A stretch of DNA of 64,000 bases, from positions 1-64,000 of the forward strand of contig NZ_JALJYG010000003.1 in the NCBI RefSeq assembly GCF_024170505.1. Direction: 5' to 3'. Shown here in pieces: positions 1 through 64,000 of the stretch; positions within the stretch are counted from its first letter, which is position 1; every line of letters begins with the position of its first letter. Below the pieces are notes generated by a model that saw only the letters and a list, made by a program, of their open reading frames with translations, ran no database searches and was not told the origin of the DNA. The position numbers and the translations under genes were made by a program. Origin of the DNA: Methanocalculus alkaliphilus. Its GTDB lineage: Archaea > Halobacteriota > Methanomicrobia > Methanomicrobiales > Methanocorpusculaceae.

Positions 1-137
1 CTGGAAATGATGGGGAAGAGATCGCTGGGGATGGCTGATTGTTGATTCGGAGTGATGAAATTCAACGGATCATGGGAGCTGCCTCGCAAAGTGAGGTAGA
101 TGGCAATTGCGAGGACGACGTAGACGATCCAATGCAT
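1..137 (-). CDS. Partial small membrane protein, unknown
   Basis: A minus-strand reading frame begins at the ATG at 137 and runs off the left edge of the window, so only about 45 residues are seen. It opens with a hydrophobic helix (MHWIVYVVLAIAIYL), then a polar stretch rich in Ser, Pro and Asn. An in-frame stop lies three codons upstream of the ATG. It follows the RNase HII gene by about 43 bases on the same strand, so it may be the second gene of that transcript. I do not recognise the family; one N-terminal membrane anchor is all that can be said. Confidence 0.5.
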   Translation of the reverse strand, partial: MHWIVYVVLAIAIYLTLRGSSHDPLNFITPNQQSAIPSDLFPIIS

Positions 138-180
138 TGCTATTTATTGGGTTTCCGTCATCTTAAAACCACAACGTATC

Positions 181-819
181 TCAAAAATCATCGAGAGAAG
201 ACTGATTCTGCCGTGCAAGGAGCGCAGAGACGGTCTTCCAGCTTCTTCTGGCACACGGGGGAGGGGAGCGATGCTCCCGGATATAGTCGGTGAGAAACCT
301 GATCGTTGCTGGATCAGACGGGTAGCCGCTCCCAATCGCTCCGTACTCTTCTTTGAGAGCCTCGACAGCCCGATCCCGTGTCACCTTGGCAATGATGCTG
401 GCAGCCCCAACGACAGTATAGGAGTGATCTGCCTTGTGTTCTGCGATGACAGTACATGAAAAGGGAAGAGAACGGGAGACATTCTCACCGAACCTCCCTG
501 CATTGACGTCGCATGCATCGAGGTACGCAATCTCCGGGGAGAGTGCGGTAATACAGGCTGCATCTGCCTCAACGATGAGATGGTTGATGGTGGTCCCGGC
601 GAGGGCAGCATCAATAGCAGATGGAAGATACGAGACAACATAATATGGGTATGATGAGACGAGATCATCAAACAACAGCTCACGCTGGCGGGGCGAGAGG
701 GATTTTGAGTCGCGTATGCCAGAATTCCCGATTGAAGCAAGGTCAGAGACACAAATGGCCGCAACCACCATCGGACCAAGAACTGCGCCTTTCCCTGCCT
801 CATCGACCCCACAGATCAT
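181..819 (-). CDS. rnhB: Ribonuclease HII
   Basis: This 212-residue protein hydrolyses the RNA strand of RNA-DNA hybrids and removes single ribonucleotides from DNA. The N-terminus carries the family signature GVDEAGKGAVLGP, with catalytic Asp and Glu at residues 5-7. A further Asp lies in YLDACDVN, and VGAASIIAKVTRD follows. Length is normal for the archaeal enzyme. It is divergent from the TrkA-type gene, with about 55 bases between the starts, and is followed on its own strand by a partial membrane-protein gene. Confidence 0.95.
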   Translation of the reverse strand: MICGVDEAGKGAVLGPMVVAAICVSDLASIGNSGIRDSKSLSPRQRELLFDDLVSSYPYYVVSYLPSAIDAALAGTTINHLIVEADAACITALSPEIAYLDACDVNAGRFGENVSRSLPFSCTVIAEHKADHSYTVVGAASIIAKVTRDRAVEALKEEYGAIGSGYPSDPATIRFLTDYIREHRSPPPCARRSWKTVSALLARQNQSSLDDF

Positions 820-873
820 ACAGAGAGATCGTGTCGCAATCTATTTCAATATCTCCGCAGGCTAATCTTTATT

Positions 874-1536
874 ATGTACATCATTGTGGTCGGTCTTGGT
901 GGCATCGGGAGGAATCTTGCGGCTATCGCTACGGAGAATGGTGACAGTGTTGTGGTCATCGATCGGGATGAGGACCGGTGCGCCGATATGCTTGAAGAGT
1001 ATGATCTCCTTGCCATTACCGGCAATGCAACAGACAAAGCCGTCCTTGAGGATGCCGGAATCGATCACAGCGATGCGCTCATCGCAACCACAAGTGACGA
1101 TGCAGCAAACCTGATGACCTGCTGGCTTGCCAAGCGCTATTCTGTTCCCAATGTCGTCTCTGTCGTAAACCAGAAGGAGCATTCGGAGCTTTTTAATGAG
1201 GTCGGAGTCAGGATTAGTGAAAATCCTGATGAGATCGTCGCCAGAACACTCTATACCTGGGCTGAAAACCCAAATACACAGGCACTCGCCTCAATTCCGG
1301 GGGGCAGGATCTTTGAGATAACCGTCGAGGAGGGGTCAGTAGGAGTCGATAAGGAGATTCGTCAGCTTGAGGTGAAGAACTATATATTCATCGCTATCCA
1401 CCGGGCAGGAGATCTCATCATCCCAAGTGGTGAACTTGTTATTTTACCCGGAGATACAATCACCGTCTTCTCAAAGAAGGACTCTGAGGTTCAGAGCCTT
1501 CGGTACCTCAGTCAGCAGTTTCAAAAAAGTAAATGA
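874..1536 (+). CDS. trkA: TrkA-family potassium uptake regulator (RCK protein)
   Basis: Cytosolic nucleotide-binding subunit that gates a Trk/Ktr-type potassium transporter. Residues 1-120 form a Rossmann fold with a GLGGIGRNLA dinucleotide-binding loop and an acidic end to strand beta-2 (VVIDRDEDR). Residues about 135-215 are a TrkA-C ligand domain with the typical GDTITVF ending. At 220 residues it is a single-RCK protein. The membrane subunit TrkH is not in this window, so the partner must be encoded elsewhere. Confidence 0.9.
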   Translation: MYIIVVGLGGIGRNLAAIATENGDSVVVIDRDEDRCADMLEEYDLLAITGNATDKAVLEDAGIDHSDALIATTSDDAANLMTCWLAKRYSVPNVVSVVNQKEHSELFNEVGVRISENPDEIVARTLYTWAENPNTQALASIPGGRIFEITVEEGSVGVDKEIRQLEVKNYIFIAIHRAGDLIIPSGELVILPGDTITVFSKKDSEVQSLRYLSQQFQKSK

Positions 1537-1556
1537 GGGCCATCAGACCCTGCATC

Positions 1557-2750
1557 TCATAGAAGTGAACGAAGGTGCCTCAGCTCAAGGAGCAGTGATG
1601 GATTTGCCTTCATTATCTCCTTAAGCAGCATAAGGGTGCTGAAATGCTCCAGGTTGATCTTAGATATGGAATGAACGATAGAGTTGAGCTTCTCATCATT
1701 GAGTTTGGTAAAGAACTCTTTTATGGCATAGTTTCTATCAATGGCCTTCCCCATCTTTGATGCCCGCCAGGTTGTATCATAGGGCATCAGTGCATCCCTG
1801 CTGGTATCACCCGCTTCAATCGCGGTGACAGCGGTCTCTCCGGCAAGCCGGCCGGTATACATTGCGTTGTAGATGCCCCCACCGGTTATCGGATCAGAGA
1901 TGCGTGCCGCATCGCCAACGATCAGCATGTTATCAGCCACGGTTGATGGAAGAGGTCTGCAGACCGAAACACCACCGATGATCAGTTCAATCGTCTTTCC
2001 GTTGGGGAATCTGCGCGCAATGAAGCGATCAAGATAGTCCTTGGCCCGGTGGCCGTTTCCACTCTTCCCACCGCCGATACCAATGCCGACATTGGCAGTA
2101 CCATCCCCTTTCGGGAAGATCCAGAGATACCCGGCCGGTGCAACCTCATTTCCAAGATAAAAGCTCGTCCTGGTGGAGTCGATATCAAGTCCCGTCATCA
2201 GGTACTGGGCACAGGTCTCAAGCTCCCTGTATGGCACAGTGGTGTCAATACCTGCCCATCGTGCAAACTTTGATTCAATGCCATCGGCTGCGATAACAAT
2301 ATCGGCATCGATCTCGTATCTCTTCCCATGCTGTTCGATAACTGCACCGGCAACAGCACCATCCCTCATGATCGGTGCAGTCGCCCGGGCCTTTACATAA
2401 GTCTCTGCCCCGGCCTCCGCCGCCTTCCAGACGAGCTCCCGGTCGAAGACCTTGCGGTCCAGGACATAGCCGATCTCATTTCCTGCCTTACTCGGCTCAA
2501 GGAGCATTGAAAAACCATCAGGTGCAACGAGCTCGGCACTCTCGATATCCGTGCAGATCCATTTGGGATCAGGGGGGAGAAAATCGGTGAGAAGCTCCTT
2601 TCCGATACCCTCGGCACAACGTACGGGAGTTCCGATGGCCGGCCTCTTCTCGACAAGACAGACAGAGAGACCTTTCTCAGCTGCAGTCTTTGCGGCAAAC
2701 GCCCCGCCGGGTCCTCCGCCGACAACAAGCATGTCATACCGCCGCTTCAT
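1557..2750 (-). CDS. Geranylgeranyl reductase family protein (archaeal lipid saturation)
   Basis: FAD-dependent reductase that hydrogenates geranylgeranyl chains, in archaea usually digeranylgeranylglycerophospholipids of the membrane. The N-terminus has the [17 protein letters not shown] dinucleotide motif, and the middle region holds the [22 protein letters not shown]-type FAD signature. The longer possible start at 2783 adds an unrelated extension. The ATG at 2750 overlaps the TGA of the upstream ferredoxin gene (ATGA) and gives a normal 397-residue protein. The coupled ferredoxin is a likely electron donor (inference). This family can also act on chlorophyll precursors or menaquinone, but lipid reduction fits an archaeon. 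Confidence 0.88.
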
Positions 2751-2932
2751 TCCTTGATAACCTCCAGAGCTCCAAGTGGGCATATCTTCTCACAGATACC
2801 ACAGGTACTACAGGTATCTTCCACTGTAAGATACGCATCGACCAACTCAAGGGCACCTTCCGGACAGACGGAGACACATGCTCCACAGTATCCACAGATA
2901 TCCCGTCGTATATTGAGCATTGTAAGATTCAT
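2747..2932 (-). CDS. Small 2x[4Fe-4S] ferredoxin
   Basis: A 61-residue low-potential electron carrier with two complete cluster motifs, [12 protein letters not shown] and [12 protein letters not shown], each of the CxxCxxCxxxCP form, about 30 residues apart. The stop codon overlaps the start of the geranylgeranyl reductase gene in an ATGA, so the two are translationally coupled. Its probable role is to supply electrons to that reductase, which in methanogens would come from reduced ferredoxin (inference from context). A second in-frame ATG four codons in could also serve as the start. Confidence 0.9.
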
Positions 2933-2936
2933 TGAT

Positions 2937-3078
2937 CATCCGAACCTTTAATGATATTGTTTTGATTGACAAAAGAAGGTGAGACTGAATCTTTCAGGCA
3001 GAAATACCAATACCTATTAAGAAAAAGCGCCAATACAAACGGACCAGCAGGCGGGTACAACCACCTGATTGATGCCCT
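2937..3078 (+). promoter_or_regulatory. Leader and promoter region of the cbi operon
   Basis: These 142 bases separate the divergent ferredoxin gene from cbiT. AT-rich stretches near 2950-2965 and 3010-3025 could serve as promoter elements in the two directions. I looked for a cobalamin riboswitch and saw none. There is no strong Shine-Dalgarno sequence before the cbiT ATG. Confidence 0.35.
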
Positions 3079-3618
3079 ATGACGACGAGTCCGTTAAAAG
3101 GGGGACCGACACAGCCCGAGGTCTGTGCGGTCTCGCTCCATAAACTTGGGGTACAGAAGGACGATATCGCAATCGATATCGGCTGTGGTACCGGGACGGT
3201 CAGCCTTGCCATCGCTGCAACAGCCCGGCAGGTCTATGCCGTTGATATCAGGCCTGAGGCAGTCGGGACTGCACGAGAGAATATCAGATCAGCAGGCTGC
3301 TCAAACATCACTCTCGTCGAGGGTGATGCCATCGCCCTCATCAGGGAGATGGAGAGGATTGATGTCGCCTTCATCGGAGGAACACAGGGTCTGACCGGGA
3401 TACTCACCCTTCTTGCCGAAAAGAGGGTCAGATCGATCGTCGTCAATGCGGTTCTTATTGAGACTGTGGCCTCTGCTATTGAAACAATGAAGTCCCTGGG
3501 AATCTTTCAGGACGCGGTCCTGCTCCAGGTTTCACGATCCCATGATCTCCTCGGGAAAACGATGTTTAAGCCAATTAATCCAGTCTATATCATTCATGGA
3601 GGTGTTGTACCATACTAA
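3079..3618 (+). CDS. cbiT: Cobalt-precorrin-6B C15-methyltransferase (decarboxylating)
   Basis: SAM-dependent enzyme of anaerobic cobalamin synthesis that methylates C15 and, in the CbiT/CobL scheme, decarboxylates the C12 acetate side chain. The 179-residue sequence shows the class I methyltransferase loop DIGCGTGTVS at about residues 36-45 and an acidic residue after the next strand (VYAVDIRPEAV). The conserved LKGGPTQPEV segment near the N-terminus binds tetrapyrrole in this family. It is the first gene of a tightly packed eight-gene cbi operon. Its stop overlaps the probable start of cbiL. Confidence 0.9.
   Translation: MTTSPLKGGPTQPEVCAVSLHKLGVQKDDIAIDIGCGTGTVSLAIAATARQVYAVDIRPEAVGTARENIRSAGCSNITLVEGDAIALIREMERIDVAFIGGTQGLTGILTLLAEKRVRSIVVNAVLIETVASAIETMKSLGIFQDAVLLQVSRSHDLLGKTMFKPINPVYIIHGGVVPY
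3598..3604 (+). promoter_or_regulatory. Shine-Dalgarno sequence that identifies the cbiL start
   Basis: GGAGGTG lies inside the end of cbiT. It is seven bases upstream of an ATA codon at 3612 that opens the cbiL frame at exactly the place the family N-terminus is expected. No ATG, GTG or TTG is available in that frame at this point. Confidence 0.6.
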
Positions 3619-4220
3619 TTGCAGTCGGTCTTGGACCAGGTGATCCCGAGCTTCTTACAATCAAGGCTGCACGGCTCCTCAGGGAGGCGGATGCAGTCTA
3701 TGTGCCCGGGGAGATGGCATATGATCTCGTCGCCCCGTATCGGAGTGACGCAGTCACCCTTGACTTCCCGATGACACATGATGAGGCGTATATCGAGCGG
3801 TGTATGGAAGAGAACGCTGATCGGATAGCCCCTTCTGCGCTCTTTGGGACTGCAGTCTTTGGGATCATCGGAGATCCCAACTTCTTCTCGACATTCTCAC
3901 GGTTAACAGCGATATTGCAGAGAAAGCATCCGGAGATAGTATGTGAGACCGTTCCCGGGATCAGCTCAATCACCGCCTTCTCTTCAGTTGCGCAGATTCC
4001 GGTCTCCTCCAGCTTCTCGGTCTCGGACGGATCAGAGGAGCAGGTGGCTATCAGGCTCAAGGTTCGGCGGCCGAGGGATCTGGCAGACCAGCTCAGGCAG
4101 GACGGCTACACCGGGTTTACCCTGATCGAACGGATGTACATGGATGGGATGGCAGTCTTCACAGGCGATGACCTCCCGGAGGAGAGCAGTTATTTCAGTA
4201 TATTATATGCGAGGAAATAG
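3612..4220 (+). CDS. cbiL: Cobalt-precorrin-2 C20-methyltransferase, apparent ATA start
   Basis: SAM-dependent tetrapyrrole methylase acting at C20 in the anaerobic cobalamin pathway. The frame from the ATA at 3612 reads as a complete family N-terminus, (M)LIAVGLGPGDPELLTIKAA, whose GLGPGDP loop is the first signature of these methylases. The first ATG, at 3702, would delete about 30 essential residues. A GGAGGTG ribosome binding site stands at proper distance from the ATA. The resulting protein is about 202 residues and overlaps cbiT by seven bases. It lies directly against cbiF. An ATT at 3618 is a less well spaced alternative start. Confidence 0.8.
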   Translation: MLIAVGLGPGDPELLTIKAARLLREADAVYVPGEMAYDLVAPYRSDAVTLDFPMTHDEAYIERCMEENADRIAPSALFGTAVFGIIGDPNFFSTFSRLTAILQRKHPEIVCETVPGISSITAFSSVAQIPVSSSFSVSDGSEEQVAIRLKVRRPRDLADQLRQDGYTGFTLIERMYMDGMAVFTGDDLPEESSYFSILYARK

Positions 4221-4937
4221 ATGACAACATTTTATATTGTAGGTGCAGGATGCGGCGATCCGGGTCTCATAACAGTGAAAGGGATGGATCTTCTCAAGAG
4301 GGCCGATCTCCTCATCTATGCAGGATCACTCATCAACCCCGAACTCATCGAGGCCTCCGGTGCAGCCATGAAGCTCGACTCTTCGAAGATGAACCTCGAT
4401 GAGATCTGTGGTGCCATCAGAGAAGGCATCTCCCGTGGAGAACTTGTTGTGCGTCTTCATTCGGGAGATCCAGCCATCTATGGTGCGATAGTCGAACAGA
4501 TGGCCATCCTCTCACAAGAGGGGATCGAGGCAGAGATTGTCCCGGGGGTCTCCTCCCTCTTCGGGGCGGCTGCGGCACTGAAGACACAGCTGACCCTCCG
4601 TGGCGTCTCTGAGAGTGTCATCATCACCAGACCGGCAGGAGCAACCCTTGCGGAGGATCGGATCAGGGAGCTCTCCCGTATCGGTGAGACCCTTGTCATC
4701 TTCCTTGGAACAGAGAAGCTCAGGGAGATCATGGAACGGGTCGAGTATCCACAGGATACACCGGTCGCCGTCATCTATCACGCAACCTGGGATGACCAGA
4801 AGATCGTCAAAGGAACGGTTGCCGATATTGCAGAGAGAGCAGATGAAGCCGGAATAACCCGGACAGCCCTCATCATCATCGGAAAGGCCGTCCTTGGGAT
4901 CGAGAGCGATTTTACCCACTCACACCTCTATTCATGA
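4221..4937 (+). CDS. cbiF: Cobalt-precorrin-4 C11-methyltransferase
   Basis: Tetrapyrrole methylase that methylates cobalt-precorrin-4 at C11. The 238-residue protein shows the family features in order: FYIVGAGCGDPGLITVKG at the N-terminus, YAGSLINPELI, the second SAM loop HSGDPAIYGA, and EIVPGVSSLFGAAA. It starts one base after the cbiL stop. Its TGA overlaps the cbiG start as ATGA, so translation is probably coupled. Motif content separates it from CbiL and CbiH with good confidence. Confidence 0.93.
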   Translation: MTTFYIVGAGCGDPGLITVKGMDLLKRADLLIYAGSLINPELIEASGAAMKLDSSKMNLDEICGAIREGISRGELVVRLHSGDPAIYGAIVEQMAILSQEGIEAEIVPGVSSLFGAAAALKTQLTLRGVSESVIITRPAGATLAEDRIRELSRIGETLVIFLGTEKLREIMERVEYPQDTPVAVIYHATWDDQKIVKGTVADIAERADEAGITRTALIIIGKAVLGIESDFTHSHLYS

Positions 4938-5803
4938 AGATCGCCGTCATCACCCTGCCCCGGTTTAAAACCGCAGGAGAGGAGATAGCTGAAGCGGTTG
5001 CAGGTGATCTCCTCATGTATGACGACAAGGTCTTTGAGCGGGCTTTTTCGGAGTATAAAGCCATCATTGCGGTCATGTCTGCGGGTATCGCGGTACGATC
5101 CGCAGCACCACTATTACAGGATAAATGGCATGATCCGGCGGTCATCGTTGTCAGTCCGGACTGCCGGTATGCGATTCCCGTGCTCGGAGGCCATCATGGC
5201 GGAAACGAGATAGCAAAACGCCTCTCTGCACGTGGGATTGTACCGGTGATCACCACTGCAACCGAGGTGCATGGCCGGCCTTCGGTTGAAGGGATAGCAG
5301 ACGAGGCGGGATGCCGGGTCATCAACCGGCCATCGACACGACGAGTGAATGCCGCTTTCCTTGATGGCGAGGTTCCTGTTTATGAGATCCCGGAGCCTGG
5401 CATCGTCGTCGCCGGCCCGGGTGTATCGGTCCTTATCCAGGAACGTCCATATATGGTCGGGATTGGAGCACGGCGCGGGATTACCGCAGCCGAGGTCATC
5501 GATGCCATCAGATCCGCACTCTCCTCAGAAGGAATCAGCCAGGAGGAGGTCGGGGCATACGTGACGACAGAGAAGAAGCGGGGTGATCCCGGCCTGGCAG
5601 AAGGGATTGCCGGGATAGGTGGCGTACTCATCTATCTCAATGACGAAACGATCAATAGAACAGAGACACCATCCCCATCACGGGCAGGACTCATCGGGCT
5701 CTCAGGCGTTGCAGAGCCATGCGCAGTTGCCCTGGCAGAGGTGGGGAGGCTGGTTATGAAGAAGAAGACCTATGGAAGGGTTACCATTGCAATCGGACGA
5801 TAA
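4934..5803 (+). CDS. cbiG: Cobalt-precorrin-5A hydrolase
   Basis: Opens the delta-lactone of cobalt-precorrin-5A and releases acetaldehyde, the step that contracts the ring in the anaerobic pathway. The 289-residue sequence has the N-terminal domain with IAVMSAGIAVRSAAPLL, the conserved central PVLGGHHGGNEIAKRL motif, and a C-terminal CobE/CbiG domain beginning GIGARRGITAAEVIDAI. All three parts of a full-length CbiG are present. It overlaps cbiF by four bases and cbiH by about 32. Confidence 0.93.
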   Translation: MKIAVITLPRFKTAGEEIAEAVAGDLLMYDDKVFERAFSEYKAIIAVMSAGIAVRSAAPLLQDKWHDPAVIVVSPDCRYAIPVLGGHHGGNEIAKRLSARGIVPVITTATEVHGRPSVEGIADEAGCRVINRPSTRRVNAAFLDGEVPVYEIPEPGIVVAGPGVSVLIQERPYMVGIGARRGITAAEVIDAIRSALSSEGISQEEVGAYVTTEKKRGDPGLAEGIAGIGGVLIYLNDETINRTETPSPSRAGLIGLSGVAEPCAVALAEVGRLVMKKKTYGRVTIAIGR

Positions 5804-6569
5804 AAAGACCGGAATCCTCTCAATTGTCAGCACAGGACCGGGAAATACACAACAGCTGACTCCTGCCGCCCTCAAGGCGATAGCGAAGGCAGAGTATATT
5901 ATTGGGAATAACGTCTATATCGATCTCATCAGACCGCTCATTACAGGGAAAGAAGTGGTCAAAAGTCCGATGGGTGAAGAGGTGAACCGGGCACAGATGG
6001 CGCTCGATCTTGCGGCAACCCACAGGGTTGCAATGGTCTCCGGGGGCGATGCCGGCGTCTACGGCATGGCAAGTATCGTCCTTGAAGTCGCTGATCGTAC
6101 GCAGTCGAAGGTTCCGGTCGAGGTGATCCCCGGTGTGACGGCGGCAACTGCTGCGGCATCCCGCCTCGGATCCCCGCTCTCCGGAGATTATGTCACCATC
6201 TCCCTCTCTGATCTCCTCACCCCATGGGAGGTGATCGAGGAGCGGCTTGATCTTGCATCGCGTATGGGAGTTCCCATGGCCATCTATAATCCCCGAAGCC
6301 GGGGACGGCCACATAACCTTGATACGGCGATTGGGATCATCGGCCGGCATCGGGGAGATGAAACCCCGGTTGGTGTTGTAAAGAATGCCTACCGACCAGG
6401 TGAAGAGGTGCATGTCATGACACTGGCGGAGCTGAGAGCCGACACCTCCCCCATCGACATGCATTCGATTGTGATCATCGGCGGCACTGAAAGCCGGATT
6501 TGGAAGGTTGAAGACGATGTCAGAGGAATTATCACCCCACGGGGATACCACCGGAAATACGTATATTGA
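5772..6569 (+). CDS. cbiH: Cobalt-precorrin-3B C17-methyltransferase
   Basis: Tetrapyrrole methylase that methylates C17 and forms the lactone used by CbiG. Key motifs are IVSTGPGNTQQLTPAALKAI, YIIGNNVYIDL, SGGDAGVYGMA and EVIPGVTAATAAASRLGSPL. At 265 residues it is a stand-alone CbiH without the fusions seen in some bacteria. The ATG at 5772 overlaps the end of cbiG by 32 bases; a TTG at 5787 is another possible start. The C-terminus overlaps the start of cbiC. Confidence 0.92.
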   Translation: MEGLPLQSDDKKTGILSIVSTGPGNTQQLTPAALKAIAKAEYIIGNNVYIDLIRPLITGKEVVKSPMGEEVNRAQMALDLAATHRVAMVSGGDAGVYGMASIVLEVADRTQSKVPVEVIPGVTAATAAASRLGSPLSGDYVTISLSDLLTPWEVIEERLDLASRMGVPMAIYNPRSRGRPHNLDTAIGIIGRHRGDETPVGVVKNAYRPGEEVHVMTLAELRADTSPIDMHSIVIIGGTESRIWKVEDDVRGIITPRGYHRKYVY

Positions 6570-7167
6570 CCTTGGCGCAGACACACGCGAAGGGTATGCA
6601 ATTGCATCGGCGAGCCGGAGGCTTGCACGTGAGACGATCGGGGATTTAACCCCGGAGGATCGGATTCGACAACGCTGTTCGGTTGCAGTGGGCGACTTTG
6701 CAATGGCTGACCTGATGCGGTTCTCCAATGATCCGATCACTGCCGGTGTCTCTGCGGTCAGGGAGGGTGCACCCGTCTTCACAGATATCAGAATGGTGCA
6801 GATCGGCATTCTCAAGAAAGGACACCAGTGCAGTATCGAATGTGCCCTCGATTATGGTGCGAATATTGCAGAGGAGACCGGTATTACCCGGACATCCGCA
6901 GGGTTCCTCGCCCTCAGGGAGAGACTCCATGGATCGATCATTGTCATTGGAAACGCACCGTCTGCCCTTCTTTCCATCTGTACGATGATCGATGAGGGGA
7001 TCATCCCCCGCCTCGTCATCGGGACGCCGGTCGGATTTGTGAATGCGGCAGAATCAAAAGAGCTTCTCAGGACTAAGCCGGTTCCATCGGTCTCAAACCT
7101 TGGCACACGCGGAGGGACACCAATCGCCGTCGCCAGCATCAATGAGATCATCACGTTATCCTTATGA
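6517..7167 (+). CDS. cbiC: Cobalt-precorrin-8X methylmutase
   Basis: Moves the C11 methyl group to C12, giving cobyrinic acid. The sequence contains RRLARETIGDLTPEDRIRQRC, the GVSAVREGAPVFTDIRMVQ region and GNAPSALL near the C-terminus, all typical of CbiC/CobH. The chosen ATG at 6517 has a GGAAGG about nine bases upstream. An earlier TTG at 6508 would add three residues. It overlaps cbiH by about 53 bases and ends in an ATGA with cbiD. Confidence 0.92.
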   Translation: MSEELSPHGDTTGNTYIDLGADTREGYAIASASRRLARETIGDLTPEDRIRQRCSVAVGDFAMADLMRFSNDPITAGVSAVREGAPVFTDIRMVQIGILKKGHQCSIECALDYGANIAEETGITRTSAGFLALRERLHGSIIVIGNAPSALLSICTMIDEGIIPRLVIGTPVGFVNAAESKELLRTKPVPSVSNLGTRGGTPIAVASINEIITLSL

Positions 7168-8162
7168 TCGATCCCGTGACAGGGTTTCCCTATCCTGATG
7201 ACTGGGTATCCCGTATTGAAGACGATACGGCCCGTGCCCTTGTTGAAGAGGGAAGAGCCGTGCTGACCGCATCCGGAGCAATCCTCAGACGGGGAATAAC
7301 AACAGGGGCGACGGCCGCCGCTTCGGCAAAGGCAGCCGTTCTTTCTTTTAAAGAAGCTGTGTCAGAGGTGAATCTCCTCCTCCCCTGCGAAATCCGGGTG
7401 GCTGTTCCGGTATCTGGTGAAGAGGGGCAGGGCAGGGCTGTCAAGGATTCTGGGGACTATCCGGAAGATCGGACGGCAGGCCTCATCTTCAGGGCAGACG
7501 CGGTTTTGGAAGGGGATGGAATCATCATCCGGGCTGGTGAGGGGATCGGGAGGTTCACCCGTGATACACCACGATATCAGAAAGGCGAGCCTGCGATATC
7601 CCCACCCGCCCTGGAGTGTATCCTGACCGCAATCCGGGAAGCACTATCTGAAACCGGGTATCCAGGCGTCTCAGTCACCCTCTCTGTTATTGGCGGGGTT
7701 GAAGCCGGAGCCGACACCTTAAATCCGAAGGTCGGGGTTGAGGGGGGCATATCTCTCCTTGGAACAACCGGATTTGTCGAGCCATGGGACGATCACCTCG
7801 GTTCGGCGATGGAAGACAGGATCAGGGGGGCGGACCGGGTGGTGATCACCACCGGGCGTATCGGCCTTCGGATCTCACGCCTCCTCTTCCCGGATCACGA
7901 GGTGATCCTTGCCGGATCAAGGATAGGCCAGGCCCTTGGTGCATTGGAAGGAGAGGCAGTACTCTGCGGCCTTCCCGGACTGGTTCTGAAGTTCCTGGTC
8001 CCGGATATTCTTAAAGGAACCGGATTCCAGACGGTTGAAGAATATATGGCAACAGAAGAGGGAATGCAGAGAATGCAGGCGATTCTCAGGGAGAGGAAAT
8101 ATCCGGATATCCGGGTCGTCATCGTCGATCGACATGGCGGAATCATCGGTGATTCGCGATGA
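7164..8162 (+). CDS. cbiD: Cobalt-precorrin-5B C1-methyltransferase
   Basis: Methylates C1 after ring contraction. The protein is 332 residues and carries the hallmark RRGITTGATAAASAKAA near residue 42, the glycine-rich SVIGGVEAGADTLNPKVGVEGGISLLGTTG-type segment around residue 180, and the VITTGRIGLR region. It has an N-terminal extension of about 40 residues before the conserved start, which is common in methanogen CbiD. Four-base overlaps with cbiC and cbiE show tight operon packing. Confidence 0.93.
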   Translation: MIDPVTGFPYPDDWVSRIEDDTARALVEEGRAVLTASGAILRRGITTGATAAASAKAAVLSFKEAVSEVNLLLPCEIRVAVPVSGEEGQGRAVKDSGDYPEDRTAGLIFRADAVLEGDGIIIRAGEGIGRFTRDTPRYQKGEPAISPPALECILTAIREALSETGYPGVSVTLSVIGGVEAGADTLNPKVGVEGGISLLGTTGFVEPWDDHLGSAMEDRIRGADRVVITTGRIGLRISRLLFPDHEVILAGSRIGQALGALEGEAVLCGLPGLVLKFLVPDILKGTGFQTVEEYMATEEGMQRMQAILRERKYPDIRVVIVDRHGGIIGDSR

Positions 8163-8743
8163 AGGTGGTTGGTGTCGGATGCGGCGAGGGGATGCTCACA
8201 GAGGAGGCGATTGCGGCGATCCTCTCTGCCCGGCTCATCTATGGATCCGGACGGGCAATCGAACGGGTGAATCGATATATTCACCCTGATTGTGCTGTCA
8301 ATACAATCACCGACTACAAGGCGCTTAAGGGTCTTCCTGATGATGCAGTCATCCTCTCGACCGGAGATCCCCTCCTCGCTGGCCTTGGATACCTTGGAGG
8401 GGAGATCATCTCCGGGATCTCATCACTTCAGGTCGCTTTTGCACGAGTCGGTGTACCATGGAGTAACGCCTCCGTGATCGATGCCCATGGAAAGGATCAT
8501 GAGAAGGCAGTCGATGATATTCGTCATGATCTCAGCCGGAACCGTCCCGTCTTCGTCATCGCGGATCCGAAATTTCCGGTACACACGCTTGCAGGTGCAC
8601 TGCGTGGGATGGATTGTGTGATATATATCTGTCAGGATCTTGGGGAGAAGGAGGAGCGGATCATCACCGGTACGCCCGAGAAGCCTCCCGTTCCGGATTC
8701 AAAGCTCTTCTGCTGTATTGTTTCACCAGGCCCGGCAGAGTGA
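8159..8743 (+). CDS. cbiE: Cobalt-precorrin-7 C5-methyltransferase
   Basis: Last methylase of the cluster, acting at C5. The 194-residue protein begins KVVGVGCGEGMLTEEAI, contains LIYGSGRAIERV and the loop LSTGDPLLAGLGYL, and lacks the CbiT domain that is fused to it in bacterial CobL. The CbiT partner is instead the first gene of the operon. It begins four bases inside cbiD and ends the eight-gene run. A T-rich stretch near 8753 follows the stop. Confidence 0.9.
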   Translation: MKVVGVGCGEGMLTEEAIAAILSARLIYGSGRAIERVNRYIHPDCAVNTITDYKALKGLPDDAVILSTGDPLLAGLGYLGGEIISGISSLQVAFARVGVPWSNASVIDAHGKDHEKAVDDIRHDLSRNRPVFVIADPKFPVHTLAGALRGMDCVIYICQDLGEKEERIITGTPEKPPVPDSKLFCCIVSPGPAE

Positions 8744-8793
8744 GATAGTCTTTTTTGCTACCATAGAACGATCTATTCTGAATCAATAAGACA

Positions 8794-8804
8794 TATTTTT
8801 ATAG
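8794..8804 (+). promoter_or_regulatory. Candidate TATA box for the His-rich surface protein
   Basis: The AT-rich stretch atttttatagt lies about 50-60 bases before the ATG at 8855, in a 110-base gap after cbiE. Its position would place transcription start near 8828. The match is by composition and position only. Confidence 0.4.
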
Positions 8805-8854
8805 TAGTCTATCGTATCGAAGTAGTATAACCATATTCATAGGTGATTGTACTA

Positions 8855-9871
8855 ATGATTACGTATAAAAGATTTGTATTAACATGTATTACGTCTATCC
8901 TGGTTATGACACTGTTATGTTTGCCGGTATCAGCAGACCGGATGACAGTTGAAAGCCTTGAGATCATTGACAGGAGTGTCAGGGAAGTTACCGCTGACCT
9001 CCATGGCGATCACTGGCACGGCAGGCTCCCGGTTGTTATCCAGGGTAAGCATATCTCGCTTGGGGGAATATTCACCGGAGCAGATGGAGAGGCTATCCCA
9101 CTCATGGAAGAAGATACATTCTATGATACCGGGAGGGGAACCTTTACCGGAGATTATATCTTCAATGTCCGGCTCGCCGAAGGTGCACCGACAGGCATCG
9201 TCACACTTGTCAATCATGGCGATCATGTCCATGTACGTGGCCAGCAGGCAGGAGAGACTGAGATAGTGTTCCTGCTCCAGCAGGATGATGCGGTCGTCTG
9301 GGAGTCACCCTCAATCGGAGTCAATGTACGGAAGGACGATACACCGACAGAGATTGTGGGAGATGGTACGATCCAGATCTCTGAACTGACGATCATCGAC
9401 AGGAGTGTCAGGGAAGTGACAGCTGATTTCCATTTTGATCACTGGCATGGCAGGCTTCCTGTTGTGACGAAAGGGAAGCACATCTCACTTGGAGCAGAAT
9501 TTACAACCGATGATGGAGAGATGGTTCCGCTGATGGAAGAGGATATCTTTTATGATCCCGGACGTGGAGTATTCACGGGAGCATATATCTTTAATGTGCG
9601 ACTGGCCGATGGTGCACCAACCGGTATCGTCGAACTCCTCTGCCATGGCGACCATGTCCATGTCCGTGGCATACAGGACGGGAGAACGTCTATCGTCTTC
9701 ATGCTACAGCGGGATGATGATGTTGTCTGGGAGTCCGCTGAAATCAATGTGATGGTTGAAGATCCGGATATGGCACCTGCAACTCCTGGAGCTCCAGTAG
9801 AGAGTCCGGGATTTGGTCTCCTCGCAGCTCTGGGCGGGCTTATGGTCGTGATCTATGCATCACGGAAATAA
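8855..9871 (+). CDS. Secreted surface protein, two His-rich repeats and PGF-type C-terminal anchor
   Basis: I do not recognise a named family. The 338-residue protein has a signal peptide (about residues 1-27) and two homologous repeats of about 120 residues (36-157 and 178-300). A short Thr/Pro linker follows, then ESPGFGLLAALGGLMVVIY with a basic tail. This tail resembles the PGF-CTERM signal processed by archaeosortase. Each repeat contains DHWHGRLPVV, GKHISLG and HGDHVHVRG, so eight or more histidines sit at matching positions 143 residues apart. The ATG at 8855 is chosen because an AGGTGAT ribosome binding site precedes it. It lies between cbiE and a cobalt/nickel-type transporter, which suggests surface capture of a transition metal (inference). 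Confidence 0.8.
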   Translation: MITYKRFVLTCITSILVMTLLCLPVSADRMTVESLEIIDRSVREVTADLHGDHWHGRLPVVIQGKHISLGGIFTGADGEAIPLMEEDTFYDTGRGTFTGDYIFNVRLAEGAPTGIVTLVNHGDHVHVRGQQAGETEIVFLLQQDDAVVWESPSIGVNVRKDDTPTEIVGDGTIQISELTIIDRSVREVTADFHFDHWHGRLPVVTKGKHISLGAEFTTDDGEMVPLMEEDIFYDPGRGVFTGAYIFNVRLADGAPTGIVELLCHGDHVHVRGIQDGRTSIVFMLQRDDDVVWESAEINVMVEDPDMAPATPGAPVESPGFGLLAALGGLMVVIYASRK

Positions 9872-9962
9872 TACCGGTATAATCAGGAGATCCACTTCCC
9901 ACTTTTTCCTTTATATTGAGTGTTCTTCTCTAAATCAATGGTTTTTATAACCGGTGACTGAT

Positions 9963-10595
9963 ATGGTTCATGTATCCGATGGAATTCTCCCCATGCCGGT
10001 AGTTGCAGCAGGCTGGATTATTACCATTATCCTGCTTGCAACAACCTACCGCTGGGTGGGACGGGAGGAGGATCTGGCAGCACAGATACCAAAATTATCA
10101 GTGATGACAGGTGCATTCTTTGTCGCCTCGCTTGTGCATATCGACATTCCCCCTTCCAGTGCACACCTTATCTTAAACGGGCTTGTCGGAATCGTGCTTG
10201 GTCCACTCTCTTATATTGGCATCTTCATCGGCATCACGCTCCAGGCGCTGCTCTTCCAGCATGGAGGTATCACCGTCATCGGGGTGAATGCCGTGATACT
10301 GGGTGTCCCGGCTCTCATCTGCTATCTCTGCTTCCTGATAACCTCTGGGCGGGGACTGCCACTCACCCTCATTAGTGGTATCATTGGCGGGCTTGCCGTT
10401 CTTCTCAGCGTCCTTCTTCTGGTTGCAACCCTTGTCATCTCAGGAAGCGAATTCAGTGCAATCGCAGGTCTCCTCGCAGTTGCACATATTCCGATTATCA
10501 TTACCGAAGCGATCATTACAGGAGTGATAGTGGGGTACCTGGTGCGTGTAAAACCCCAATTATTACCAATTCAACTGAAGGGAGGGAAACGATGA
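9963..10595 (+). CDS. CbiM/NikM-like component of an ECF cobalt or nickel transporter
   Basis: Multi-spanning membrane protein of 210 residues with about six hydrophobic helices. The N-terminus MVHVSDGILPMPVV and the segment SLVHIDIPPSSAHLILNGLVGIVLGP match CbiM/NikM, where an N-terminal His and a His in the second conserved segment bind the metal. The usual form begins Met-His; here a Val is inserted. Removal of the initiator Met would restore a His at position 2 (inference). No CbiQ or CbiO is adjacent, so energy-coupling subunits must be elsewhere. It overlaps the next gene as ATGA. Confidence 0.85.
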   Translation: MVHVSDGILPMPVVAAGWIITIILLATTYRWVGREEDLAAQIPKLSVMTGAFFVASLVHIDIPPSSAHLILNGLVGIVLGPLSYIGIFIGITLQALLFQHGGITVIGVNAVILGVPALICYLCFLITSGRGLPLTLISGIIGGLAVLLSVLLLVATLVISGSEFSAIAGLLAVAHIPIIITEAIITGVIVGYLVRVKPQLLPIQLKGGKR

Positions 10596-11062
10596 AGAGA
10601 TATATCAATTTACTCCTGGCCGGCCTGATGATCATTCTCCTGGCATCTGCACTCATCGTACCGGTATCTGCACACAGAGGATATGTTGGTGCATTTTTGA
10701 CTGGTGACCAGTACGATGAAATACTGATCAGGGCATGGTATGAAGGAGGAACTCCCATGGCACATGCGGAGATTACCATCTATACCATCAGGGATGGAAA
10801 TGAAGAAAAGTACATCCAGGATACCGCAGATGAGCTTGGGTTCTATGCCTTTGATCCCGAATGGAGAGTGACAGAATATCGGATCATCGCCGAACATACA
10901 GGACATCGGGCAACAATGACCCTTGATCTCACATCAGGCATGACAACCGGAAGAGAACCCGAACTCCCGGTTGTGGCACGGATCATCGCCGGGTTCGGTT
11001 ACCTGACAGGGCTTGCAGGAATTGCCATGATCTATTCCGCAAGAAAGAAGCAGAAGGAATGA
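10592..11062 (+). CDS. Small membrane-anchored accessory subunit of metal transporter (NikL/CbiN-like)
   Basis: A 156-residue protein with a signal-like N-terminal helix ending LIVPVSA, an extracytoplasmic domain of about 90 residues, and a C-terminal helix (IIAGFGYLTGLAGIAMIY) followed by a basic KKQKE tail. Cleavage after VSA would give a mature N-terminus of His-Arg-Gly. The domain reads like a carboxypeptidase-regulatory beta sandwich (AHAEITIY, DELGFYAF), as in NikL-type subunits of ECF nickel/cobalt transporters. Its four-base overlap with the CbiM/NikM-like gene supports a joint complex. The exact subfamily is uncertain. Confidence 0.7.
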   Translation: MKRYINLLLAGLMIILLASALIVPVSAHRGYVGAFLTGDQYDEILIRAWYEGGTPMAHAEITIYTIRDGNEEKYIQDTADELGFYAFDPEWRVTEYRIIAEHTGHRATMTLDLTSGMTTGREPELPVVARIIAGFGYLTGLAGIAMIYSARKKQKE

Positions 11063-11267
11063 TCCCGCCATTTGCAACCGTTCTGAACCTCGCTGTTTTT
11101 AGTCTCCTTCACAGTCTGACAGGTAGCAGACCCAGAAATCAGCCAGGAGAGGAATGACACGATTTTTTCTTCTTTACCGCCTTTTTCACGGTACTCAGCC
11201 ATATCTCCGACCAGAGTATATTTCTCTCCCCGCGCCATATGCCATAATTAAGGAGAGGAGCTGCTCA

Positions 11268-12611
11268 TTGTCAGATAACCAGATACATATCCCAAGAATA
11301 GTCATCGCAGGCACGCACAGCGGCTGCGGAAAGACCACCGTCGCTACCGGGCTGATGGGGGCCCTGACCGCACGAGGACTGAAGGTCCAGCCATTCAAGG
11401 TCGGCCCCGACTTCATCGATCCCACGCATCATACAGCGATCTGCGGGAGGAGTTCACGAAACCTCGATCCCTACATGATGGGGAAGGATGAGGTGATGAG
11501 GACCTTCACCTCTGCCTCGGAAGGAGCGGATATCGCCGTCATCGAAGGGGTGATGGGCCTCCATGACGGTATCGACGGCACAGGCATTTCAAGTACCGCC
11601 GATTGTGCGAAGATCCTCTCAAGCCCGATCATCCTCGTCTGTGATGTCAAGGGGATGAGCAGGAGCGTTCATGCATTAATCATGGGGTATACAGGCTTTG
11701 ATCCGGCAGTCACCTGCTCCGGTGTCATCTACAATCGTGGGGGATCTGAACGCCACCGGAGTATGATACGTCTCGAAGAGACGATCCCATCGTTTGGCTG
11801 GATCCCCCGGAATGATAGTCTCACCGTCGGAAGCCGCCATCTCGGACTGGCAATGGCAGGCGAGGGAGAGGGGATGGAGAAGACCAGTGCGGTCATCGAG
11901 GAGTGCTGCGAGATCGAGGGGATCATCAAGGCGGCTTCTGCTGCTCCCCCCCTTCCAATGAGGAGAGAGGAGGGAAGCAGTGAATCCGGGAAGGTCCGGA
12001 TCGGTGTTGCGATGGACCAGGCGTTCTGCTTCTATTATGCAGAGAACCTGACGCGCCTCCGGAGAGCGGGTGCGGACCTCATCTTCTTCTCTCCGATGAC
12101 CAACCACCTCCCGGATGTTGATTGCCTGTACCTCGGCGGCGGGTATCCCGAGCTGTACGCCAAGGCGCTTGAAGAGAGCCCCTGTCGACAGGAGATACAA
12201 AAGGCTGCTGAAGGGGGACTTCCAATCTATGGTGAGTGCGGAGGTCTCATCTACCTCTCCCGATCGCTCAGCACGGATGAGGGAAGGTACAGCCTGGCGG
12301 GTGTTGTCCCGGCAGATGCAGAGATGAAGAGCCGTTTCCAGGCACTTGGCTATATCGATGGAGAGGTCAGCCACACATCTTCATCATTTACGAAAGGGCT
12401 CTCCTTCAGGGGCCACGAATTTCATTACTCAACCGTCTACCCGGATACTGATACACGCTACGCCTTTACTCTGAAGAGGGGAAAAGGGATTATGGATCAG
12501 CAGGACGGGATTATTGCGGGAGAGACCATCGCAGGATACAGCCATCTCTACTTCACGGACCGGTTTGCAGAGGAGCTCGTTGCAATGGCTACGAAATACA
12601 GCTCAGAGTGA
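11268..12611 (+). CDS. cbiA: Cobyrinic acid a,c-diamide synthase
   Basis: ATP- and glutamine-dependent amidase that converts cobyrinic acid to its a,c-diamide. The N-terminal domain carries the P-loop AGTHSGCGKTT and the conserved KVGPDFIDPTHH and NLDPYMMG segments. The C-terminal glutaminase domain has the nucleophile loop YGECGGLIYLS and a later His in AGYSHLYF. The start is the TTG at 11268, with an aggagaggag ribosome binding site seven bases upstream. This gives 447 residues, the usual family length, whereas the longer frame from 11154 adds non-homologous residues. It is convergent with the EndoQ gene and overlaps its end by nine bases. Confidence 0.92.
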   Translation: MSDNQIHIPRIVIAGTHSGCGKTTVATGLMGALTARGLKVQPFKVGPDFIDPTHHTAICGRSSRNLDPYMMGKDEVMRTFTSASEGADIAVIEGVMGLHDGIDGTGISSTADCAKILSSPIILVCDVKGMSRSVHALIMGYTGFDPAVTCSGVIYNRGGSERHRSMIRLEETIPSFGWIPRNDSLTVGSRHLGLAMAGEGEGMEKTSAVIEECCEIEGIIKAASAAPPLPMRREEGSSESGKVRIGVAMDQAFCFYYAENLTRLRRAGADLIFFSPMTNHLPDVDCLYLGGGYPELYAKALEESPCRQEIQKAAEGGLPIYGECGGLIYLSRSLSTDEGRYSLAGVVPADAEMKSRFQALGYIDGEVSHTSSSFTKGLSFRGHEFHYSTVYPDTDTRYAFTLKRGKGIMDQQDGIIAGETIAGYSHLYFTDRFAEELVAMATKYSSE

Positions 12612-13718
12612 GAAGGATCCATACTGCCCGCCGCCACCGGGATGAAGGGTTACCCTCCCTTCCCTGAAGGCGGCGACGGCATCGCCCACACCCTGATGAA
12701 CCGACCGGATCTCATCAGGAGGAATCGCAACCAGAAGGGCAAGCTCATTATCGAAGACCTCGATAAGTTCATTGTAGAGGAGCCGGCACCTCTTCGTTAT
12801 CGGAGAACTGGTCCCAAGAACCGTGCTGATGATCTCCGGCAGCGGGATGATATGGAGGTAGGGAGGGCGTCCCTTCGGCTCACCACTGGATAGTTCCAGG
12901 GCGCGATCCCTGACCCCTTTCTTGATCCTCCCTTTATCAACCGGGCACCGCCACCCGTACTCCTCTGCCTCAGCCAGCGAGTACTGGTGATAGCACCGGG
13001 TACAGGCCGTTCGGTTATACTTGCCTTCTTCAGGGAAGAATCCGATATTCATCTCAATGGATCCCGATTGGATCGCCCGGAGAAGGCTTGCGGGAGTCGG
13101 CGATGATAGCGAGAAGATAGTACATTCCCGACCGAGCTTTGCCGGGTGCGGACTGTGGGCATCAGAGTTTGTCAGAAATGGAATCTGTGCAAGCTCACTG
13201 ATCCCGGCACCATCCCTGCTGTCCGCAGAGAGGCCAAGCTCCAGAAAACCGACCTTTGCATCGCCATAGCAGTCCTGAAGCGAAGAGAAAGCGGCATAGA
13301 TCGACCGCCACGGGGTGAAGGCATGAGCCGGGCCGATCACCCCGCCTGCTTCATTGACATACCGGGCAATCTCAGAGCCGGCAAGGCGAAGGTGCGGCCT
13401 CCCTGATGTTTGGATATGGGAGCAGTATGGAGAGAAAGTCTCCTCAAGTGCTGCAAAGGTCTCAAAATCCTCAGAGACGATCAGGTGATGAACCCGGTTC
13501 TGATCCTCGACCTCCGCCGTCGGAAGGATGATGATACCCTCCGGATTATCAGCATCCCCCCACATCCGCCTCCATTCCGGATGAAGAGCATCCCCACTTC
13601 CGATAGCATTGAGACCCTTTATCCTGCACCCGGCGAGGATATGGTCAGGGAGCATATCCTTCGACGTTGCCATCGAAAAACAGGAATGGATATGCAGATC
13701 AGCTGCAACACGGATCAT
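12603..13718 (-). CDS. Endonuclease Q-like PHP-domain protein
   Basis: EndoQ cleaves DNA 5-prime of deaminated bases and abasic sites. This 371-residue protein has the PHP metal motif ADLHIHSCFSMATSKDM at the N-terminus, with further conserved segments AIGSGDALHPEW, GGVIGPAHAFTPW and LTNSDAHSP. After the PHP domain comes a zinc-ribbon-like region CTRCYHQYSLAEAEEYGWRC followed by PVDKG, then KGVRDRALEL. The fourth zinc ligand that is often Cys is Asp or absent here. It lies two bases downstream of the PAC2 gene. Confidence 0.82.
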   Translation of the reverse strand: MIRVAADLHIHSCFSMATSKDMLPDHILAGCRIKGLNAIGSGDALHPEWRRMWGDADNPEGIIILPTAEVEDQNRVHHLIVSEDFETFAALEETFSPYCSHIQTSGRPHLRLAGSEIARYVNEAGGVIGPAHAFTPWRSIYAAFSSLQDCYGDAKVGFLELGLSADSRDGAGISELAQIPFLTNSDAHSPHPAKLGRECTIFSLSSPTPASLLRAIQSGSIEMNIGFFPEEGKYNRTACTRCYHQYSLAEAEEYGWRCPVDKGRIKKGVRDRALELSSGEPKGRPPYLHIIPLPEIISTVLGTSSPITKRCRLLYNELIEVFDNELALLVAIPPDEIRSVHQGVGDAVAAFREGRVTLHPGGGGQYGSFSL

Positions 13719-13720
13719 AT

Positions 13721-14470
13721 CTACCCGATATAGGAGAGATCATCGCGTTCCCGATCAGCTTCAGACTCCTTCAGCTTTTCAAGGGCTCCTTCAAGTTCTT
13801 CAGCCGTCCTCTGAAGACGTGCGGGATCGAAGTCCCTGCCGATGAGTTTTGAGAGGACCGTGATGACGGCACGTGCGCTGATCGGATCAACGAGGTACCC
13901 TGAGGTCTCCCCGAGAAGTGCAATGCCTTCAATACCACGGAGGGAGCCAAGGGCGACGAGGAGACCGGCTGCACCGATGATCCCTCCAGGAGGTTCGTCC
14001 GGTGAAAAGGTACAACCTGCTTCCACTGCCAGAGTGACAAGCGCAGCCTGATCAGCTGCACAGAGAACCCGGGGCGTCTCGACAAGGTGGCCGACACCAT
14101 ATCCGCCGAGGGTATAGATGCGGGTGACACCAAACACAACGGCGAGATCAAGATAATGACCGGTCATGATATAATGGCCTTCAGGGGAGACACTCTGGCA
14201 GTCTCCCGTCAGAATGAGCATCGGCTGATCGCCGGGAATGTAGTAAAGCTCGTTTTTGGGGAGATGAACAGTACCCTCCCGGTCGATCATCACCTGCGGT
14301 GGAAAGTGGGGCGAGATGATCTCTGCAACCAGAACTCCCTCGAGTTCGTCAACGATATGATCGGCGACGAGTTTGCCGACATGGCCGACACCCGGAAGCC
14401 CCTCTATCATAATCTGAGCGGAGTAGTCATCCGGATTATCAACTGTATAGGTGATTGTTACTCGATCCAT
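13721..14470 (-). CDS. PAC2-family proteasome assembly chaperone-like protein
   Basis: Archaeal members of this family (PbaB-like) are ATP-independent chaperones related to proteasome assembly factor PAC2. The 249-residue sequence shows MIEGLPGVGHVGKLVADHIV near the N-terminus, YTLGGYGVGH in the middle and the conserved ALLGETSGYLVDP motif, followed by a charged helical C-terminus. The ATG at 14470 is used because it gives the family N-terminus and overlaps the end of nop10 by 13 bases. The longer frame merely reads nop10 in the wrong phase. Function in proteasome assembly is inferred from the family. Confidence 0.85.
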   Translation of the reverse strand: MDRVTITYTVDNPDDYSAQIMIEGLPGVGHVGKLVADHIVDELEGVLVAEIISPHFPPQVMIDREGTVHLPKNELYYIPGDQPMLILTGDCQSVSPEGHYIMTGHYLDLAVVFGVTRIYTLGGYGVGHLVETPRVLCAADQAALVTLAVEAGCTFSPDEPPGGIIGAAGLLVALGSLRGIEGIALLGETSGYLVDPISARAVITVLSKLIGRDFDPARLQRTAEELEGALEKLKESEADRERDDLSYIG

Positions 14471-14619
14471 GAACGCATCTGCCTCCTGTATCTGCCATAG
14501 CGATCCTGTGGTGAGAATCGGGGTGGATGCACCGGTCGCGTGCGAAGAGCACACCTGGTGCAGATCTGAGAAAAAGTATAGGTGCCATCCTCAGGGCACC
14601 GTCTCATCCGGCCAAACAT
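14458..14619 (-). CDS. nop10: Ribosome biogenesis protein Nop10
   Basis: A short protein of 53 residues, component of H/ACA ribonucleoproteins that direct rRNA pseudouridylation. The translation begins MFGRMRRCPEDGTYTFS, has a paired CTRC, and ends with VHPPRFSPQDRYGRYRR, the strongly conserved Nop10 C-terminal signature. It lies 13 bases after the aIF2-alpha gene and overlaps the PAC2 start, in the arrangement L44e-S27e-aIF2a-Nop10-PAC2 known in many euryarchaea. The gene is small and overlapped, so it is easily missed. Confidence 0.92.
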   Translation of the reverse strand: MFGRMRRCPEDGTYTFSQICTRCALRTRPVHPPRFSPQDRYGRYRRQMRSWIE

Positions 14620-14632
14620 AGTACCGGCTATC

Positions 14633-15406
14633 TTATTTCTGTTTACGGATCAGCTTTCCGGTTCCGCCAGCTCTCTCAACGACACCAATGACGTTTGAAG
14701 TAACCTTCTCGATCGCCTTCTCTGCAACCTTGTAATCGGTGGCGGTGACCTTGACCTGGTATCGTGGGGCGCCAAGATAGGTGATATCGACATCGACACC
14801 GGGGATCTTCGTCTCGGCACTCCTGAGGGCGCGCCTGATGATATTCACACCATCCGGTTTATCAGACATCATGTCGATGATTCCCGAGATCATCACCCTC
14901 TGAACCTTCACATTCTCGGCTGCGACATTCATGAGCGCTTCAATCACAGGGTCAGGCAGATTAAACCGGCGGAGGGCATCATCGCCCTGAATGACAAGCT
15001 CTTCAAACAAGGGATAGAAGAGCGAATACTCTGCGCGGAGGGGATCAATGATTTCGGCAGGATTAATACCGGTCGCCTCTGCGGCAAATCCTATCCATTT
15101 ATGAGCCTTCTGCTCGTTCTTCCATTCCTGGATCTTCTCACGCCGCTGGTGATCGTTGACATCCTTTAATGAGAGGTCGATATGCCCGCGCGAGGTATCC
15201 ACATGAAGGACTTTACAGACGACTTTCTGCCCCTCACGGATATAATCACGAATATATTTGATCCACCCACGCGCGATCTCGGAGATTGGTATGAGACCCT
15301 GGCGGCCTTCATATTCATCCAGGGTAACAAATGCTGCGAAGTCCTTGACATCAACGACGGTGCAGACGACCAGTTCTCCATCTTCAGGCCATAACCTCTC
15401 GCTCAT
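14633..15406 (-). CDS. eif2a: Translation initiation factor aIF2, alpha subunit
   Basis: Subunit of the heterotrimeric factor that brings initiator Met-tRNA to the archaeal ribosome. The N-terminal S1/OB domain reads GELVVCTVVDVKDFAAFVTLDEYEGRQGLIPISEIARGW. A helical domain (LFYPLFEELVIQG) and a C-terminal alpha-beta domain with a basic KLIRKQK end follow. The ATG at 15406 fits the family N-terminus (SERLWPEDGEL), while the longer frame begins at a TTG inside the S27e stop. Size is 257 residues, as expected. Confidence 0.95.
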   Translation of the reverse strand: MSERLWPEDGELVVCTVVDVKDFAAFVTLDEYEGRQGLIPISEIARGWIKYIRDYIREGQKVVCKVLHVDTSRGHIDLSLKDVNDHQRREKIQEWKNEQKAHKWIGFAAEATGINPAEIIDPLRAEYSLFYPLFEELVIQGDDALRRFNLPDPVIEALMNVAAENVKVQRVMISGIIDMMSDKPDGVNIIRRALRSAETKIPGVDVDITYLGAPRYQVKVTATDYKVAEKAIEKVTSNVIGVVERAGGTGKLIRKQK

Positions 15407-15413
15407 CAGACAA

Positions 15414-15602
15414 TCACTCAAATGTTGATACGATCTCAGCCTTTATCATTGCTTTGCCGCCGGTCGGCTCAGTAAGAAGATGGCCACAGACGATACAGTC
15501 CACAGCCGTGGTTGCCTTCTCAAAGACGATCTGCTCATTCTCACAGTCCGGACACTTCACTTTCATGAAGCTGCTCCGGTTCTCACGTGTTAATTCAACC
15601 AT
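15414..15602 (-). CDS. rps27e: Ribosomal protein S27e
   Basis: A 62-residue zinc-ribbon protein of the small ribosomal subunit. The two metal-binding pairs are CPDC and CIVCG, about 18 residues apart, and [19 protein letters not shown] is the family signature. The ATG at 15602 has a GGAGTGA ribosome binding site eight bases upstream, formed by the end of the L44e gene. An earlier GTG at 15614 sits inside that site and is rejected. Confidence 0.95.
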
Positions 15603-15610
15603 TGATAGAC

Positions 15611-15889
15611 TCACTCCGTCAGTTCAAATTTCGCAATGCGGTATCCTTTTCTCAGGTGGGCTTTGGAACATGTCTTGCAGCGGTACCTGACATTGATCTT
15701 CTTTGTTGGCTTGTCGCCTCCAGGCACCTTGCTGAATTTCCCCATATTTCCGACACGGGGCCTGCGAGCCTTCTGTCGGTCAATCCAGTGAAGACCTGTC
15801 GTCTTCCCCTTCTTGACCTTCTCGATCTCATGCTCGGTGTGTGTCCGGCAGAACGGACAGTAGGTGTTGAATTTTGCTGGTCTTTTCAT
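15611..15889 (-). CDS. rpl44e: Ribosomal protein L44e
   Basis: A 92-residue basic protein of the large subunit. It contains two zinc-binding pairs, CPFC near residue 11 and CKTC near residue 72, and the typical segment [19 protein letters not shown] in slightly altered form. It is the first gene of the L44e-S27e-aIF2a-Nop10-PAC2-EndoQ run on the minus strand. The short gap to the GINS gene (about 37 bases) suggests that transcription may continue from the primase-GINS genes upstream. Confidence 0.95.
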
Positions 15890-15926
15890 GAAAAATACCT
15901 CGATTTCAGGAACCCGAATACCATAT

Positions 15927-16535
15927 TTATTTGCGAATCCTTGTATTTAAGGCTATGTTGCGGTTGCAGAGGACATCGGCATTTGGCCGGGGAAGAACGA
16001 CGATGTCACCAGGGAGAAGTGAGTATGTCCTTCCATCATACCCCATAAACTGCTCAACAGGGGTGGTGATTCGGACCGGCGTCACCTCCTGGGGGGTGAT
16101 CACCTCCCCAGCCTCCTCCTCCACCTTCTCCTCAATAACCGGGGTCTTTCTCCGGATATGAAGTTCGACCATCGTGCTGCGTGCATGGGAGACGGCCTGG
16201 GAGACATTATCGAAGAGAAGCCGTTCCTCGGAGGTCATGAGTCGCATCATCTCCCGGTCGATCATATCCCCGTTCGCTTTGGCGGTGGCAAGCTCGATGA
16301 TCCGGCTCGTCCGGATAGCGAAGATCTCCTGGAGGAAGGACTTGATACTCTCAATCTGGCGGATCATATCCTGCGTCTCCTCAGAGAGGGGATCACCGGA
16401 GTCATAGAGAGCCCGGTACATCCGTTCGATCTCTTCATGGACGTTCTGATAGAACTCAGACGGTATATCAGTCAGGGTGCCGCTCGCCCGTTCATCAAAG
16501 AGGATCGATCTGAGGCGATCAAATGAGATGCTCAT
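15927..16535 (-). CDS. GINS complex subunit (archaeal Gins51/Sld5-like)
   Basis: GINS links the MCM helicase with primase and GAN nuclease in the archaeal replisome. The 202-residue protein has the helical A domain at the N-terminus (FYQNVHEEIERMYRAL, IRTSRIIELA, MMRLMTSEERLLFD), an acidic linker rich in Glu and Val, and a small beta B domain at the end (YSLLPGDIVVLPRPNADVL). The A-then-B order is that of Gins51. It overlaps the primase small subunit gene by four bases, a common pairing in euryarchaea. Confidence 0.88.
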   Translation of the reverse strand: MSISFDRLRSILFDERASGTLTDIPSEFYQNVHEEIERMYRALYDSGDPLSEETQDMIRQIESIKSFLQEIFAIRTSRIIELATAKANGDMIDREMMRLMTSEERLLFDNVSQAVSHARSTMVELHIRRKTPVIEEKVEEEAGEVITPQEVTPVRITTPVEQFMGYDGRTYSLLPGDIVVLPRPNADVLCNRNIALNTRIRK

Positions 16536-17689
16536 ACCATACCCCCTCCATACTCCGCAATACCCCTGGAGCAGAGGAAGATACCAAGTGCTTCAGGCAC
16601 AGTATTGATCCCCTTTTCGATGGCATAGTTGTTTCCAAGGATCGGCATCTCCAGAGCAAAGGATGATTCCACATTCACCGGACGATCGGAAAAGACGACC
16701 GCATCGATGAGCGGATCAAAGTCATCAACCTCGCGCAGATCAAGAGGAGTAACCCGGAGTCCACTCCCCCCGTGAAGAGACGAGGGGTGGCGGATGAGCC
16801 GCCTGATATCGGTCGTCACCGGCTCATCTGCAAGCGCAGCCTGATCCCGTATCTTTTTTGAGAGAATACTCTCCGGATCAGAAAACATCGCCTGCATTAC
16901 CCGGTCATGAATGCAGAATGAATAATCATTCCTCTCGATTGAACGAATGAGACCTGCACGCCGCTTCAAAAAGCTGCCAGCACCCTGTGGGGAGACCCCC
17001 CGGACAGCCGAGAGGAGTCCTGCCTGCTCATCCTGAGGCAGGGATCCGATGGTATGGAGGGTCTCTGAGACGGCCTTCTTCAGCCTCAGCCTCCACCCGC
17101 GATCCGGCAGATTCGACGGGCTCAGAAGGAGAGTCGGGGATAGCCCCGTTCCACAGACATAATCCACAAGCTCACGCCGTTCTGCACTCTTCCATGACCT
17201 CATCGCAGTGGAACGGAGATGGATATGATATCCCCGCCCTCCTGAGAAGACTATCGAGAGTTCCCGTTCAGGGTCAATCCCGCAGTCATTTGAGAGCATC
17301 TCGATCAGTTTGAGAAGCTCGTCTTTTACCCTGCCAAGCATCTGATCATAGGGGCCGCGCATGATATGATCGGCATCAAGATCAAAGATGAGATCCGCAC
17401 CCCCCCACTCCTTCTCCTCCATCACCGGGGCAGCGGGATGGTCATAATAGGCTGTCGAGTAGTAGACATGGGCCGGTGTCATCGATCTGAGATAGGAGAA
17501 GAGTTCTTCCCGTGTTGGAAATGAGAGATGACGCCGCATACCCGGCGTTATCCTGGTCCCAAAGAACATGAAACCCCATTCCCGTTGGGAGAGTGCCTCC
17601 GGTATGCCAAGAGGGGCGGTCTTTGGTATACGCCCCCCATAATAGTCAGAGAACCGGTTTTTGAGAAACTCAACGGTCGCAGATTTCAT
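16532..17689 (-). CDS. priS: DNA primase small (catalytic) subunit
   Basis: Synthesises RNA/DNA primers with PriL. The 385-residue protein carries FLKNRFSDYY at the N-terminus, the WGFMFFG segment, the catalytic triple-acid region ADLIFDLDADH, FSGGRGYHIHL and, near the C-terminus, RLIRHPSSLHGGSGLRV, all diagnostic of PriS. The start overlaps the Elp3 gene stop by four bases, and the stop overlaps the GINS gene start. PriL is not in the window. Confidence 0.95.
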   Translation of the reverse strand: MKSATVEFLKNRFSDYYGGRIPKTAPLGIPEALSQREWGFMFFGTRITPGMRRHLSFPTREELFSYLRSMTPAHVYYSTAYYDHPAAPVMEEKEWGGADLIFDLDADHIMRGPYDQMLGRVKDELLKLIEMLSNDCGIDPERELSIVFSGGRGYHIHLRSTAMRSWKSAERRELVDYVCGTGLSPTLLLSPSNLPDRGWRLRLKKAVSETLHTIGSLPQDEQAGLLSAVRGVSPQGAGSFLKRRAGLIRSIERNDYSFCIHDRVMQAMFSDPESILSKKIRDQAALADEPVTTDIRRLIRHPSSLHGGSGLRVTPLDLREVDDFDPLIDAVVFSDRPVNVESSFALEMPILGNNYAIEKGINTVPEALGIFLCSRGIAEYGGGMV

Positions 17690-19254
17690 ATAATTCGTTT
17701 CACCATATATGGTCCTTCTCGCTGATATCCCTGCTTCCGGTAATATGGACGGACACCGATGCCGCTCATCACGGCAAGACGGTGATATCCGCCGGACCGT
17801 GCCATCTCCTCTGCGGAATCAAGAAGGAGCTTCCCATAGGATCTGTGCTGCCGTTCATCCCCCAGGGGATCGGCTGTAAGAGGGACGATGCTCCCATAGA
17901 CATGCAGCTCCCGGATAAGGGCGGTATCCTCAGGACCGGGGGTGAACGCCTTCCCCGGGAAGCGAAGCCGCACAAAACCAATCAGCGAGTCTCCTGCCAC
18001 GGCCTGTATGAAGAACTCACGGCCACCACAACAGTCATAGGCAACAGATTGGATATCCCCTTCATTCGGATCAGGACTCCGTCCAATCTCACGGCACCTG
18101 ATACACCGGCATCGTTTTCCTTCCGATATGAGGTGCTGCTGCGCAAGCTGCCTGAAGTTTCCATGCCGGGAACCTGCCACGATCAGTTTGGCAGGAATAT
18201 CACGCTGGATCCGCTGGAGCCGGGTATACTCAGGAAGCTGCTCCTTTGCATAGGCGACGAGGGCGACAAGTTCATCCTCATCATACGGCCGGTACTCCCC
18301 ACGATGATAGAGCGCCTCTATCTCGGATCCTGGTGTGACCAGTGTCGGATAGATCTTGAGGAAATCAGGACGAAAATCCGGATTATCAAAGAGTTCGCGA
18401 AACATCCACTGATCGGTTTCGATAGTACTTCCTGGAAGGTTGGGCATCACATGGAACCCGACCTTGAGGCCGGCATCCCGCAGGAGCCGGTTTGCCTCTA
18501 TCGTCTCTGCAACGCTATGACCTCGCCGGTTATAGTCGAGGATATTGTCGCGTAGATGCTGAACTCCGATCTCCACCTTTGTCACACCAAGACCAAGCAT
18601 CTGCCCGATATGCTCACGCCTGCACCAGTCGGGCCGGGTCTCAAAGGTGATCGCAACACATCGGACTGCTGCATGCTCATTGGCTGATGCCGCCTCCTCA
18701 TACGTACATTCAGCCGATGATCTCTCCGGAAAATCATTCATCGCACGCAGGCATGAGGTGACAAACCATTCCTGATATGCGGGATCCCGTGCAGTAATTG
18801 TTCCACCCATCACGATCAGCTCCGCCTTATCGACATGATGTCCAAGGAGGCGGAACTGGGAGAGGCGGGCATGTACCTGTTCATATGGATCATAGGCATG
18901 CTCACGCCCACGGAGAGCCGCAGGTTCCTCACCCGTATAGCTCTGGGGAGAGCCGAAGAGGTGGTCAGGGCCTCCCGGACAGGGAAGACAGATCCCATGC
19001 GGACATGGATGGGGAGATGTCATCGCTGCGATTGGAGCAACACCTGAGAGGGTTCTTGTCGGCTTGACCATCAGAATTCGCCGGAGATATTCACGTTCAT
19101 CAGGTCTCGCCGCCGCAAGGATGGCGGAGTTCTTCGGCATCACCGCGAGGCGGTATTTGCGGCAGACAGAGAGCTTGACCCGCTGGATATCCTCAGGCGT
19201 AGCTGCAGAGGGAAGAAGGGAGATAATCTCCCGATACGCAGTTTGTTCGTCCAT
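17686..19254 (-). CDS. elp3: Archaeal Elp3, tRNA U34 carboxymethyl modification enzyme
   Basis: Radical SAM and acetyltransferase enzyme that starts cm5U formation at wobble uridine. The iron-sulfur motif is CPHGICLPCPGG (CX4CX2C form) at about residue 90. The radical SAM barrel follows with FETRPDWCRREHI and GVQHLRDNILDYNRRGH. A C-terminal GNAT domain begins after the RCRCIRCREIG zinc site and ends with the MSGIGVRPYYRKQGY motif. The ATG at 19254 is preferred; a TTG at 19278 would add eight residues. Length of 522 residues is normal. Confidence 0.95.
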   Translation of the reverse strand: MDEQTAYREIISLLPSAATPEDIQRVKLSVCRKYRLAVMPKNSAILAAARPDEREYLRRILMVKPTRTLSGVAPIAAMTSPHPCPHGICLPCPGGPDHLFGSPQSYTGEEPAALRGREHAYDPYEQVHARLSQFRLLGHHVDKAELIVMGGTITARDPAYQEWFVTSCLRAMNDFPERSSAECTYEEAASANEHAAVRCVAITFETRPDWCRREHIGQMLGLGVTKVEIGVQHLRDNILDYNRRGHSVAETIEANRLLRDAGLKVGFHVMPNLPGSTIETDQWMFRELFDNPDFRPDFLKIYPTLVTPGSEIEALYHRGEYRPYDEDELVALVAYAKEQLPEYTRLQRIQRDIPAKLIVAGSRHGNFRQLAQQHLISEGKRCRCIRCREIGRSPDPNEGDIQSVAYDCCGGREFFIQAVAGDSLIGFVRLRFPGKAFTPGPEDTALIRELHVYGSIVPLTADPLGDERQHRSYGKLLLDSAEEMARSGGYHRLAVMSGIGVRPYYRKQGYQREGPYMVKRII

Positions 19255-19261
19255 GAAGAAG

Positions 19262-19525
19262 TCAGGGTTTGATTGCAATTACAGGAGAGGATTTGTTCTG
19301 GTATTCTGAATATACTCCATGACTAGTCCCGATCCGCTCAACCAGCTCTTCTGCCAGTGTGAGAAGGGCTTCTTTATGGGAGTTTTTGTTTTTATGGATA
19401 TGAACGGGAGAGATAAGGAGAGAGTCATATTTGTTCGTCGTAATCGCGTCGCCGGTGACGGTCTCGTAATACTTCTTTACTGTGACCATCAACATATGGA
19501 GATGTAATAATTCTTCTTTCTGCAC
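19262..19525 (-). CDS. UPF0058 family protein
   Basis: Small helical protein of 87 residues. It begins (V)QKEELLHLHMLMVTVKKYYE, the strongly conserved start of the UPF0058 family of methanogens and haloarchaea, and continues with SPVHIHKNKNSHKEALLTLA. The GTG at 19525 is preceded directly by AGGTGATT, so it is the likely start. The longer open frame to 19783 runs through the divergent ADP-ribosylglycohydrolase gene and is not used. Function is unknown. It lies just upstream of elp3 on the same strand. Confidence 0.85.
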   Translation of the reverse strand: MQKEELLHLHMLMVTVKKYYETVTGDAITTNKYDSLLISPVHIHKNKNSHKEALLTLAEELVERIGTSHGVYSEYQNKSSPVIAIKP

Positions 19526-19548
19526 CCAATCACCTGTATAGTAAACAC

Positions 19549-19560
19549 TCACGTGAGTAT
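19549..19560. promoter_or_regulatory. Perfect 12-base palindrome between divergent genes
   Basis: ACTCACGTGAGT is a perfect dyad in the 50-base gap between the UPF0058 gene and the divergent ADP-ribosylglycohydrolase gene. AT-rich promoter-like sequence lies on both sides. It is well placed for an operator controlling one or both genes; the binding protein is unknown. Confidence 0.35.
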
Positions 19561-19574
19561 CATGATATAATTTA

Positions 19575-20459
19575 TTGGTGATCTTTATATTCCAATTCAC
19601 GCGCATACCCGGATCCCTCATTGGGCTTGCAATTGGCGACTCCTTTGGTGCGCCCTTTGAAGGGATGGAGAATATCAGTCTGATTCCCGAGCGTATGATG
19701 GGAGGAGGTCCTTTTCGGACACGCCGGGGGGAGTACACCGATGATACGCTCCAGATGATCGCGCTTGCAGAGAGCCTGGTCACCTGCCGGGGTTTTCAGG
19801 CCATCGACTTTGTGAAAAGACTGCTCGGCATCTATGCAATACACCCCGAATACTTTGGTCCGACGAGCCGTCTGGTGCTTGAGAAGATCAGATCCGGCGT
19901 ACCAGTGAGGCAGGCTGCAATGCTGCCGGATGGAGCCATGGGAGGGAGAACCAACGGCGCAGTGATGCGGGGTGCGCCAATCGGGATCTTCTACAGGCCG
20001 GATGATGCCCTCGCAGTGAGCAGGGTGGCTGCAGCGGTCACCCATCCCCACCCTGTGGCCATTGCCTGCTCAGGTTTTGTCAACCAGATGATCGCAATCC
20101 TCTGCCGGGGAGGAACAAAAGAGACCGCATTCTACCGGGCACTTGCATCATGTGACAATGGGGAAGTCAGACGAAGGGTCGCTGCCCTCTCCCTGGCAGA
20201 AGTCATCCCTTCGCTTGATGCGCTGGATACAACACATGCCGCGATCACCTGTTTCATGGAGGAGGAGACCTTCAGGGAGATGATCCGGCGTGCGGTCGGG
20301 TATGGCGGGGATACCGATACCATCGCCGCAATCGCAGGTGCACTTGGGGGTGCCTGTCTTGGTATCGAAGGGATACCAGAGCACTGGATCGCAGAGGTCG
20401 AGGGAGCAGGCGGTATCCTTGCTCTGGAAGATGCGGTATGGCGTGCAGGAACGATGTAA
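19575..20459 (+). CDS. ADP-ribosylglycohydrolase family protein
   Basis: Hydrolyses ADP-ribose from modified proteins or related substrates with a two-magnesium site. The sequence has LIGLAIGDSFGAPFEG at the N-terminus, the metal motif GEYTDDTLQM, GRTNGAVMRGAPIG, and the C-terminal metal motif GYGGDTDTIAAIAGALGGA. All key acidic residues of the DraG/ARH fold are present. The start is uncertain: no ATG is available, TTG 19575 and GTG 19578 are candidates, and the fold begins only about 12 residues later. No DraT is nearby, so a nitrogenase role is not implied. Confidence 0.85.
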   Translation: MVIFIFQFTRIPGSLIGLAIGDSFGAPFEGMENISLIPERMMGGGPFRTRRGEYTDDTLQMIALAESLVTCRGFQAIDFVKRLLGIYAIHPEYFGPTSRLVLEKIRSGVPVRQAAMLPDGAMGGRTNGAVMRGAPIGIFYRPDDALAVSRVAAAVTHPHPVAIACSGFVNQMIAILCRGGTKETAFYRALASCDNGEVRRRVAALSLAEVIPSLDALDTTHAAITCFMEEETFREMIRRAVGYGGDTDTIAAIAGALGGACLGIEGIPEHWIAEVEGAGGILALEDAVWRAGTM

Positions 20460-20467
20460 TCACACTA

Positions 20468-20917
20468 TTATAACGGAAGGAGTTCAACGAGTTTCATATT
20501 CTTCCTTCCCCGGAGACATTCATCAGGGGCGTTACCAAGGATTTGTGTAATAATATAACGCTCTTTTTCATTCAGGCCTTCCGGATGGCAGAGATCATAG
20601 CTTCGGCAGTCGTCGCGGTTGCATGGATACTCAAAGACAATTCTCGAATTCATTATTGCCATCTCCCCGGCGATGAGTGCAACGACCGGCGCCTCGATCA
20701 CCTCAACGACCTGTGCACCATCCTCGAAGACGGAGCAGGTATGGGTTGTCGGCCTGACGGTTTCAACCCGGTAGCGCCTCCCTTCCAGAAGATTATGGCA
20801 TGCCTTCCTGACTTTACACCCCTCACATGCCGGAACGGATCCGACATAGATGAACTCCTCACCAGGTTTGGCCATCTTAATACCGATGAGTGTCACCCGG
20901 TTCTTCGCCTCTGTCAT
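20468..20917 (-). CDS. UPF0179 family protein
   Basis: A 149-residue protein of unknown function, found in methanogens. It contains eight cysteines, in CEGCKVRKAC, in HTCSVF, and in YPCNRDDCRSYDLC, followed by CLRGR. Their pairing suggests a metal or iron-sulfur site (inference). The ATG at 20917 has GGAGTGA eight bases upstream; a GTG at 20926 sits within that site. It follows egsA closely, so the two are probably co-transcribed. Confidence 0.82.
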   Translation of the reverse strand: MTEAKNRVTLIGIKMAKPGEEFIYVGSVPACEGCKVRKACHNLLEGRRYRVETVRPTTHTCSVFEDGAQVVEVIEAPVVALIAGEMAIMNSRIVFEYPCNRDDCRSYDLCHPEGLNEKERYIITQILGNAPDECLRGRKNMKLVELLPL

Positions 20918-20922
20918 CTTCC

Positions 20923-22002
20923 TCACTCCTGATAGAGCATCCGGACAAGCGTCGCCGCTGATGCTTCCGTGATACCCATATCAAATATCGTAAAGCGTTC
21001 AGGACGTATCTCTTTTGCCCTGACCAGCGCCTCTGCAACGATCTGATCGGAGAGGCCCGCCTCCTTCGGGGTGACGGGGGCGCCAATCATCCTGAGGGAG
21101 TCCCGTATCCCCTTCCAGTCTCCGCCATGAAGGTACATCGAGATGATCGATCCGATCCCGCAGGCCTCTCCATGCAGGATTGTTCCGGGAGCCAGCCGTT
21201 CAAGTGCATGGCCGAATTTATGCTCTCCACCACTTGCGGGGCGTGAGGACCCGGCGATGCTCATTGCCACGCCAGAGGAGACGAGGGCTTTGGTAACGAT
21301 CCATGCACTCTCCTCACTCCGCGGGCGGATAAGATGGGCATCCTTTACAAGAATCTCAGCAGTCATCCGAGAGAGTGCAACAGCATATTCAGAGATCGGC
21401 TCCCCCCGGAGGCGATGGGCAAGCTCCCAGTCAAGGATTGCGGTATAGTTTGAGATGATATCCGCACATCCCGATGCGAGGAGCCGGTGTGGTGCGCCAG
21501 CAATAATACCGGTGTCGGCAACGACGGCTACAGGAGGATGGGCATCAAGGGAGGAGTTTCCCTCATCGGTTGATACCGAGGCGCGTGAGGAGGCGATCCC
21601 ATCGTGAGACGCCGCCGTTGGAACACTCATGAACTGAATATCCAGGTTGAAGGAGGCTATTTTTGCTGTATCAATGACACGCCCCCCGCCGACAGCGATG
21701 ATGACATCAGATCCGGCGCCGGCAGCTTCTATTGCAGCAATTGAGGCCGGGCTGATGGTATCAGCCGTCTCGGTCCGAATCTGAAATGAGTCCTCAAGGA
21801 GTCCGGCGACCCTGGAGCCAACCTTCTTCATCGTCTCCGGTCCGCTCAGAAGGAGGACATTGCTCCCGATTTTGAGATCATCAAGTACCCGTGGAATCTG
21901 ATCAAGGGCATCATGGCCAATGACGACATCGCGGGGAAGCTGCATCCATTTGGACTTATCAAAAACTTTATTTTTGAGTATCTTGAAGTATTCTGAACCC
22001 AT
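20923..22002 (-). CDS. egsA: sn-Glycerol-1-phosphate dehydrogenase
   Basis: Reduces dihydroxyacetone phosphate to sn-glycerol-1-phosphate, the backbone of archaeal ether lipids. This NAD(P)- and zinc-dependent enzyme of 359 residues shows VIAVGGGRVIDTAK, FMSVPTAASHDGIASSRAS, a long middle region with SGCADIISNYTA, and the zinc ligands in GGEHKFGHAL and LHGEACGIG. It is a firm archaeal marker. The gene is divergent from the DUF63 gene with only 12 bases between starts and is followed by the UPF0179 gene. Confidence 0.96.
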   Translation of the reverse strand: MGSEYFKILKNKVFDKSKWMQLPRDVVIGHDALDQIPRVLDDLKIGSNVLLLSGPETMKKVGSRVAGLLEDSFQIRTETADTISPASIAAIEAAGAGSDVIIAVGGGRVIDTAKIASFNLDIQFMSVPTAASHDGIASSRASVSTDEGNSSLDAHPPVAVVADTGIIAGAPHRLLASGCADIISNYTAILDWELAHRLRGEPISEYAVALSRMTAEILVKDAHLIRPRSEESAWIVTKALVSSGVAMSIAGSSRPASGGEHKFGHALERLAPGTILHGEACGIGSIISMYLHGGDWKGIRDSLRMIGAPVTPKEAGLSDQIVAEALVRAKEIRPERFTIFDMGITEASAATLVRMLYQE

Positions 22003-22014
22003 CAGGATCGTTTC

Positions 22015-22863
22015 ATGATTAGTGACTTCATATACAAATACTACATCGATCCCATCCGCTACGGAGAGGCATATACCCTGGTCGATACCCTCACCTATGC
22101 ACTGATACTTATCATCTCAGTCTTCCTCGTCTACCGATGGCTGGAGAGGGCAGGGATCAGAATCGATGCAGATTTTATCCTTGCCACAATACCATATGTC
22201 GTATTTGGAGGATTCCTCCGGGTTATCGAAGATACCGGGATGATACAGAGTGATCTCCGCTTCCTGCTGGTCACCCCCCTCATATTTTTTGCGATCTTTG
22301 GAATCACCATCTTCTGCCTCTTCATTGCGAAGGGGGTCGAACGTCTGGGGGCTGTACCATCCTATCTGACGGCATATCGATGGCTGGGAGTGCTCATCTC
22401 ATTCCTGACGCTGGGGATGCTTCTCTGGTGGGGGATGGTGGAGACACAGATTGACCTTCCTGTTGCCCTCATCATCCTTCTGATGGCAGGTGCCAGTACA
22501 GCCCTGACATATGCCGCCATCAGGTACGTGTTCAGATGGGAGTATGTACAGAACCCCCTCTACATTCTCCTCATCTTCGGCCATCTTCTCGATGCAAGCG
22601 CAACAAGTTATGGGATCGATATCCATCCAATCAGGTATGTTGAACAGCATGTCGTCGGCGCGGCACTCATCGACTGGGCAGGGACGGCCTTTGCAATGTT
22701 CCCACTGAAGCTCGCCGTCCTTATTCCCGGCATTTACATACTTGAGATGTACAGGAGGGAGAATGGCGAAGGGGGACTCTGGTACCTCCTCCTGCTTGCA
22801 ATGATCGTGGTCGGAATGGCACCCGGGATCCGGGGTATGATGAGGATGATCATCCATGTCTAG
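22015..22863 (+). CDS. DUF63 family integral membrane protein
   Basis: A 282-residue protein with about eight hydrophobic helices. It begins FIYKYYIDPIRYGEAYTLVD, a sequence typical of the archaeal DUF63 family, and has YVVFGGFLRVIEDTG and FGHLLDASATSYGID later. The function of the family is unknown. It overlaps the SpoIIM-like gene by eight bases, and the pair is transcribed away from egsA. Both proteins being membrane-bound suggests a shared envelope role (inference). Confidence 0.82.
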   Translation: MISDFIYKYYIDPIRYGEAYTLVDTLTYALILIISVFLVYRWLERAGIRIDADFILATIPYVVFGGFLRVIEDTGMIQSDLRFLLVTPLIFFAIFGITIFCLFIAKGVERLGAVPSYLTAYRWLGVLISFLTLGMLLWWGMVETQIDLPVALIILLMAGASTALTYAAIRYVFRWEYVQNPLYILLIFGHLLDASATSYGIDIHPIRYVEQHVVGAALIDWAGTAFAMFPLKLAVLIPGIYILEMYRRENGEGGLWYLLLLAMIVVGMAPGIRGMMRMIIHV

Positions 22864-23422
22864 GGATCTCTTCATCAGTACGCTCATCGCAGTCCTGATC
22901 TTTTCAGGATCGGTCGCCGCCGGTGCGGGCCTTGTGTACATGAATCCGGATATCGGAGATGCTTTCATGGAGCTTGCACATGAAGCTCTCAATATTGAAG
23001 AGATGATGGGCAGTCCACCTTCCACACTCGCCCTCAATCTTTTTATCAATAATGTTCAGGCCTGCATCATCCTCTTCCTTGGGGGGGTGACATTTGGCCT
23101 GCTGACAACCTTTGTGCTGATCGCAAACGGGGTTCTTGTCGGTGCCGTCGCCCAGATAGCAATGAAGCTTCAGGGCATCACCTTTGTCATAGCCGCTCTT
23201 GCACCCCATGGGATCACCGAACTTCCGGCACTCTTCATCTCAGGAGCACTCGGCTTTATGCTGGCCCGGGAGATGAGGAGAGAGCTGGAGGGAGAGGGGG
23301 ATGCCGCTTCTGAAGCAGGAAAGTACGCAGCGATCTTTGTAAAGGTGGTCGTCCCTCTCCTTCTCATTGCAGCGATTACGGAGGCTTTTATAACGCCCGC
23401 TATCATACTTATGGTCGTTTAG
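22856..23422 (+). CDS. SpoIIM/DUF95-like membrane protein
   Basis: A 188-residue membrane protein with about five helices. The segment [31 protein letters not shown], followed by [18 protein letters not shown], is diagnostic of the SpoIIM/DUF95 family. In spore formers, SpoIIM helps peptidoglycan hydrolysis; in archaea it cannot do that and its role is unknown. It starts eight bases inside the DUF63 gene and lies 10 bases before proS. Confidence 0.85.
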
Positions 23423-23432
23423 GTGTCAGATT

Positions 23433-24860
23433 ATGGAAGAGAAGACCGACGCACTCCCACCAATTGCCGATTTCAGTGCATGGTATAACGAAATTCTCAG
23501 GCGCGCAGAGATTATGGATGTTCGCTACCCGGTGAAGGGGCTGTACGTCTGGTACCCGTTCGGGTTTGCGATCCGGAAGAATACATACAACCGGTTACGG
23601 GCACTCCTGGATACTGATCATCAGGAGACCCTCTTCCCTCTCCTCATCCCTGACCATGAGTTTATGAAAGAGGCGGAGCATATCAAAGGATTTGAAGAGG
23701 AGGTCTACTGGGTGACCCGGGGCGGACTCTCCGAACTTGATGTGAAGCTCGCACTCCGCCCGACGAGTGAGACATCAATCTATCCGATGTATGCCCTCTG
23801 GGTGCGCTCACATGCCGATCTCCCCCTGAAGCTCTATCAGATCGTTAATACCTTCAGGTACGAGACGAAGCATACACGCCCACTCATCAGGCTCAGGGAG
23901 ATAACCTCCTTCAAAGAGGCGCATACCGTTCACTGCACCTGGGAGGAGGCGGCTGCACAGGTTGAGGAGGCTGTCCGGTTATATACAGAGTTCTATACCG
24001 GTCTTGCCGTTCCCGTACTCATCTCGAGGCGGCCCGACTGGGATAAATTCCCCGGTGCCGATTACACCATTGCTGTTGATACCATCATGCCGGATGGAAA
24101 GACCCTCCAGATAGGAACCGCCCACCATCTCGGGACACACTTCTCAAAGACATTCGGGATCACCTATGAGGATCTGAATGGGGAACAGCAGCTCGCATAC
24201 CAGACCTGTTATGGGATCTCCGAGCGGTGCATCGCCTCGGTCATCTCGGTCCACGGAGATGACACCGGGCTTGTTCTCCCCCCCTCCGTCGCACCGGTCC
24301 AGGTCGCCATCATCCCGATCATCATCGGGAAGCGGAGAGACGAAGTGCTGGCAGCAGCAGAAGGGCTCCTCACCGAGCTGAAGAGTATGGGAATACGTGC
24401 AGAACTTGACACCCGTGATATGCGCCCAGGGGCAAAATACTATCACTGGGAGCTGCACGGCGTCCCGCTCAGGCTTGAACTTGGCCCCCGTGACATTGAT
24501 GCCGGTACGATTGTTGCTGTCGACCGCTTCAAGGTCAAACGCCAGATCAGTTCAGCCGCAGAAGTTGCACCCCTCCTCGATGAGATTCAGGAGATGATCC
24601 GAGTACGTGCAGAAGATGCACGGGAAGCAAAGATCAGACTCTGTCACTCAATCGAGGAGATCAGATCAGCAGTTATGGGAGGGGTTGCAGTTGCAGCATG
24701 GTGCGGCGACCGTGCCTGTGCGGATCAGATCGAGGCTGAGACCGATGCGCCACTCCTTGGATCAGATCTCCGTGGTCCGTACAATGAACGGCTTGGAGAT
24801 TCTGGATGTATCGTCTGTACAAAGAAGGGAACGGCAGCCCTCATCGGGCGGTCGTACTGA
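23433..24860 (+). CDS. proS: Prolyl-tRNA synthetase, archaeal type
   Basis: Class II synthetase that charges tRNA-Pro. The 475-residue protein has motif 2 ([19 protein letters not shown]), the proline-site segment [24 protein letters not shown], and the anticodon-binding domain from [11 protein letters not shown]. The C-terminal zinc-binding region, with [12 protein letters not shown] and CIVC near the end, marks the archaeal/eukaryotic type. It lacks the bacterial editing insertion. It ends in a convergent junction with the dynamin-like gene. Confidence 0.96.
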
Positions 24861-24867
24861 TTTTTTT
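24861..24867 (+). terminator. T-tract terminator after proS
   Basis: Seven thymines follow the proS stop directly, in a convergent 52-base gap. Oligo-T runs terminate archaeal RNA polymerase. No hairpin is evident. Confidence 0.45.
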
Positions 24868-24912
24868 ATCAGCTGTCTTTTGTATATGCCGGTACTCGAA
24901 GTCCGGATTCTT

Positions 24913-26682
24913 TCAGGTTGTTTCAAAAAGGCGGATCGTATCCTCGATCCCCTCTAATGCCGCATCCAGTTCACCCAGCCTGACCGCCACGGTATCTGCA
25001 TGCTTTTTTCTTTCCGTACATGCTGACGAGATAGCGCCATGGGTTGCCTCGATGGTGAGGGAGAGATGCGTTTCAAAATCTGTGCTGAATTTTCTGAATG
25101 CCGAATCAATATTCTGTATCGTCTCCCATCTGAGATTCTCAAGGTTTTGCACCAGCAACGATTCGATATGCCGCTGTGCACGATCCCTGGCACGTTTTTT
25201 CCGAACTGCTCCGGGTAACAATTTTCCGACAACGCCAGGGGGGACGGGAGAGAAGGTCCGATCCCATGCACGATCGATCCAGGAGGTCCGTCGTACCGGT
25301 TCGTATACCCGTTGTCCATCCGGGGCATGGTACGGAATATCAAAGAGATCAGCTGCAGCTTTCCGGATGGATTCGATCAGGAGGTCCGCCTGTACCTGAT
25401 GCTCTTTCAGGCGCATGGCGATCTCCCTGTCCATCCTCTCGGTGAGTTTCCCAAGTTCACCCTCAAACCATCCGGGGATAGCGTCTGCAAGAGCCTCCTG
25501 AGCTGCATTGTCCGGATCATCCTCCGAGTTCAGAATGGCATTCTCCGCAACCGAGGTGAGCATGTCACGAAGCGGATCGGAGAGATCCCTGATATGATTC
25601 TCAAGCAGTTCACGGACACGCTTGTGGTCGCCAGCCAGAATATCGCTCGTTGTTATTCTCCGGGAGTTGATCTCGCTGATTTTCCGGTCAAAGAGTGCAA
25701 GCCTCTCTTCAAGCTGGTTGAGAGGCAGTTTTCGTGCTTTTCTCTCAAGGCTCAGCTGGAGGTGGATCTCCCGGAAGATATCATATGCCTTTATCCCAAT
25801 TGCTTCTCTCAGGACACGATTCTTATCATGAGCGAGAAAGTTGACGATATGGTCGTAGATCGCTTTAAGCCCGCTCTCCTTCCAGAGTGCGGCATCCCCT
25901 GACAACTGAGCCTCAAGCCCTTGCCGTGCAGAAACGGCAAAAATCGGCGTTGCGGGATCAATGCCAGCATCCTGAATTAATATGGTGCGAAAAAAGTCAA
26001 GAGCCCTGACCCGGTCGGTATCGTTGAGATAATCGACCTTATTGAGAACAAAGAAGAGATACCCGACGCGGTTTTTCACTTCCCTGAGGAATGCAACCTC
26101 AACTTCGGTGATGGGTGGATCTGCGGAGATTACAAAGAGTGATGCATCACATTGCGGCAGGAAGTTCATCGTAGCTTCTGTATTGTGCCTGTATATCGAA
26201 CCGATGCCGGGGGTGTCAATCAGGACCACATCACGGAGCAGCTCTCCGGGATGATCGATCTCAACCTCGCGAATCCCTTTACAATTCTTTGGATTTTCAT
26301 CCTCACTGATATACTGCATCAACTGATTGTTCAGCCAGAGGGATGAGTCACCATTCAGTACAATGTCAGGCCTGGTATCAATATAACGAACCCTCAGTGT
26401 CTGCTGATCGCCATACCGGATAAATGTCGGAAGAGCGGTGAGCGGGATCACTGAGCTTGGGAGTACATCCTCTCCGATCAGCGCATTCAACAGTGTGCTC
26501 TTGCCACGCTTGACCTGGCCAAGAACCGCGAGATGGAATCTGCCCTCCAGAAGGCGCTCCTCAAGGTGACGCAGCCGCTCTGCATAATGCTGGCCCCACG
26601 AGCCATTCTCCTCCAGACGACGTTGTTGATCAGAAAGTACTTTCTCAAGATTTTCAGGAATTGATAGCCGTGTATCATCCAT
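24913..26682 (-). CDS. Dynamin-like large GTPase
   Basis: A 589-residue membrane-remodelling-type GTPase. The G domain lies at about residues 45-270: P-loop AVLGQVKRGKSTLLNAL, G2 threonine in VIPLTALPT, G3 VLIDTPGIGS and G4 FVLNKVDY. A long helical region follows, with a hydrophobic-poor middle and charged heptad-like stretches (LNQLEERLALFDRKISEINSRR; REAIGIKAYDIFREI). The ATG at 26682 has GGAGG about ten bases upstream, so the longer frame to 26772 is not used. Only one dynamin gene is present, whereas bacterial members often occur as pairs. Possible roles are membrane repair or stress tolerance (inference). Confidence 0.85.
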   Translation of the reverse strand: MDDTRLSIPENLEKVLSDQQRRLEENGSWGQHYAERLRHLEERLLEGRFHLAVLGQVKRGKSTLLNALIGEDVLPSSVIPLTALPTFIRYGDQQTLRVRYIDTRPDIVLNGDSSLWLNNQLMQYISEDENPKNCKGIREVEIDHPGELLRDVVLIDTPGIGSIYRHNTEATMNFLPQCDASLFVISADPPITEVEVAFLREVKNRVGYLFFVLNKVDYLNDTDRVRALDFFRTILIQDAGIDPATPIFAVSARQGLEAQLSGDAALWKESGLKAIYDHIVNFLAHDKNRVLREAIGIKAYDIFREIHLQLSLERKARKLPLNQLEERLALFDRKISEINSRRITTSDILAGDHKRVRELLENHIRDLSDPLRDMLTSVAENAILNSEDDPDNAAQEALADAIPGWFEGELGKLTERMDREIAMRLKEHQVQADLLIESIRKAAADLFDIPYHAPDGQRVYEPVRRTSWIDRAWDRTFSPVPPGVVGKLLPGAVRKKRARDRAQRHIESLLVQNLENLRWETIQNIDSAFRKFSTDFETHLSLTIEATHGAISSACTERKKHADTVAVRLGELDAALEGIEDTIRLFETT

Positions 26683-26851
26683 TGCCGTATTTCCTCCGGT
26701 TTTCATGCGAATAGCCGATACCTCTTCTGTTGACGTACCATTGGCATTCGGATGAGCAGGAGTTATCAGCACAAAATGCGGTTAACGGTGAACTCCATCA
26801 CCAGATAAAGATTATATGCCGACAAAGATAGTTAATCCTTTGTTTATCCGG

Positions 26852-26862
26852 CGATTATATCT
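26852..26862 (+). promoter_or_regulatory. Candidate TATA box for the eno transcript
   Basis: The AT-rich gattatatctg lies about 55 bases before the fluoride riboswitch core in a 400-base gene-free stretch. It would put the transcript start near 26880, in front of the aptamer. It is a compositional call only. Confidence 0.35.
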
Positions 26863-26904
26863 GAAAAAGAAAACTATTTGCCGGATTACTCATCATCTTT
26901 AACA

Positions 26905-27267
<363 letters not shown>

Positions 27268-27287
27268 TGAATGCCGACATAGGTATG

Positions 27288-27297
27288 TTTAAATATA
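27288..27297 (+). promoter_or_regulatory. TATA box for tnpB
   Basis: tttaaatata lies about 25 bases before the tnpB ATG at 27319 with no ribosome binding site between. The message is therefore probably leaderless. Confidence 0.5.
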
Positions 27298-27318
27298 CTT
27301 TTGAGATATGTATATATA

Positions 27319-28449
27319 ATGCTTCTAACAGTGAAGGTGAAACTCCATCCAACCGAGGATCAGCACCAGAAACTGCTCCGTACAATGGAGCGTTTCAACG
27401 AAGCATGCAACTATATTTCAGAATTCGCCTGGAGAAACAAGGTTTTTAACAAAGTCGACCTTCAAAAGAACCTGTACTATGACATTCGCGGTACATTCTC
27501 CCTGTCATCTCAAATGGTAATTCGTGCGATTGGCAAAGTATCCGAAAGTTATCTTGCGGATCGATCCGGTTACCATGAGTTCAGGCCTCATGGAGCAATC
27601 ATCTATGATCAACGTATCCTGGCGATAAAGACTCCTGATACCTGTTCTATCCTGACACTTGACGGAAGAGAGATGGTATCGATGTCATATGGCAGATACC
27701 AGCCTCTCGATCTCAAACGGGTAAAGGGTCAGGCTGATCTCGTCCTCGTCAAGAACCAGTTCTATCTCCTGATCGTGGTAGACGTACCTGAAGAACCACA
27801 GATTGAACCTGAGGAGATCATCGGAGTCGATCTCGGTATCGCCAATATCGCAACAACATCGACAGGTGAAACCTTCTCCGGGCAGAAATGTACTGAATCC
27901 AGAAAGAGATACACCCGTATTAAAGCGGATCTTCAATCCGTTGGTACATGGGACGCAAAAAAACATCTCAAAAAACTCAGTGGAAAAGAACGCCGATTCA
28001 AGAATGATACAAACCACTGTATCAGCAAACAGATCGTCGCTGAAGCCAAAGGCACACAATCCGGTATCGCGTTGGAAGATCTGACAGGTATCCGTGATCG
28101 GACACCCGGTTATAAGGCGTTAGCAGCGGCAATCGGTAAATGGGCGTTTTATGAGATAGCAATGTACATCCGATATAAAGCACATATGGCTGGTATCCCG
28201 GTCTACCTCGTTGATCCCCAATATACATCCCAACAATGTTCTCATTGTGGATATACGAGCAGGGAAAACCGGAAAACCCAGTCTGACTTCTTCTGTATCA
28301 AATGTGGATATACGGATAATGCGGATATCAATGCCGCAAAAAACATTGCATCAAGGGCTGATGTCAACCAGCCTATCGCACTCCGTCCTGAACCTAAACG
28401 GTCAGGAAGATGGAAGGGCAAGCCCACGACTTCAGTCGTGGGTAGTTGA
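27319..28449 (+). CDS. tnpB: TnpB RNA-guided nuclease of the IS1341-type element
   Basis: TnpB proteins are small RNA-guided DNA nucleases related to Cas12. This 376-residue copy looks complete. It has an N-terminal helix-turn-helix region (LHPTEDQHQKLLRTMERFNEACNY), RuvC-I with Asp in GVDLGIANIATTS, RuvC-II with Glu in GIALEDLTGIRDR, a zinc ribbon (CSHCGY ... CIKCGY), and RuvC-III with Asp in NADINAAKNIA. The last residues (KPTTSVVGS) are encoded by the right-end stem-loop, so gene and guide-RNA scaffold overlap. It reads in the same direction as eno. Confidence 0.93.
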   Translation: MLLTVKVKLHPTEDQHQKLLRTMERFNEACNYISEFAWRNKVFNKVDLQKNLYYDIRGTFSLSSQMVIRAIGKVSESYLADRSGYHEFRPHGAIIYDQRILAIKTPDTCSILTLDGREMVSMSYGRYQPLDLKRVKGQADLVLVKNQFYLLIVVDVPEEPQIEPEEIIGVDLGIANIATTSTGETFSGQKCTESRKRYTRIKADLQSVGTWDAKKHLKKLSGKERRFKNDTNHCISKQIVAEAKGTQSGIALEDLTGIRDRTPGYKALAAAIGKWAFYEIAMYIRYKAHMAGIPVYLVDPQYTSQQCSHCGYTSRENRKTQSDFFCIKCGYTDNADINAAKNIASRADVNQPIALRPEPKRSGRWKGKPTTSVVGS

Positions 28450-28470
28450 CGAGGCGACTGAACTTCGTGA
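28350..28470 (+). ncRNA. Predicted omega RNA (reRNA) of the TnpB element
   Basis: In known TnpB systems the guide RNA is made from the 3-prime end of tnpB and the right end, and the guide begins at the element boundary. Here that would be the tnpB tail, the hairpin at 28423-28442, TAGTTGAC, and a guide starting at 28451 (gaggcgactg...). The 5-prime limit is a guess. The guide equals enolase coding sequence, so it would match an eno copy lacking the element, next to TTCAC. Confidence 0.5.
28423..28442. repeat. Right-end stem-loop of the TnpB element
   Basis: Second copy of the CCCACGAC-TTCA-GTCGTGGG hairpin, eight bases before the right cleavage site. It overlaps the last codons of tnpB. Confidence 0.9.
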
Positions 28471-29593
28471 CAATAATCATGAGCGGTTCATGGGAATGGG
28501 CGTTCTTACTGCCGTGGATCACGTGAATCGAACTCTCGCTCCATCCCTGATCGGAATGGATGCAGGAGATCAAAGGGCCATTGATCTGACCATGATTGAT
28601 TGTGATGGCACCCCGAATAAGAGCAGGATTGGTGCAAATGCGATTCTCGGAGTATCAATGGCAACAGCCCGCGCCGTTGCGCTATCACAGGGAATCCCGC
28701 TGTATGAGTATCTGAAGATAGATGCAGGATATCTGATGCCGGTCCCGATGATGAATGTTCTCAACGGAGGAGTGCACGCGCAATGGCAGGGAGCGGATTT
28801 TCAGGAATATATGATTGTCCCCTTCGGTGCCCCGGATTTTCGCACAGCACTTCAATGGGGGGCTGAAACCTATCATACATTACAGATCCTCCTGAAGAAG
28901 AAAGAGTACCCGACTGCTGTAGGGGATGAGGGTGGCTTTGCCCCGAAGGTGGCATCCAATGAAGAGCCGCTTGAGCTCATCACCGAATCAATTGAGGAGG
29001 CGGGATATACACCGGGCAGAGAGATTGGCATATCACTCGATCCTGCATCAAGCGGCTTCTTTTCTGATTCGAAATATGAACTGAAGCGTGAGGGGAGGAG
29101 ACTGGATAGCAACGAAATGATTGCATATTACCGATCACTTGTTGAATCATACCCCATCATCTCAATCGAGGATGGCCTTGCCGAAGATGACTGGAAAGGG
29201 TGGGTAAAACTGACAAATGAGCTTGGAGAGGATATCGAGATTATTGGAGATGATATCTTCGTCACATCCAGGCCGCTTGTACAGAGAGGAATTGAGACAG
29301 GGGCAGCAAATTCCGTGCTGATAAAGCTTAATCAGATTGGAACCGTTACCGAAACACTCAGCACAATCAGATCTGCACGGGATGCTGGCTGGGGTATCAA
29401 TATATCCCATAGGAGTGGAGAGACGTCCGATTCCTTCATTGCAGATTTTTCCATCGCCACATCCGCAGGAAAACTCAAGACCGGTGCACCCTGCCGGGGC
29501 GAACGTGTTGAGAAGTACAATCAGCTCCTGAGGATTGAGGAAGAATTAGGGAGTAAAGCAATGTACGCAGGAAGAAAGGCATTCATACGGTGA
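28451..29593 (+). pseudogene. eno: Enolase, 3-prime part
   Basis: Codons 49-428 of enolase, starting EATELRDNNHERFMG, continue without any stop or frameshift. Catalytic and binding segments are present: GANAILGVSMATARAVA, NVLNGGVHAQWQGADFQEYM, DEGGFAP, ISIEDGLAEDDWKGW, IIGDDIFVT, LIKLNQIGTVTET, ISHRSGETSDSFIADF. Joined to 27085-27228 it gives 428 residues, normal for enolase. The lack of decay suggests a recent insertion. A shortened product could start at an internal ATG near 28490 but would lack the N-terminal lid region. Confidence 0.9.
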
Positions 29594-30084
29594 TTTCCCT
29601 GACCAGTACAAACGATGGCAGGATGAATGAACACCAGGAACGTCACCTTCGTACTACCTGCCGCCATATCGATAGAAAGATCGCAGAAATAGAAGAGATA
29701 TTGGACGGTTCAGGGGCAGATACTCTCTTCCCGAGGTATTGTACGGATCTAACAGCATATCAGAAAAGGGCAGTCAGAGAGTATTGTTCCCTCATCCGGT
29801 CACGGCTCATCACGATACTTGACGAAGAGGGGATCTCAGGAGACTCATCAGCGATTCCCATGAAGCGAGCGATTCAGAGCAGACTCTGTTCCATCGATTG
29901 CGCAGCAGAGGAGCTCAGGCCAAAGTACACAGAAGGGTTTGGTGACGTTGCAGAAACCCTCGCTGCAAAACTCAACCGGATCGCTGGAGAGCTCCAGGAT
30001 CCCGTCATCCACCTCATGCAGTACCTTGAGACGGAGAGCGAGGAAGATCCGGATACCACCCTCGAAGAACAGGATACGGCATAG
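29590..30084 (+). CDS. Hypothetical helical protein coupled to eno
   Basis: I do not recognise the family. The frame of 164 residues begins with a GTG that overlaps the eno TGA by four bases; an ATG at 29623 is the alternative start. The protein is predicted to be mostly helical and soluble, with charged segments (HIDRKIAEIEEILDG, LAAKLNRIAGELQ), three cysteines in the middle region, and an acidic tail (ESEEDPDTTLEEQD). It should be co-transcribed with eno behind the fluoride riboswitch, so its expression may be affected by the TnpB insertion. Confidence 0.65.
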   Translation: MISLTSTNDGRMNEHQERHLRTTCRHIDRKIAEIEEILDGSGADTLFPRYCTDLTAYQKRAVREYCSLIRSRLITILDEEGISGDSSAIPMKRAIQSRLCSIDCAAEELRPKYTEGFGDVAETLAAKLNRIAGELQDPVIHLMQYLETESEEDPDTTLEEQDTA

Positions 30085-30124
30085 GTCCGGAGCAGATAAG
30101 AACGTTTAGGGGGGAAACGCTCTG

Positions 30125-30454
30125 TTATGGCCTTTTCCTGATCATCTGTACCTGCTGGATAATTACCAGCCCGTGCTCCACCATCTCCTCCACCTCAGGT
30201 ACAACAGCCATAATCCTCTCGCTTGTGTCTACCAGATCGATGACAACCGGAAGGTCCAGTGAAAGGTTAAAAACATCCACTGTCCTGAGTTTCTTCTCAT
30301 GACCAAAGCCGATCATACCCCGGAAGACGGTGCATCCTGGAAAGCCTTTCTCTTTGAAATACTCAACAAGAACCTTATACCCTGTTTTACCATTAATTTT
30401 CGCCGATTCAGCAATATAAATGCGAAGTAACAATCCATCGTCCAACATACTCAT
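30125..30454 (-). CDS. DUF190 family protein associated with fluoride channels
   Basis: A 109-residue soluble protein. The sequence LLRIYIAESAKINGKTGYKVLVEYFKEKGFPGCTVFRG, followed by GFGHEKKLRTVDVFNLSLDLPVVIDLVD, matches DUF190, a ferredoxin-like fold related to PII proteins that is commonly encoded next to crcB. It lies 10 bases after a crcB gene and is the last gene of the minus-strand fluoride operon. Its biochemical role in fluoride resistance is not known; a regulatory or ligand-binding role is inferred from fold. Confidence 0.85.
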   Translation of the reverse strand: MSMLDDGLLLRIYIAESAKINGKTGYKVLVEYFKEKGFPGCTVFRGMIGFGHEKKLRTVDVFNLSLDLPVVIDLVDTSERIMAVVPEVEEMVEHGLVIIQQVQMIRKRP

Positions 30455-30464
30455 TTCTCCATTC

Positions 30465-30815
30465 TTAGCAGCATAGTATCAGCAGATATCCAAGGCCCAC
30501 TCCAAGAATACTTCCTGCACAATTTAACAGGATATTTACCCCCATTGTGTTATAATCATGGTTTTCCAGCATCCTGAACGTCTCAAAGCTGAATGTTGAG
30601 AAGGTTGTCAATCCCCCAAGAGATCCGGTTGCTATGAGGCGAATCGAATCTTCAAACATAACCGAGAAGACGATAACGGATAGGAGGAAGCTGCCAATTA
30701 CATTAACGAGCAGCGTTCCGGTCGGAATACCCCCAAGCGGCTGAAGCTTTGAGATTTCGTACCTGAATACCGATCCGACAGCCCCTCCGATACCAAAAAG
30801 AAGTATGGATTCCAT
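30465..30815 (-). CDS. crcB: Fluoride channel subunit CrcB/Fluc
   Basis: Small membrane protein of 116 residues with four helices that exports fluoride as a dimer. It has GIGGAVGSVFRYEIS at the N-terminus including the conserved Arg, LLVNVIGSFLL with the pore Asn, and GGLTTFSTFSFETF, the phenylalanine-box and TFSTF region that bind Na+ and F-. A second, different crcB lies one base upstream, so the pair probably forms a heterodimer of opposite topology. The operon starts at a fluoride riboswitch near 33179. Confidence 0.94.
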   Translation of the reverse strand: MESILLFGIGGAVGSVFRYEISKLQPLGGIPTGTLLVNVIGSFLLSVIVFSVMFEDSIRLIATGSLGGLTTFSTFSFETFRMLENHDYNTMGVNILLNCAGSILGVGLGYLLILCC

Positions 30816-30816
30816 C

Positions 30817-31182
30817 TCAAATCCCTCGTTTGTAGGTTATCAGGTACCTGCCGATATAGATCCCGGAAAGCCCCATGAGGAGGTTCGTAATAATATTCAT
30901 AACTGCAATATGCGGAGTCGCAAGAAAAGTCTCCACAGCGAGCGTCGAAAATGAAGTGAACGACCCGGTCATACCAACTCCAAAGAAGAGACGCGCCTCA
31001 CGGCTGAATGCCCCGATGTAAATTGATTCGTACATAAAAATACCGATAAAGACACAGCCGACAACGTTCGCAAAAAGGGTTCCAGGGAGTGATGGAATCA
31101 ACTGTTCAACACATTTATGGAGAGCCGCCCCGATGAAGCCCCCCAGTGCGATGAGGAGGTAGAGAACATAATTACTCTTCAT
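30817..31182 (-). CDS. crcB: Fluoride channel subunit CrcB/Fluc, second copy
   Basis: A 121-residue four-helix protein of the Fluc family. It has GGFIGAALHKC where the first copy has an Arg, TLFANVVGCVFIG with the pore Asn, and TGSFTSFSTLAVETF with the conserved Phe residues. The C-terminal tail is basic (YKRGI), unlike the first copy, which fits opposite membrane orientation in a heterodimer (inference from charge distribution). It overlaps the winged-helix gene by 11 bases. Confidence 0.93.
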   Translation of the reverse strand: MKSNYVLYLLIALGGFIGAALHKCVEQLIPSLPGTLFANVVGCVFIGIFMYESIYIGAFSREARLFFGVGMTGSFTSFSTLAVETFLATPHIAVMNIITNLLMGLSGIYIGRYLITYKRGI

Positions 31183-31834
31183 TCTGTGTTTCTCCTGTCA
31201 GAATTTCCGGATAATTCGTATTAGATTCCCGGAGTTTCGCTGCCTCATGTGATAGAGAAGCTCTCGCTTTGCCGATTACGTCTGCAAACCCCTCACCAAG
31301 ACCGCCGTACCTGATGTCCCGTATTACACCATGAAGGAAAATCTGGTAATAGATGCATTTCTCATCAAATTCAGGCTCGGAGAGGCCGGAAAGCTGATTT
31401 ACGAGGATCGTCTGGCGATATATCTTTCGTATTTCATCAGGAGATTCAAAATGACATAACGTGTCAAAGAACGTATGCGAAGCTCTGACCATCTCATCAA
31501 TAAGCTCCGGCAGATCGCCGTGCAGGGTTTTGAATGGTCCGGTAAAAATCTCGCAGAACCACGGTACTCTTCGAATCTCCGGGCGTAGATCATGAAATTC
31601 CGGATAGTGATAGACCTTCAGCAGTGCTTCGCGATTCCGGTTCAACTGGCAACAATGTCCCGTCCCTCCCTTCTCTTTCTTTCTTACGATAAATCCGGCC
31701 CGTTCAAACGAATCTATCCATTTCCTGATCGTCGCTACCCTGGTAAACCCGACACCGGTTGCGAGATCGATCTCACGGTGGGATTTGCCATCAAGCAGAA
31801 TCCGCATCAGCGGAGCCTTGACCGGTGATTTCAA
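31172..31834 (-). CDS. Winged-helix protein in the fluoride operon
   Basis: The first 75 residues form a winged helix-turn-helix domain (LMRILLDGKSHREIDLATGVGFTRVATIRKWIDSFERAGFIVRKK with a KGGTG wing). The remaining 145 residues are an alpha-helical domain I do not recognise, with aromatic and acidic residues that could form a ligand pocket. The start is a TTG at 31834 with a strong AAGGAGG ten bases before; an ATG at 31807 is an alternative. It overlaps both neighbours: by four bases the zinc-ribbon/HEAT gene and by 11 bases crcB. It may regulate this operon or other fluoride genes (inference). Confidence 0.78.
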   Translation of the reverse strand: MKSPVKAPLMRILLDGKSHREIDLATGVGFTRVATIRKWIDSFERAGFIVRKKEKGGTGHCCQLNRNREALLKVYHYPEFHDLRPEIRRVPWFCEIFTGPFKTLHGDLPELIDEMVRASHTFFDTLCHFESPDEIRKIYRQTILVNQLSGLSEPEFDEKCIYYQIFLHGVIRDIRYGGLGEGFADVIGKARASLSHEAAKLRESNTNYPEILTGETQNEE

Positions 31835-32226
31835 GGAAGGAGTTCCTCCTTACCCGTGTCAGAGACGGTCCGGCAGGCCTTTCGCACTACCACAGACGGG
31901 TGGTGATTCAGCCTTTCCAGTAAGCGGCGGCTTTCATCAGTGCAGAGTAATGAGAGGGAAAAAACGATCTCCCGCAGAAGATACACATCCGTTTCGGTAG
32001 TGACAAGATGTGCAAATACCGGTAGTGCAGGTTCAAACCTCAGTTGCCCGAGTATCTGTATCGCAATCATTCGTTGTGCCGGGATCGGATGGTTCAGGGA
32101 ATGAAGGAGACGTTCCTCATATGGAGTTTGTCTCCAGGAATCAAGGCCTTTTCCGCATACAGGGCAGACCTGGAGATCAGTTGATCCTTCAGCCCAGCAA
32201 AAGGGACAGAAATACGTTATGCTCAT
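31831..32226 (-). CDS. Zinc-ribbon and HEAT-repeat-like protein
   Basis: A 131-residue protein. The N-terminus has a zinc ribbon with CPFC and CPVCGKG about 14 residues apart. The rest reads as two or three short helical repeats typical of HEAT-like folds (RMIAIQILGQLRFEPALPVFAHLV, LLREIVFSLSLLCTDESRRLLERL). HEAT-like repeats usually bind other proteins, so it may be a scaffold. It lies 15 bases after the toroid protein gene and overlaps the winged-helix gene. Function is unknown. Confidence 0.72.
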   Translation of the reverse strand: MSITYFCPFCWAEGSTDLQVCPVCGKGLDSWRQTPYEERLLHSLNHPIPAQRMIAIQILGQLRFEPALPVFAHLVTTETDVYLLREIVFSLSLLCTDESRRLLERLNHHPSVVVRKACRTVSDTGKEELLP

Positions 32227-32241
32227 CTCCGGAGACCACCC

Positions 32242-33120
32242 TCAGGCAACTGCCAGGAGATCAGATCTCCCTTCGGCATTATCATTTCGGCTAATCCTGA
32301 TCATCCGCAATGCATCCAGCGCGTAATACGTATTTTCCAGCGTCGTCGAACCTCCAAAAATCGATCGTACATATCCACCGTTTGCATGGTAGCATCTCCG
32401 AATGAATGATTCACAGTGGCGAAGGAAAGAGGAACGGTATCCGAGGATTGAGGATGCAAGAAGGCCGGCATGAACATCCTCAAGATACGAGGGGCGTACG
32501 CCGGGCATGGGAAGAAAACCATATTCCAGGTCCTCACAACGCTGAATGAATAGCTCAGACCCAGGTACTGCAACAGGGTACCCAAGATTATGAAGTATTG
32601 AGAGAGCATGAGAGGTTTCTGCCATGGTTGGAGATTGAGAGCCAAACCCCCCCTCATTATTTCTCTGATTACGAACTGCAGTACCGATTGTTTCGCATCT
32701 CTTTTCGGGAAGGGTGATGCTCAGGCACCGGCAGAGACTGGTCAGAAGATACAACTGCCATAAGCCAGAAGACGATTCTATCGGCCGGGTTCGATCAGAC
32801 GGCGGGAGGAGCGAAGAGAGGATCCAGTCTGATGGGTCCCTGGATGGCTTGTCGCCGAGAAGAATCAGGCTTCTGATCACCGCATATCCGACATACACAT
32901 TTGAGAAACTGCCATCCTCTCTCTGAAATGTATGAAGAAATGAGAGAGTATCTTCATCGTCTTCAGGGATCGAATCGAGCATCTGAAGCGATGCAAGAGC
33001 ATAGTATGTATCGGAGGCATTTGGTTCATTCAGGCGGTAAAAACAATATCCGCCATCCTGACACCGTCTTTCCCGAATATACCGGATAGTGAACTGAAAA
33101 GGATGTATCATCGGCATCAT
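32242..33120 (-). CDS. Prenyltransferase/squalene-cyclase-like alpha-alpha toroid protein
   Basis: A 292-residue protein with about five repeats of the type seen in prenyltransferase beta subunits and squalene cyclases. Recurrent units are CQDGGYCFYR, DTYYALASLQML, REDGSFSNVYVGYAVIRSLILLG, NNEGGFGSQSPTMAETSHAL, DVHAGLLASSILG, ANGGYVRSIFG and TTLENTYYALDALRMI. I see no DCTAE cyclase motif, so it may be a binding or isoprenoid-interacting protein. Its ATG directly follows the fluoride riboswitch hairpin at 33121-33137, making it the first gene under fluoride control. This link is unexpected. Confidence 0.78.
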   Translation of the reverse strand: MMPMIHPFQFTIRYIRERRCQDGGYCFYRLNEPNASDTYYALASLQMLDSIPEDDEDTLSFLHTFQREDGSFSNVYVGYAVIRSLILLGDKPSRDPSDWILSSLLPPSDRTRPIESSSGLWQLYLLTSLCRCLSITLPEKRCETIGTAVRNQRNNEGGFGSQSPTMAETSHALSILHNLGYPVAVPGSELFIQRCEDLEYGFLPMPGVRPSYLEDVHAGLLASSILGYRSSFLRHCESFIRRCYHANGGYVRSIFGGSTTLENTYYALDALRMIRISRNDNAEGRSDLLAVA

Positions 33121-33185
33121 CTACCATTATCTGGTAGAAGTCATCAGCCGACGAGGCAGTTTTGGCGGACTTCATCGCCATTGGA
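33121..33185 (-). ncRNA. Fluoride riboswitch (crcB motif) before the crcB operon
   Basis: Read on the minus strand from 33179: GGCGATGAAGTCCGCC, then AAAACT, a short GCC/GGC hairpin, and GGCTGATGACTTCTAC (to 33134). This matches the crcB consensus and the copy before eno almost base for base. The 3-prime CTACCA then forms a 6-base hairpin with TGGTAG (33121-33137, loop GATAA) that abuts the ATG at 33120. The aptamer 3-prime end and this hairpin share bases, suggesting a switch that hides or frees the start codon. The mechanism is inferred; the aptamer match is strong. Confidence 0.9.
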
Positions 33186-33212
33186 AATACTATTGGAGAT
33201 TCAGAGAGTGTA

Positions 33213-33692
33213 TCACTTGTCTTGTGTACAGACACAATCTGAGCATAAAAACCTGATCGTCATATCACCATGCACAAGATCACCGATGATCTTCTTGGCA
33301 CCACCGAAGAATATGACCCGTCTGCATGTGGAGCACCGTTTCGGAAGTATCCTCTCCATCCTCGAGAGATCCGCATCAAGCGCAAACCGGGTGTTCTCAC
33401 CGGGGACGGCCGGGCATTCGCCCTCCTCATCGATCCTGGAAAGGAGTCTGTATACCTGAAGCGGATGCGCTCCATACTCCTGGAATTTTCTAAAGAGGAA
33501 ATACTGCAGCACAAGCCATGATAATTCTGACCGCTCGATGCTGTCATCAAACTGGATCTCTTCCTCTGAGGCATCAACATCACCGACTGATGAACCACAG
33601 AGGGGGCAGTCACCGCCGACGAGCTCTTCAATATAAACTTCTTCACGACACCCAGGGCATGTGGTGTGGCGTGCGTGTGTACGATATCCCAT
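33213..33692 (-). CDS. Zinc-ribbon protein of unknown function
   Basis: A 159-residue protein with two likely zinc sites: CPGCREEVYIEELVGGDC with PLCG near the N-terminus, and CSTCRRVIFFGG with a later CSDCVC near the C-terminus. The middle part is acidic and helical. The ATG at 33692 gives the cysteine motif close to the start; a further upstream start at 33716 is possible. It lies 28 bases upstream of the fluoride riboswitch on the same strand. Whether it belongs to the same transcript is open. Confidence 0.68.
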   Translation of the reverse strand: MGYRTHARHTTCPGCREEVYIEELVGGDCPLCGSSVGDVDASEEEIQFDDSIERSELSWLVLQYFLFRKFQEYGAHPLQVYRLLSRIDEEGECPAVPGENTRFALDADLSRMERILPKRCSTCRRVIFFGGAKKIIGDLVHGDMTIRFLCSDCVCTQDK

Positions 33693-33716
33693 ACCTTTCT
33701 CTCCGGACTCAACCAT

Positions 33717-33890
33717 TCCTATTCAGCATGCTCATCTGGGCCGGTATCGCCGGTACCACACGCCCCCGGTAGACAGGGGGTTCCGTTCAGTGATAGATCT
33801 TTGTTATTAGATCATATAAATATATTTCTCTATGCAAAATAGGACTTTCATTTCAAAAAATGGATATTTTAAATTTTTACGAATATATAA
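33717..33890 (-). promoter_or_regulatory. Promoter and GC-rich leader before the zinc-ribbon gene
   Basis: On the minus strand, AT-rich sequence at about 33812-33832 (atatatttatatgatc) could be a TATA box. It is followed by a leader with a hairpin of five C-G pairs (33763-33781) and a second GC-rich dyad with GGTACC and GGTATC. The leader does not match the fluoride aptamer. The part near 33835-33890 is very AT-rich and lies after the copper ATPase stop. Confidence 0.35.
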
Positions 33891-36326
33891 TCAATTTACC
33901 ACCTCAAGCTTCTTTGCTGGTGGAGTATATCCCTTCAGGAGAAGGGAGAGAGAGACGATGGTGACAGAGGAGAGCGCCATGGCAAGACCGGCATACTCAG
34001 GCCGGAAAGTAACCCCAAAGAACGGGGTAAGGAGCCCGGCTGCAATCGGGATGAGAAGAATGTTATAAATAAAAGCCCAGAAGAGATTGCCCCTGATCCT
34101 CCCCATCACCTTTTGTGAGAGCTGGATCGCGGCCGCCGCATCAATGAGATCATCATGCATCAGAACGATCCCACCGGTCTCAACCGCTACATCGGTTCCA
34201 CCTGATATGGCAATGCCGACATCGGCCTGTGCAAGCGCCGGAGCATCGTTGATCCCATCACCGATGAAGGCGACAACACCCCCCTGCTCCTGAATTCTCT
34301 GCACCTCCAGAGCCTTTCTGTCAGGGAGAACACCGGATAATATCTTCGAAATACCAACCTTCTCACCAATGACACGGGCAGTTCGCTCATTATCACCTGT
34401 GATCATCACCACGGCGAGCCCCATTTCCGTGAAAGCTTTCACAGCAGTTGCTGAGGTTGGTTTGAGGGGATCGGTGATGGCAAAGAGACCGGCATACCGC
34501 CCATCCACAGCAACGAGCGGAACGGTTTTGCCTTCATTTTCCAGTCGAACCATCGAACCGAGAGCCTTCTTTGGAATAGAGACCGAGCGGCTTTCCAGGA
34601 AGGCACGGGTACCAATCATGACGGACTGGCCATCTATCACTCCCAGAACTCCCTGGCCCCCTATCGTCTCAAATCCGGTCACATCTCCGGCAGCAATTCC
34701 GGCTCTCCCGGCCTTCTCTGCTATCGCCGTTGCCAGAGGATGAAGGGAGAGTTTCTCCACAGACCCGGCAAGATAGAGGAGGTCGTCTTCGGATCTCCCG
34801 GAAGGAACGACATCAGTAACGACAGGGCGGCCCATCGTCAGGGTGCCGGTCTTATCAACAGCAACAGTGGTGATCGCACCGGACCGTTCCAGTGTCTCGC
34901 CGCTGCGGATGAGAATACCAAGTTCGGCACCCCTGCCGAGACCGACGGTGATCGCCGTCGGGGTCGCAAGCCCGAGCGCACATGGACAGGCGACGACAAG
35001 GACGGAGATGAGTGCCGTCGTTGCAAAGAGGAGTGTTTCACCGAGGATAACGTACCAGAGAAAAAACGAGACGGTGGCGATCAAAAGGACAAAAGGTATG
35101 AAGATTGAGACAACGGAATCCGCAATCCGCTGAACAGGGGGTTTTGTTCCCTGCGCCTCCTCAACCATCCGGATGATCTGTGCAAGAACGGTATCCCTGC
35201 CGATCCGTGTTGCCGTGACGGTGAGGGTTCCGCTGGTGAGGATCGTTCCCCCAATAACCTCGGATCCATCCACCTTCATCACCGGGACCGACTCACCCGT
35301 CACAAGAGATTCATCAACTGACCCTTCACCCTTTATTACAATGCCATCAACGGCGACAGCTTCCCCGGTTCGGACGAGGATCTGATCTCCGGCCTGGATC
35401 TCATCTGCTGGGACCTGTATCTCTGTACCATTCCGAAGCAGGGTCGCTCTCTTGGGCTGGAGCGAGATGAGGGACCGGATGGCTTCGCCTGTCCTGCCTT
35501 TGGCACGTGCCTCAAGGTACCTGCCGAGGGTAAGAAAGGCAGCAAGCATGACAGCCGTCTCATAGAAGTTGAATTCACCTGTAAGGAAGATATTAAAGGT
35601 CGATAGGACACTGGATCCATAAGCGGTTCCGATACCCATCGCATACATAACATCCATATCAAGGATGCCATTGGAGAGGGAACGTACTGCTGACCGGAAG
35701 ATGGGATAGGCAAGGTAGAGGAAGAATGGGGTCGAAACCAGGAAGAAGAAGTACGGCATCGGGAGGGGGAGCGGGGGGTGGAGATACATCACAAGTATCA
35801 GAACGGCAGAGACGGCAAACCCGATGATCGAACGGGTGAGTTTCTCTCGGAGATCCTTCTCCTGTGCTGCCTGCTCCTCCTCTGCTCCTTCATCACCAGT
35901 GCTATGGGCGGTATACCCGGCAGAGGTGATCGCTTTCTTCAGCTGATCAACCGATATAATGCCAGGATGATAGCTGATGGTCGCCTGTTCGGTTCCGAGA
36001 TTAACAGATGCTGAAACGACACCGGGGAGTGAGGAGAGGATCTTCTCAACCCCCGCCGCACACATCGCACAGGTCATCCCGCCAATACGAATGGTGATCG
36101 TCTGAGCTGCAGGGGTGAAGCCGGCTTTTTTGATCGCTTCTTCTATCTCCGGTAAGGGAATGGTCTCTCCACCCAGTACAACCCGTACCTTTTCGGTGGC
36201 GAGATTCACGGTGACGGAATCGACGCCCTCGATCTCTGATACGGCCTTCTCCACCGCGAGAGCACAGCTTGCGCAATGCATCCCGACAATTCCAATATCA
36301 ACTGCCTTTCTGTTCTGATCGGTCAT
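33891..36326 (-). CDS. copA: Copper-exporting P1B-type ATPase with two metal-binding domains
   Basis: An 811-residue heavy-metal pump. Two N-terminal HMA domains carry GMHCASC and GMTCAMC. About eight membrane helices follow, with the transport-site motif ACPCALG, the phosphorylation motif DKTGTLT, actuator motif TGESVPV, the P-domain GDGINDAPAL and the nucleotide-domain HP in LSLHPLA. CPC together with the NxxxP-type end of the last helices indicates copper(I). It follows the ferritin gene by 33 bases on the same strand, suggesting joint expression in metal stress. Confidence 0.95.
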   Translation of the reverse strand: MTDQNRKAVDIGIVGMHCASCALAVEKAVSEIEGVDSVTVNLATEKVRVVLGGETIPLPEIEEAIKKAGFTPAAQTITIRIGGMTCAMCAAGVEKILSSLPGVVSASVNLGTEQATISYHPGIISVDQLKKAITSAGYTAHSTGDEGAEEEQAAQEKDLREKLTRSIIGFAVSAVLILVMYLHPPLPLPMPYFFFLVSTPFFLYLAYPIFRSAVRSLSNGILDMDVMYAMGIGTAYGSSVLSTFNIFLTGEFNFYETAVMLAAFLTLGRYLEARAKGRTGEAIRSLISLQPKRATLLRNGTEIQVPADEIQAGDQILVRTGEAVAVDGIVIKGEGSVDESLVTGESVPVMKVDGSEVIGGTILTSGTLTVTATRIGRDTVLAQIIRMVEEAQGTKPPVQRIADSVVSIFIPFVLLIATVSFFLWYVILGETLLFATTALISVLVVACPCALGLATPTAITVGLGRGAELGILIRSGETLERSGAITTVAVDKTGTLTMGRPVVTDVVPSGRSEDDLLYLAGSVEKLSLHPLATAIAEKAGRAGIAAGDVTGFETIGGQGVLGVIDGQSVMIGTRAFLESRSVSIPKKALGSMVRLENEGKTVPLVAVDGRYAGLFAITDPLKPTSATAVKAFTEMGLAVVMITGDNERTARVIGEKVGISKILSGVLPDRKALEVQRIQEQGGVVAFIGDGINDAPALAQADVGIAISGGTDVAVETGGIVLMHDDLIDAAAAIQLSQKVMGRIRGNLFWAFIYNILLIPIAAGLLTPFFGVTFRPEYAGLAMALSSVTIVSLSLLLKGYTPPAKKLEVVN

Positions 36327-36359
36327 TCCGACTCCTGCAAAAAAGAAAAGATATCTGTA

Positions 36360-36845
36360 TCAGCGCTTCCCGAGATGGTGATCAAGCTGGAAGAGACCAC
36401 CGGTGGAGTCGCCGATCTTCTCAAGCTTGGCGACAAGTTCCGAAGCATTTGCCTCTTCCTCAACCTGCTCGGAGACGAACCAGTGAAGCATGACCTCCGC
36501 TGCATAATCCTTCTGTTTGATTGCCTCGGCCATCATCGCATTGATCATCCCGGTGACCTTCTGTTCATGTTCATACACCTCTTTGAAGAGCGCAAGCGGG
36601 CTTGCCCATGCATCCTTCGGCTTCTCAATAGCTGCCAGCCGGACCGTGCCGCCGCGTTCCACCAGGTAATCGTAGAGCTTCATTGCATGGGAGAGCTCTT
36701 CCTGTGCCTGAATTCTCATCCAGTGGGCAAAGCCATTCCAGGTCTCCTGTGAGCACCAGGCTGACATGGAGAGGTACAGGTATGACGAGTACAACTCCGC
36801 ATTAATCTGGTTGTTGATCAATTCTTCCATCTTCTGTCCGATCAT
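36360..36845 (-). CDS. ftn: Ferritin (iron storage)
   Basis: A non-haem ferritin of 161 residues forming a 24-subunit shell that oxidises and stores iron. Ferroxidase-site residues are visible in NNQINAELYSSYLYLSM (Glu, Tyr), QAQEELSHAMKLYDYL (Glu, His) and FVSEQVEEEANASEL (Glu, Gln). No haem ligand Met is apparent. The ATG at 36845 is used; a GTG at 36854 could add three residues. It has its own promoter with a dyad overlapping the expected transcription start and is followed closely by copA. Confidence 0.92.
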   Translation of the reverse strand: MIGQKMEELINNQINAELYSSYLYLSMSAWCSQETWNGFAHWMRIQAQEELSHAMKLYDYLVERGGTVRLAAIEKPKDAWASPLALFKEVYEHEQKVTGMINAMMAEAIKQKDYAAEVMLHWFVSEQVEEEANASELVAKLEKIGDSTGGLFQLDHHLGKR

Positions 36846-36867
36846 AACTATCACTCTTGTATTCTGT

Positions 36868-36889
36868 CTATGCCGCTCTGCGGCAATAG
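36868..36889 (-). promoter_or_regulatory. Inverted repeat at the ferritin promoter
   Basis: CTATGCCGC-TCT-GCGGCAATAG is a near-perfect dyad with one unpaired A. On the minus strand a TATA-like element (atatattataag, 36911-36924) lies about 25 bases upstream, so the dyad sits at the expected transcription start. It could be an operator for a metal-dependent repressor or a hairpin at the start of the RNA. Confidence 0.45.
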
Positions 36890-37014
36890 AACTCCATTAC
36901 CTCTCCCTACTTATAATATATTTCTCTGTGACACCATCTGGTGAGGAGCCGGTGACTCCATGATTGTACACAAAGGAATAATACGGGAGAACGACAATAT
37001 GTATATCTCTTCAT

Positions 37015-37089
37015 GGGCTTGTGGCTTAGCCAGGATAGAGCGTCGGGCTTCTAACCCGAATGTCGGGGGTTCGAATCCCCCCAGGCCCG
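37015..37089 (+). tRNA. tRNA-Arg, anticodon TCT
   Basis: A 75-base cloverleaf. The acceptor GGGCTTG pairs with CAGGCCC, and the anticodon stem TCGGG/CCCGA encloses CTTCTAA with anticodon TCT. The T stem GGGGG/CCCCC holds TTCGAAT. No intron and no encoded CCA. A TATA-like stretch lies near 36998-37008. Confidence 0.95.
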
Positions 37090-37307
37090 CTTCTTTTTCA
37101 TTTATCCTGTTACCATGCTCTTCCCAATATCAATCCCATGCCGTATGAGGTCGACCTTCTAAACGTACTATCGACTTTCGCTGTAAGGGTATCTCCACAA
37201 GGAATTGGGTGCAATTATCATTTCCTGCCGAACACACGCTTTTATGGGTCAGTATCTTCTGCATGCATTCCGAACAGCTTTTCATCCCTGAGATGTATTC
37301 TGTCTGT

Positions 37308-38507
37308 ATGCTCACCCCCCAGGAGATTGCCGATGCAGCGGATCTGATCCGGCCCCACATCCACAGGACACCGCTCGTCTATTCGCCGACATTCTCCGCA
37401 ATGACCAGCTGCGAAGTGTACCTGAAGCTCGAAACCCTCCAGAAGGCGGGATCGTTCAAGGTCAGGGGTGCGGTCCACTCGATACTCCGGAACCGAACAA
37501 GAATTGGTACTATAGGGGTGGTTGCGGCGTCTGCCGGGAACCATGCGCAGGGGGTTGCGCTGGCGGCTGGCATTGCCGGGGTGCGGGCGACGATCGTGAT
37601 GCCGGTCGGGTCCTCAGTTGCCAAGCAAGAGGCGACACGGGGATATGGTGCTGAGGTTGTCCTTGTCGGGCGGACACTCCAGGATTCGATCACCTATGCC
37701 AGCTGCCTCGCAGAGAGAGGAGCCTTTCTGATCCATCCCTACGATGACAGGGATGTGATCACTGGTGCAGGGACCATCGGATCTGAGATCCTCGATGAGA
37801 TGAGGGATGTGAACTATGTGATCGTACCTGTCGGTGGAGGAGGGCTGATCGCGGGGATCGCAGCTGCAGTCAAGGGTGCCGGGAGTCAAGCCCGGATTAT
37901 CGGTGTGCAGGCCGTGGCCTGTGACGCGGCATATCGTGCATTTGCTTTTGGGGAGCGGCAGCCTGTCCGACCCGGCCGGACGATCGCTGATGGGATCGCC
38001 GTCCCTATCGTCGGCGAGCAGCCGTTTCGGATCATCAGGTCATCTGTTGATGAGATTGGAACCGTCTCTGAAGATGAGATGATTCAGGCGATCCTCCTCC
38101 TCCTCGAGCGCAAGCACCTCGTGGTGGAAGGGGCGGGGTCGGCACCCCTTGCCTATCTCCTCTCCGGGAGAGCGGTATTTCCAAAGGGAAGCCGGATCGT
38201 GCTGGTCATCTCAGGAGGAAATATCGATCTTCCCCTCTTTCAGCGGGTGATCCACCAGGCGCTGGTGGCACGGGATCGCTCAATGACGATCTCGGTGGTG
38301 ATAGATGACAGGCCGGGATCGCTTGCGAAGGTGCTTGGCATCCTTGCTGGTGCCGGGGGAAATATCCTTGAAATTATCCAGAAAAGGGATGAGAAAGGAC
38401 TCCACCCGACCGAGATCAGGGTGGAGATAGAGATCGAGGTTCGCGGTGCAGATCACCAGCAGCGAATCCAGGGAGATCTCCTATCAGCCGGATACCGGCT
38501 GCGGTGA
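37308..38507 (+). CDS. ilvA: Threonine ammonia-lyase (threonine dehydratase) with ACT domain
   Basis: PLP enzyme converting threonine to 2-oxobutyrate for isoleucine synthesis. The 399-residue protein has the PLP-lysine motif KAGSFKVRGA, AASAGNHAQGVALAA, the phosphate loop VGGGGLIAG and, near the C-terminus, an ACT regulatory domain (MTISVVIDDRPGSLAKVLGILAGAGGNILEI). The ATG at 37308 begins the family N-terminus; an ATG at 37293 would add five residues. It is convergent with metG. Confidence 0.92.
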   Translation: MLTPQEIADAADLIRPHIHRTPLVYSPTFSAMTSCEVYLKLETLQKAGSFKVRGAVHSILRNRTRIGTIGVVAASAGNHAQGVALAAGIAGVRATIVMPVGSSVAKQEATRGYGAEVVLVGRTLQDSITYASCLAERGAFLIHPYDDRDVITGAGTIGSEILDEMRDVNYVIVPVGGGGLIAGIAAAVKGAGSQARIIGVQAVACDAAYRAFAFGERQPVRPGRTIADGIAVPIVGEQPFRIIRSSVDEIGTVSEDEMIQAILLLLERKHLVVEGAGSAPLAYLLSGRAVFPKGSRIVLVISGGNIDLPLFQRVIHQALVARDRSMTISVVIDDRPGSLAKVLGILAGAGGNILEIIQKRDEKGLHPTEIRVEIEIEVRGADHQQRIQGDLLSAGYRLR

Positions 38508-40508
38508 TCACCGGATCCGGGTGCCGGGCTCAACCTCCCTGTTCGGGATGAGAAGGGCGGCATCATCACCGGCGGCAAGGATCATACCCCTGCTCTCAAC
38601 ACCAAAGATGGTTGCAGGTTCAAGGTTTGTTACCATCACAACGAGGGTTCCCTCAAGCTCTTCGGGTTTATAGAAGGGTGCGATCCCCGAGACGACCTGT
38701 CTCTTCTCAGATCCGATGTCAACGGTAATCTTCAGGAGCTTCTTCGATCCCTTGATCGGCTCGGCGCCAAGTACCCGGCCGACACAGAGTTCCATCTTTG
38801 CAAATTCATCTATCGTCAGCATCTCTTTCTTCACCTCATGCCTCTCCTGCTTCTTCCTTGCTTCATCAACCCGGCGCGTAAAGGTCGCTTCGAGAACAGC
38901 ATACTGTTCATCATCAATCTTTTCAAAGAGCGGGGCGGCTTTCCTGAGGGTGACACCGGAAAGGGGAATATCTGCCTCATCCAGGTGGTGGCTGGCAAGA
39001 GGAGTCTCATGGCCGAGCATCTCCCAGCAGAGCGACGCCTTCTCCGGCATCACCGGCTCAAGGAAGAGGGCTAATGCCTTGACAATCTGGAGGCAGTCGG
39101 CAATGACCCCTTCAGCTGCCGCCCTGTCGGTCTTGAGGAGCTTCCATGGTGCGTTCTTCTGAATGTAGTTATTGCCAAATGTGGCCAGACCCATGATCGC
39201 ATCGACACCTGATTTGAACTCAAAAGCACGGAATGCAGGGTCAACAAGGTCGCGGGTCCTTCGTATCTCATGAAGGATCTCTTCCTTTGGAGGAGTTGCC
39301 GGTATTCCGCCGAGCTTCTCTTCTGCAAAATAGATGCTCCGGTACATGAAGTTGCCAAGGGTATTGACAAGCTCGTTATTCACCCGTTCCTGGTAGGCCT
39401 TCCATGAAAAGTTCAGCTCTTTGGTATGGCTTGTATAGCTGAGGAGATAGTACCGAAGGTAGTCTGCAGGAAGGTTGACATCGAGATAGTCCTCATTTGC
39501 CCAGACGACGTATCCCCGTGACTTTGAGAACTTCTGATCCTCGACCTTCAGCATCCCCGAGGCGACGACAGCATCGGGGGAGCCGTACCCGGCGGCATGG
39601 AGGAGGGCAGGCCAGAAGATGCAGTGGTGATAGATGATGTCTGATCCAATGAAATGGGTCACCTCACCATCACCGCACCAGAACCGGCGCCAGTCATCCC
39701 CATGGGCATTCGCCCATTCCTCGGTGAAGGAGATGTAGCCGATCGGGGCATCGACCCAGACATAGACGACAAGATCCTCATTCCCCGGGAAACGGACACC
39801 CCAGTCCATGGTCCGGGTGATGCACCAGTCATGAAGCTCGTTTTCGATCCAGCCGATGGCATAGTTCTTCGCATTAATTGTGCCATTGAGATCCTTGAGA
39901 TAATCAAGGAGATAATCTTTGAATGTGCTCAGTTTAAAGAAATAGTGCTCCTGCTGCCGTGTCTCTGCCTTCGTCCGGCAGACGGTGCAGGTCGGCTCAA
40001 GAATCTCGCCGGGTTCAAGATGCCGGCCGCATCCCTGGTCACACTCATCACCTCGTGCATGCTTCCCGCAGTGCGGGCAGGTTCCCTCGACATACCTGTC
40101 CGGGAGCGACCGTTTACAGGTGGTACAGTAGCTCTGATTGATCACCTCAGCGTAGACATATCCCCTATCGATCAGCCGTTTCACTATCGACTGGGTGCGG
40201 GCGTGATTGGTCGGATCATCAGTCATCCCGAAATGGTCGAAGATGACACCCATCTTCTCAAACGTCTCTTTAAAATGGGTATGGTATATCTCAGAGAAGG
40301 CTCTCGGGGTGGTGCCCGCCTCTTCTGCGGAGACAATGATCGGCGTCCCATGATTATCTGAACCACAGACGAAGAGGACATCCTCACCTGCCCGCCGGAG
40401 ATACCTGACATAGCAGTCCGCGGGCACATAGGTGCGGAGGTGTCCGATATGGCATAATCCGTTGGTATACGGAAGACCACAGGTGACCAGTTTCGGTTTC
40501 CCACTCAT
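38508..40508 (-). CDS. metG: Methionyl-tRNA synthetase
   Basis: Class I synthetase of 666 residues. The HIGH motif is CHIGHLRTYVPAD and the KMSKS motif is KFSKSRGYV. Two zinc knuckles are formed by CTTCKRS with CPHCGKH and by CDQGCGRH with CTVC. The C-terminal 110 residues form an EMAP/Trbp111-type tRNA-binding OB fold (FAKMELCVGRVLGAEPIKGSKKLLKI). It ends one base after the convergent ilvA and is divergent from the hypothetical gene at 40545. Confidence 0.96.
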   Translation of the reverse strand: MSGKPKLVTCGLPYTNGLCHIGHLRTYVPADCYVRYLRRAGEDVLFVCGSDNHGTPIIVSAEEAGTTPRAFSEIYHTHFKETFEKMGVIFDHFGMTDDPTNHARTQSIVKRLIDRGYVYAEVINQSYCTTCKRSLPDRYVEGTCPHCGKHARGDECDQGCGRHLEPGEILEPTCTVCRTKAETRQQEHYFFKLSTFKDYLLDYLKDLNGTINAKNYAIGWIENELHDWCITRTMDWGVRFPGNEDLVVYVWVDAPIGYISFTEEWANAHGDDWRRFWCGDGEVTHFIGSDIIYHHCIFWPALLHAAGYGSPDAVVASGMLKVEDQKFSKSRGYVVWANEDYLDVNLPADYLRYYLLSYTSHTKELNFSWKAYQERVNNELVNTLGNFMYRSIYFAEEKLGGIPATPPKEEILHEIRRTRDLVDPAFRAFEFKSGVDAIMGLATFGNNYIQKNAPWKLLKTDRAAAEGVIADCLQIVKALALFLEPVMPEKASLCWEMLGHETPLASHHLDEADIPLSGVTLRKAAPLFEKIDDEQYAVLEATFTRRVDEARKKQERHEVKKEMLTIDEFAKMELCVGRVLGAEPIKGSKKLLKITVDIGSEKRQVVSGIAPFYKPEELEGTLVVMVTNLEPATIFGVESRGMILAAGDDAALLIPNREVEPGTRIR

Positions 40509-40544
40509 CCGTATGCTTTTTGCGTGGGGACCGTATAAATTACA

Positions 40545-41285
40545 GTGTCAGATATGGTCAGACAACGAACGATCCCGGTACGATCCCTCGGATCCATGGT
40601 CACAACGCCTTCTGCCGGAGAGCTTACCGCATGGGCGAAGACCCGCACAGGCGTTGGGGGAGACCTGACGACGTTTCATCTGATGCGATCAGCTGAAGCG
40701 CAGGATTCTCTGGATCTTCCGGCAGCCGGGGGATGGTTTTACGGCGGGAGGGCAGCTGCCGCAACGCTTCCGGATGCCCCCGCAGACGAGGTGACTGATG
40801 ATATCAGGGCTGTGGAATCCTTTTTTAAGAATCCCTGGTGGTCACTCCCCTCCCCTGCATCGCTTTGGCAGGACCCGGATGAAGAGTACCTGCTCGGATA
40901 CCGCAGACTCCTCCGGACGATGCGGGATAACCGGGTAGCAGGCCATATCATCCTCTCGGAGAGGAGGCCGGCCTCTATTGAGCTTGAGTTTCTCACAGGC
41001 CGGCGCGTCCTCTGGCATATCCTCCGCCCCTCTGAAAAGAGCCTGGCTGGTCTCCTTGAGGTTCAGCGGGATATCGCCATCAGGCCGGAGATGCTGGAGG
41101 TACTTGAAGATCTGATGGGATCCTATACTGTCCGGACGATCATCGTCATCGATCCTGGAGAAGGAGATCTGAAAAGGGCAGCAGAGCTGGTTGATCCGGA
41201 TAATCTCCTGACCGGCGGGTATGCCCCGGCAGACCAGGCAGATTACTGGAGGGATCTTATGTCACGATCCATTCTGCCCCGATAA
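40545..41285 (+). CDS. Hypothetical protein
   Basis: A 246-residue soluble protein I do not recognise. Visible segments are TKTRTG-like basic N-terminus, a Pro/Ala/Asp-rich linker near residues 60-90, WWSLPSPASLWQDPDEEYLLGYRRLL, and a C-terminal alpha/beta region with TVRTIIVIDPGEGDLKRAAELVD. The start is uncertain: GTG 40545, ATG 40554 and ATG 40596 are in frame. Its 3-prime end overlaps the convergent DHH gene by 24 bases. Confidence 0.65.
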   Translation: MSDMVRQRTIPVRSLGSMVTTPSAGELTAWAKTRTGVGGDLTTFHLMRSAEAQDSLDLPAAGGWFYGGRAAAATLPDAPADEVTDDIRAVESFFKNPWWSLPSPASLWQDPDEEYLLGYRRLLRTMRDNRVAGHIILSERRPASIELEFLTGRRVLWHILRPSEKSLAGLLEVQRDIAIRPEMLEVLEDLMGSYTVRTIIVIDPGEGDLKRAAELVDPDNLLTGGYAPADQADYWRDLMSRSILPR

Positions 41286-42257
41286 CGACTCGGCAACATC
41301 GACGAAGCGATCAAAGTGAGCGGTCTTTCCAAAGAGAGCAAAAGAGATCTTATCCCAGAAGGTGAACGGGAATGATCCTCCTGAAGCGTTCGGATGGCCG
41401 CCGCCACCAAACTCCGCAGCGATGAGATGGCTCACCGGAGGCGCGGACCGGAGTGAGAATCGGCCGGTATCTGAGATGATCACCTCAATATCGGTCTTCA
41501 GCTCATCCCTGATCGCCGCTGCGGTCTCGCTTGGATAATTATAGAGGGGGGCAAATGCGATCCGGTACCGGCCATCACGGATCGTTGCCTTCCGGATACT
41601 CTTTCTGATGGCGATGGTCCTTTCTTTATCAATTGCGGCATAGGTCTCTTCAATCCAGTCATCAGTGAAGATCCCGTCCTGGAGCCGGTCACGCAGGGGG
41701 CGGAGGTTTTTATTGATCGATCCGATCTGTCCGAGGATGGCGGAGCGGGGGTCTTTGTGTGTCCAGAGATCATAGTCACAGACGACCCGTGCAATCTCAA
41801 CCGAGACGGGATCATCAGCGGCGATGGTACGGGCGACAAGGCCGCATCCGCAGGTTGATGAATCGACGGTGAGCTCCTCGGTATACCGGCTGATCCGCTC
41901 GATCTCTTCCTTCTTCCACCGATGGTGATCTCTCCAGACTATCTTCCAGCCTGCCGCCTTTGCCCGCCGTGCCGCCTCATCGACTCCTTTCTGAAAGCCA
42001 AGATCGGAGATGGAGAGGGTATCTCCGTTCCCGGGAACGTTGGCGATGGTATTGAGATTCTTTGTGAACCTTCCAACCGAGGAGAAGACGGTGAATATGG
42101 CATCGCGCCCATAGACCCTTCTGTGGATGGCGTCGGCGCCCGCGGCATCAAGATCGTTATGCGTCAGGTGAACGATGCCCGCCGTCCTGTTCCGAACCCT
42201 TTCCTCAAGGCCAGGTCCCTCTTTCTTCTCTTCTGGTCTGCCAAAGGGCCATCTCAT
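41262..42257 (-). CDS. DHH-family phosphoesterase
   Basis: Metal-dependent phosphoesterase of the RecJ/NrnA/PDE superfamily, 331 residues. Motif I appears as THNDLDAAGADA, the later Asp as ISDLGF, the DHH motif as WRDHHRWK, another Asp in VCDYDLWTH, and the DHHA1 end as FGGGGHPNASGGSF. It could be an oligoribonuclease or a cyclic-dinucleotide phosphodiesterase; the sequence does not decide. The ATG at 42257 is used; the frame upstream to 42317 looks non-homologous. Confidence 0.88.
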   Translation of the reverse strand: MRWPFGRPEEKKEGPGLEERVRNRTAGIVHLTHNDLDAAGADAIHRRVYGRDAIFTVFSSVGRFTKNLNTIANVPGNGDTLSISDLGFQKGVDEAARRAKAAGWKIVWRDHHRWKKEEIERISRYTEELTVDSSTCGCGLVARTIAADDPVSVEIARVVCDYDLWTHKDPRSAILGQIGSINKNLRPLRDRLQDGIFTDDWIEETYAAIDKERTIAIRKSIRKATIRDGRYRIAFAPLYNYPSETAAAIRDELKTDIEVIISDTGRFSLRSAPPVSHLIAAEFGGGGHPNASGGSFPFTFWDKISFALFGKTAHFDRFVDVAESLSGQNGS

Positions 42258-42398
42258 GCATATTATCTCTGTTCTTTCGGCTGATAAAGAGGGGCGATGG
42301 GGCGGGCTATCTGACATTCAGGATGGAAGGGTGGAGAGGAGAGGAGAGATCAAATCGGATGTATTAAATAGAGATCCTGCGTATATTGTAATCCCAAA

Positions 42399-42472
42399 GC
42401 CTCAGTAGCTCAGACTGGGAGAGCGCCAGACTGAAGATCTGGTTGTCCCCGGTTCAAATCCGGGCTGGGGCA
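42399..42472 (+). tRNA. tRNA-Phe, anticodon GAA
   Basis: A 74-base cloverleaf. The acceptor GCCTCAG pairs with CTGGGGC with one G-T pair. The anticodon stem CCAGA/TCTGG encloses CTGAAGA with anticodon GAA, and the T arm is CCCGGTTCAAATCCGGG. Discriminator A, no encoded CCA. TATA-like tattaaatag lies near 42362. Confidence 0.95.
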
Positions 42473-42630
42473 TCTTGGACTTTTCTTTATGATATAACCA
42501 TCGAACTCTGTTATTTCTGAACTATCTCTTTACGATTTCGGAAGAGAGAGATCAAACCCTCTTCGATCCAGTTCGAAAAAAATAAATCCACTTCTCCCAT
42601 CTGCATGTAGTGGAAATACGGAGGCAGGAG

Positions 42631-44526
42631 ATGGGAGTGGGATATGAGCAGGCATTTCGTGAGTCGATAACTGATCCTGAGACATTCTGGGGTGCTGCCG
42701 CAGAGAAGGTCAGATGGTACCGGCAGTATGACAGGGTACTCAATAGCGACAACCCGCCAATGTACCGCTGGTTTGAGGGAGGAGTTCTCAATTCATGCTA
42801 TAATGCCCTTGATTATCATGTCGAAGAGGGGAGGGGAGAACAGATCGCCCTCATCTATGACAGCCCGGTGACAGATACCATCACGACGTTCACCTACGGA
42901 GAACTGCTTGACCTGGTGGCACGCTGTGCCGGAGGGCTCAAAAACCTCGGAGTGCAGAAAGGCGACAGGGTGATCATCTACATGCCGATGATACCTGAGG
43001 CGGTGATTGCAATGCTCGCCTGTGCCAGGATAGGCGCCGTTCATTCGGTTGTTTTTGGAGGTTTTGCCGCACGTGAGCTCGCCACAAGGATAGAGGATGC
43101 CCGTCCGGAGATCATTATCACGGCTTCCTGCGGTATCGAGGTGAACCGGTTAATCCCCTATAAGCCACTCCTTGACGCAGCCCTTGCCCTCTCCTCCCAT
43201 ACGCCCTCACAGTGTGTCTTTGTTCAGCGGGAGGAGCTGCCGGTGGATCTCATGGAAGGCAGAGATATCGCATGGGATCACCTGATGGATGCAGACCCCG
43301 TCCCCTGTGTACCAGTCGGCTCAACAGATCCCCTGTACATTCTCTATACATCAGGCACCACCGGAAAGCCCAAAGGTGTCGTCCGAGACAACGGGGGGCA
43401 TCTCGTCGCATTATTGTGGAGCATGGAGAATATCTACGGTGTCAGGCCGGGGGAGATCTACTGGGCGGCATCGGATATCGGCTGGGTGGTCGGCCATTCG
43501 TACATCGTTTACGGACCGCTCTTCTATGGATGTACAACGATCCTGTATGAGGGAAAATCGGTTGGAACGCCTGATCCAGGGGCATTCTGGCGGGTGATTG
43601 CCAAACATAGCGTCTCTGTATTATTCTGTGCGCCGACTGCCTTCCGTGCTATCCGGAAAGAGGACCCTGATGGACTGTATCGGCAGAAATATGATCTCTC
43701 ATCATTGAAGATGCTCTTTCTTGCCGGTGAGCGGTGTGATCCAGAGACACTCCTCTGGGCGGAAGAGTTGCTTGACATCCCCGTCATCGATCACTGGTGG
43801 CAGACCGAGACCGGCTGGGCCATCGGCGCAGACTGTGCAGGTCTGGAGCTCCTCCCGGTTAAACCCGGATCCTGTACAAGACCGGTGCCGGGCTATGATA
43901 TCCATGTGCTTGACGATGCCGGCAACGATCTCCCCAGAGGAGAGACCGGAAATATTGTCATCAGTCTGCCGCTTCCTCCAGGGTGCTTCATAACACTCTG
44001 GAACAATGATGCCGATTATATCAGGACATACTTCTCCGCCTATCCCGGCTATTATCTCACCTCTGATGCCGGGTATCTTGACGAGGACGGGTATCTCTGG
44101 ATCATGGGACGAACCGATGATATCATCAATGTCGCCGGACACCGCCTCTCAACGGGTGCAATGGAGGAGGTCCTTGCATCGCACCCTGATGTGGCAGAAT
44201 GTGCAGTCTTTGGCGTCTATGATCCGGTAAAGGGCGAGGTGCCTGTTGGCTTTGTCGTCCTGAAATCCGGCCATGATCCGGGTGTGGAGAAGCTTCAGGC
44301 TGAGCTGATCGCCCTGGTCAGGCAGAAGATAGGGCCTATTGCATCGTTTAAATCAGTTGCCGTTGTACAACGCCTCCCAAAGACCAGATCCGGAAAGATC
44401 CTTCGGGGAACGATCAAGAAGATTGCAGACGGGGTATCCTATACAGTACCTGCGACGATCGATGAGCCGGTAATTCTTGATGAGATCACTCTCGTCCTGC
44501 AGGAGATAGGATACCCGAAGCGGTAA
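42631..44526 (+). CDS. Acyl-CoA synthetase, propionyl-CoA synthetase-like
   Basis: AMP-forming acyl-CoA ligase of about 631 residues. It has the ATP loop YTSGTTGKPKGVVRDNGGH, whose RDNGGH ending is typical of propionyl-CoA synthetase (PrpE/ACSS3 type), the adenylation motif WWQTETGW, and the catalytic Lys region LPKTRSGKILRGTI. The ATG at 42631 follows a GGAGG by seven bases, so the earlier start at 42610 is not used. Acetate activation is an alternative, since this subgroup acts on short-chain acids. Confidence 0.88.
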   Translation: MGVGYEQAFRESITDPETFWGAAAEKVRWYRQYDRVLNSDNPPMYRWFEGGVLNSCYNALDYHVEEGRGEQIALIYDSPVTDTITTFTYGELLDLVARCAGGLKNLGVQKGDRVIIYMPMIPEAVIAMLACARIGAVHSVVFGGFAARELATRIEDARPEIIITASCGIEVNRLIPYKPLLDAALALSSHTPSQCVFVQREELPVDLMEGRDIAWDHLMDADPVPCVPVGSTDPLYILYTSGTTGKPKGVVRDNGGHLVALLWSMENIYGVRPGEIYWAASDIGWVVGHSYIVYGPLFYGCTTILYEGKSVGTPDPGAFWRVIAKHSVSVLFCAPTAFRAIRKEDPDGLYRQKYDLSSLKMLFLAGERCDPETLLWAEELLDIPVIDHWWQTETGWAIGADCAGLELLPVKPGSCTRPVPGYDIHVLDDAGNDLPRGETGNIVISLPLPPGCFITLWNNDADYIRTYFSAYPGYYLTSDAGYLDEDGYLWIMGRTDDIINVAGHRLSTGAMEEVLASHPDVAECAVFGVYDPVKGEVPVGFVVLKSGHDPGVEKLQAELIALVRQKIGPIASFKSVAVVQRLPKTRSGKILRGTIKKIADGVSYTVPATIDEPVILDEITLVLQEIGYPKR

Positions 44527-44552
44527 CCCTCCATCCTATATGAAATAAAAAA

Positions 44553-44562
44553 CCCCTTTTTT
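44553..44562 (+). terminator. T-tract terminator after the acyl-CoA synthetase gene
   Basis: ccccttttttc lies about 30 bases after the stop, preceded by an A-run that could pair with the T-run. It separates the ligase gene from the AOR promoter. Confidence 0.45.
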
Positions 44563-44615
44563 CAGCGAGAATCGTTGACATTTTCGTTTCTGCCACCACA
44601 CCAATATTCAAACAT

Positions 44616-44630
44616 AAAATTATATATAAC
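44616..44630 (+). promoter_or_regulatory. TATA box of the aldehyde:ferredoxin oxidoreductase gene
   Basis: aaaattatatataac lies about 25 bases before the ATG at 44650 and no ribosome binding site is seen. This suggests a leaderless or near-leaderless transcript. Confidence 0.55.
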
Positions 44631-44649
44631 CTAATATATAATTCGAACC

Positions 44650-46434
44650 ATGACACTATTGGACGGTTATGCAGGAAAGATTGCGTATGTCAATCTGACA
44701 AACGGACGTATCGAGATCCAGGAGACCCCTGCTGATCTAAAGAAGAAGTACCTTGGAGGGCGGGGTTTTGGAACAAAGATCATCTCAGACAGGATGGATC
44801 CCCTCGTCGACCCCCTCTCCCCCGACAATATCTTCGTCATCGCCTCAAGTCCCCTGACAGGAACCGGCATCCCCCTTGGGAGCAGGTATATGGTCAGCAC
44901 CAAGTCACCCCTTAACAACACCCTTATGTCTGCAAACAGTGGCGGAACATTCGGGTGGAAGATCAAGAAGGCCGGATTTGATGCAGTCGTCTTCGAAGGG
45001 CGTGCAGAAAAACCCGTGTATCTGTACATGAATGAGGGGAAGGCCGAGCTCCGGGATGCCACCCCGTACTGGGGCCTTGATGTCCATGAGACAACAGACG
45101 CACTCGTCGCGGACCTCGGGGACAAGAAGGCGAAGGTTGCCTGCATAGGACCGGCGGGAGAGAAGCAGAGCCTGCTTGCCTGCGTGATGAATGACCGGGA
45201 TCGTGCAGCCGGCCGGGGTGGAGCAGGAGCGGTTCTTGGTTCAAAGAATGTCAAGGCGATCGTTGCAACAGGAGAGCTCCGAATCGATGAAGCGGACAAA
45301 GACCAGCTGAACGCCGTCAAGGAGAGGGTCCGAAATAAGCTCGAAGAGAATGGCATCTGCCAGGCGCTTACCGCGTATGGAACAGCTGTCCTCGTCAATA
45401 TCATCAATGAAAACGGCATCCTTCCAACGAAGAACTTCCAGAGCGCCCACTTCGCCGGGGCAGAGAAGATCTCGGGTGAAAGACTGGCAGAGACCTTCCT
45501 GAAGAAGAAGAGCGGGTGTTTTGCCTGTATCGTGCAGTGCTCCCGTATCTGCGAGGTCGATGGAATCACTGGCGAAGGACCGGAGTATGAACCCATGTGG
45601 GGATTTGGTGCAGATCTCGGCATTGATGATCTCAAGACAGTTATCCATGCTGCATGGGAGTGCAACAAACTTGGCCTGGATGCCGTCGGCACCCCGACAG
45701 CTATCGCATGTGCAATGGAGATGCGTGAGAAGGGCTATATTAAAGATGGGCCGCAATTTGGCAATCCTGAAGGTATCGTTGAACTTGTCAGGCAGATGGG
45801 ACTCCGTGAAGGGTTCGGGGCTGAACTCACCGATGGATCATACCGATTTGCAGAGAGGCACGGGCACCCGGAGCTCTCAATGAGCGTCAAGAAACAGGAT
45901 CTCCCGGCATATGATCCCCGTGGACTCCAGGGTCATGGACTTTCATATGCCACATCCGTCCGTGGAGGGGATCATGTTTATGGATACATGGTCTCTCCTG
46001 AAGTGCTCGGAGCTCCGGAGAAGCTCGATCCATTCGTCAATGACGGTAAGGCCACATGGACACGAACCTTCCAGGACCTCACCGCTGCTATCGATGCATC
46101 AGGGATGTGCCTCTTCAGTTCGTTTGCACTGAATGCTGATGATTATGCAGATCTCGCCGCCGCAACAACCGGTATTCCGATGGATAGCGCCGCTCTCCTG
46201 AAGATCGGAGAGCGGATCTGGAACCTCCAGAAACTCTTCAACATCACGGTGGGCTATACAAAAGCAGATGACACACTCCCTGCACGCCTCCTCAAGGATC
46301 CCCTCCAGGAAGGCGGAGCAAAAGGGCGTGTCTGGGAGCGTGAACCACTCCTCAGCGAGTATTATGCCGAGCGTGGCTGGGATGCCGAAGGGGTGCCGAC
46401 ACCAGAGAAGCTCCGTGAGCTGGGACTTGAATGA
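44650..46434 (+). CDS. aor: Tungsten-type aldehyde:ferredoxin oxidoreductase
   Basis: Oxidises aldehydes to acids with ferredoxin, using a tungsten bis-pterin cofactor and one [4Fe-4S] cluster. The 594-residue protein has GGRGFGTKII and SPLTGTGIPLGSRYMVSTKSP near the N-terminus, pterin-contact AGRGGAGAVLGSKNVKA, cluster cysteines CFACIVQCSR plus a later Cys in ASGMCLF, and GLDAVGTPTAIACAME. Length is normal. A MoaD-like gene lies 49 bases downstream. Acting beside the acyl-CoA synthetase, it could interconvert aldehydes and activated acids (inference). Confidence 0.93.
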   Translation: MTLLDGYAGKIAYVNLTNGRIEIQETPADLKKKYLGGRGFGTKIISDRMDPLVDPLSPDNIFVIASSPLTGTGIPLGSRYMVSTKSPLNNTLMSANSGGTFGWKIKKAGFDAVVFEGRAEKPVYLYMNEGKAELRDATPYWGLDVHETTDALVADLGDKKAKVACIGPAGEKQSLLACVMNDRDRAAGRGGAGAVLGSKNVKAIVATGELRIDEADKDQLNAVKERVRNKLEENGICQALTAYGTAVLVNIINENGILPTKNFQSAHFAGAEKISGERLAETFLKKKSGCFACIVQCSRICEVDGITGEGPEYEPMWGFGADLGIDDLKTVIHAAWECNKLGLDAVGTPTAIACAMEMREKGYIKDGPQFGNPEGIVELVRQMGLREGFGAELTDGSYRFAERHGHPELSMSVKKQDLPAYDPRGLQGHGLSYATSVRGGDHVYGYMVSPEVLGAPEKLDPFVNDGKATWTRTFQDLTAAIDASGMCLFSSFALNADDYADLAAATTGIPMDSAALLKIGERIWNLQKLFNITVGYTKADDTLPARLLKDPLQEGGAKGRVWEREPLLSEYYAERGWDAEGVPTPEKLRELGLE

Positions 46435-46483
46435 TTAGCTGACTCATGGAAGAGCATAGAAATAAACGGAGATAGAGAAGAGA

Positions 46484-46762
46484 ATGAAAGTCACCGTCAG
46501 GTCATTTGCAACACTCCGTGACTATATGGATGCAGAATTTGCAATTGAGATACAGGAGAGTGCCACAATCAGAGATCTCCTCACAACACTCATCGGGAGG
46601 TATCCAAAACTGAAGGACGAGATCTTTTTGGATGACGGCACCCTGAGGGATTTCGTCAACATCCTTCAGAACGGACGGAACATCGCCTTCATCCAGGGAC
46701 TTGATTCAATACTCGCTGATGGGGATCGCATCGCACTCTTCCCACCCGCCGGTGGGGGGTAG
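46484..46762 (+). CDS. MoaD/ThiS-like sulfur carrier protein
   Basis: A 92-residue ubiquitin-like protein. It begins MKVTVRSFATLRDYMD, has the region ATIRDLLTTLIGRYPKLKDEIF and NGRNIAFIQGLDSILADGD, and ends ALFPPAGGG with the free Gly-Gly needed for thiocarboxylate formation. Coming just after an AOR gene, it most likely delivers sulfur to the pterin cofactor of that enzyme. An AGAGAAGAG sequence lies just before the ATG. Confidence 0.9.
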   Translation: MKVTVRSFATLRDYMDAEFAIEIQESATIRDLLTTLIGRYPKLKDEIFLDDGTLRDFVNILQNGRNIAFIQGLDSILADGDRIALFPPAGGG

Positions 46763-46812
46763 AGGAAAGAGACCCTCTTTTGCAAGGGGAGGTGGGATCA
46801 ACCAGGATCTCA

Positions 46813-47709
46813 TCACCCCATCCGATGAACGCCCTTTTTGAGAAACCCTGATATTATCCCGGCAATCTCCTCAGGATACTGGAATATGATACCATGGCCA
46901 CCATCCTCCATCATAATGGCACCTGCATCAGGGATGGCCATGGCAAGAATCCCGGCATTCTCCGCAGGGGTGACGAGATCCCGATCACCGGATATGACCA
47001 GAGTCTTTGCCTGGATGTCCCTGAGGCAGGGATAGACCCCGGTCCATTGTCTGAGGGCATCAGCCTGCTGCCTGATAACAGCCGCATCAACCGGTTCCCC
47101 GGCATCCGGGAACCATGATGATGGATCAGGATGCAGCCTCCGAAACGAGTCGGTCATGAGGAGCCTGCCGGCACGATCCAGATACGCATCGATCGAGTCG
47201 GGTTCACCTGCCATCTCCTCCTGGACCCACTCCTCAGAGGGGACGGCCTCCACCCCACCACAGTGGGCGTTGAGAAGGATGAGGCGATCCACCTCATCAG
47301 GATACCGAATCGCATGTTCAAGTGCGACCATCCCACCCATCGAATAGCCGATGATAGTAGCAGTCGCTTCACCAATCCCGGCTATCAGGTCATGAAGATC
47401 CTCCGCTGCCTGTGGGATTGAAAAAGGGACGGCAGGGTTTGCACACCCGGAGATGCCCCGATGATCATACAGTACAAGGCGATAGCGGTCAGCAAGAGGC
47501 GAGAGCATCCTTTTTGGCCACTCTGCCGCAGTCATCCCATAGGCAGAGACGAAGATGAGTGGATGCCCCGCTCCATGCAGTGTATATGGAAGAGGACTAC
47601 CGTCCCGTGTACACAGATGATGCATGCCATCTACATCAACGCCATACCCCAAAGAGCCTGCGAAAGGTTTTTCAGACCCCGGAATCATAAGGACGAGTCC
47701 GGAAGGCAT
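46813..47709 (-). CDS. Alpha/beta hydrolase
   Basis: A hydrolase of about 298 residues. It has the oxyanion-side PLIFVSAYGMTAAEW, DHRGISG, nucleophile elbow GYSMGGMVALEHA, acid region VISGDRDLVTP and catalytic His in MEDGGHGIIFQYP. The N-terminal 30 residues are variable. Substrate is unknown; esterase, lactonase or haloperoxidase-like activity are all possible. Starts at 47709 or 47724 are both possible. It is divergent from the secreted protein gene at 47746. Confidence 0.85.
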   Translation of the reverse strand: MPSGLVLMIPGSEKPFAGSLGYGVDVDGMHHLCTRDGSPLPYTLHGAGHPLIFVSAYGMTAAEWPKRMLSPLADRYRLVLYDHRGISGCANPAVPFSIPQAAEDLHDLIAGIGEATATIIGYSMGGMVALEHAIRYPDEVDRLILLNAHCGGVEAVPSEEWVQEEMAGEPDSIDAYLDRAGRLLMTDSFRRLHPDPSSWFPDAGEPVDAAVIRQQADALRQWTGVYPCLRDIQAKTLVISGDRDLVTPAENAGILAMAIPDAGAIMMEDGGHGIIFQYPEEIAGIISGFLKKGVHRMG

Positions 47710-47745
47710 GACACAATATAGCATGGTATCCGGAGGAGGAGTCAG

Positions 47746-48288
47746 ATGAAGAGAGTCATACTATGTATTCTCCTTTCAGCCCTCTTCTGCATCTCTGCAG
47801 GAGCTGCGCTTGAGATCGATACCCTTGCATCAGAGTATTCCGAAGGGGAGTTTATTTCCATCTCAGGAACGACCAACCTGGCACCTGACCATGAACTCCA
47901 TATTACCGTCGTCTCACAGTCCTTTTACCCGACAGTAAAGGATACTGCGGCAGGATTTACCGGAACCTCAGGAGTCATATCCGTTGTCGAAGGTGATGAG
48001 GTTAACACTTGGTCGTTCCTCGTCGATACAACAGGATTTATTCCGAATGAATATACAATTCTCGTTGAATCCATCGAGGCGGATGTACGTGCATCATCAT
48101 CCTTTACCCTTCGTGAAGCAGAACCGATCCCTGAACCGACACCAGAAGAACCACCGGAACCCTCACCAACTCCAACTCCTACCCCAACACGGTCACCAGA
48201 GCCCCCTGAAGCCACAGGATCAGCAATTATCTCCCTGATGGGTGTACTCTGCGCTGTCGCCACCCTTATCCTGAGGGGAAAGGATTAA
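47746..48288 (+). CDS. Secreted, C-terminally anchored protein, unknown
   Basis: A 180-residue protein with a signal peptide (KRVILCILLSALFCISAGA) and a beta-rich domain of about 100 residues (FISISGTTNLAPDHELHITVV; NTWSFLVDTTGFIPNEYTILVES). A Pro/Thr/Glu-rich linker (PTPEEPPEPSPTPTPTPTR) leads to a C-terminal helix ending LRGKD. This layout is common in methanogen surface proteins, where the linker crosses the S-layer. No PGF motif is seen at the C-terminal helix. Function is unknown. Confidence 0.78.
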   Translation: MKRVILCILLSALFCISAGAALEIDTLASEYSEGEFISISGTTNLAPDHELHITVVSQSFYPTVKDTAAGFTGTSGVISVVEGDEVNTWSFLVDTTGFIPNEYTILVESIEADVRASSSFTLREAEPIPEPTPEEPPEPSPTPTPTPTRSPEPPEATGSAIISLMGVLCAVATLILRGKD

Positions 48289-48340
48289 ACCCCAATTGTC
48301 AGGAGAATACAGATCCGCACGGGTCTCACCGGGATGATAG

Positions 48341-49228
48341 TCACCCAAAGAGGGCTATCATCCCCGCCCCCGTAACCATCACAAGAGCACCGGTGATCCG
48401 CCCCCAGGAGAGACCTTCTCTGAATATAGTGATACCTGCCACAACGGAGAAGAAGATAGCAAGCCTCTTGACGGTGATGACATAACTGACAATACTCATT
48501 GTATAGGCTATATTGATCATGACGATCTCAGCAGCGAGTATCACCCCGACACCAATGAACAGCGGGAGAGGCGCTCGTAGTGAAGCATACATGAGATCAG
48601 CCCCCCGTCTTTTTGAAAGCAGAGCAATCAGAAGGAAGGCGGATCCCAGCAGGAGGAAGACGAAGGCCGATCCAAAGACGGGATCAGAGTTCTCGACCAC
48701 TTTTTTATCATAATTGACAGAGATAGAAAAGAGGAATGCAACAAGAAGCATTGAAAGAACCCCACGATCCACGGTGAGCCGATGAAAAGGGGCAGCAAGC
48801 CGATCACATCGGGCAATGCTCCCTCCGGATGTAAGGAAATAGGCACCGGATGCCACGAACAGTATACCGCATGCCCCTGCTATGGTTGGTATCTCACCGA
48901 GGATCAGAAACGAGGTTCCGATCAGAAAGACCGGGGTGAAGGCAAGCATCGGCATACAGAGGGAGATATCCGAGGTTCCCAGAGCATGATACAAAAGGAT
49001 GGTTGCGAGAATATTGATACAAACCGTCACTCCTATTGACGGAAATAGTTCTGGACCGAGAGAAGGGATCCCAAAAAAAAGAGAGATGATACAAAGGAGA
49101 CCGGATGCGGCAAGGAATGAACACCCGGCAAGGAGGAATGGATCTGTTCTTCTGAGGAGAATCTTCACCGCTGTAGCATACGCAGCCTGTGAGAGGGCAC
49201 CCCCCAGGGCAAAGAAGAACCAGATCAT
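48341..49228 (-). CDS. EamA/DMT-family transporter
   Basis: A membrane protein of 295 residues with about ten hydrophobic helices in two EamA halves: FALGGALSQAAYATAVKILL at the N-terminus and VLSMLLVAFLFSISVNYDKK at the start of the second half. The GxxxILGE-type end of the first half (FLILGEIPTIAG) and FREGLSWGRITGALVMVTG in the second are typical. Substrate cannot be read from sequence; amino acids, sugars or metabolites are possible. Confidence 0.85.
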   Translation of the reverse strand: MIWFFFALGGALSQAAYATAVKILLRRTDPFLLAGCSFLAASGLLCIISLFFGIPSLGPELFPSIGVTVCINILATILLYHALGTSDISLCMPMLAFTPVFLIGTSFLILGEIPTIAGACGILFVASGAYFLTSGGSIARCDRLAAPFHRLTVDRGVLSMLLVAFLFSISVNYDKKVVENSDPVFGSAFVFLLLGSAFLLIALLSKRRGADLMYASLRAPLPLFIGVGVILAAEIVMINIAYTMSIVSYVITVKRLAIFFSVVAGITIFREGLSWGRITGALVMVTGAGMIALFG

Positions 49229-49375
49229 ACGATACCTTTCATCACCCTGTGGGCAGATTTAGATTCGCATACCATCCGGTGAAGAAACAGACCCGGAAAA
49301 CTGATAGAGAAAACCTCTGGAAAAAGGGGGATGGGAGAATCAACGAATTGTATGCAGAGAAACCTGGATGGTCAC

Positions 49376-49567
49376 CTATGCATAGGCAACAAGCCGAAGA
49401 CCCATCTTCTTCTCAAGATCCCTGATCACCGAGAGGTCGTCATCAGAGAGCGTGGCAACCGGTGCCACCTTTTCATGTGCCAGGAGAATGACACCGAGTT
49501 CCTCTTCAAGCTTCGCGATCTTTTCGACCGCAGCCGAATCCATGTGGGCATAGCCGGGACATACCAT
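49376..49567 (-). CDS. Small conserved-looking protein, unknown
   Basis: A 63-residue acidic protein (VCPGYAHMDSAAVEKIAKLEEE at the N-terminus, then LSDDDLSVIRDLEKKMGLRLVAY). The ATG at 49567 has GGTGAT four bases before it, and a TATA-like element (agatatataagc) lies about 40 bases upstream on the minus strand. The single Cys, two helices and clear expression signals support a real gene. I do not know the function. Confidence 0.65.
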   Translation of the reverse strand: MVCPGYAHMDSAAVEKIAKLEEELGVILLAHEKVAPVATLSDDDLSVIRDLEKKMGLRLVAYA

Positions 49568-49758
49568 TGGTATCACCAACCCTTCATTATCGATTCAAGC
49601 TTATATATCTAACGCACGATACAGCCAATTTGAGTTATATTCAGCATTCTGAAGTAAATGCACCGGCTTTATCAGTCAGATGCAGCACCGGGTCGGGATC
49701 CGATCCTGCCGTATCATCGTGGAAGAGAAGCAAATCTCCGGAGATACAGGGGAGAGGG

Positions 49759-50580
49759 TCAGTTCCTCACCTCGGGATCGGCCTCCGGGTTGAAGGGATT
49801 GGTCCTGACTGCAAGTGAGAAGAGAAACGGATAGTACAGTTTCAGATACTCCATATGCTCAAGCCACCGGAGAAGGAGCAGGTGGAATACCCTGTCGCAA
49901 TCACGGGAGAGATGGGCACAGTCTGATGGTGAGAGATGGTTGAGATCCCGTCGTGCTGAAAGCTCCTCTTCAAGATGGGAGATGGCAAGTATCATGTCAG
50001 AGAAGGGATCATGCTCAAAGAGCATCGGATGCTGAAGAAGCATAATCAGAAATGTCCGCTTCTCCTTAAGGAACTGGTGAAGGGCAACACGATTGACCGA
50101 GCAGATATCCGTCTGCAACTTCAGTGATGAGATATTCTTCCTCGCTTGTGCAAAACGCTTCGCATCCCATTGATCATTCACCATGAGGTCGTTAATTCCG
50201 GCTCGTATTTCAGGAATACCGGCTTTACAGAGTTCTATCAGAGCAAAGCCCACCTCAGAGAAGAAGACACCTATTATCATCCTCACCTTCTTCTCACGAG
50301 CCCGGAGAGAGGACCGGGATAGTGCGATATCGATGGAATATGCGACAACAGTCACAAAGGTCCCTACCCCTGCGATAATCAGAATGAGGGATAATAATCG
50401 TCCCTCATCGGTGACCGGTACAATATCACCATATCCAACAGTTGCTATCGTGACGATGATGAAATAGATGGCATCAAAGAGAGAGAGCCCTTCAAAAGTC
50501 ACAAGGCCAATCGAGCCTATGATAAAAACCGAGAGAAAGACGAGGAGGTAGAGACGAAACCGTGTATCACCTGCTGACAT
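49759..50580 (-). CDS. Two-helix potassium-channel-like protein with a shared cytoplasmic domain
   Basis: Residues 1-95 form a two-helix pore unit with the selectivity filter TIATVGYGD. The remaining 175 residues are a helical cytoplasmic domain that starts MIIGVFFSEVG and ends YPFLFSLAVRTNPF. It is not an RCK domain. The same domain occurs at the C-terminus of the protein at 62666-63424, which has two different membrane helices and no pore motif. The channel could be gated by a signal sensed by this domain (inference). It is divergent from the SpoIIE phosphatase gene. Confidence 0.85.
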   Translation of the reverse strand: MSAGDTRFRLYLLVFLSVFIIGSIGLVTFEGLSLFDAIYFIIVTIATVGYGDIVPVTDEGRLLSLILIIAGVGTFVTVVAYSIDIALSRSSLRAREKKVRMIIGVFFSEVGFALIELCKAGIPEIRAGINDLMVNDQWDAKRFAQARKNISSLKLQTDICSVNRVALHQFLKEKRTFLIMLLQHPMLFEHDPFSDMILAISHLEEELSARRDLNHLSPSDCAHLSRDCDRVFHLLLLRWLEHMEYLKLYYPFLFSLAVRTNPFNPEADPEVRN

Positions 50581-50686
50581 ACGTACAGATGAATTGTCAC
50601 CGGATCAGATTATAGTTCCTCTCTGAGAAGACGGTATCAGAGGACTTATAACCCCTTCTGTAGATTATTTCTGCAACGAGGAAGTC

Positions 50687-52771
50687 ATGAACCAGCCAAT
50701 TCCGCCGATGGGCGTCAGAACAAAAATTCTCATTGCATTTCTTCTCATCTCGGTGATCTCGCTCCTTATTGCCGGTGGTGTCGCATCTTCCGCCATCAAT
50801 ACCCTCGGCGCATCTGCAGTATCCCAGAGTGAGGCACTTGGCGAGCAGGCGGTCAGGGACAGCACGGCGGCACTCCTTGAAGATGCAGAGGAGTACCTCC
50901 TCAGAATCGCCATCGACCAGGCAGAACAGGCATCTCTCCACTTTGAACAGACCGGGATAGCAATTCTGACGATTGGGGCATATGCAGAGGCCCTCAGATC
51001 CGGAAGGCCTGCAGCACCCGTTGCAGGGACGGAAGAGTTCATCGTTGCCGGTACCTCCCCTGCCATCCGGGAACGGGAAGCCCTCGCTGAGATGGAGGAT
51101 ATCATGGTCTCTGTTGCGACTGCGCATCCAGAAATCACATGGATCTACATCGGATCCCAGTCCGGGATATTCCGGGTCTATCCGAAGACGATCAATCTGG
51201 ATCCGCAGTTTGATCACCGTAAAAGAGACTGGTTCAGAGACGGACTTAGTAGTGACGGCATCAGCTGGTCCCGCCCATATGTTGATGCCGGGGGGGAAGG
51301 GCTGACGGTCACCTGTTCGTACAAAATAGCGGATGCCGGAGATGCCTGGATAGTTGGTGCTGATGTAACCATTGAGACCATCAACCAGCAGATTCTTGGC
51401 ACCAAGATCAGCGGTGACGGATATGCGATGCTCATTGACAAAGATGGGCATGTCATTACCAGGCCTGGCCTCAGTGCTGAGGATCGCCTCTGGGACGAAT
51501 CATTTACTACAGAAAATCTCCTTAGTGCACCAAATCGTGAGCTTCGGGCAGTAGCACAAAAGATGATTCTCGGTGAGAGCGGCATCAGCAGAATCTCATT
51601 TGAAGAACGTGAGGTATTCTTCGCCTATGCACCCGTTCGGACGACAGGCTGGAGTATTGCTGTGGTGATGCCGGTCGAAACGGTCATCGCACCCGCTCTT
51701 CTGACAGGAGAGAAGCTTGAAACTCTTACAAAGAGCACGTCAAAAGAGATTGACTCGCAGATAAACAGAGCATTACACCTCTTCATCGTCAGCATGGTCG
51801 TCCTGATCGGTGCTGCCATCGTCGGGTCAGCCATCTTCTCCCAGTTCATCACCAGACCACTCAAAGACCTTCATAAAGGCGCCACCGCCATAGGAAAGGG
51901 AGATCTTGAGTACCGTGTCACCCTGCAAACAAAAGATGAGTTTGAGAGCCTTGGAGAGAGTTTCAATACGATGGCAGGGGAGCTCAAAGCGATGATGGCG
52001 AATCTTGAGAGGGAGACGGCTGAACGGGAGCGCCTCTCGCGGGAGCTTGAGATCGCCCATCACATCCAGGAGAGCTTCCTCCCGGACCGGGCCCCTGCTG
52101 TGCCTGGATTTGACCTGGCCGCACGGAGTATTCCTGCACTCTTCGTGGGTGGGGATTTCTATGACTTCATTCCAATAGGGGAGAACCGGTATGGCCTTGT
52201 CATCGCAGACGTCTCGGGCAAAGGCGTCTCAGCAGCACTCTTCATGGCACTCTCACGTACGCTGGTGAGGGCGAGTACGGCAGATGAGCCATCCCCTGCA
52301 ACCGCTATAACTCAGGCAAACAGGCTTATTTATGAGGACTCAAAGACGAGCATGTTTGTCACCCTCTTCTATGCAATCCTTGATGCCAATAATAACACAC
52401 TCACCTACGTCAATGCCGGCCATAACCCCCCGGTCTTCATCAGGGGAGATGATGCAACCATCACCCTCCTCAGAGCAGACGGGATTGCCCTTGGCGTCAT
52501 TGAGGAGATAGCACTTGAGACGGTGACAATCCCCCTTACCCCCGGGGATCTCCTCGTCCTCTATACCGATGGAGTCACTGAGGCTGAGAACGCCGCTGAA
52601 GAGCTCTATGGTGAGGAGAGGCTTGAGGCACTGATGACAGAGATCCGGGGCAGAGGGGCCTCTGAGATCATCGATGCCATCATCGATGATATCAAGGAGT
52701 ATGCAGGCGAGGCACCACAGTCAGATGATATAACCCTCCTTGTCCTCAAGGCAAAAGATGGGGAGGAATAA
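50687..52771 (+). CDS. Membrane sensor phosphatase: Cache-HAMP-SpoIIE (PP2C type)
   Basis: A 694-residue signalling protein. After an N-terminal helix (ILIAFLLISVISLLIAGG) comes an extracellular dCache-type sensor domain of about 300 residues (FDHRKRDWFRDGL, GDGYAMLIDKDGHVITRPG, FFAYAPVRTTGWSIAVVMP). A second helix, a HAMP linker (ITRPLKDLHKGATAIGKGDLEYRV), a coiled coil and a SpoIIE/PP2C phosphatase domain follow (FVGGDFYDFIPIG, VIADVSGKGVSAALFMA, YVNAGHNPP, LVLYTDGVTEAEN). Such proteins usually dephosphorylate anti-sigma antagonists in bacteria; the archaeal target is unknown. A zinc-ribbon gene lies four bases downstream. Confidence 0.92.
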   Translation: MNQPIPPMGVRTKILIAFLLISVISLLIAGGVASSAINTLGASAVSQSEALGEQAVRDSTAALLEDAEEYLLRIAIDQAEQASLHFEQTGIAILTIGAYAEALRSGRPAAPVAGTEEFIVAGTSPAIREREALAEMEDIMVSVATAHPEITWIYIGSQSGIFRVYPKTINLDPQFDHRKRDWFRDGLSSDGISWSRPYVDAGGEGLTVTCSYKIADAGDAWIVGADVTIETINQQILGTKISGDGYAMLIDKDGHVITRPGLSAEDRLWDESFTTENLLSAPNRELRAVAQKMILGESGISRISFEEREVFFAYAPVRTTGWSIAVVMPVETVIAPALLTGEKLETLTKSTSKEIDSQINRALHLFIVSMVVLIGAAIVGSAIFSQFITRPLKDLHKGATAIGKGDLEYRVTLQTKDEFESLGESFNTMAGELKAMMANLERETAERERLSRELEIAHHIQESFLPDRAPAVPGFDLAARSIPALFVGGDFYDFIPIGENRYGLVIADVSGKGVSAALFMALSRTLVRASTADEPSPATAITQANRLIYEDSKTSMFVTLFYAILDANNNTLTYVNAGHNPPVFIRGDDATITLLRADGIALGVIEEIALETVTIPLTPGDLLVLYTDGVTEAENAAEELYGEERLEALMTEIRGRGASEIIDAIIDDIKEYAGEAPQSDDITLLVLKAKDGEE

Positions 52772-52775
52772 CCTG

Positions 52776-52940
52776 ATGCATGAGAGATGGCAGTGCCTCC
52801 ATTGCGAAACCATCTTTGTTGTAGAAAACCCCTGTCCGACCTGCAGGCCGCCACCGGATGCGGCGATATGTCCCGGATGCGGACGGAAGATTCACCGGCC
52901 AGCCAGAATGGTTTTTTATTCGGGATTGGATGACGACTGA
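52776..52940 (+). CDS. Very small zinc-ribbon protein after the SpoIIE phosphatase
   Basis: A 54-residue protein with three cysteine pairs: CLHC near residue 6, CPTC near residue 19 and CPGCGRKIH near residue 32. The ATG at 52776 has GGAGG nine bases upstream; the longer frame starts inside the phosphatase gene. The four-base gap implies translation coupled to the phosphatase. It may be a partner or adaptor; function is unknown. Its stop abuts the convergent ABC permease gene. Confidence 0.7.
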   Translation: MHERWQCLHCETIFVVENPCPTCRPPPDAAICPGCGRKIHRPARMVFYSGLDDD

Positions 52941-53609
52941 CTACGTTCCGCCAAAACCCGGGATTACAATTCTTTTTTCCACCCTGCTTATCACATAGCC
53001 GGCAATGGTCACAAGGCCAAGATAGAAGAGACCTATCAGAATAAAAACCTCAAAGAAGGCAAAATGTTTTGTGGCGAAGGCCTTGGCAGCACCAGTAATC
53101 TCAACAACCGTGATCATATAGGCAAGTGAGGAATATTTGATGAGATAGATAAACTCATTTGAGAGACCGGGGAGGGATCGCCGGAGTGCCTGGGGAAGGA
53201 TGATGCTTCTGATAGCCTGACTCCGCGACATCCCAAGAGAGAGGGCGGCAGTCATCTGGCCCGCAGGGATTGACTGGATCCCGCCCCTCAGGTACTCCGA
53301 GTTATACGCGCCGTTACAGAGGATAAATCCAATTACTGCCGAAGTAAATGCCGTGAAGGTTATCCCGATGGAAGGCAGGCCAAAGTAGATGATAAAGAGG
53401 AGGAGGAGGAGAGGACACCCTTTGAAGAAGAGCACATATCCATGACAGAGCGTTGAGATGAACCGGTTTCCATACACCCTTCCGACAGCTATCAGGATTC
53501 CATTGAGGAACCCGAAGGGAGCAGAGATGAGGATCAATGCAAAGGTCACTAATGCACCCTGATAGAGGACAGGGAGGAGAAGATCAAAGTCAAACTGTAG
53601 CAGTGTCAT
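52941..53609 (-). CDS. Polar amino acid ABC transporter permease (second)
   Basis: Membrane subunit of 222 residues, HisMQ family. It has about five helices and the EAA-type cytoplasmic loop SLGMSRSQAIRSIILPQALRRSLPGLSNEF. It is the last gene of a four-gene set (binding protein, permease, ATPase, permease) and lies nine bases after the ATPase gene. Two distinct permeases would form a heterodimer, as in histidine transporters. Confidence 0.9.
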   Translation of the reverse strand: MTLLQFDFDLLLPVLYQGALVTFALILISAPFGFLNGILIAVGRVYGNRFISTLCHGYVLFFKGCPLLLLLFIIYFGLPSIGITFTAFTSAVIGFILCNGAYNSEYLRGGIQSIPAGQMTAALSLGMSRSQAIRSIILPQALRRSLPGLSNEFIYLIKYSSLAYMITVVEITGAAKAFATKHFAFFEVFILIGLFYLGLVTIAGYVISRVEKRIVIPGFGGT

Positions 53610-53618
53610 AGATCCGGA

Positions 53619-54362
53619 TCAATCCTGAAAACTGCCGAGGAACCTGCGTGTCCGGGTAAAGTCCGGGCTTGTCGGAATCTCGGATGGCGGTCCCTTTTCG
53701 GCGATCAGCCCATGCTCCATGAAGAGAATCTCATTGGCAACCGATAAGGCAAAACCCATCTCATGGGTGACGATGAGCATCGTCATCCCATTTCTTGCCA
53801 GCCTCCGCATCACTTCAAGTACTTCGCGGGTCAGTTCCGGGTCGAGTGACGACGTCGGTTCATCAAAGAGGATCACTTCGGGATCCATGGCAAGAGCTCG
53901 GGCAATAGAGAGGCGCTGGGCCTGCCCCCCTGATAGTTCTGCGGGATAGGAATTCACCTTATCAGAGAGGCCTACCTGTTCCAGTTCCATCAGGGCCTTC
54001 TTCCGCGCCTCCTGGCGGCTCATCTTCTTGACCCGGAGGAGGGCAATCTCAACATTTCCAAGAGCCGTCAGATGATCGAAGAGATTGAAGTTCTGAAAGA
54101 CCATCCCAATCTTCTGCCTGTAGAGGTTGATTGCGGGCCCGGCATGGGTCACCTCCTCACCATTCAGCCAGATAGATCCACTGTCAGGAACCGTCAGCTG
54201 GTTGATACATCGGAGAAGGGTGCTCTTTCCCGTACCGGAAGGGCCGATGAAGACCTTCGTCTCTCCACGCCGGACGTCAAAGGATACCCCCTTCAGAACC
54301 TCATTCTCACCATATCGCTTATGGATCTCCTGAACCCTGAGTATTATCTCATCTGTCATCAT
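53619..54362 (-). CDS. glnQ: Polar amino acid ABC transporter ATP-binding protein
   Basis: ATPase of 247 residues in the GlnQ/HisP group. It has Walker A GPSGTGKSTLLRCIN, Q-loop MVFQNFNLFDHLTA, signature LSGGQAQRLSIARALA, Walker B VILFDEPTSSLDPE and H-loop VTHEMGFA. It overlaps the upstream permease by four bases. Substrate cannot be fixed beyond polar amino acids. Confidence 0.93.
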   Translation of the reverse strand: MMTDEIILRVQEIHKRYGENEVLKGVSFDVRRGETKVFIGPSGTGKSTLLRCINQLTVPDSGSIWLNGEEVTHAGPAINLYRQKIGMVFQNFNLFDHLTALGNVEIALLRVKKMSRQEARKKALMELEQVGLSDKVNSYPAELSGGQAQRLSIARALAMDPEVILFDEPTSSLDPELTREVLEVMRRLARNGMTMLIVTHEMGFALSVANEILFMEHGLIAEKGPPSEIPTSPDFTRTRRFLGSFQD

Positions 54363-55039
54363 CTCGTATCACCTTCTCCATATCCGGGTATCCTGTAGCG
54401 CCGCTCAATCCGGGCAAAGACCCATTGCCCGCTATAATTAAGAATGATGAAGATTGCGGCGATAAGAACAAATATCGTCATCGGCTCATGAATTCTGGCC
54501 ACAATCTGGTTTCCTCGTGTCAGAAGTTCCGCCACACCGATGGCATAGCAGACTGATGAATCGGTGAGGAGGATCGGGTATTCATTTGTCCATCCGGGGA
54601 GTGCATTCCGTAATGCCTGGGGAAGGATCACATGGACAATCGCCTGGCTTCTGGACATCCCAAGAGAGCGGGCTGCAAGCATCTGCCCATCCTGGATCGA
54701 TAGTATCGCCCCCCGGAAGATCTCTGACTGGTATGCGGCAGTCCGAAATCCAAGGACAATGGCCGCAATCCAGAATGCAGATATATGCAGTCCAAGCAGC
54801 GGGAAGATACCAAAGTAAAAGAGGAAGAGAAGAACAAGGATCGGCAGGCCCCGGAATATCCAGACGTAGGTTTTTATAATATACTGAAGTGGCCACGATC
54901 CATAGACATGAATAAGTGCCATCGGAACTCCCATGATAAGCCCGATGCCAAGGGCAGTGAGCACAAGCCCAAGGGTTGTGAAGATCCCGGGAAGGAGATA
55001 TGGGAGAGAGTCGATGACTGCCTGGGAGAGAATCGTCAA
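54359..55039 (-). CDS. Polar amino acid ABC transporter permease (first)
   Basis: Membrane subunit of 226 residues with about five helices and the loop SLGMSRSQAIVHVILPQALRNALPGWTNE, nearly the same as in the second permease. Helices include TLGLVLTALGIGLIMGVPMAL and IFVLIAAIFIILNYSGQW. It is followed directly by the ATPase gene with an ATGA overlap. Confidence 0.9.
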   Translation of the reverse strand: MTILSQAVIDSLPYLLPGIFTTLGLVLTALGIGLIMGVPMALIHVYGSWPLQYIIKTYVWIFRGLPILVLLFLFYFGIFPLLGLHISAFWIAAIVLGFRTAAYQSEIFRGAILSIQDGQMLAARSLGMSRSQAIVHVILPQALRNALPGWTNEYPILLTDSSVCYAIGVAELLTRGNQIVARIHEPMTIFVLIAAIFIILNYSGQWVFARIERRYRIPGYGEGDTR

Positions 55040-55146
55040 TTGAGATCACCACGAAAGATTTGGTTCATACCGATCCAGCACACCTACTATTATGCCGGAG
55101 ATGAGAAAAAGGTAGAGGAAATTAATTCTGTACAAAGACAGACGGA

Positions 55147-55923
55147 TCAGTCAAGACCGTACTTCACCTTCAGCTCATCCCATTTCGGATCTGCCTGAAG
55201 ACGGGAGATACCTTCATTAATCATCTCAAGAAGCTCGGTGTCCTCCTTTCGGACCGCAACACCATACTCCTCTCTCTCATCGATGATCCCAATCTTTATG
55301 ATCCCCTGTTCTTCAACAAAGGTATCAATAACAGGCTCATCAAACATCACCGCATCCACACGGTTATTCTTCAGATCGGTAACTGCAAGAGGGAAACTTG
55401 CATAGAGTTTGAAGTCACCGGCAGCGAGGAGTCCGGTATCAACAAGGTTCGTCTGGATGTATGTGGCGGCAGTCGATCCACGCTGTGCACCCATAACAAT
55501 CTCACCGGCAAGGACATCGTCTGTGGTGAATGTTGCACCTTCACGGGCACCAATTGCCTGGTAAATGACCCAGTACGGCTCACTGAAGGCTACACGCTCC
55601 TTCCTCTCAGGGGTGATCGTCATCCCTGAATAGACCATGTCGATCCTCTTTGTGACGAGGCTTGTAACAATGCCATCCCATGCCATCGGCTGAATGGTGA
55701 CATCAAAACCCATCTCTTCACCAATCCATTTGATGGATTCCACATCAAATCCGGCTGCCGAGCCATCTGCCTCGATATAGCTGAATGGAGGATAATCACC
55801 ATCAATACCCACAATATAGTGTGGTCGTGCATCCGGGGACGGCTCAGCCTCTCCCATACACCCTGCTGCAAACAGGAATACCAGAACCGCTGCCACGAGG
55901 GCAGCGCACACCTTAGCGTTCAT
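55147..55923 (-). CDS. Amino acid ABC transporter substrate-binding lipoprotein
   Basis: A family 3 solute-binding protein of 258 residues. It has a lipobox FAAGCMG after the signal peptide, then IVGIDGDYPPFSYIEADGSAAGFDVE, WDGIVTSLVTKRIDMVYSGMTITPERKE and, near the C-terminus, MINEGISRLQADPKWDELKVKYG, all typical. The conserved Arg/Asp pair for amino acid binding is in place (TPERKERVAFS). The 107-base gap before the permease gene contains no further gene. Confidence 0.9.
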   Translation of the reverse strand: MNAKVCAALVAAVLVFLFAAGCMGEAEPSPDARPHYIVGIDGDYPPFSYIEADGSAAGFDVESIKWIGEEMGFDVTIQPMAWDGIVTSLVTKRIDMVYSGMTITPERKERVAFSEPYWVIYQAIGAREGATFTTDDVLAGEIVMGAQRGSTAATYIQTNLVDTGLLAAGDFKLYASFPLAVTDLKNNRVDAVMFDEPVIDTFVEEQGIIKIGIIDEREEYGVAVRKEDTELLEMINEGISRLQADPKWDELKVKYGLD

Positions 55924-56069
55924 GAAATAGAGATTAACGAGAGGATCATATTTATCAGTTATGAAATGATTCCGTATAGGGATCGATAAAGCTCCATTCT
56001 CTGGAAGATTGGAACGACCCCTGCCCGGAAGGGGGAAGAAGGTGAGAGAAGAAGATTGTATAGAACGGA

Positions 56070-56447
56070 TCAGGTATCAGATCTACTCTGAAAGAAGTCA
56101 TGGAGTGCCACTTCAAGCTCCCGAAGTGAAACAGGTTTCTGGAGGATCTGGATAATATCTTTCTTATAGGGGGCTATCTCCTCATCACGAATATATTTTG
56201 CAGTGAAGAGCATGACAGGAAGCCTGGATAACCCTTCTTTCCGTAACTCATCGAGGAACTGCCACCCGTCAATTGGCGTCATCATCAGATCGAGAAGGAT
56301 GAGATCGGGCTTCTTCTCCTTAATGGCAGCGAGCGCATCCCAGCCATTATGTATAGTTATTGCACTATATCCGATCTTTTTTAAAAGGAGACCCATAACC
56401 GTAAGGTTTGGGATATCATCATCAACCACCATCACCGTCTTTGTCAT
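56070..56447 (-). CDS. Single-domain response regulator
   Basis: A CheY-like receiver of 125 residues with no output domain. The acidic pocket is VVDDD, the phosphorylation site is Asp53 in LILLDLMM, the conserved Thr/Ser lies in LFTAK, and Lys lies in LQKPVS. The ATG overlaps the histidine kinase stop (ATGA), so the two form a co-translated pair. It probably receives phosphate from that kinase and signals by protein contact. Confidence 0.92.
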   Translation of the reverse strand: MTKTVMVVDDDIPNLTVMGLLLKKIGYSAITIHNGWDALAAIKEKKPDLILLDLMMTPIDGWQFLDELRKEGLSRLPVMLFTAKYIRDEEIAPYKKDIIQILQKPVSLRELEVALHDFFQSRSDT

Positions 56448-58936
56448 ATCTCTATCTCCTTAGGTATTCGAATGGTAAATATACTTCCCTCTCCAGGCCT
56501 GCTCTCAACTGTGATCTCCCCACCATGAAGCTGGACATAACGTTGGGCTATCGGGAGTCCGAGACCAAGACGGTCATATTTCCTGTTGTTTTTATTCAGA
56601 TCCGCGATATTGAATGGCCTGAAGATCTGATCCAGTACTGATCCATCTATCCCCACTCCATTATCAACTATTCGGATTGTATGATCACGCAGCCCTGAGC
56701 TATACATTAGCCGAACCTCGCGTGGAGGGTCATTATATTGAATTGCATTTGTTATAAGACTATGAAAAACCTGATAGAGGAGATTGACATCGGCATGAAT
56801 GGCAGCCGATTGCGGGACATCATTGATGATATCGCCTTTGCTTCGGCACCCGGAGCTATCGATCACATCCTCAAGAAGAGAATAGACATGTATCTCCTCA
56901 TATACAGGAGTTATCGTACCTGAATCAACCACAGAGAGTTCAATCATCCTGTCGATTATTCGCCGCTCCTGATCAACATTTTTCTGAATGAGCTGCAGGA
57001 GATGCAGTACCTCTTCAGAGAGACCAAACCCTTCGGGATCTGAGAGAAGAAGGCCGATATACCCCACAACCGGCTGAAGAGGTGTCCGTAATTCATGTGA
57101 AGCAACCGTCACAAAATCGGATCTCCGCTCAATCTCTCTCCTGAGCACATCTTCAAGATCCTTATGCTGGGAGATGTCTATCAGTATCCCCAGATCCTCA
57201 TTCCCATCGGAGGAGCCACGTTCCCGTATATACAACTCCCCCATACGAAGAGAGCCGTCTTTATGGATAAATGAAATTTCCCCACAAGATTGTGGCAACC
57301 CATAATCAAAGGGGGCGGGAAAGAGATCCGTCAGCAACCTTCCGGTCAGCTCCTTCTCCGTATAGCCTGTCATGCGGCAGAATGAGGGGTTCAGATAGCT
57401 GAGTTTCCCATCCCTCGATGTAAATATACCTACGGGGATCTGGCTGATAAGCTGGCGATAACTCGTCTCCTGCTCCCTGATCAGTTCGATCATCCTTCGT
57501 TCATCGGTAATATCAAGTATCGAGAGGAGACGATGATTATTACCAGGAAGGATCGAGGTCAGAAGGATACAATCGCGTTCTTCCCCCATCGAATCAAGGA
57601 TCTTCACCTCGTACTCCTCATGTGAAGAGGCAGAATCCATCTTGCAGAGGCATTCCATCATAACCCTTCGATCACGCTCTGGGAAGAGCATCTCAAAGAT
57701 CGAGCGGCCGGTAAGGTCTCCCTTCTCATACCCGGTTAATGAGCAGAATTCATCATTCACCGATGAGATGATGCATTCCTGATCAAGAATGATGATGCCC
57801 GATCCGGCATTCTCAAAGATGACCCGGTGCAGGGCCTCCGATTCCCTCCAGATCTGTTCAGCATTTCTCACATCAGTGATATCATGGATGATGACCGTTG
57901 CACTCCCGCTATCAGGGACAGTTCTGATCGGGTTTACTGATATATCATACCAGGAGGTCTGGCCGGATCGTTCATATGAGACCTCTTTGCGAATGGATCT
58001 CTTCTCCGAGAAAATCCTCTGATGATTCTGGAGATTGGAAAGGAACGAGGTGAATGGATAAATCGCCTCGATCTTCCTCCCGATAACAACTGAATGGATC
58101 CCATCTGCCCTGAGCCTCTGTTCAGCTGCAGTGTTAATAAGAAGGAGCTGATGATCCCGATCAATGACAAGGACCGGATCATCCATCGCATTGAGTGTCT
58201 CCCTGTATGCCCCCTCCGCATGCATCCTCATCGCTTCGGCATGCTTAAGCGGGGTGATGTCTATCGAGGAGATGACGATTGAATCATCATCCAGAACCGA
58301 CCCTGAGAGGCGGACGTACCGCTTTGTTCCATCCCGGTGAATCAGTATCTCCTCACGATCCGAGACCTTCCGGGATGCCTCGATCTCATCAATGAGAGTA
58401 TCAGCGGCTTGCTGATCATGCCAGAGGGACCGCATCGGCCTTCCATGGAGAGAATGTGGAATATAATCAAGGAGAGAGGCACAGAGTGGATTGGAATCCA
58501 GAATCGTTCGTGACCGCCTGTCCACGATCCAGTTGCAGGATTCGGCTTGTTCGATGACCCCTGCATACATCCCGGTTCTCTTCCTCACCTGTTCTGATAT
58601 TGTGGCTGCCACAAGGCCGAACGCAACAAAGAGGATAAAATGTACCGTTGATGCATAGATGATCGCAACATCATCCCGGGCAAGTGAGTAAACGAGTCCA
58701 AAATATCCAAGGGCAAGAGCAACTGCAACGATCGTCTCTCTCTTCGGGAAGAAAAGCGTAGCATAGAGGATTGGAATAAAAAAGAGAGCGGGATAGACAT
58801 CCGTTATCCCATGCTGCACCCCGTGGTAGGTGATGAGGTAGGCAGTTATTGTAAGTGCAGAGAAGACCCATATCCTTATAAAAAGGGTTGAACGCTCACC
58901 CTTTCCATAAAAGGAAAGGAGTCTTGAATCTGCCAT
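56444..58936 (-). CDS. Membrane PAS histidine kinase
   Basis: An 830-residue kinase. Residues about 20-120 hold four membrane helices (ALTITAYLITYHGV, LFFIPILYATLFF, VAVALALGYFGLVYS, HFILFVAFGLVAA). Four PAS domains follow (for example VIEQAESCNWIVDRRSRTILDSN and FENAGSGIIILDQECIISSVND). The HisKA domain has the phospho-His in ASHELRTPLQPVVGY, and the HATPase domain has TNAIQYNDP, DNGVGIDG and GLGLPIAQRYVQLHGG. The receiver partner is encoded directly downstream. The stimulus is unknown. Confidence 0.92.
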   Translation of the reverse strand: MADSRLLSFYGKGERSTLFIRIWVFSALTITAYLITYHGVQHGITDVYPALFFIPILYATLFFPKRETIVAVALALGYFGLVYSLARDDVAIIYASTVHFILFVAFGLVAATISEQVRKRTGMYAGVIEQAESCNWIVDRRSRTILDSNPLCASLLDYIPHSLHGRPMRSLWHDQQAADTLIDEIEASRKVSDREEILIHRDGTKRYVRLSGSVLDDDSIVISSIDITPLKHAEAMRMHAEGAYRETLNAMDDPVLVIDRDHQLLLINTAAEQRLRADGIHSVVIGRKIEAIYPFTSFLSNLQNHQRIFSEKRSIRKEVSYERSGQTSWYDISVNPIRTVPDSGSATVIIHDITDVRNAEQIWRESEALHRVIFENAGSGIIILDQECIISSVNDEFCSLTGYEKGDLTGRSIFEMLFPERDRRVMMECLCKMDSASSHEEYEVKILDSMGEERDCILLTSILPGNNHRLLSILDITDERRMIELIREQETSYRQLISQIPVGIFTSRDGKLSYLNPSFCRMTGYTEKELTGRLLTDLFPAPFDYGLPQSCGEISFIHKDGSLRMGELYIRERGSSDGNEDLGILIDISQHKDLEDVLRREIERRSDFVTVASHELRTPLQPVVGYIGLLLSDPEGFGLSEEVLHLLQLIQKNVDQERRIIDRMIELSVVDSGTITPVYEEIHVYSLLEDVIDSSGCRSKGDIINDVPQSAAIHADVNLLYQVFHSLITNAIQYNDPPREVRLMYSSGLRDHTIRIVDNGVGIDGSVLDQIFRPFNIADLNKNNRKYDRLGLGLPIAQRYVQLHGGEITVESRPGEGSIFTIRIPKEIEI

Positions 58937-59011
58937 CATTAATTACTACTTCCTCCTGAAATAAAAATTTTATCTTTTGATATTTCTCTACTGATACCCC
59001 TCTTTTGATTT

Positions 59012-59983
59012 TTATTGAAGAATGAGCGATCCAACAATGCGAAGTTTCCCGCCCTCAAGATAATGAAGCACCAGACGATCACCAGGAAGATAGACAAGTT
59101 GTTTATCCAGGCTGATACGGAGGCGGGGTCGCCGGAAGTCTCCCGCATCGGTGACTGATGTCACTTTACCGGAGATGAACTGCATCCAGTGTCCTGAATA
59201 GATAACCATGCCCTCACGCAAAGCGGACGGCCAGTACTTCACAAGCTCTGCATCACTCTCAATCTCATCTGTAACCAGAATATCAGGATCTGTTGTCAGA
59301 ACAAAACCCCGGTCAAGATCATCAGAATCGATGTTCTTTAATGCAAGCCCGACACGGTCCCCACGTACCGCATATGTATAATCATCATCATGCTTCTGGA
59401 TTGAGCGGAGGATAGCCGTCTTCTCATCAGGCAGGACCTTCAGCTGATCATGTTTGCGGATGCATCCCCAAACAACAGCACCAAGAACGACAGTTCCGAT
59501 ACCCTTCACATTGAAGTGATGATCAATGGTCATCGTGCCATATGGCATCGATCCCGCCGGCGGCTCCTCTGATATGACCCGGGCAGCCTGATCAAGAAGG
59601 GATTCCTTGATCTCAATCCAGTTCTCCTCCATAAAGCGGTAATTTTCAAGAACAGTCCCTTTGAGCAGGGGCATAACCTGATCCTGACCGAGATAATTTC
59701 TCAGGACAATAGAGCCATCCCGGATACCGGCCGAATCGAGCATCAGAATGCACTCCCCAAGGACAGGAGTTATCTCATCGATGACGACAAGGGCTGTAGT
59801 CGCCATTGAGACAGAGAAGTAAAGGGAAGCAAGTCGCTCAGGATACCGTGCAGGTTCAATAAACGTGACCGTATCTGATCCGCGTTTTAAATTATAAAAT
59901 GTAATATCCGAGGTCGTACCCGGCTTTCCAAGCTCACGCAGGATTTCGGGTGGGGCGATTGCAGCAACGGTCAGATTACCCAT
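59012..59983 (-). CDS. EF-Tu/SelB-like protein with degenerate GTPase domain
   Basis: A 323-residue protein related to translational GTPases. Domains 2 and 3 are recognisable (DHHFNVKGIGTVVLGAVVWGCIRKHDQL; RGDRVGLALKNIDSDDLDRGFVL; LRISLDKQLVYLPGDRLVLHYLEGGKLRIVGSL). The N-terminal part keeps the size of a G domain, but the P-loop GHVDHGKT is replaced by a sequence with GKPGTTSD, and NKxD is missing. Methanogen genomes carry such pseudo-GTPase relatives of EF-1A/SelB. Loss of GTP binding and the true role are inferred. Confidence 0.8.
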   Translation of the reverse strand: MGNLTVAAIAPPEILRELGKPGTTSDITFYNLKRGSDTVTFIEPARYPERLASLYFSVSMATTALVVIDEITPVLGECILMLDSAGIRDGSIVLRNYLGQDQVMPLLKGTVLENYRFMEENWIEIKESLLDQAARVISEEPPAGSMPYGTMTIDHHFNVKGIGTVVLGAVVWGCIRKHDQLKVLPDEKTAILRSIQKHDDDYTYAVRGDRVGLALKNIDSDDLDRGFVLTTDPDILVTDEIESDAELVKYWPSALREGMVIYSGHWMQFISGKVTSVTDAGDFRRPRLRISLDKQLVYLPGDRLVLHYLEGGKLRIVGSLILQ

Positions 59984-60076
59984 ACCCTCATATTCAACGG
60001 CACGGCACTAAAAACCCTGCCTGGGAGAGATCAAAACGAGAGATTATAAGACCACACACCGCCAGACGCTTCTATC

Positions 60077-60760
60077 ATGCGACCATATGTCATCATTAAC
60101 GCCGCAATGAGCGCAGACGGGAAGCTCTCTACACGGGAGCGGCGGCAGGTCCGCATCTCAGGGTCCGATGACTTCGCCCGCGTTGACAGGATGCGTGCAG
60201 AATGTGATGCAATCCTCGTAGGGATTGGAACAGTACAAGCAGACGACCCATCCCTGACGGTCAAGTCTCCTGACCTGAAGGCTGCCCGGCGAAGAGAGGG
60301 ACGCCCCGAGAACCCGATCCGCATCGTCCTTGACTCCCATGCCAGGACACCGATCACCGCGGATATTCTTGTAAAAGGAGAGGGGGAGAGGATCATTGCT
60401 GTTGCAGAAGATGCTGAAATGGAGAAGATACGGGCTCTTGCAGAGCATGCCATGATCATCAGCTGCGGAAAGGGACGGGTTGATCTGCCATATCTTCTGA
60501 ACAAACTATCAGAATCGGGGATAGAGACGCTGATGGTCGAAGGTGGGGGAACCGTCATATGGTCGTTCCTCAGTGAGGGACTCTTTGATGAATTGATCAC
60601 CTATATCGGTTCATGCATCATCGGCGGGGCGGCAGCACCAACACTTGCAGATGGCGAGGGCTTTATCAATGAGTCTCAATTTCCAAGACTGCATCTTGAG
60701 GAGGTGCAGAGGATCGATGACGGACTTCTGATTCGTTGGAAAAGAAAGGTGGATGGGTAG
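60077..60760 (+). CDS. arfC: Diaminohydroxyphosphoribosylaminopyrimidine-type reductase (RibD C-terminal family)
   Basis: NADPH-dependent reductase of riboflavin and F420 precursor synthesis, 227 residues. In archaea it reduces 2,5-diamino-6-ribosylamino-pyrimidinone phosphate. Motifs: VIINAAMSADGKLSTRERRQ at the N-terminus, the RMRAECDAILVGIGTVQADDPSLTV signature, and EGGGTVIWSFLSEGLFDELI near the C-terminus. No deaminase domain is fused, as usual for archaea. The ATG at 60077 lies about 94 bases from the divergent EF-Tu-like gene. Confidence 0.92.
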   Translation: MRPYVIINAAMSADGKLSTRERRQVRISGSDDFARVDRMRAECDAILVGIGTVQADDPSLTVKSPDLKAARRREGRPENPIRIVLDSHARTPITADILVKGEGERIIAVAEDAEMEKIRALAEHAMIISCGKGRVDLPYLLNKLSESGIETLMVEGGGTVIWSFLSEGLFDELITYIGSCIIGGAAAPTLADGEGFINESQFPRLHLEEVQRIDDGLLIRWKRKVDG

Positions 60761-60790
60761 CGTATTCCACCATTATTCGCGGGACGCTCC

Positions 60791-61258
60791 TTATCTGCTC
60801 CTATACTCAAAGAGGCCGTCGTTGATGACAACAACCTCTCCTGTATTATAGAGAACAGTCACTTTGACCCGATCTGTACCCCGTGTCCCGGTAAATGTAA
60901 TGGATTCACCCATTCTTGGGCGTGCCATCGATTGTTCCTCTACCCTGCCATCTGAGGCATACATTGTCGCATCCAATCGAACAATAGCACTCATCCCCCT
61001 CCCTCCATTAAAGGTTACATAGATATCAGTCCTGAGGGGATCCCGTGATATTGTTGCCTGCACATCCTGGCCCGGTGGCATCGTTCCCAAAGGACCCGGA
61101 ACCAGCAGATCCTCCGCTGGCGCCGGCTCGGTTGGAACAGGTGTTATTTCAGGAGTCGGGGTGACAACTCCGTTTGAATCCGGAGATTCCACACACCCTG
61201 CGGTTAACAGTGTGGCGGTGATGATGGCGATGATCATCAGGGAGAGTATCTGCTTCAT
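60791..61258 (-). CDS. Small lipoprotein with Pro/Thr linker
   Basis: A 155-residue protein beginning KQILSLMIIAIITATLLTAGC, a signal peptide with lipobox LTAGC, followed by a Pro/Thr/Glu linker (PTPEITPVPTEPAPAED) and a beta-rich domain (DIYVTFNGGRGMSAIVRLDATMYASDGRVEEQSM; VKVTVLYNTGEVVVINDGLFEY). Similar small lipoproteins are common on methanogen surfaces. No function can be read. It is divergent from the permease gene at 61412. Confidence 0.78.
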   Translation of the reverse strand: MKQILSLMIIAIITATLLTAGCVESPDSNGVVTPTPEITPVPTEPAPAEDLLVPGPLGTMPPGQDVQATISRDPLRTDIYVTFNGGRGMSAIVRLDATMYASDGRVEEQSMARPRMGESITFTGTRGTDRVKVTVLYNTGEVVVINDGLFEYRSR

Positions 61259-61411
61259 ATGCCATCATTGGAAGATCGCCTATATTATTCTTTCGCAACA
61301 CCGGATAGTTGCAGGAATACAAACCCCAACCGGAGATCAATCCTGTATCCTTCATTATCCTCAATGATCCAATAACAATACACGGACATCTCAGGTATCA
61401 TCCTTATTCTC

Positions 61412-62614
61412 GTGCTGGGGGGGATTGCATGCCGCCAGATCGGAGGGATTCGGCTTCCCATCTGGGGCATGATGCTTGCGGGAGCGGGAGCTGTTCTTAT
61501 CTGTGGCAGTATCACTCCGACCGAGGCACTCCATGCAGTCAATATTGAGATCATCATCTTCCTCTTCTCTGTCTTCCTCATCGGATCCGCCATGGAAGAG
61601 AGCGGGTATCTCGGGTATCTTGCACGAATCATCTTCTCAAGGGCAGAAACACCAGGGCAGCTCATCTCCCTCTTCATCCTGACGATGGGGGGTTTCTCCG
61701 CTCTCCTGATGAATGACACACTTGCCATCGTTGGAACCCCCATTGCCCTTGCACTTGCACGGACCTGCGAAATACCGGACCGCATTTTCCTCCTTGCACT
61801 TGCAGGGGCGATAACAACGGGAAGCATCATCAGTCCGATCGGGAACCCGCAGAATCTTCTTATTGCAATCGGATCCGGAATGGAGAACCCGTTCCTCACC
61901 TTCATAGCAGTGCTCTTTATTCCTACAGCTCTATCAGGACTCATTCTCTATGGTATCATCCGGAGAATGACGCCATCCCTTCCTGCTGTATTGCCACCGG
62001 TTCTTCCTGAAGCGGGGATCAGGGATCAGAAACTGGCTCGTCTCTGCAGGCTATCCCTTGGCATCTTTATCGGCCTGATCATCCTGCGTATCATATGCAT
62101 CGCAACAGGCCATCCGCCAATGTTTACCCTCCAAACGATTGCGGCAATTGCCGCAGCCCCGATCCTCCTCTCTCCACACCGCTTTGCCATCATGAGGAGT
62201 GTTGACTACCGGACACTCCTCTTCTTCGTTGGTCTCTTTATCCTGATGGAAGCGGTATGGATCGGGGGGACCTTCCCCGGCCTCATCCCACAGAACCTGA
62301 TACACTCGATCCCATGGCTGATCGGCGGTGGCATCCTCATCAGCCAGATCATCTCGAATGTGCCTTTTGTTGCATTGATCATCCCCTCCCTGATGGAAGC
62401 GGGCTCTTCGGAGATAATCTTCCTCGCCCTTGCCGCCGGGAGCACCATCGGAGGCAACCTGACCATACTCGGTGCGGCAAGCAACGTCATCATCATCCAG
62501 AACGCCGAGCGGCGTGGAGCAACGATCACATTCATCGAGTTTCTCAGATTCGGGATTCCGGTGACGATCCTGCAGGCTGCTGTATTCATCGGATGGTTCG
62601 CTCTTATCGCCTAA
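61412..62614 (+). CDS. SLC13/ArsB-like anion permease, start uncertain
   Basis: A membrane protein of at least 400 residues with about ten helices. It has MNDTLAIVGTPIALALA, TTGSIISPIGNPQNLLIAIGSGM and, in the second half, IISNVPFVALIIPSL and GGNLTILGAASNVIII, which are the duplicated substrate loops of the SLC13/CitM/ArsB superfamily. The GTG at 61412 cuts into the first helix: in-frame codons for DISGIILILV precede it, but no ATG, GTG or TTG is found before the stop at 61373. The true start may be non-standard, for example ATC at 61388. Substrate is unknown. Confidence 0.82.
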   Translation: MLGGIACRQIGGIRLPIWGMMLAGAGAVLICGSITPTEALHAVNIEIIIFLFSVFLIGSAMEESGYLGYLARIIFSRAETPGQLISLFILTMGGFSALLMNDTLAIVGTPIALALARTCEIPDRIFLLALAGAITTGSIISPIGNPQNLLIAIGSGMENPFLTFIAVLFIPTALSGLILYGIIRRMTPSLPAVLPPVLPEAGIRDQKLARLCRLSLGIFIGLIILRIICIATGHPPMFTLQTIAAIAAAPILLSPHRFAIMRSVDYRTLLFFVGLFILMEAVWIGGTFPGLIPQNLIHSIPWLIGGGILISQIISNVPFVALIIPSLMEAGSSEIIFLALAAGSTIGGNLTILGAASNVIIIQNAERRGATITFIEFLRFGIPVTILQAAVFIGWFALIA

Positions 62615-62665
62615 CCCAAGCCTTTTCCCTGAGAAGATCCTTCCATTGATTGCGGAGAGACGGAG

Positions 62666-63424
62666 ATGAAACTCAGATGGGAGACGAAACTTGGTATCGT
62701 GCTCATATCCCTTTCCATCATCATCTATGGTGCCAAGTTCCTCATCATCGGCGATGTGGGGGAGAGCAATACCCTCACCTATATCTTCAATGCCCTCGGT
62801 TTTCTCCCAATTAATGTCCTTCTGGTCACGATAATCCTCAACCAGCTCCTTGCTGTTCGATCACGTAGAGAAAGGCTCCAGAAGATGAATATGGTAATAG
62901 GGGTCTTCTTCTCCGAGATCGGATCGCATCTCCTGAAGATCCTCTCTGATGCCGATCCCGATCTTGATACAATCCGAGGAGATCTTCTCATTCGCGACTC
63001 CTGGACAGACCGGGAGTTTGACACAATCATCGCAACCCTGAACGGATTTCGGCAGACGATCAGTATCGAGAGGATCAATCTCATCGAGCTGTATACAATG
63101 GTAAGAGGACACCGGGATTTCCTCCTCCGCCTCCTTGAAAACCCGGTCCTTCTCGAACATGCCACCTTCACCGAGAGCCTCAGGGCGGTATTTCACCTCT
63201 CCGAGGAGCTGGAGAGCCGGGGGGATCTGAGTGCCCTTCCAGAGTCTGATCTTGCACATCTTGCCATCGATCTCCGCCGGGTATATGATCTCCTCACCCC
63301 CGAATGGGTTGAGTACATGCGATATCAGAAGACCCATTATCCCTACCTCTTCTCACTGGCGATGCGGAAAAACCCCTTCGATGACAATGCCAGCCCTGTC
63401 ATCCGGGAGGAGAAAAATATATAA
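62666..63424 (+). CDS. Two-helix membrane protein sharing the domain of the potassium-channel-like protein
   Basis: Residues 1-70 contain two helices (LGIVLISLSIIIYGAKFLII; LGFLPINVLLVTIILNQLLA) without a TVGYG filter. The remaining 180 residues align with the cytoplasmic domain of the channel-like protein at 49759-50580: MVIGVFFSEIG, FLLRLLENPVLLEHATF, HLSEELESRGDL, and the ending YPYLFSLAMRKNPF. The domain is therefore a mobile module attached to different membrane parts. I know no named family. An SD-like GGAGA lies before the ATG. Confidence 0.8.
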   Translation: MKLRWETKLGIVLISLSIIIYGAKFLIIGDVGESNTLTYIFNALGFLPINVLLVTIILNQLLAVRSRRERLQKMNMVIGVFFSEIGSHLLKILSDADPDLDTIRGDLLIRDSWTDREFDTIIATLNGFRQTISIERINLIELYTMVRGHRDFLLRLLENPVLLEHATFTESLRAVFHLSEELESRGDLSALPESDLAHLAIDLRRVYDLLTPEWVEYMRYQKTHYPYLFSLAMRKNPFDDNASPVIREEKNI

Positions 63425-63480
63425 CCTCACAAATGTAAGTTCGGGCATCGGGAATAACCCGGATATGAGAGGTGAAAAAG

Positions 63481-64000
63481 ATGTCAGAACTGTACAAAAA
63501 AATCATAGCTGAGGCAATGGGTGCCCAGCGTGCCGATGTTGAGACGGTAAAGAAGAAGAGGGGGACGCAGTTCACCCTGAGCGATGCACAGCCTTATGTG
63601 GATGCGGTTAAGAAGATGACGGTCGCATCCGGCCAGAGTGCGGCAGTCATTGACCTGCACAAGACCTCGGTCACATCACATTTCGATGCACTGAGCAAGC
63701 TGACAAAGGCGATCCGGCCTGAGGATGATCCTTTCGTTGAGCATTATCAGACACCGGTCGTCCTTGAGATCCTCTGTGATGAGGACAAGAAATTTGAAAA
63801 GAGCCTGGAAGCCTTCGTAAAACAGATAGGAAAGTCCGAGGCGCTCATCGGACGGGAGTCTGCCCGAAGGTATGCCGGCTTCTATGGTCCGACCTGTGTC
63901 GTCGACTTTGCCCTTATCCCCGGTAGTACAAGCAATGTTGTCAACCAGATTCTGAAAACCACCGATATTCCGACAGACCACAAACAGGCGATCCTTGCTG
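63481..64000 (+). CDS. DUF2193 family protein, partial
   Basis: The first 173 codons of a gene cut by the window edge. The translation SELYKKIIAEAMGAQRADVE, then RPEDDPFVEHYQTPVVLEIL, ESARRYAGFYGPTCVVDFAL and IPGSTSNVVNQIL, matches DUF2193, a family of roughly 500 residues found in methanogens. Function is unknown. GGTGA five bases before the ATG is a ribosome binding site. The minus-strand frame over this region is a shadow. Confidence 0.82.
   Translation, partial: MSELYKKIIAEAMGAQRADVETVKKKRGTQFTLSDAQPYVDAVKKMTVASGQSAAVIDLHKTSVTSHFDALSKLTKAIRPEDDPFVEHYQTPVVLEILCDEDKKFEKSLEAFVKQIGKSEALIGRESARRYAGFYGPTCVVDFALIPGSTSNVVNQILKTTDIPTDHKQAILA

Follow-up and report, generated by a model that had tools for sequence, protein, structure and literature searches.

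Our comparative analyses indicate that a protein of alpha/alpha-toroid fold encoded at the head of an operon in the archaeon Methanocalculus alkaliphilus almost certainly represents a fluoride-response family and that its operon belongs to the fluoride response. As judged from its genomic associations, the family very probably contributes to microbial fluoride survival in a way that had gone unrecognised. Fluoride defence as known consists mostly of export, by Fluc and CLC-F proteins, and of increased production of the inhibited enzymes. In the window studied here, a stretch of 64,000 nucleotides of contig NZ_JALJYG010000003.1, the toroid gene (TOR) precedes five others in what is probably a fluoride-inducible resistance operon, with the toroid and a nearby dynamin-like GTPase (DYN) proposed to provide a second, exporter-independent arm of resistance. 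This reading gives an orphan toroid family and an archaeal dynamin a testable function.

All six genes were confirmed as open reading frames on the minus strand, in the order TOR, HEAT, winged-helix, crcB, crcB, DUF190, with successive spacings of 15, -4, -11, 1 and 10 bases (Table 1). The overlaps of 4 and 11 bases and the short gaps reported in the preliminary description were thereby recovered, and the single transcription unit that it proposed fits both this tight packing and the order conserved behind a fluoride riboswitch. The aptamer scores well above the RF01734 gathering score of 34 bits and ends 7 bases upstream of the annotated toroid start. Since the riboswitch and all six genes recur in identical order in another Methanocalculus genome (G086, locus L064), where the first three proteins share ~55–65% amino-acid identity with those studied here, the operon is more than a chance assembly. 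The toroid matches the Prenyltrans family PF00432 with 49.1 bits (6.9e-13; Pfam cut-off 26.5). Both CrcB proteins exceed the Pfam cut-off for CRCB (32.9 bits) and fall below that of the NCBIfam equivalog TIGR00494 (74.7 and 54.4 against 80.45), and the DUF190 protein lies far above its own (23.4 bits). The HEAT protein reaches 26.0 bits with HEAT_2, slightly short of the cut-off of 27.7, and the winged-helix protein has a weak, sub-cut-off match to MarR (12.7 bits); in profile comparison it matches the winged helix of TFE with an E value of 0.002.

Table 1. Features of the fluoride-related region, in coordinates of the window
Feature	Position	Strand	Basis
Dynamin-like GTPase (DYN), frequent TOR partner gene	24913..26682	-	Dynamin_N, BDLP profile, AF2 fold
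Second fluoride riboswitch, upstream of dynamin-like GTPase gene	26750..26811	-	RF01734, 55.7 bits
Third fluoride riboswitch, upstream of enolase	26902..26962	+	RF01734, 53.2 bits
Fluoride-regulon enolase	27085..29593	+	PF00113, 388 bits
P164 protein, enolase-linked	29590..30084	+	Alignment; DYN/P164 double matches
DUF190 protein	30125..30454	-	PF02641, 114 bits; relatives of solved structures 2dcl, 1o51
Fluc subunit crcB b	30465..30815	-	PF02537, 84.2 bits
Fluc subunit crcB a	30817..31182	-	PF02537, 64.7 bits
Winged-helix protein with conserved C-terminal domain	31172..31834	-	Alignment, TFE winged-helix profile match
Zinc-ribbon and HEAT-repeat gene	31831..32226	-	HEAT_2 1.1e-5, CxxC pairs, alpha-Rep-like profile match
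Toroid protein (TOR) gene	32242..33120	-	PF00432, predicted structure, alignment
Predicted expression platform hairpin	33120..33138	-	Aptamer tail TCTACC pairs with GGTAG; inferred from sequence
Fluoride riboswitch aptamer of six-gene operon	33128..33188	-	RF01734, 55.6 bits, E 1e-12

At the search sensitivity used, the genome (2.09 Mb in 37 contigs, 99.9% complete) contains exactly three fluoride riboswitches, all of them within the window. The second and third are divergent and precede the GTPase and the enolase, respectively. The GTPase thus has a riboswitch of its own, 6 kb from the toroid operon and beside the riboswitch-controlled enolase; the preliminary description had overlooked both genes. 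The operon aptamer sits slightly outside the interval 30125–33120 to which the preliminary description referred. The true start of the toroid is likely base 33111, as Met4 is invariant across the family, and a GGTAG motif lies 9 bases ahead of this codon. When leaders from Methanocalculus and Methanoregula were folded, the CTACC tail of the aptamer paired with GGTAG or GGTGG in nine of nine toroid leaders. In locus L068 the hairpin reaches into the 3' strand of the aptamer (CTTCTACC/GGTGGAAG), making hairpin and aptamer mutually exclusive there. The leader looks like a translational on-switch, in which fluoride binding would free the GGTAG ribosome site from the aptamer-tail hairpin and raise translation.

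The association of the toroid with fluoride extends far beyond this genome. Searching 199 genomes of Methanomicrobiales with each family, we found 34 toroid loci in 33 genomes, and an RF01734 riboswitch upstream on the same strand at every one of them, contrary to the absence of linkage to fluoride genes that would have spoken against the preliminary description. The riboswitch lies 8–39 bases away at 26 loci and ~1.93 kb away at the other 8, where the intervening gene is the dynamin-like GTPase. Riboswitches occur in 59 of the 199 genomes (52 above the cut-off), including 33 of the 33 with a toroid (Fisher 8e-22, a value that, like the other Fisher value given here, overstates the evidence because related genomes are not independent). 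The toroid family is bound to the riboswitch more tightly than crcB, which in the same genomes is preceded within 3 kb by a riboswitch on its own strand at only 17 of 32 loci. By this measure, relatives of the HEAT protein are linked at 14 of 21 loci, the exceptions being mostly the weakest matches, and those of the winged-helix protein at 12 of 14, so that each of the three additional families suspected of a role in fluoride resistance is indeed riboswitch-linked in many other genomes. The succession TOR-HEAT-winged-helix-crcB was encountered in only two genomes of one genus, which implies that the HEAT and winged-helix families are linked less strongly to crcB than to the riboswitch.

A scan of ~85,000 genome records yielded 38 toroid loci, including some in Syntrophales, other bacteria and one Hodarchaeota bin. 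In bacteria, too, the toroid follows an RF01734 riboswitch, either by itself or in company with the GTPase, an enolase or a HIT protein, L158 being the exception. In a phylum sample of 295 genomes, more distant toroids were found at 21 loci in other orders, 12 of which adjoin a riboswitch. Five of the 21 have TOR, crcB and DUF190 in succession (L208, L211, L216, L217, L218), and three of these lack a detected riboswitch (L218, as well as L208 and L216, where a search relaxed to E 1 also found none), indicating that the link to crcB is independent of the riboswitch. Neither a riboswitch nor an adjacent crcB was detected at the distant loci L158 and L160 (again at E up to 1) or at L204, L205, L212 and L215 in other orders. 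Toroid and HEAT genes occur together in L207, L209 and L215.

The predicted structure of the toroid (AF2, pLDDT 90) has the beta subunits of protein prenyltransferases as its top PDB matches, with a Z score of 25 and 2.6 Å across 255 residues for RabGGTase and FTase beta. This likeness, together with the PF00432 match, is what favours an active prenyltransferase or terpene cyclase modifying lipids or proteins under fluoride stress, and the preliminary description had offered, as an example, a toroid acting on membrane isoprenoids. The conserved residues do not bear out such an enzyme. The alignment of 61 toroid sequences contains no conserved His (the best column reaches 32 of 61), which implies that the Asp/Cys/His zinc triad of the prenyltransferase beta subunits is not kept; Cys columns reach at most 47 of 61, and the DxDD acid motif of squalene-hopene cyclase is found in one sequence of the 61. 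None of the operon neighbours has a conserved C-terminal Cys available for prenylation; CaaX or CC prenylation was considered and rejected, the CC end of the second CrcB protein being present here and in no other copy. No alpha-subunit (PPTA) repeats were found in the operon, and the search of the whole genome gave only sub-threshold PPTA matches, a background that control genomes show as well. With the fold present but neither zinc triad nor DxDD conserved, we find no support for activity as a prenyltransferase or cyclase and regard an active enzyme as very unlikely. The toroid shares the full-length alpha/alpha toroid fold of FTase, GGTase and RabGGTase beta (Z ~25) but only ~15–18% identity with them, has no evident alpha subunit in its operon, and differs in its own invariant residues, Arg18, Thr38, Glu214, Arg252 and Glu262. 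Also conserved in the family are Gly23-Gly24, Gly201 and Pro206 and, in the C-terminal part, Gly248-Gly249, Gly257 and Leu261. In a closed ring the terminal repeats lie side by side, so a single site may be built from Arg18, Thr38, Arg252 and Glu262.

The GTPase encoded in the window, a frequent partner of the toroid, contains Dynamin_N (2.1e-27) and matches the BDLP profile (4e-41), and its AF2 model (pLDDT 81) aligns over its full length with IniA (Z 24.6 over 520 residues) and BDLP (Z 21.4 over 509), at rmsd values of 7.5–8.2 Å that are expected given flexible stalks. The G1 GxxxxGKS/T, G3 DTPG and G4 N/TKxD motifs are invariant columns of the GTPase alignment, and the model includes a predicted long helical stalk of the BDLP/IniA type. 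A hydrophobic tip segment is confined to the Syntrophales copies, the archaeal ones being less hydrophobic. Like the toroid, the GTPase stands behind a riboswitch at nearly all its loci in the order (32 of 33, the remaining locus starting 69 bases from a contig end). Both genes occur together in 27 genomes (Fisher 1e-22 across the 199), that is, in 27 of 33 genomes with the toroid and 27 of 32 with the GTPase; six genomes have only the toroid and five only the GTPase, some of them being incomplete. The two genes are adjacent in archaea (L075, L077, L079, L083, L092, L137) and in bacteria (L147, L149, L157, L158). An apparent fusion in L074, with an open frame of 922 residues, was discarded, since it consists of separate frames 2 bases apart. 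Shared regulation alone can explain the co-occurrence of the two genes; their excess persists within riboswitch-bearing genomes (p 8e-5), and on this genomic evidence we consider it fairly likely that toroid and GTPase work together.

The distribution of exporters bears on whether the toroid serves the channel encoded beside it. Tuning of CrcB or DUF190 by the toroid, acting as a regulatory or fluoride-binding subunit to which the GTPase would be linked only secondarily, could account for the runs of TOR, crcB and DUF190 described above in other orders and for the arrangement TOR-riboswitch-crcB-DUF190 in L089, L092 and L096. CrcB, present in 31 of the 199 genomes, is nevertheless absent from 21 of the 33 genomes with a toroid, which makes such a subunit quite unlikely and implies that the toroid arm is not merely a helper of CrcB. 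The operon as an accessory of crcB alone was rejected for the same reason. In 14 of the 33, nine of which are listed as at least 95% complete and some of which are incomplete, we found neither CrcB nor any CLC. A riboswitch-bound toroid with a GTPase partner, in genomes where neither Fluc nor CLC was found, suggests that fluoride can be survived by a route not yet recognised. In those genomes, export could be handled by a riboswitch-linked MFS protein or Na/H exchanger.

In the explanation that we favour, the two CrcB proteins would form a fluoride channel tuned by DUF190, and the toroid, with the GTPase expressed from the neighbouring riboswitch, would constitute the second arm, independent of the exporter. 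By analogy with DynA and IniA in other stresses, the GTPase would act at the membrane. The toroid would be its non-catalytic partner, perhaps gripping an isoprenoid lipid or phosphate through the invariant arginines, the HEAT protein an adaptor and the winged-helix protein, from its fold only, a second-layer regulator. More speculatively, and with somewhat less than an even chance, GTPase and prenyltransferase-fold toroid may form a new exporter-independent defence machine that guards the membrane against HF entry or strips fluoride complexes from enzymes; the same tentative reading would make this machine ancient and widespread in archaea and bacteria alike. As the actual job of the arm we favour membrane protection, an idea borrowed from other dynamins, though at a likelihood well below one half.

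Alternatively, GTPase and toroid might free or protect metalloenzymes blocked by fluoride, enolase above all, which we deem unlikely; it seems equally unlikely that they would do so by removing tightly bound Mg-fluoride-phosphate complexes, in the manner of GTPase or ATPase reactivators elsewhere. The toroid gene lies directly beside enolase at many loci (L070, L071, L073, L075, L077–L081, L083, L136, L137, L143, L209), and other riboswitch-first genes of these islands encode Mg/phosphoryl enzymes such as glutamine synthetase. Nevertheless, the long stalk of membrane-remodelling dynamins would be unusual in an enzyme reactivator, and enolase is already known as a fluoride-regulon gene in its own right (PMC11139923).

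With RF01734 (crcB) riboswitch regulons the genes described here share the aptamer, the CrcB pair, DUF190, enolase, the Na/H exchanger and MutS-like genes, several of which are known riboswitch targets (PMC2864571, PMC11139923). By contrast, the families of the toroid, the dynamin-like GTPase, the HEAT protein and the winged-helix protein go unmentioned in the passages of open papers that were consulted, and many genomes with these families have no known exporter. Among the open-access papers searched, none describes a link between the toroid and fluoride or anything joining the fluoride riboswitch to dynamin, prenyltransferase or DUF190, and the same holds for COG1689. The partner GTPase has the GTPase motifs and long helical stalk of BDLP, IniA and DynA, the last two being stress-linked membrane GTPases (PMC6715688, PMC8844932), and differs from all three in being controlled by a fluoride riboswitch, encoded with a toroid, and archaeal as well as bacterial.

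In the toroid and GTPase trees the copies from the window fall among those of Methanoregula, a member of another family, with modest node supports around the window copy in the toroid tree (0.77 and lower nearby), and the toroid is present in 3 of the 8 genomes of the genus. This placement and patchiness make horizontal spread of toroid and GTPase likely, within a putative mobile fluoride island that comprises the six-gene operon and two further units under riboswitch control. Such an island might simply have carried unrelated genes into a fluoride operon; the patchy occurrence and the TnpB-type element that interrupts the enolase near base 27230 (TnpB at 27319–28449) are compatible with hitch-hiking, but riboswitch linkage across several archaeal families and bacterial lineages, in differing gene orders, makes chance association extremely improbable. 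Behind the enolase lies P164, a protein that belongs to no Pfam family and whose homology is to the N-terminal portion of another dynamin-like GTPase, encoded elsewhere.

Only 24 bases separate the fluoride aptamer of the six-gene operon from the zinc-ribbon ORF that lies, together with a heavy-metal P-type ATPase gene, upstream of it in the window, and the operon promoter is therefore probably located inside this ORF, or the ORF is co-transcribed with the operon. The order of the two upstream genes and the riboswitch is kept in three Methanocalculus genomes.

The element that interrupts the riboswitch-controlled enolase carries TnpB as its sole gene and the hairpin GCCCACGACTTCAGTCGTGGG at each of its ends. 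The genome also encodes a second enolase (G000:C8:40721-41521), divergent from the interrupted one.

At four loci the fluoride islands encode in addition a second dynamin-like GTPase, whose N-terminus corresponds to the domain of P164, the protein encoded behind the window enolase.

Coordinates of features in the window and at compared loci (L)
Feature	Location	Positions	Strand	Remark
Zinc-ribbon ORF and heavy-metal P-type ATPase	window	33213-36326	-	just upstream of operon riboswitch
Riboswitch-controlled enolase, interrupted	window	27085-29593	+	split near 27230 by IS200/IS605-type element
Second dynamin-like GTPase with N-terminal P164 domain	L067	14186-16240		
Same	L069	8792-11005		
Same	L094	12259-14253		
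Same	L097	10291-12330		

The island of genome G012 (L063) lacks crcB, DUF190 and enolase, and its HEAT protein (9474-9878) has lost the zinc-ribbon cysteines. At the proteobacterial locus L158, no fluoride riboswitch was detectable at the gene run 7333-18992, ordered AAA, dynamin-like GTPase, toroid protein, phosphofructokinase, CNNM, MFS, MutS-like pair, HEAT and cyclopropane synthase. Three genomes (G097, L066; G143, L068; G188, L067) possess six to eight fluoride riboswitches each, grouped within a single island of ~20 kb. Glutamine synthetase (cluster c76) occupies the first position after a fluoride riboswitch at these three loci and at L065 and L101, as do F420-0:gamma-glutamyl ligase-like genes in L066-L068.

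Follow-up and report, generated by a model that had tools for sequence, protein, structure and literature searches.

A predicted start-codon variant of the fluoride riboswitch ahead of a six-gene operon in Methanocalculus alkaliphilus

How might a fluoride aptamer control a gene that begins almost directly behind it, at an ATG with no ribosome binding site? The question arises on the minus strand of the window (the whole stretch of 64,000 nucleotides of Methanocalculus alkaliphilus DNA that was analysed), where a first-pass annotation, made from the sequence, had placed a second fluoride aptamer (33179-33134) and, overlapping its end, a CTACCA/TGGTAG hairpin at the start codon of the next gene. 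From the sequence and from folding models we consider it probable that this aptamer acts as a translational ON switch for the six-gene fluoride-efflux operon at 33120-30125.

The aptamer and the genes around it

The covariance model of the fluoride riboswitch (RF01734) matches the proposed aptamer over its full length and scores 55.6 bits, where the gathering score is 34. This is one of three fluoride aptamers that Rfam identifies in the 64-kb window (33188-33128(-), 26811-26750(-) and 26902-26962(+)); a genome-wide Rfam scan returned the same three and none further. The parts of the aptamer are listed below; the numbering (A40 = 33144, U48 = 33136) is our own alignment to the published aptamer fold.

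33128..33188, minus strand: fluoride riboswitch aptamer (RF01734; Rfam 55.6 bits, model 1-64, E 1e-12)
33168..33173, minus strand: GAAGUC in the loop of the first hairpin, the 5' partner of the pseudoknot and complementary to 33142-33137; placed via the Rfam alignment and the known fold of the aptamer
33137..33142, minus strand: pseudoknot 3' strand GACUUC, G42-C47 in T. petrophila numbering; read from the sequence, with the numbering taken from the published fold
33136, minus strand: linchpin U48, the partner of A40 at 33144; U48 is present in every aptamer tabulated

At the level of sequence, both the GAAGUC/GACUUC complementarity and the A40-U48 linchpin are present; the aptamer tail reads GACUUCUACCAGAUAAUGGUAGAUGAUGCCGAUGAUA. 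The linchpin role of A40-U48 has been published for the fluoride aptamer, and opening of the linchpin allows the expression platform to invade the pseudoknot (PMC11077080).

The genes on the same strand are as follows.

33213..33716, minus strand: upstream gene in the same direction, Cys-rich product of 167 aa; 24 nt separate its end from the aptamer match
32242..33120, minus strand: first regulated gene, alpha/alpha-toroid protein (PF00432), 292 aa from ATG 33120; Pfam, structure model, Foldseek
31831..32226, minus strand: HEAT-repeat-like protein, 131 aa; PF13646, E 1.1e-5, just below the curated cut-off
31172..31834, minus strand: 220-aa protein, winged-helix-like by eye only; no Pfam or NCBIfam match, kept in relatives
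30817..31182, minus strand: CrcB fluoride channel subunit 1 (PF02537)
30465..30815, minus strand: CrcB fluoride channel subunit 2 (PF02537)
30125..30454, minus strand: DUF190 (COG1993) protein (PF02641)

The six genes behind the aptamer are tightly spaced or overlap, and the row includes fluoride-resistance genes (the two CrcB genes and DUF190); the order of the first three (toroid, HEAT, 220-aa) is kept in five related genomes (G002, G006, G162, G164 and G181). The 167-aa upstream protein has no match in Pfam or NCBIfam; a relative of its gene occupies the same place in G002 and G006 but is absent from the Methanoregula loci, in which conservation of the upstream DNA begins roughly 50 nt before the aptamer and, by eye, fits a promoter there. 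In the window, inspection by eye found no clear promoter just upstream of the aptamer. Because the 167-aa gene is co-directional and lies just upstream, the aptamer may be read from mid-operon; translational control would then be the natural choice.

The aptamer at 26811-26750(-) precedes a gene for a dynamin-like GTPase (24913-26772(-)) whose ATG has a good Shine-Dalgarno sequence and is located 75 nt from U48, compared with 13-22 nt in the 27 toroid-gene loci described below; several genomes of the order have the same row of aptamer, dynamin-like GTPase and enolase. Behind the aptamer at 26902-26962(+), the enolase gene (27088-29593(+)) is split by an IS605-type TnpB element (27244-28442) that has identical 23-bp copies at both ends and after which the enolase continues; a second, intact enolase (396 aa) is encoded on contig C8.

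The predicted fold over the start of the first gene

Folding yields the following elements.

33120..33138, minus strand: anti-aptamer hairpin UCUACCA-GAUAA-UGGUAGA, 7 bp, -8.4 kcal/mol; the last A is the A of ATG 33120
33147..33154, minus strand: outer helix 5' strand UCGUCGGC, from the third stem and loop of the aptamer (predicted apo fold)
33108..33115, minus strand: outer helix 3' strand GCCGAUGA, from the last base of codon 2 to codon 5, over ATG 33111 (predicted apo fold)

The CTACCA-GATAA-TGGTAG hairpin is found at 33137-33121, where the first-pass annotation had it end one base short of the gene; in the folded model U46 (33138) also pairs with the A of ATG 33120, which brings the stem to seven pairs and takes in the first base of the start codon. 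Homologous loci keep the same hairpin foot at the start codon. The 5' arm takes U46, C47 and the linchpin U48 of the aptamer (numbering inferred), in agreement with the earlier proposal that the two folds exclude each other. A 7-bp helix arises in 27 of 5000 shuffles of the tail (p = 0.005), and the motif TCTACC..GGTRGATG occurs once in the 64 kb, with 0.02 occurrences expected.

The predicted apo fold retains this hairpin but is larger than the annotation had it: the first aptamer hairpin is kept, the third stem is opened, and the 3' side of the third stem (33154-33147) pairs with codons 2-5 (33115-33108), enclosing the inner hairpin and covering ATG 33111. With this second helix, all three in-frame ATGs (33120, 33117 and 33111) are involved. 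The fold of 33188-33100 has an energy of -29.2 kcal/mol, compared with a mean of -17.2 for shuffled sequences (z = -4.2; none of 200 shuffles is as stable); these energies are predictions from a folding model without pseudoknots. When U46-U48 are withheld, as is expected of the bound aptamer, the window hairpin falls from -8.4 to -2.6 kcal/mol, with a similar drop in the other loci; when positions 42-48 are blocked, ATG 33111 is still mostly paired, and a 4-bp remnant of the hairpin could persist in the fluoride-bound state. As in a translational riboswitch, then, the predicted alternative fold uses some of the aptamer's own bases and would mask the initiation region.

The usual, although not obligatory, target of such masking is a Shine-Dalgarno sequence. 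Pairing was calculated with the anti-Shine-Dalgarno sequence GGATCACCTCCT, taken from the identical 16S tails of three relatives because the assembly to which the window belongs yielded no 16S rRNA. The best pairing at ATG 33120 is 3 bp (-2.9 kcal/mol), so the start lacks a real Shine-Dalgarno sequence, as the annotation had noted, whereas the following genes of the operon mostly have one (-12.8, -13.1, -7.1, -9.8 and -6.4 kcal/mol). Other genes in the window are similarly weak (-3.0 and -1.5), so a missing Shine-Dalgarno sequence alone is not rare. With no such sequence to be masked at ATG 33120, we have filed the switch, from its sequence, as a start-codon variant and not as a classical Shine-Dalgarno-masking switch.

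We propose that, without fluoride, UGGUAGA would capture the aptamer 3' end (U46-U48) and codons 2-5 would capture the third-stem strand of the aptamer; the initiation region (ATG 33120, 33117 and 33111) would then be in or beside two helices, so the ribosome could not settle. Fluoride would close the pseudoknot and the A40-U48 linchpin, keeping U46-U48 from the hairpin; the hairpin would shrink to a weak 4-bp stem, the initiation region would be freed, and the signal would pass down the operon through the tight gene spacing. In this scheme fluoride binding, ribosome exclusion and the operon-wide effect are inferred.

Recurrence in relatives and competing explanations

We tabulated 27 archaeal loci in which a toroid gene lies directly behind a fluoride aptamer. 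The distance from U48 to the start is 13-22 nt in all 27, and in eight the hairpin ends exactly on the A of ATG: the window, G002 and G006 (Methanocalculus) and G162, G164, G170, G181 and G187 (Methanoregula). These eight loci are homologous, not independent; their arms are nearly constant, their loops differ in length and sequence, and both helices are present in the minimum-energy fold of every leader, with an outer helix of the GGC/GCC type. The G006 leader has the same fold as the window (z = -4.8), and the other six have z values from -0.7 to -2.7; the folding energy is clearly unusual for the window and G006, less so for G187, and the remaining leaders lie between -0.7 and -1.8. A search with the fuller hairpin pattern identified 7 of the 232 genomes of the order, always at toroid-gene aptamers, and the reversed control was empty. 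Looser forms occur in G141 (hairpin 9 nt further upstream, arm GGUGGA) and G039 (hairpin overlying a GTG). A hairpin common to all relatives was rejected, since 17 of the 27 loci lack it or have no clear example; because most other relatives have different or no clear platforms, the hairpin-foot form is, judged from the leaders, the trait of one clade.

The arms hardly vary within the archaeal clade, so covariation among the archaeal arms alone is not significant. Two loci from bacterial bins (L166 and L167) have hairpins with other arm sequences, in which the 3' arm ends beside or on the A of ATG, in leaders with z = -3.8 and -5.4. When these are aligned with the archaeal arms, pairing is 100% over the six inner pairs and two of the pairs change on both sides; 7 of 500 shuffles reach this covariation score. 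The 12-base alignment was built by hand from chosen arms and is biased towards a helix.

Pairings of other kinds are seen elsewhere. In the relatives grouped as B they include helices with the 5' flank in Methanoculleus-type loci and pairing of a Shine-Dalgarno sequence with the pseudoknot strand (G219 and G221). Ahead of the same gene in Methanoculleus-type loci, a different anti-aptamer helix of about 10 bp can form between the 5' flank CAUGCAGGCG and the end of the aptamer, CGUCUGCAUG (L036 14704-14765 in G045, L043 5725-5786 in G050, and L127 in G113). Methanoculleus-type aptamers before CrcB (L036 4709-4773, L037 4211-4275, L038 6202-6266 and L044 6034-6098) have the common tail GUCUAUUUUCCG..GGACGU and a U-run directly after the aptamer; pairing of GGACGU with the pseudoknot strand would make another platform. 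At L035 3776-3836 and L040 5826-5887, UACCC of the aptamer tail pairs with a downstream GGGUG/AGGUG and encloses the Shine-Dalgarno sequence GGGAGGA and the ATG of an unnamed gene; L040 8086-8197 (G037) contains a tandem pair of fluoride aptamers whose model ends overlap by about 12 nt.

The protein starts of the remaining relatives align with the Met of ATG 33111, at which the anti-Shine-Dalgarno pairing is -9.1 kcal/mol (-2.9 for ATG 33120), and CCGATG is conserved in all eight hairpin-foot loci; the start could thus be ATG 33111, with the 3' arm GGUAGAUGAU roughly at the position of a Shine-Dalgarno sequence. The locus would still be a translational ON switch, with the arm as a poor, interrupted Shine-Dalgarno sequence in an ordinary sequestering stem, and the arms AGGUG (G006), GGAGGUG (G039) and GGUGGA (G141) in related leaders point the same way. 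However, the pairing is gapped and runs right to the ATG itself; GGUAGA, which is complementary to UCUACC by Watson-Crick pairing, is retained in most of the eight leaders in place of the better Shine-Dalgarno sequence GGUG(A); and G039 has no downstream ATG, only the GTG at the hairpin; we regard this start as rather unlikely. Both ATGs are inside the predicted masked region. A hairpin that is incidental to a working aptamer is a more doubtful explanation: the tail resembles an anti-Shine-Dalgarno sequence, so default pairing would be expected with any GGUG-like initiation sequence nearby; the aptamer dictates the 5' arm, and no significant covariation is seen in the archaeal arms. Yet the window arm GGUAG is a poor Shine-Dalgarno sequence and a perfect complement, other relatives whose tail is also UCUACC have no arm of this kind, and both arms change together in the bacterial loci.

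Intrinsic termination in archaea relies on U-tracts and does not need hairpins. No terminator-like site was found here, no U-tract follows the stem, and the reading frame is directly behind it, so the terminator reading was rejected. We therefore consider it very unlikely that the anti-aptamer fold serves as a terminator with the aptamer as its antiterminator, the arrangement of Bacillus cereus crcB, although this is the mode of the best-studied fluoride riboswitch (PMC11077080) and the overlap with the pseudoknot strand and linchpin is the same. That the aptamer is a relic, untranscribed or no longer regulating, with the operon expressed constitutively from the promoter of the upstream gene, would accommodate the lack of a clear promoter just upstream (judged by eye; the sigma-70 scan does not cover archaea), but the aptamer is intact in its Rfam score, linchpin and stems, three genomes of the genus preserve the layout at about 60% protein identity, and transcription running on from the upstream gene would include the aptamer in any case; this reading is barely credible.

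The toroid family and comparison with known systems

Pfam (PF00432, 49.1 bits), a structure model (pLDDT 90) and Foldseek all assign a toroid fold to the first gene product; the best Foldseek matches are the beta subunits of farnesyl- and geranylgeranyltransferases (E 9e-7, TM about 0.7, 12-18% identity). The protein has no NCBIfam name and no sequence match in the PDB. A single-sequence search of the genome contigs with it gave no match, but an alignment-based search found relatives. The proteins are about 290 aa long and have their own invariant motif, RRCxxGGYC..EPN..DT. The family is present in 39 of the 232 Methanomicrobiales genomes; 38 of these 39 have a fluoride aptamer, compared with 33 of the 193 others (Fisher p about 1e-22, without correction for relatedness). 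The relatives from bacterial bins, several of which are named Syntrophales or Deltaproteobacteria, have a fluoride aptamer within about 3.4 kb at most loci checked (16 of the 20 scanned). A link between this family and fluoride is not mentioned in the literature searched, which left out most subscription papers. Its sequence context makes the family a candidate for a missing component of fluoride resistance in addition to CrcB. Across an archaeal order, and in bacteria from the same habitats, a family without an assigned role accompanies fluoride aptamers, and we see this as a fresher result than the switch itself. We advance more tentatively, as somewhat short of an even chance, the joint proposal that a clade of fluoride switches clamps the start and first codons without a Shine-Dalgarno sequence and governs an unrecognised, farnesyltransferase-beta-like family of fluoride-resistance proteins in methanogens and syntrophic bacteria.

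To our knowledge, few archaeal riboswitches have been tested so far; the short leader described here would allow start-codon masking without a Shine-Dalgarno sequence to be tested by arm swaps.

The aptamer itself is no different from the crcB motif (RF01734), with the same sequence, stems and linchpin A and U and the same control of CrcB/DUF190-type genes. Fluoride riboswitches of Burkholderia pseudomallei and Pseudomonas syringae have been used as translational controls (PMC13273304), and PMC11077080 cites a translational fluoride riboswitch from an archaeal hyperthermophile. Because translational fluoride switches are already known, the window switch is a variant; it is like them in that the aptamer adjoins the gene start and there is no terminator, and it is set apart, by comparison with their published descriptions, by a predicted stem that ends on a start codon without a Shine-Dalgarno sequence and by a second helix that recruits coding sequence. 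As in the transcriptional crcB switch of Bacillus cereus, a competing stem would invade the pseudoknot 3' strand and U48; in contrast, the window switch has no terminator, and its invading strand ends at the start codon. The first gene product shares its fold with the prenyltransferase beta subunits and other PF00432 toroids (FTase, RabGGTase and squalene-hopene cyclases) but is distinguished from them by its low identity, its own motif and a genome context of fluoride resistance.
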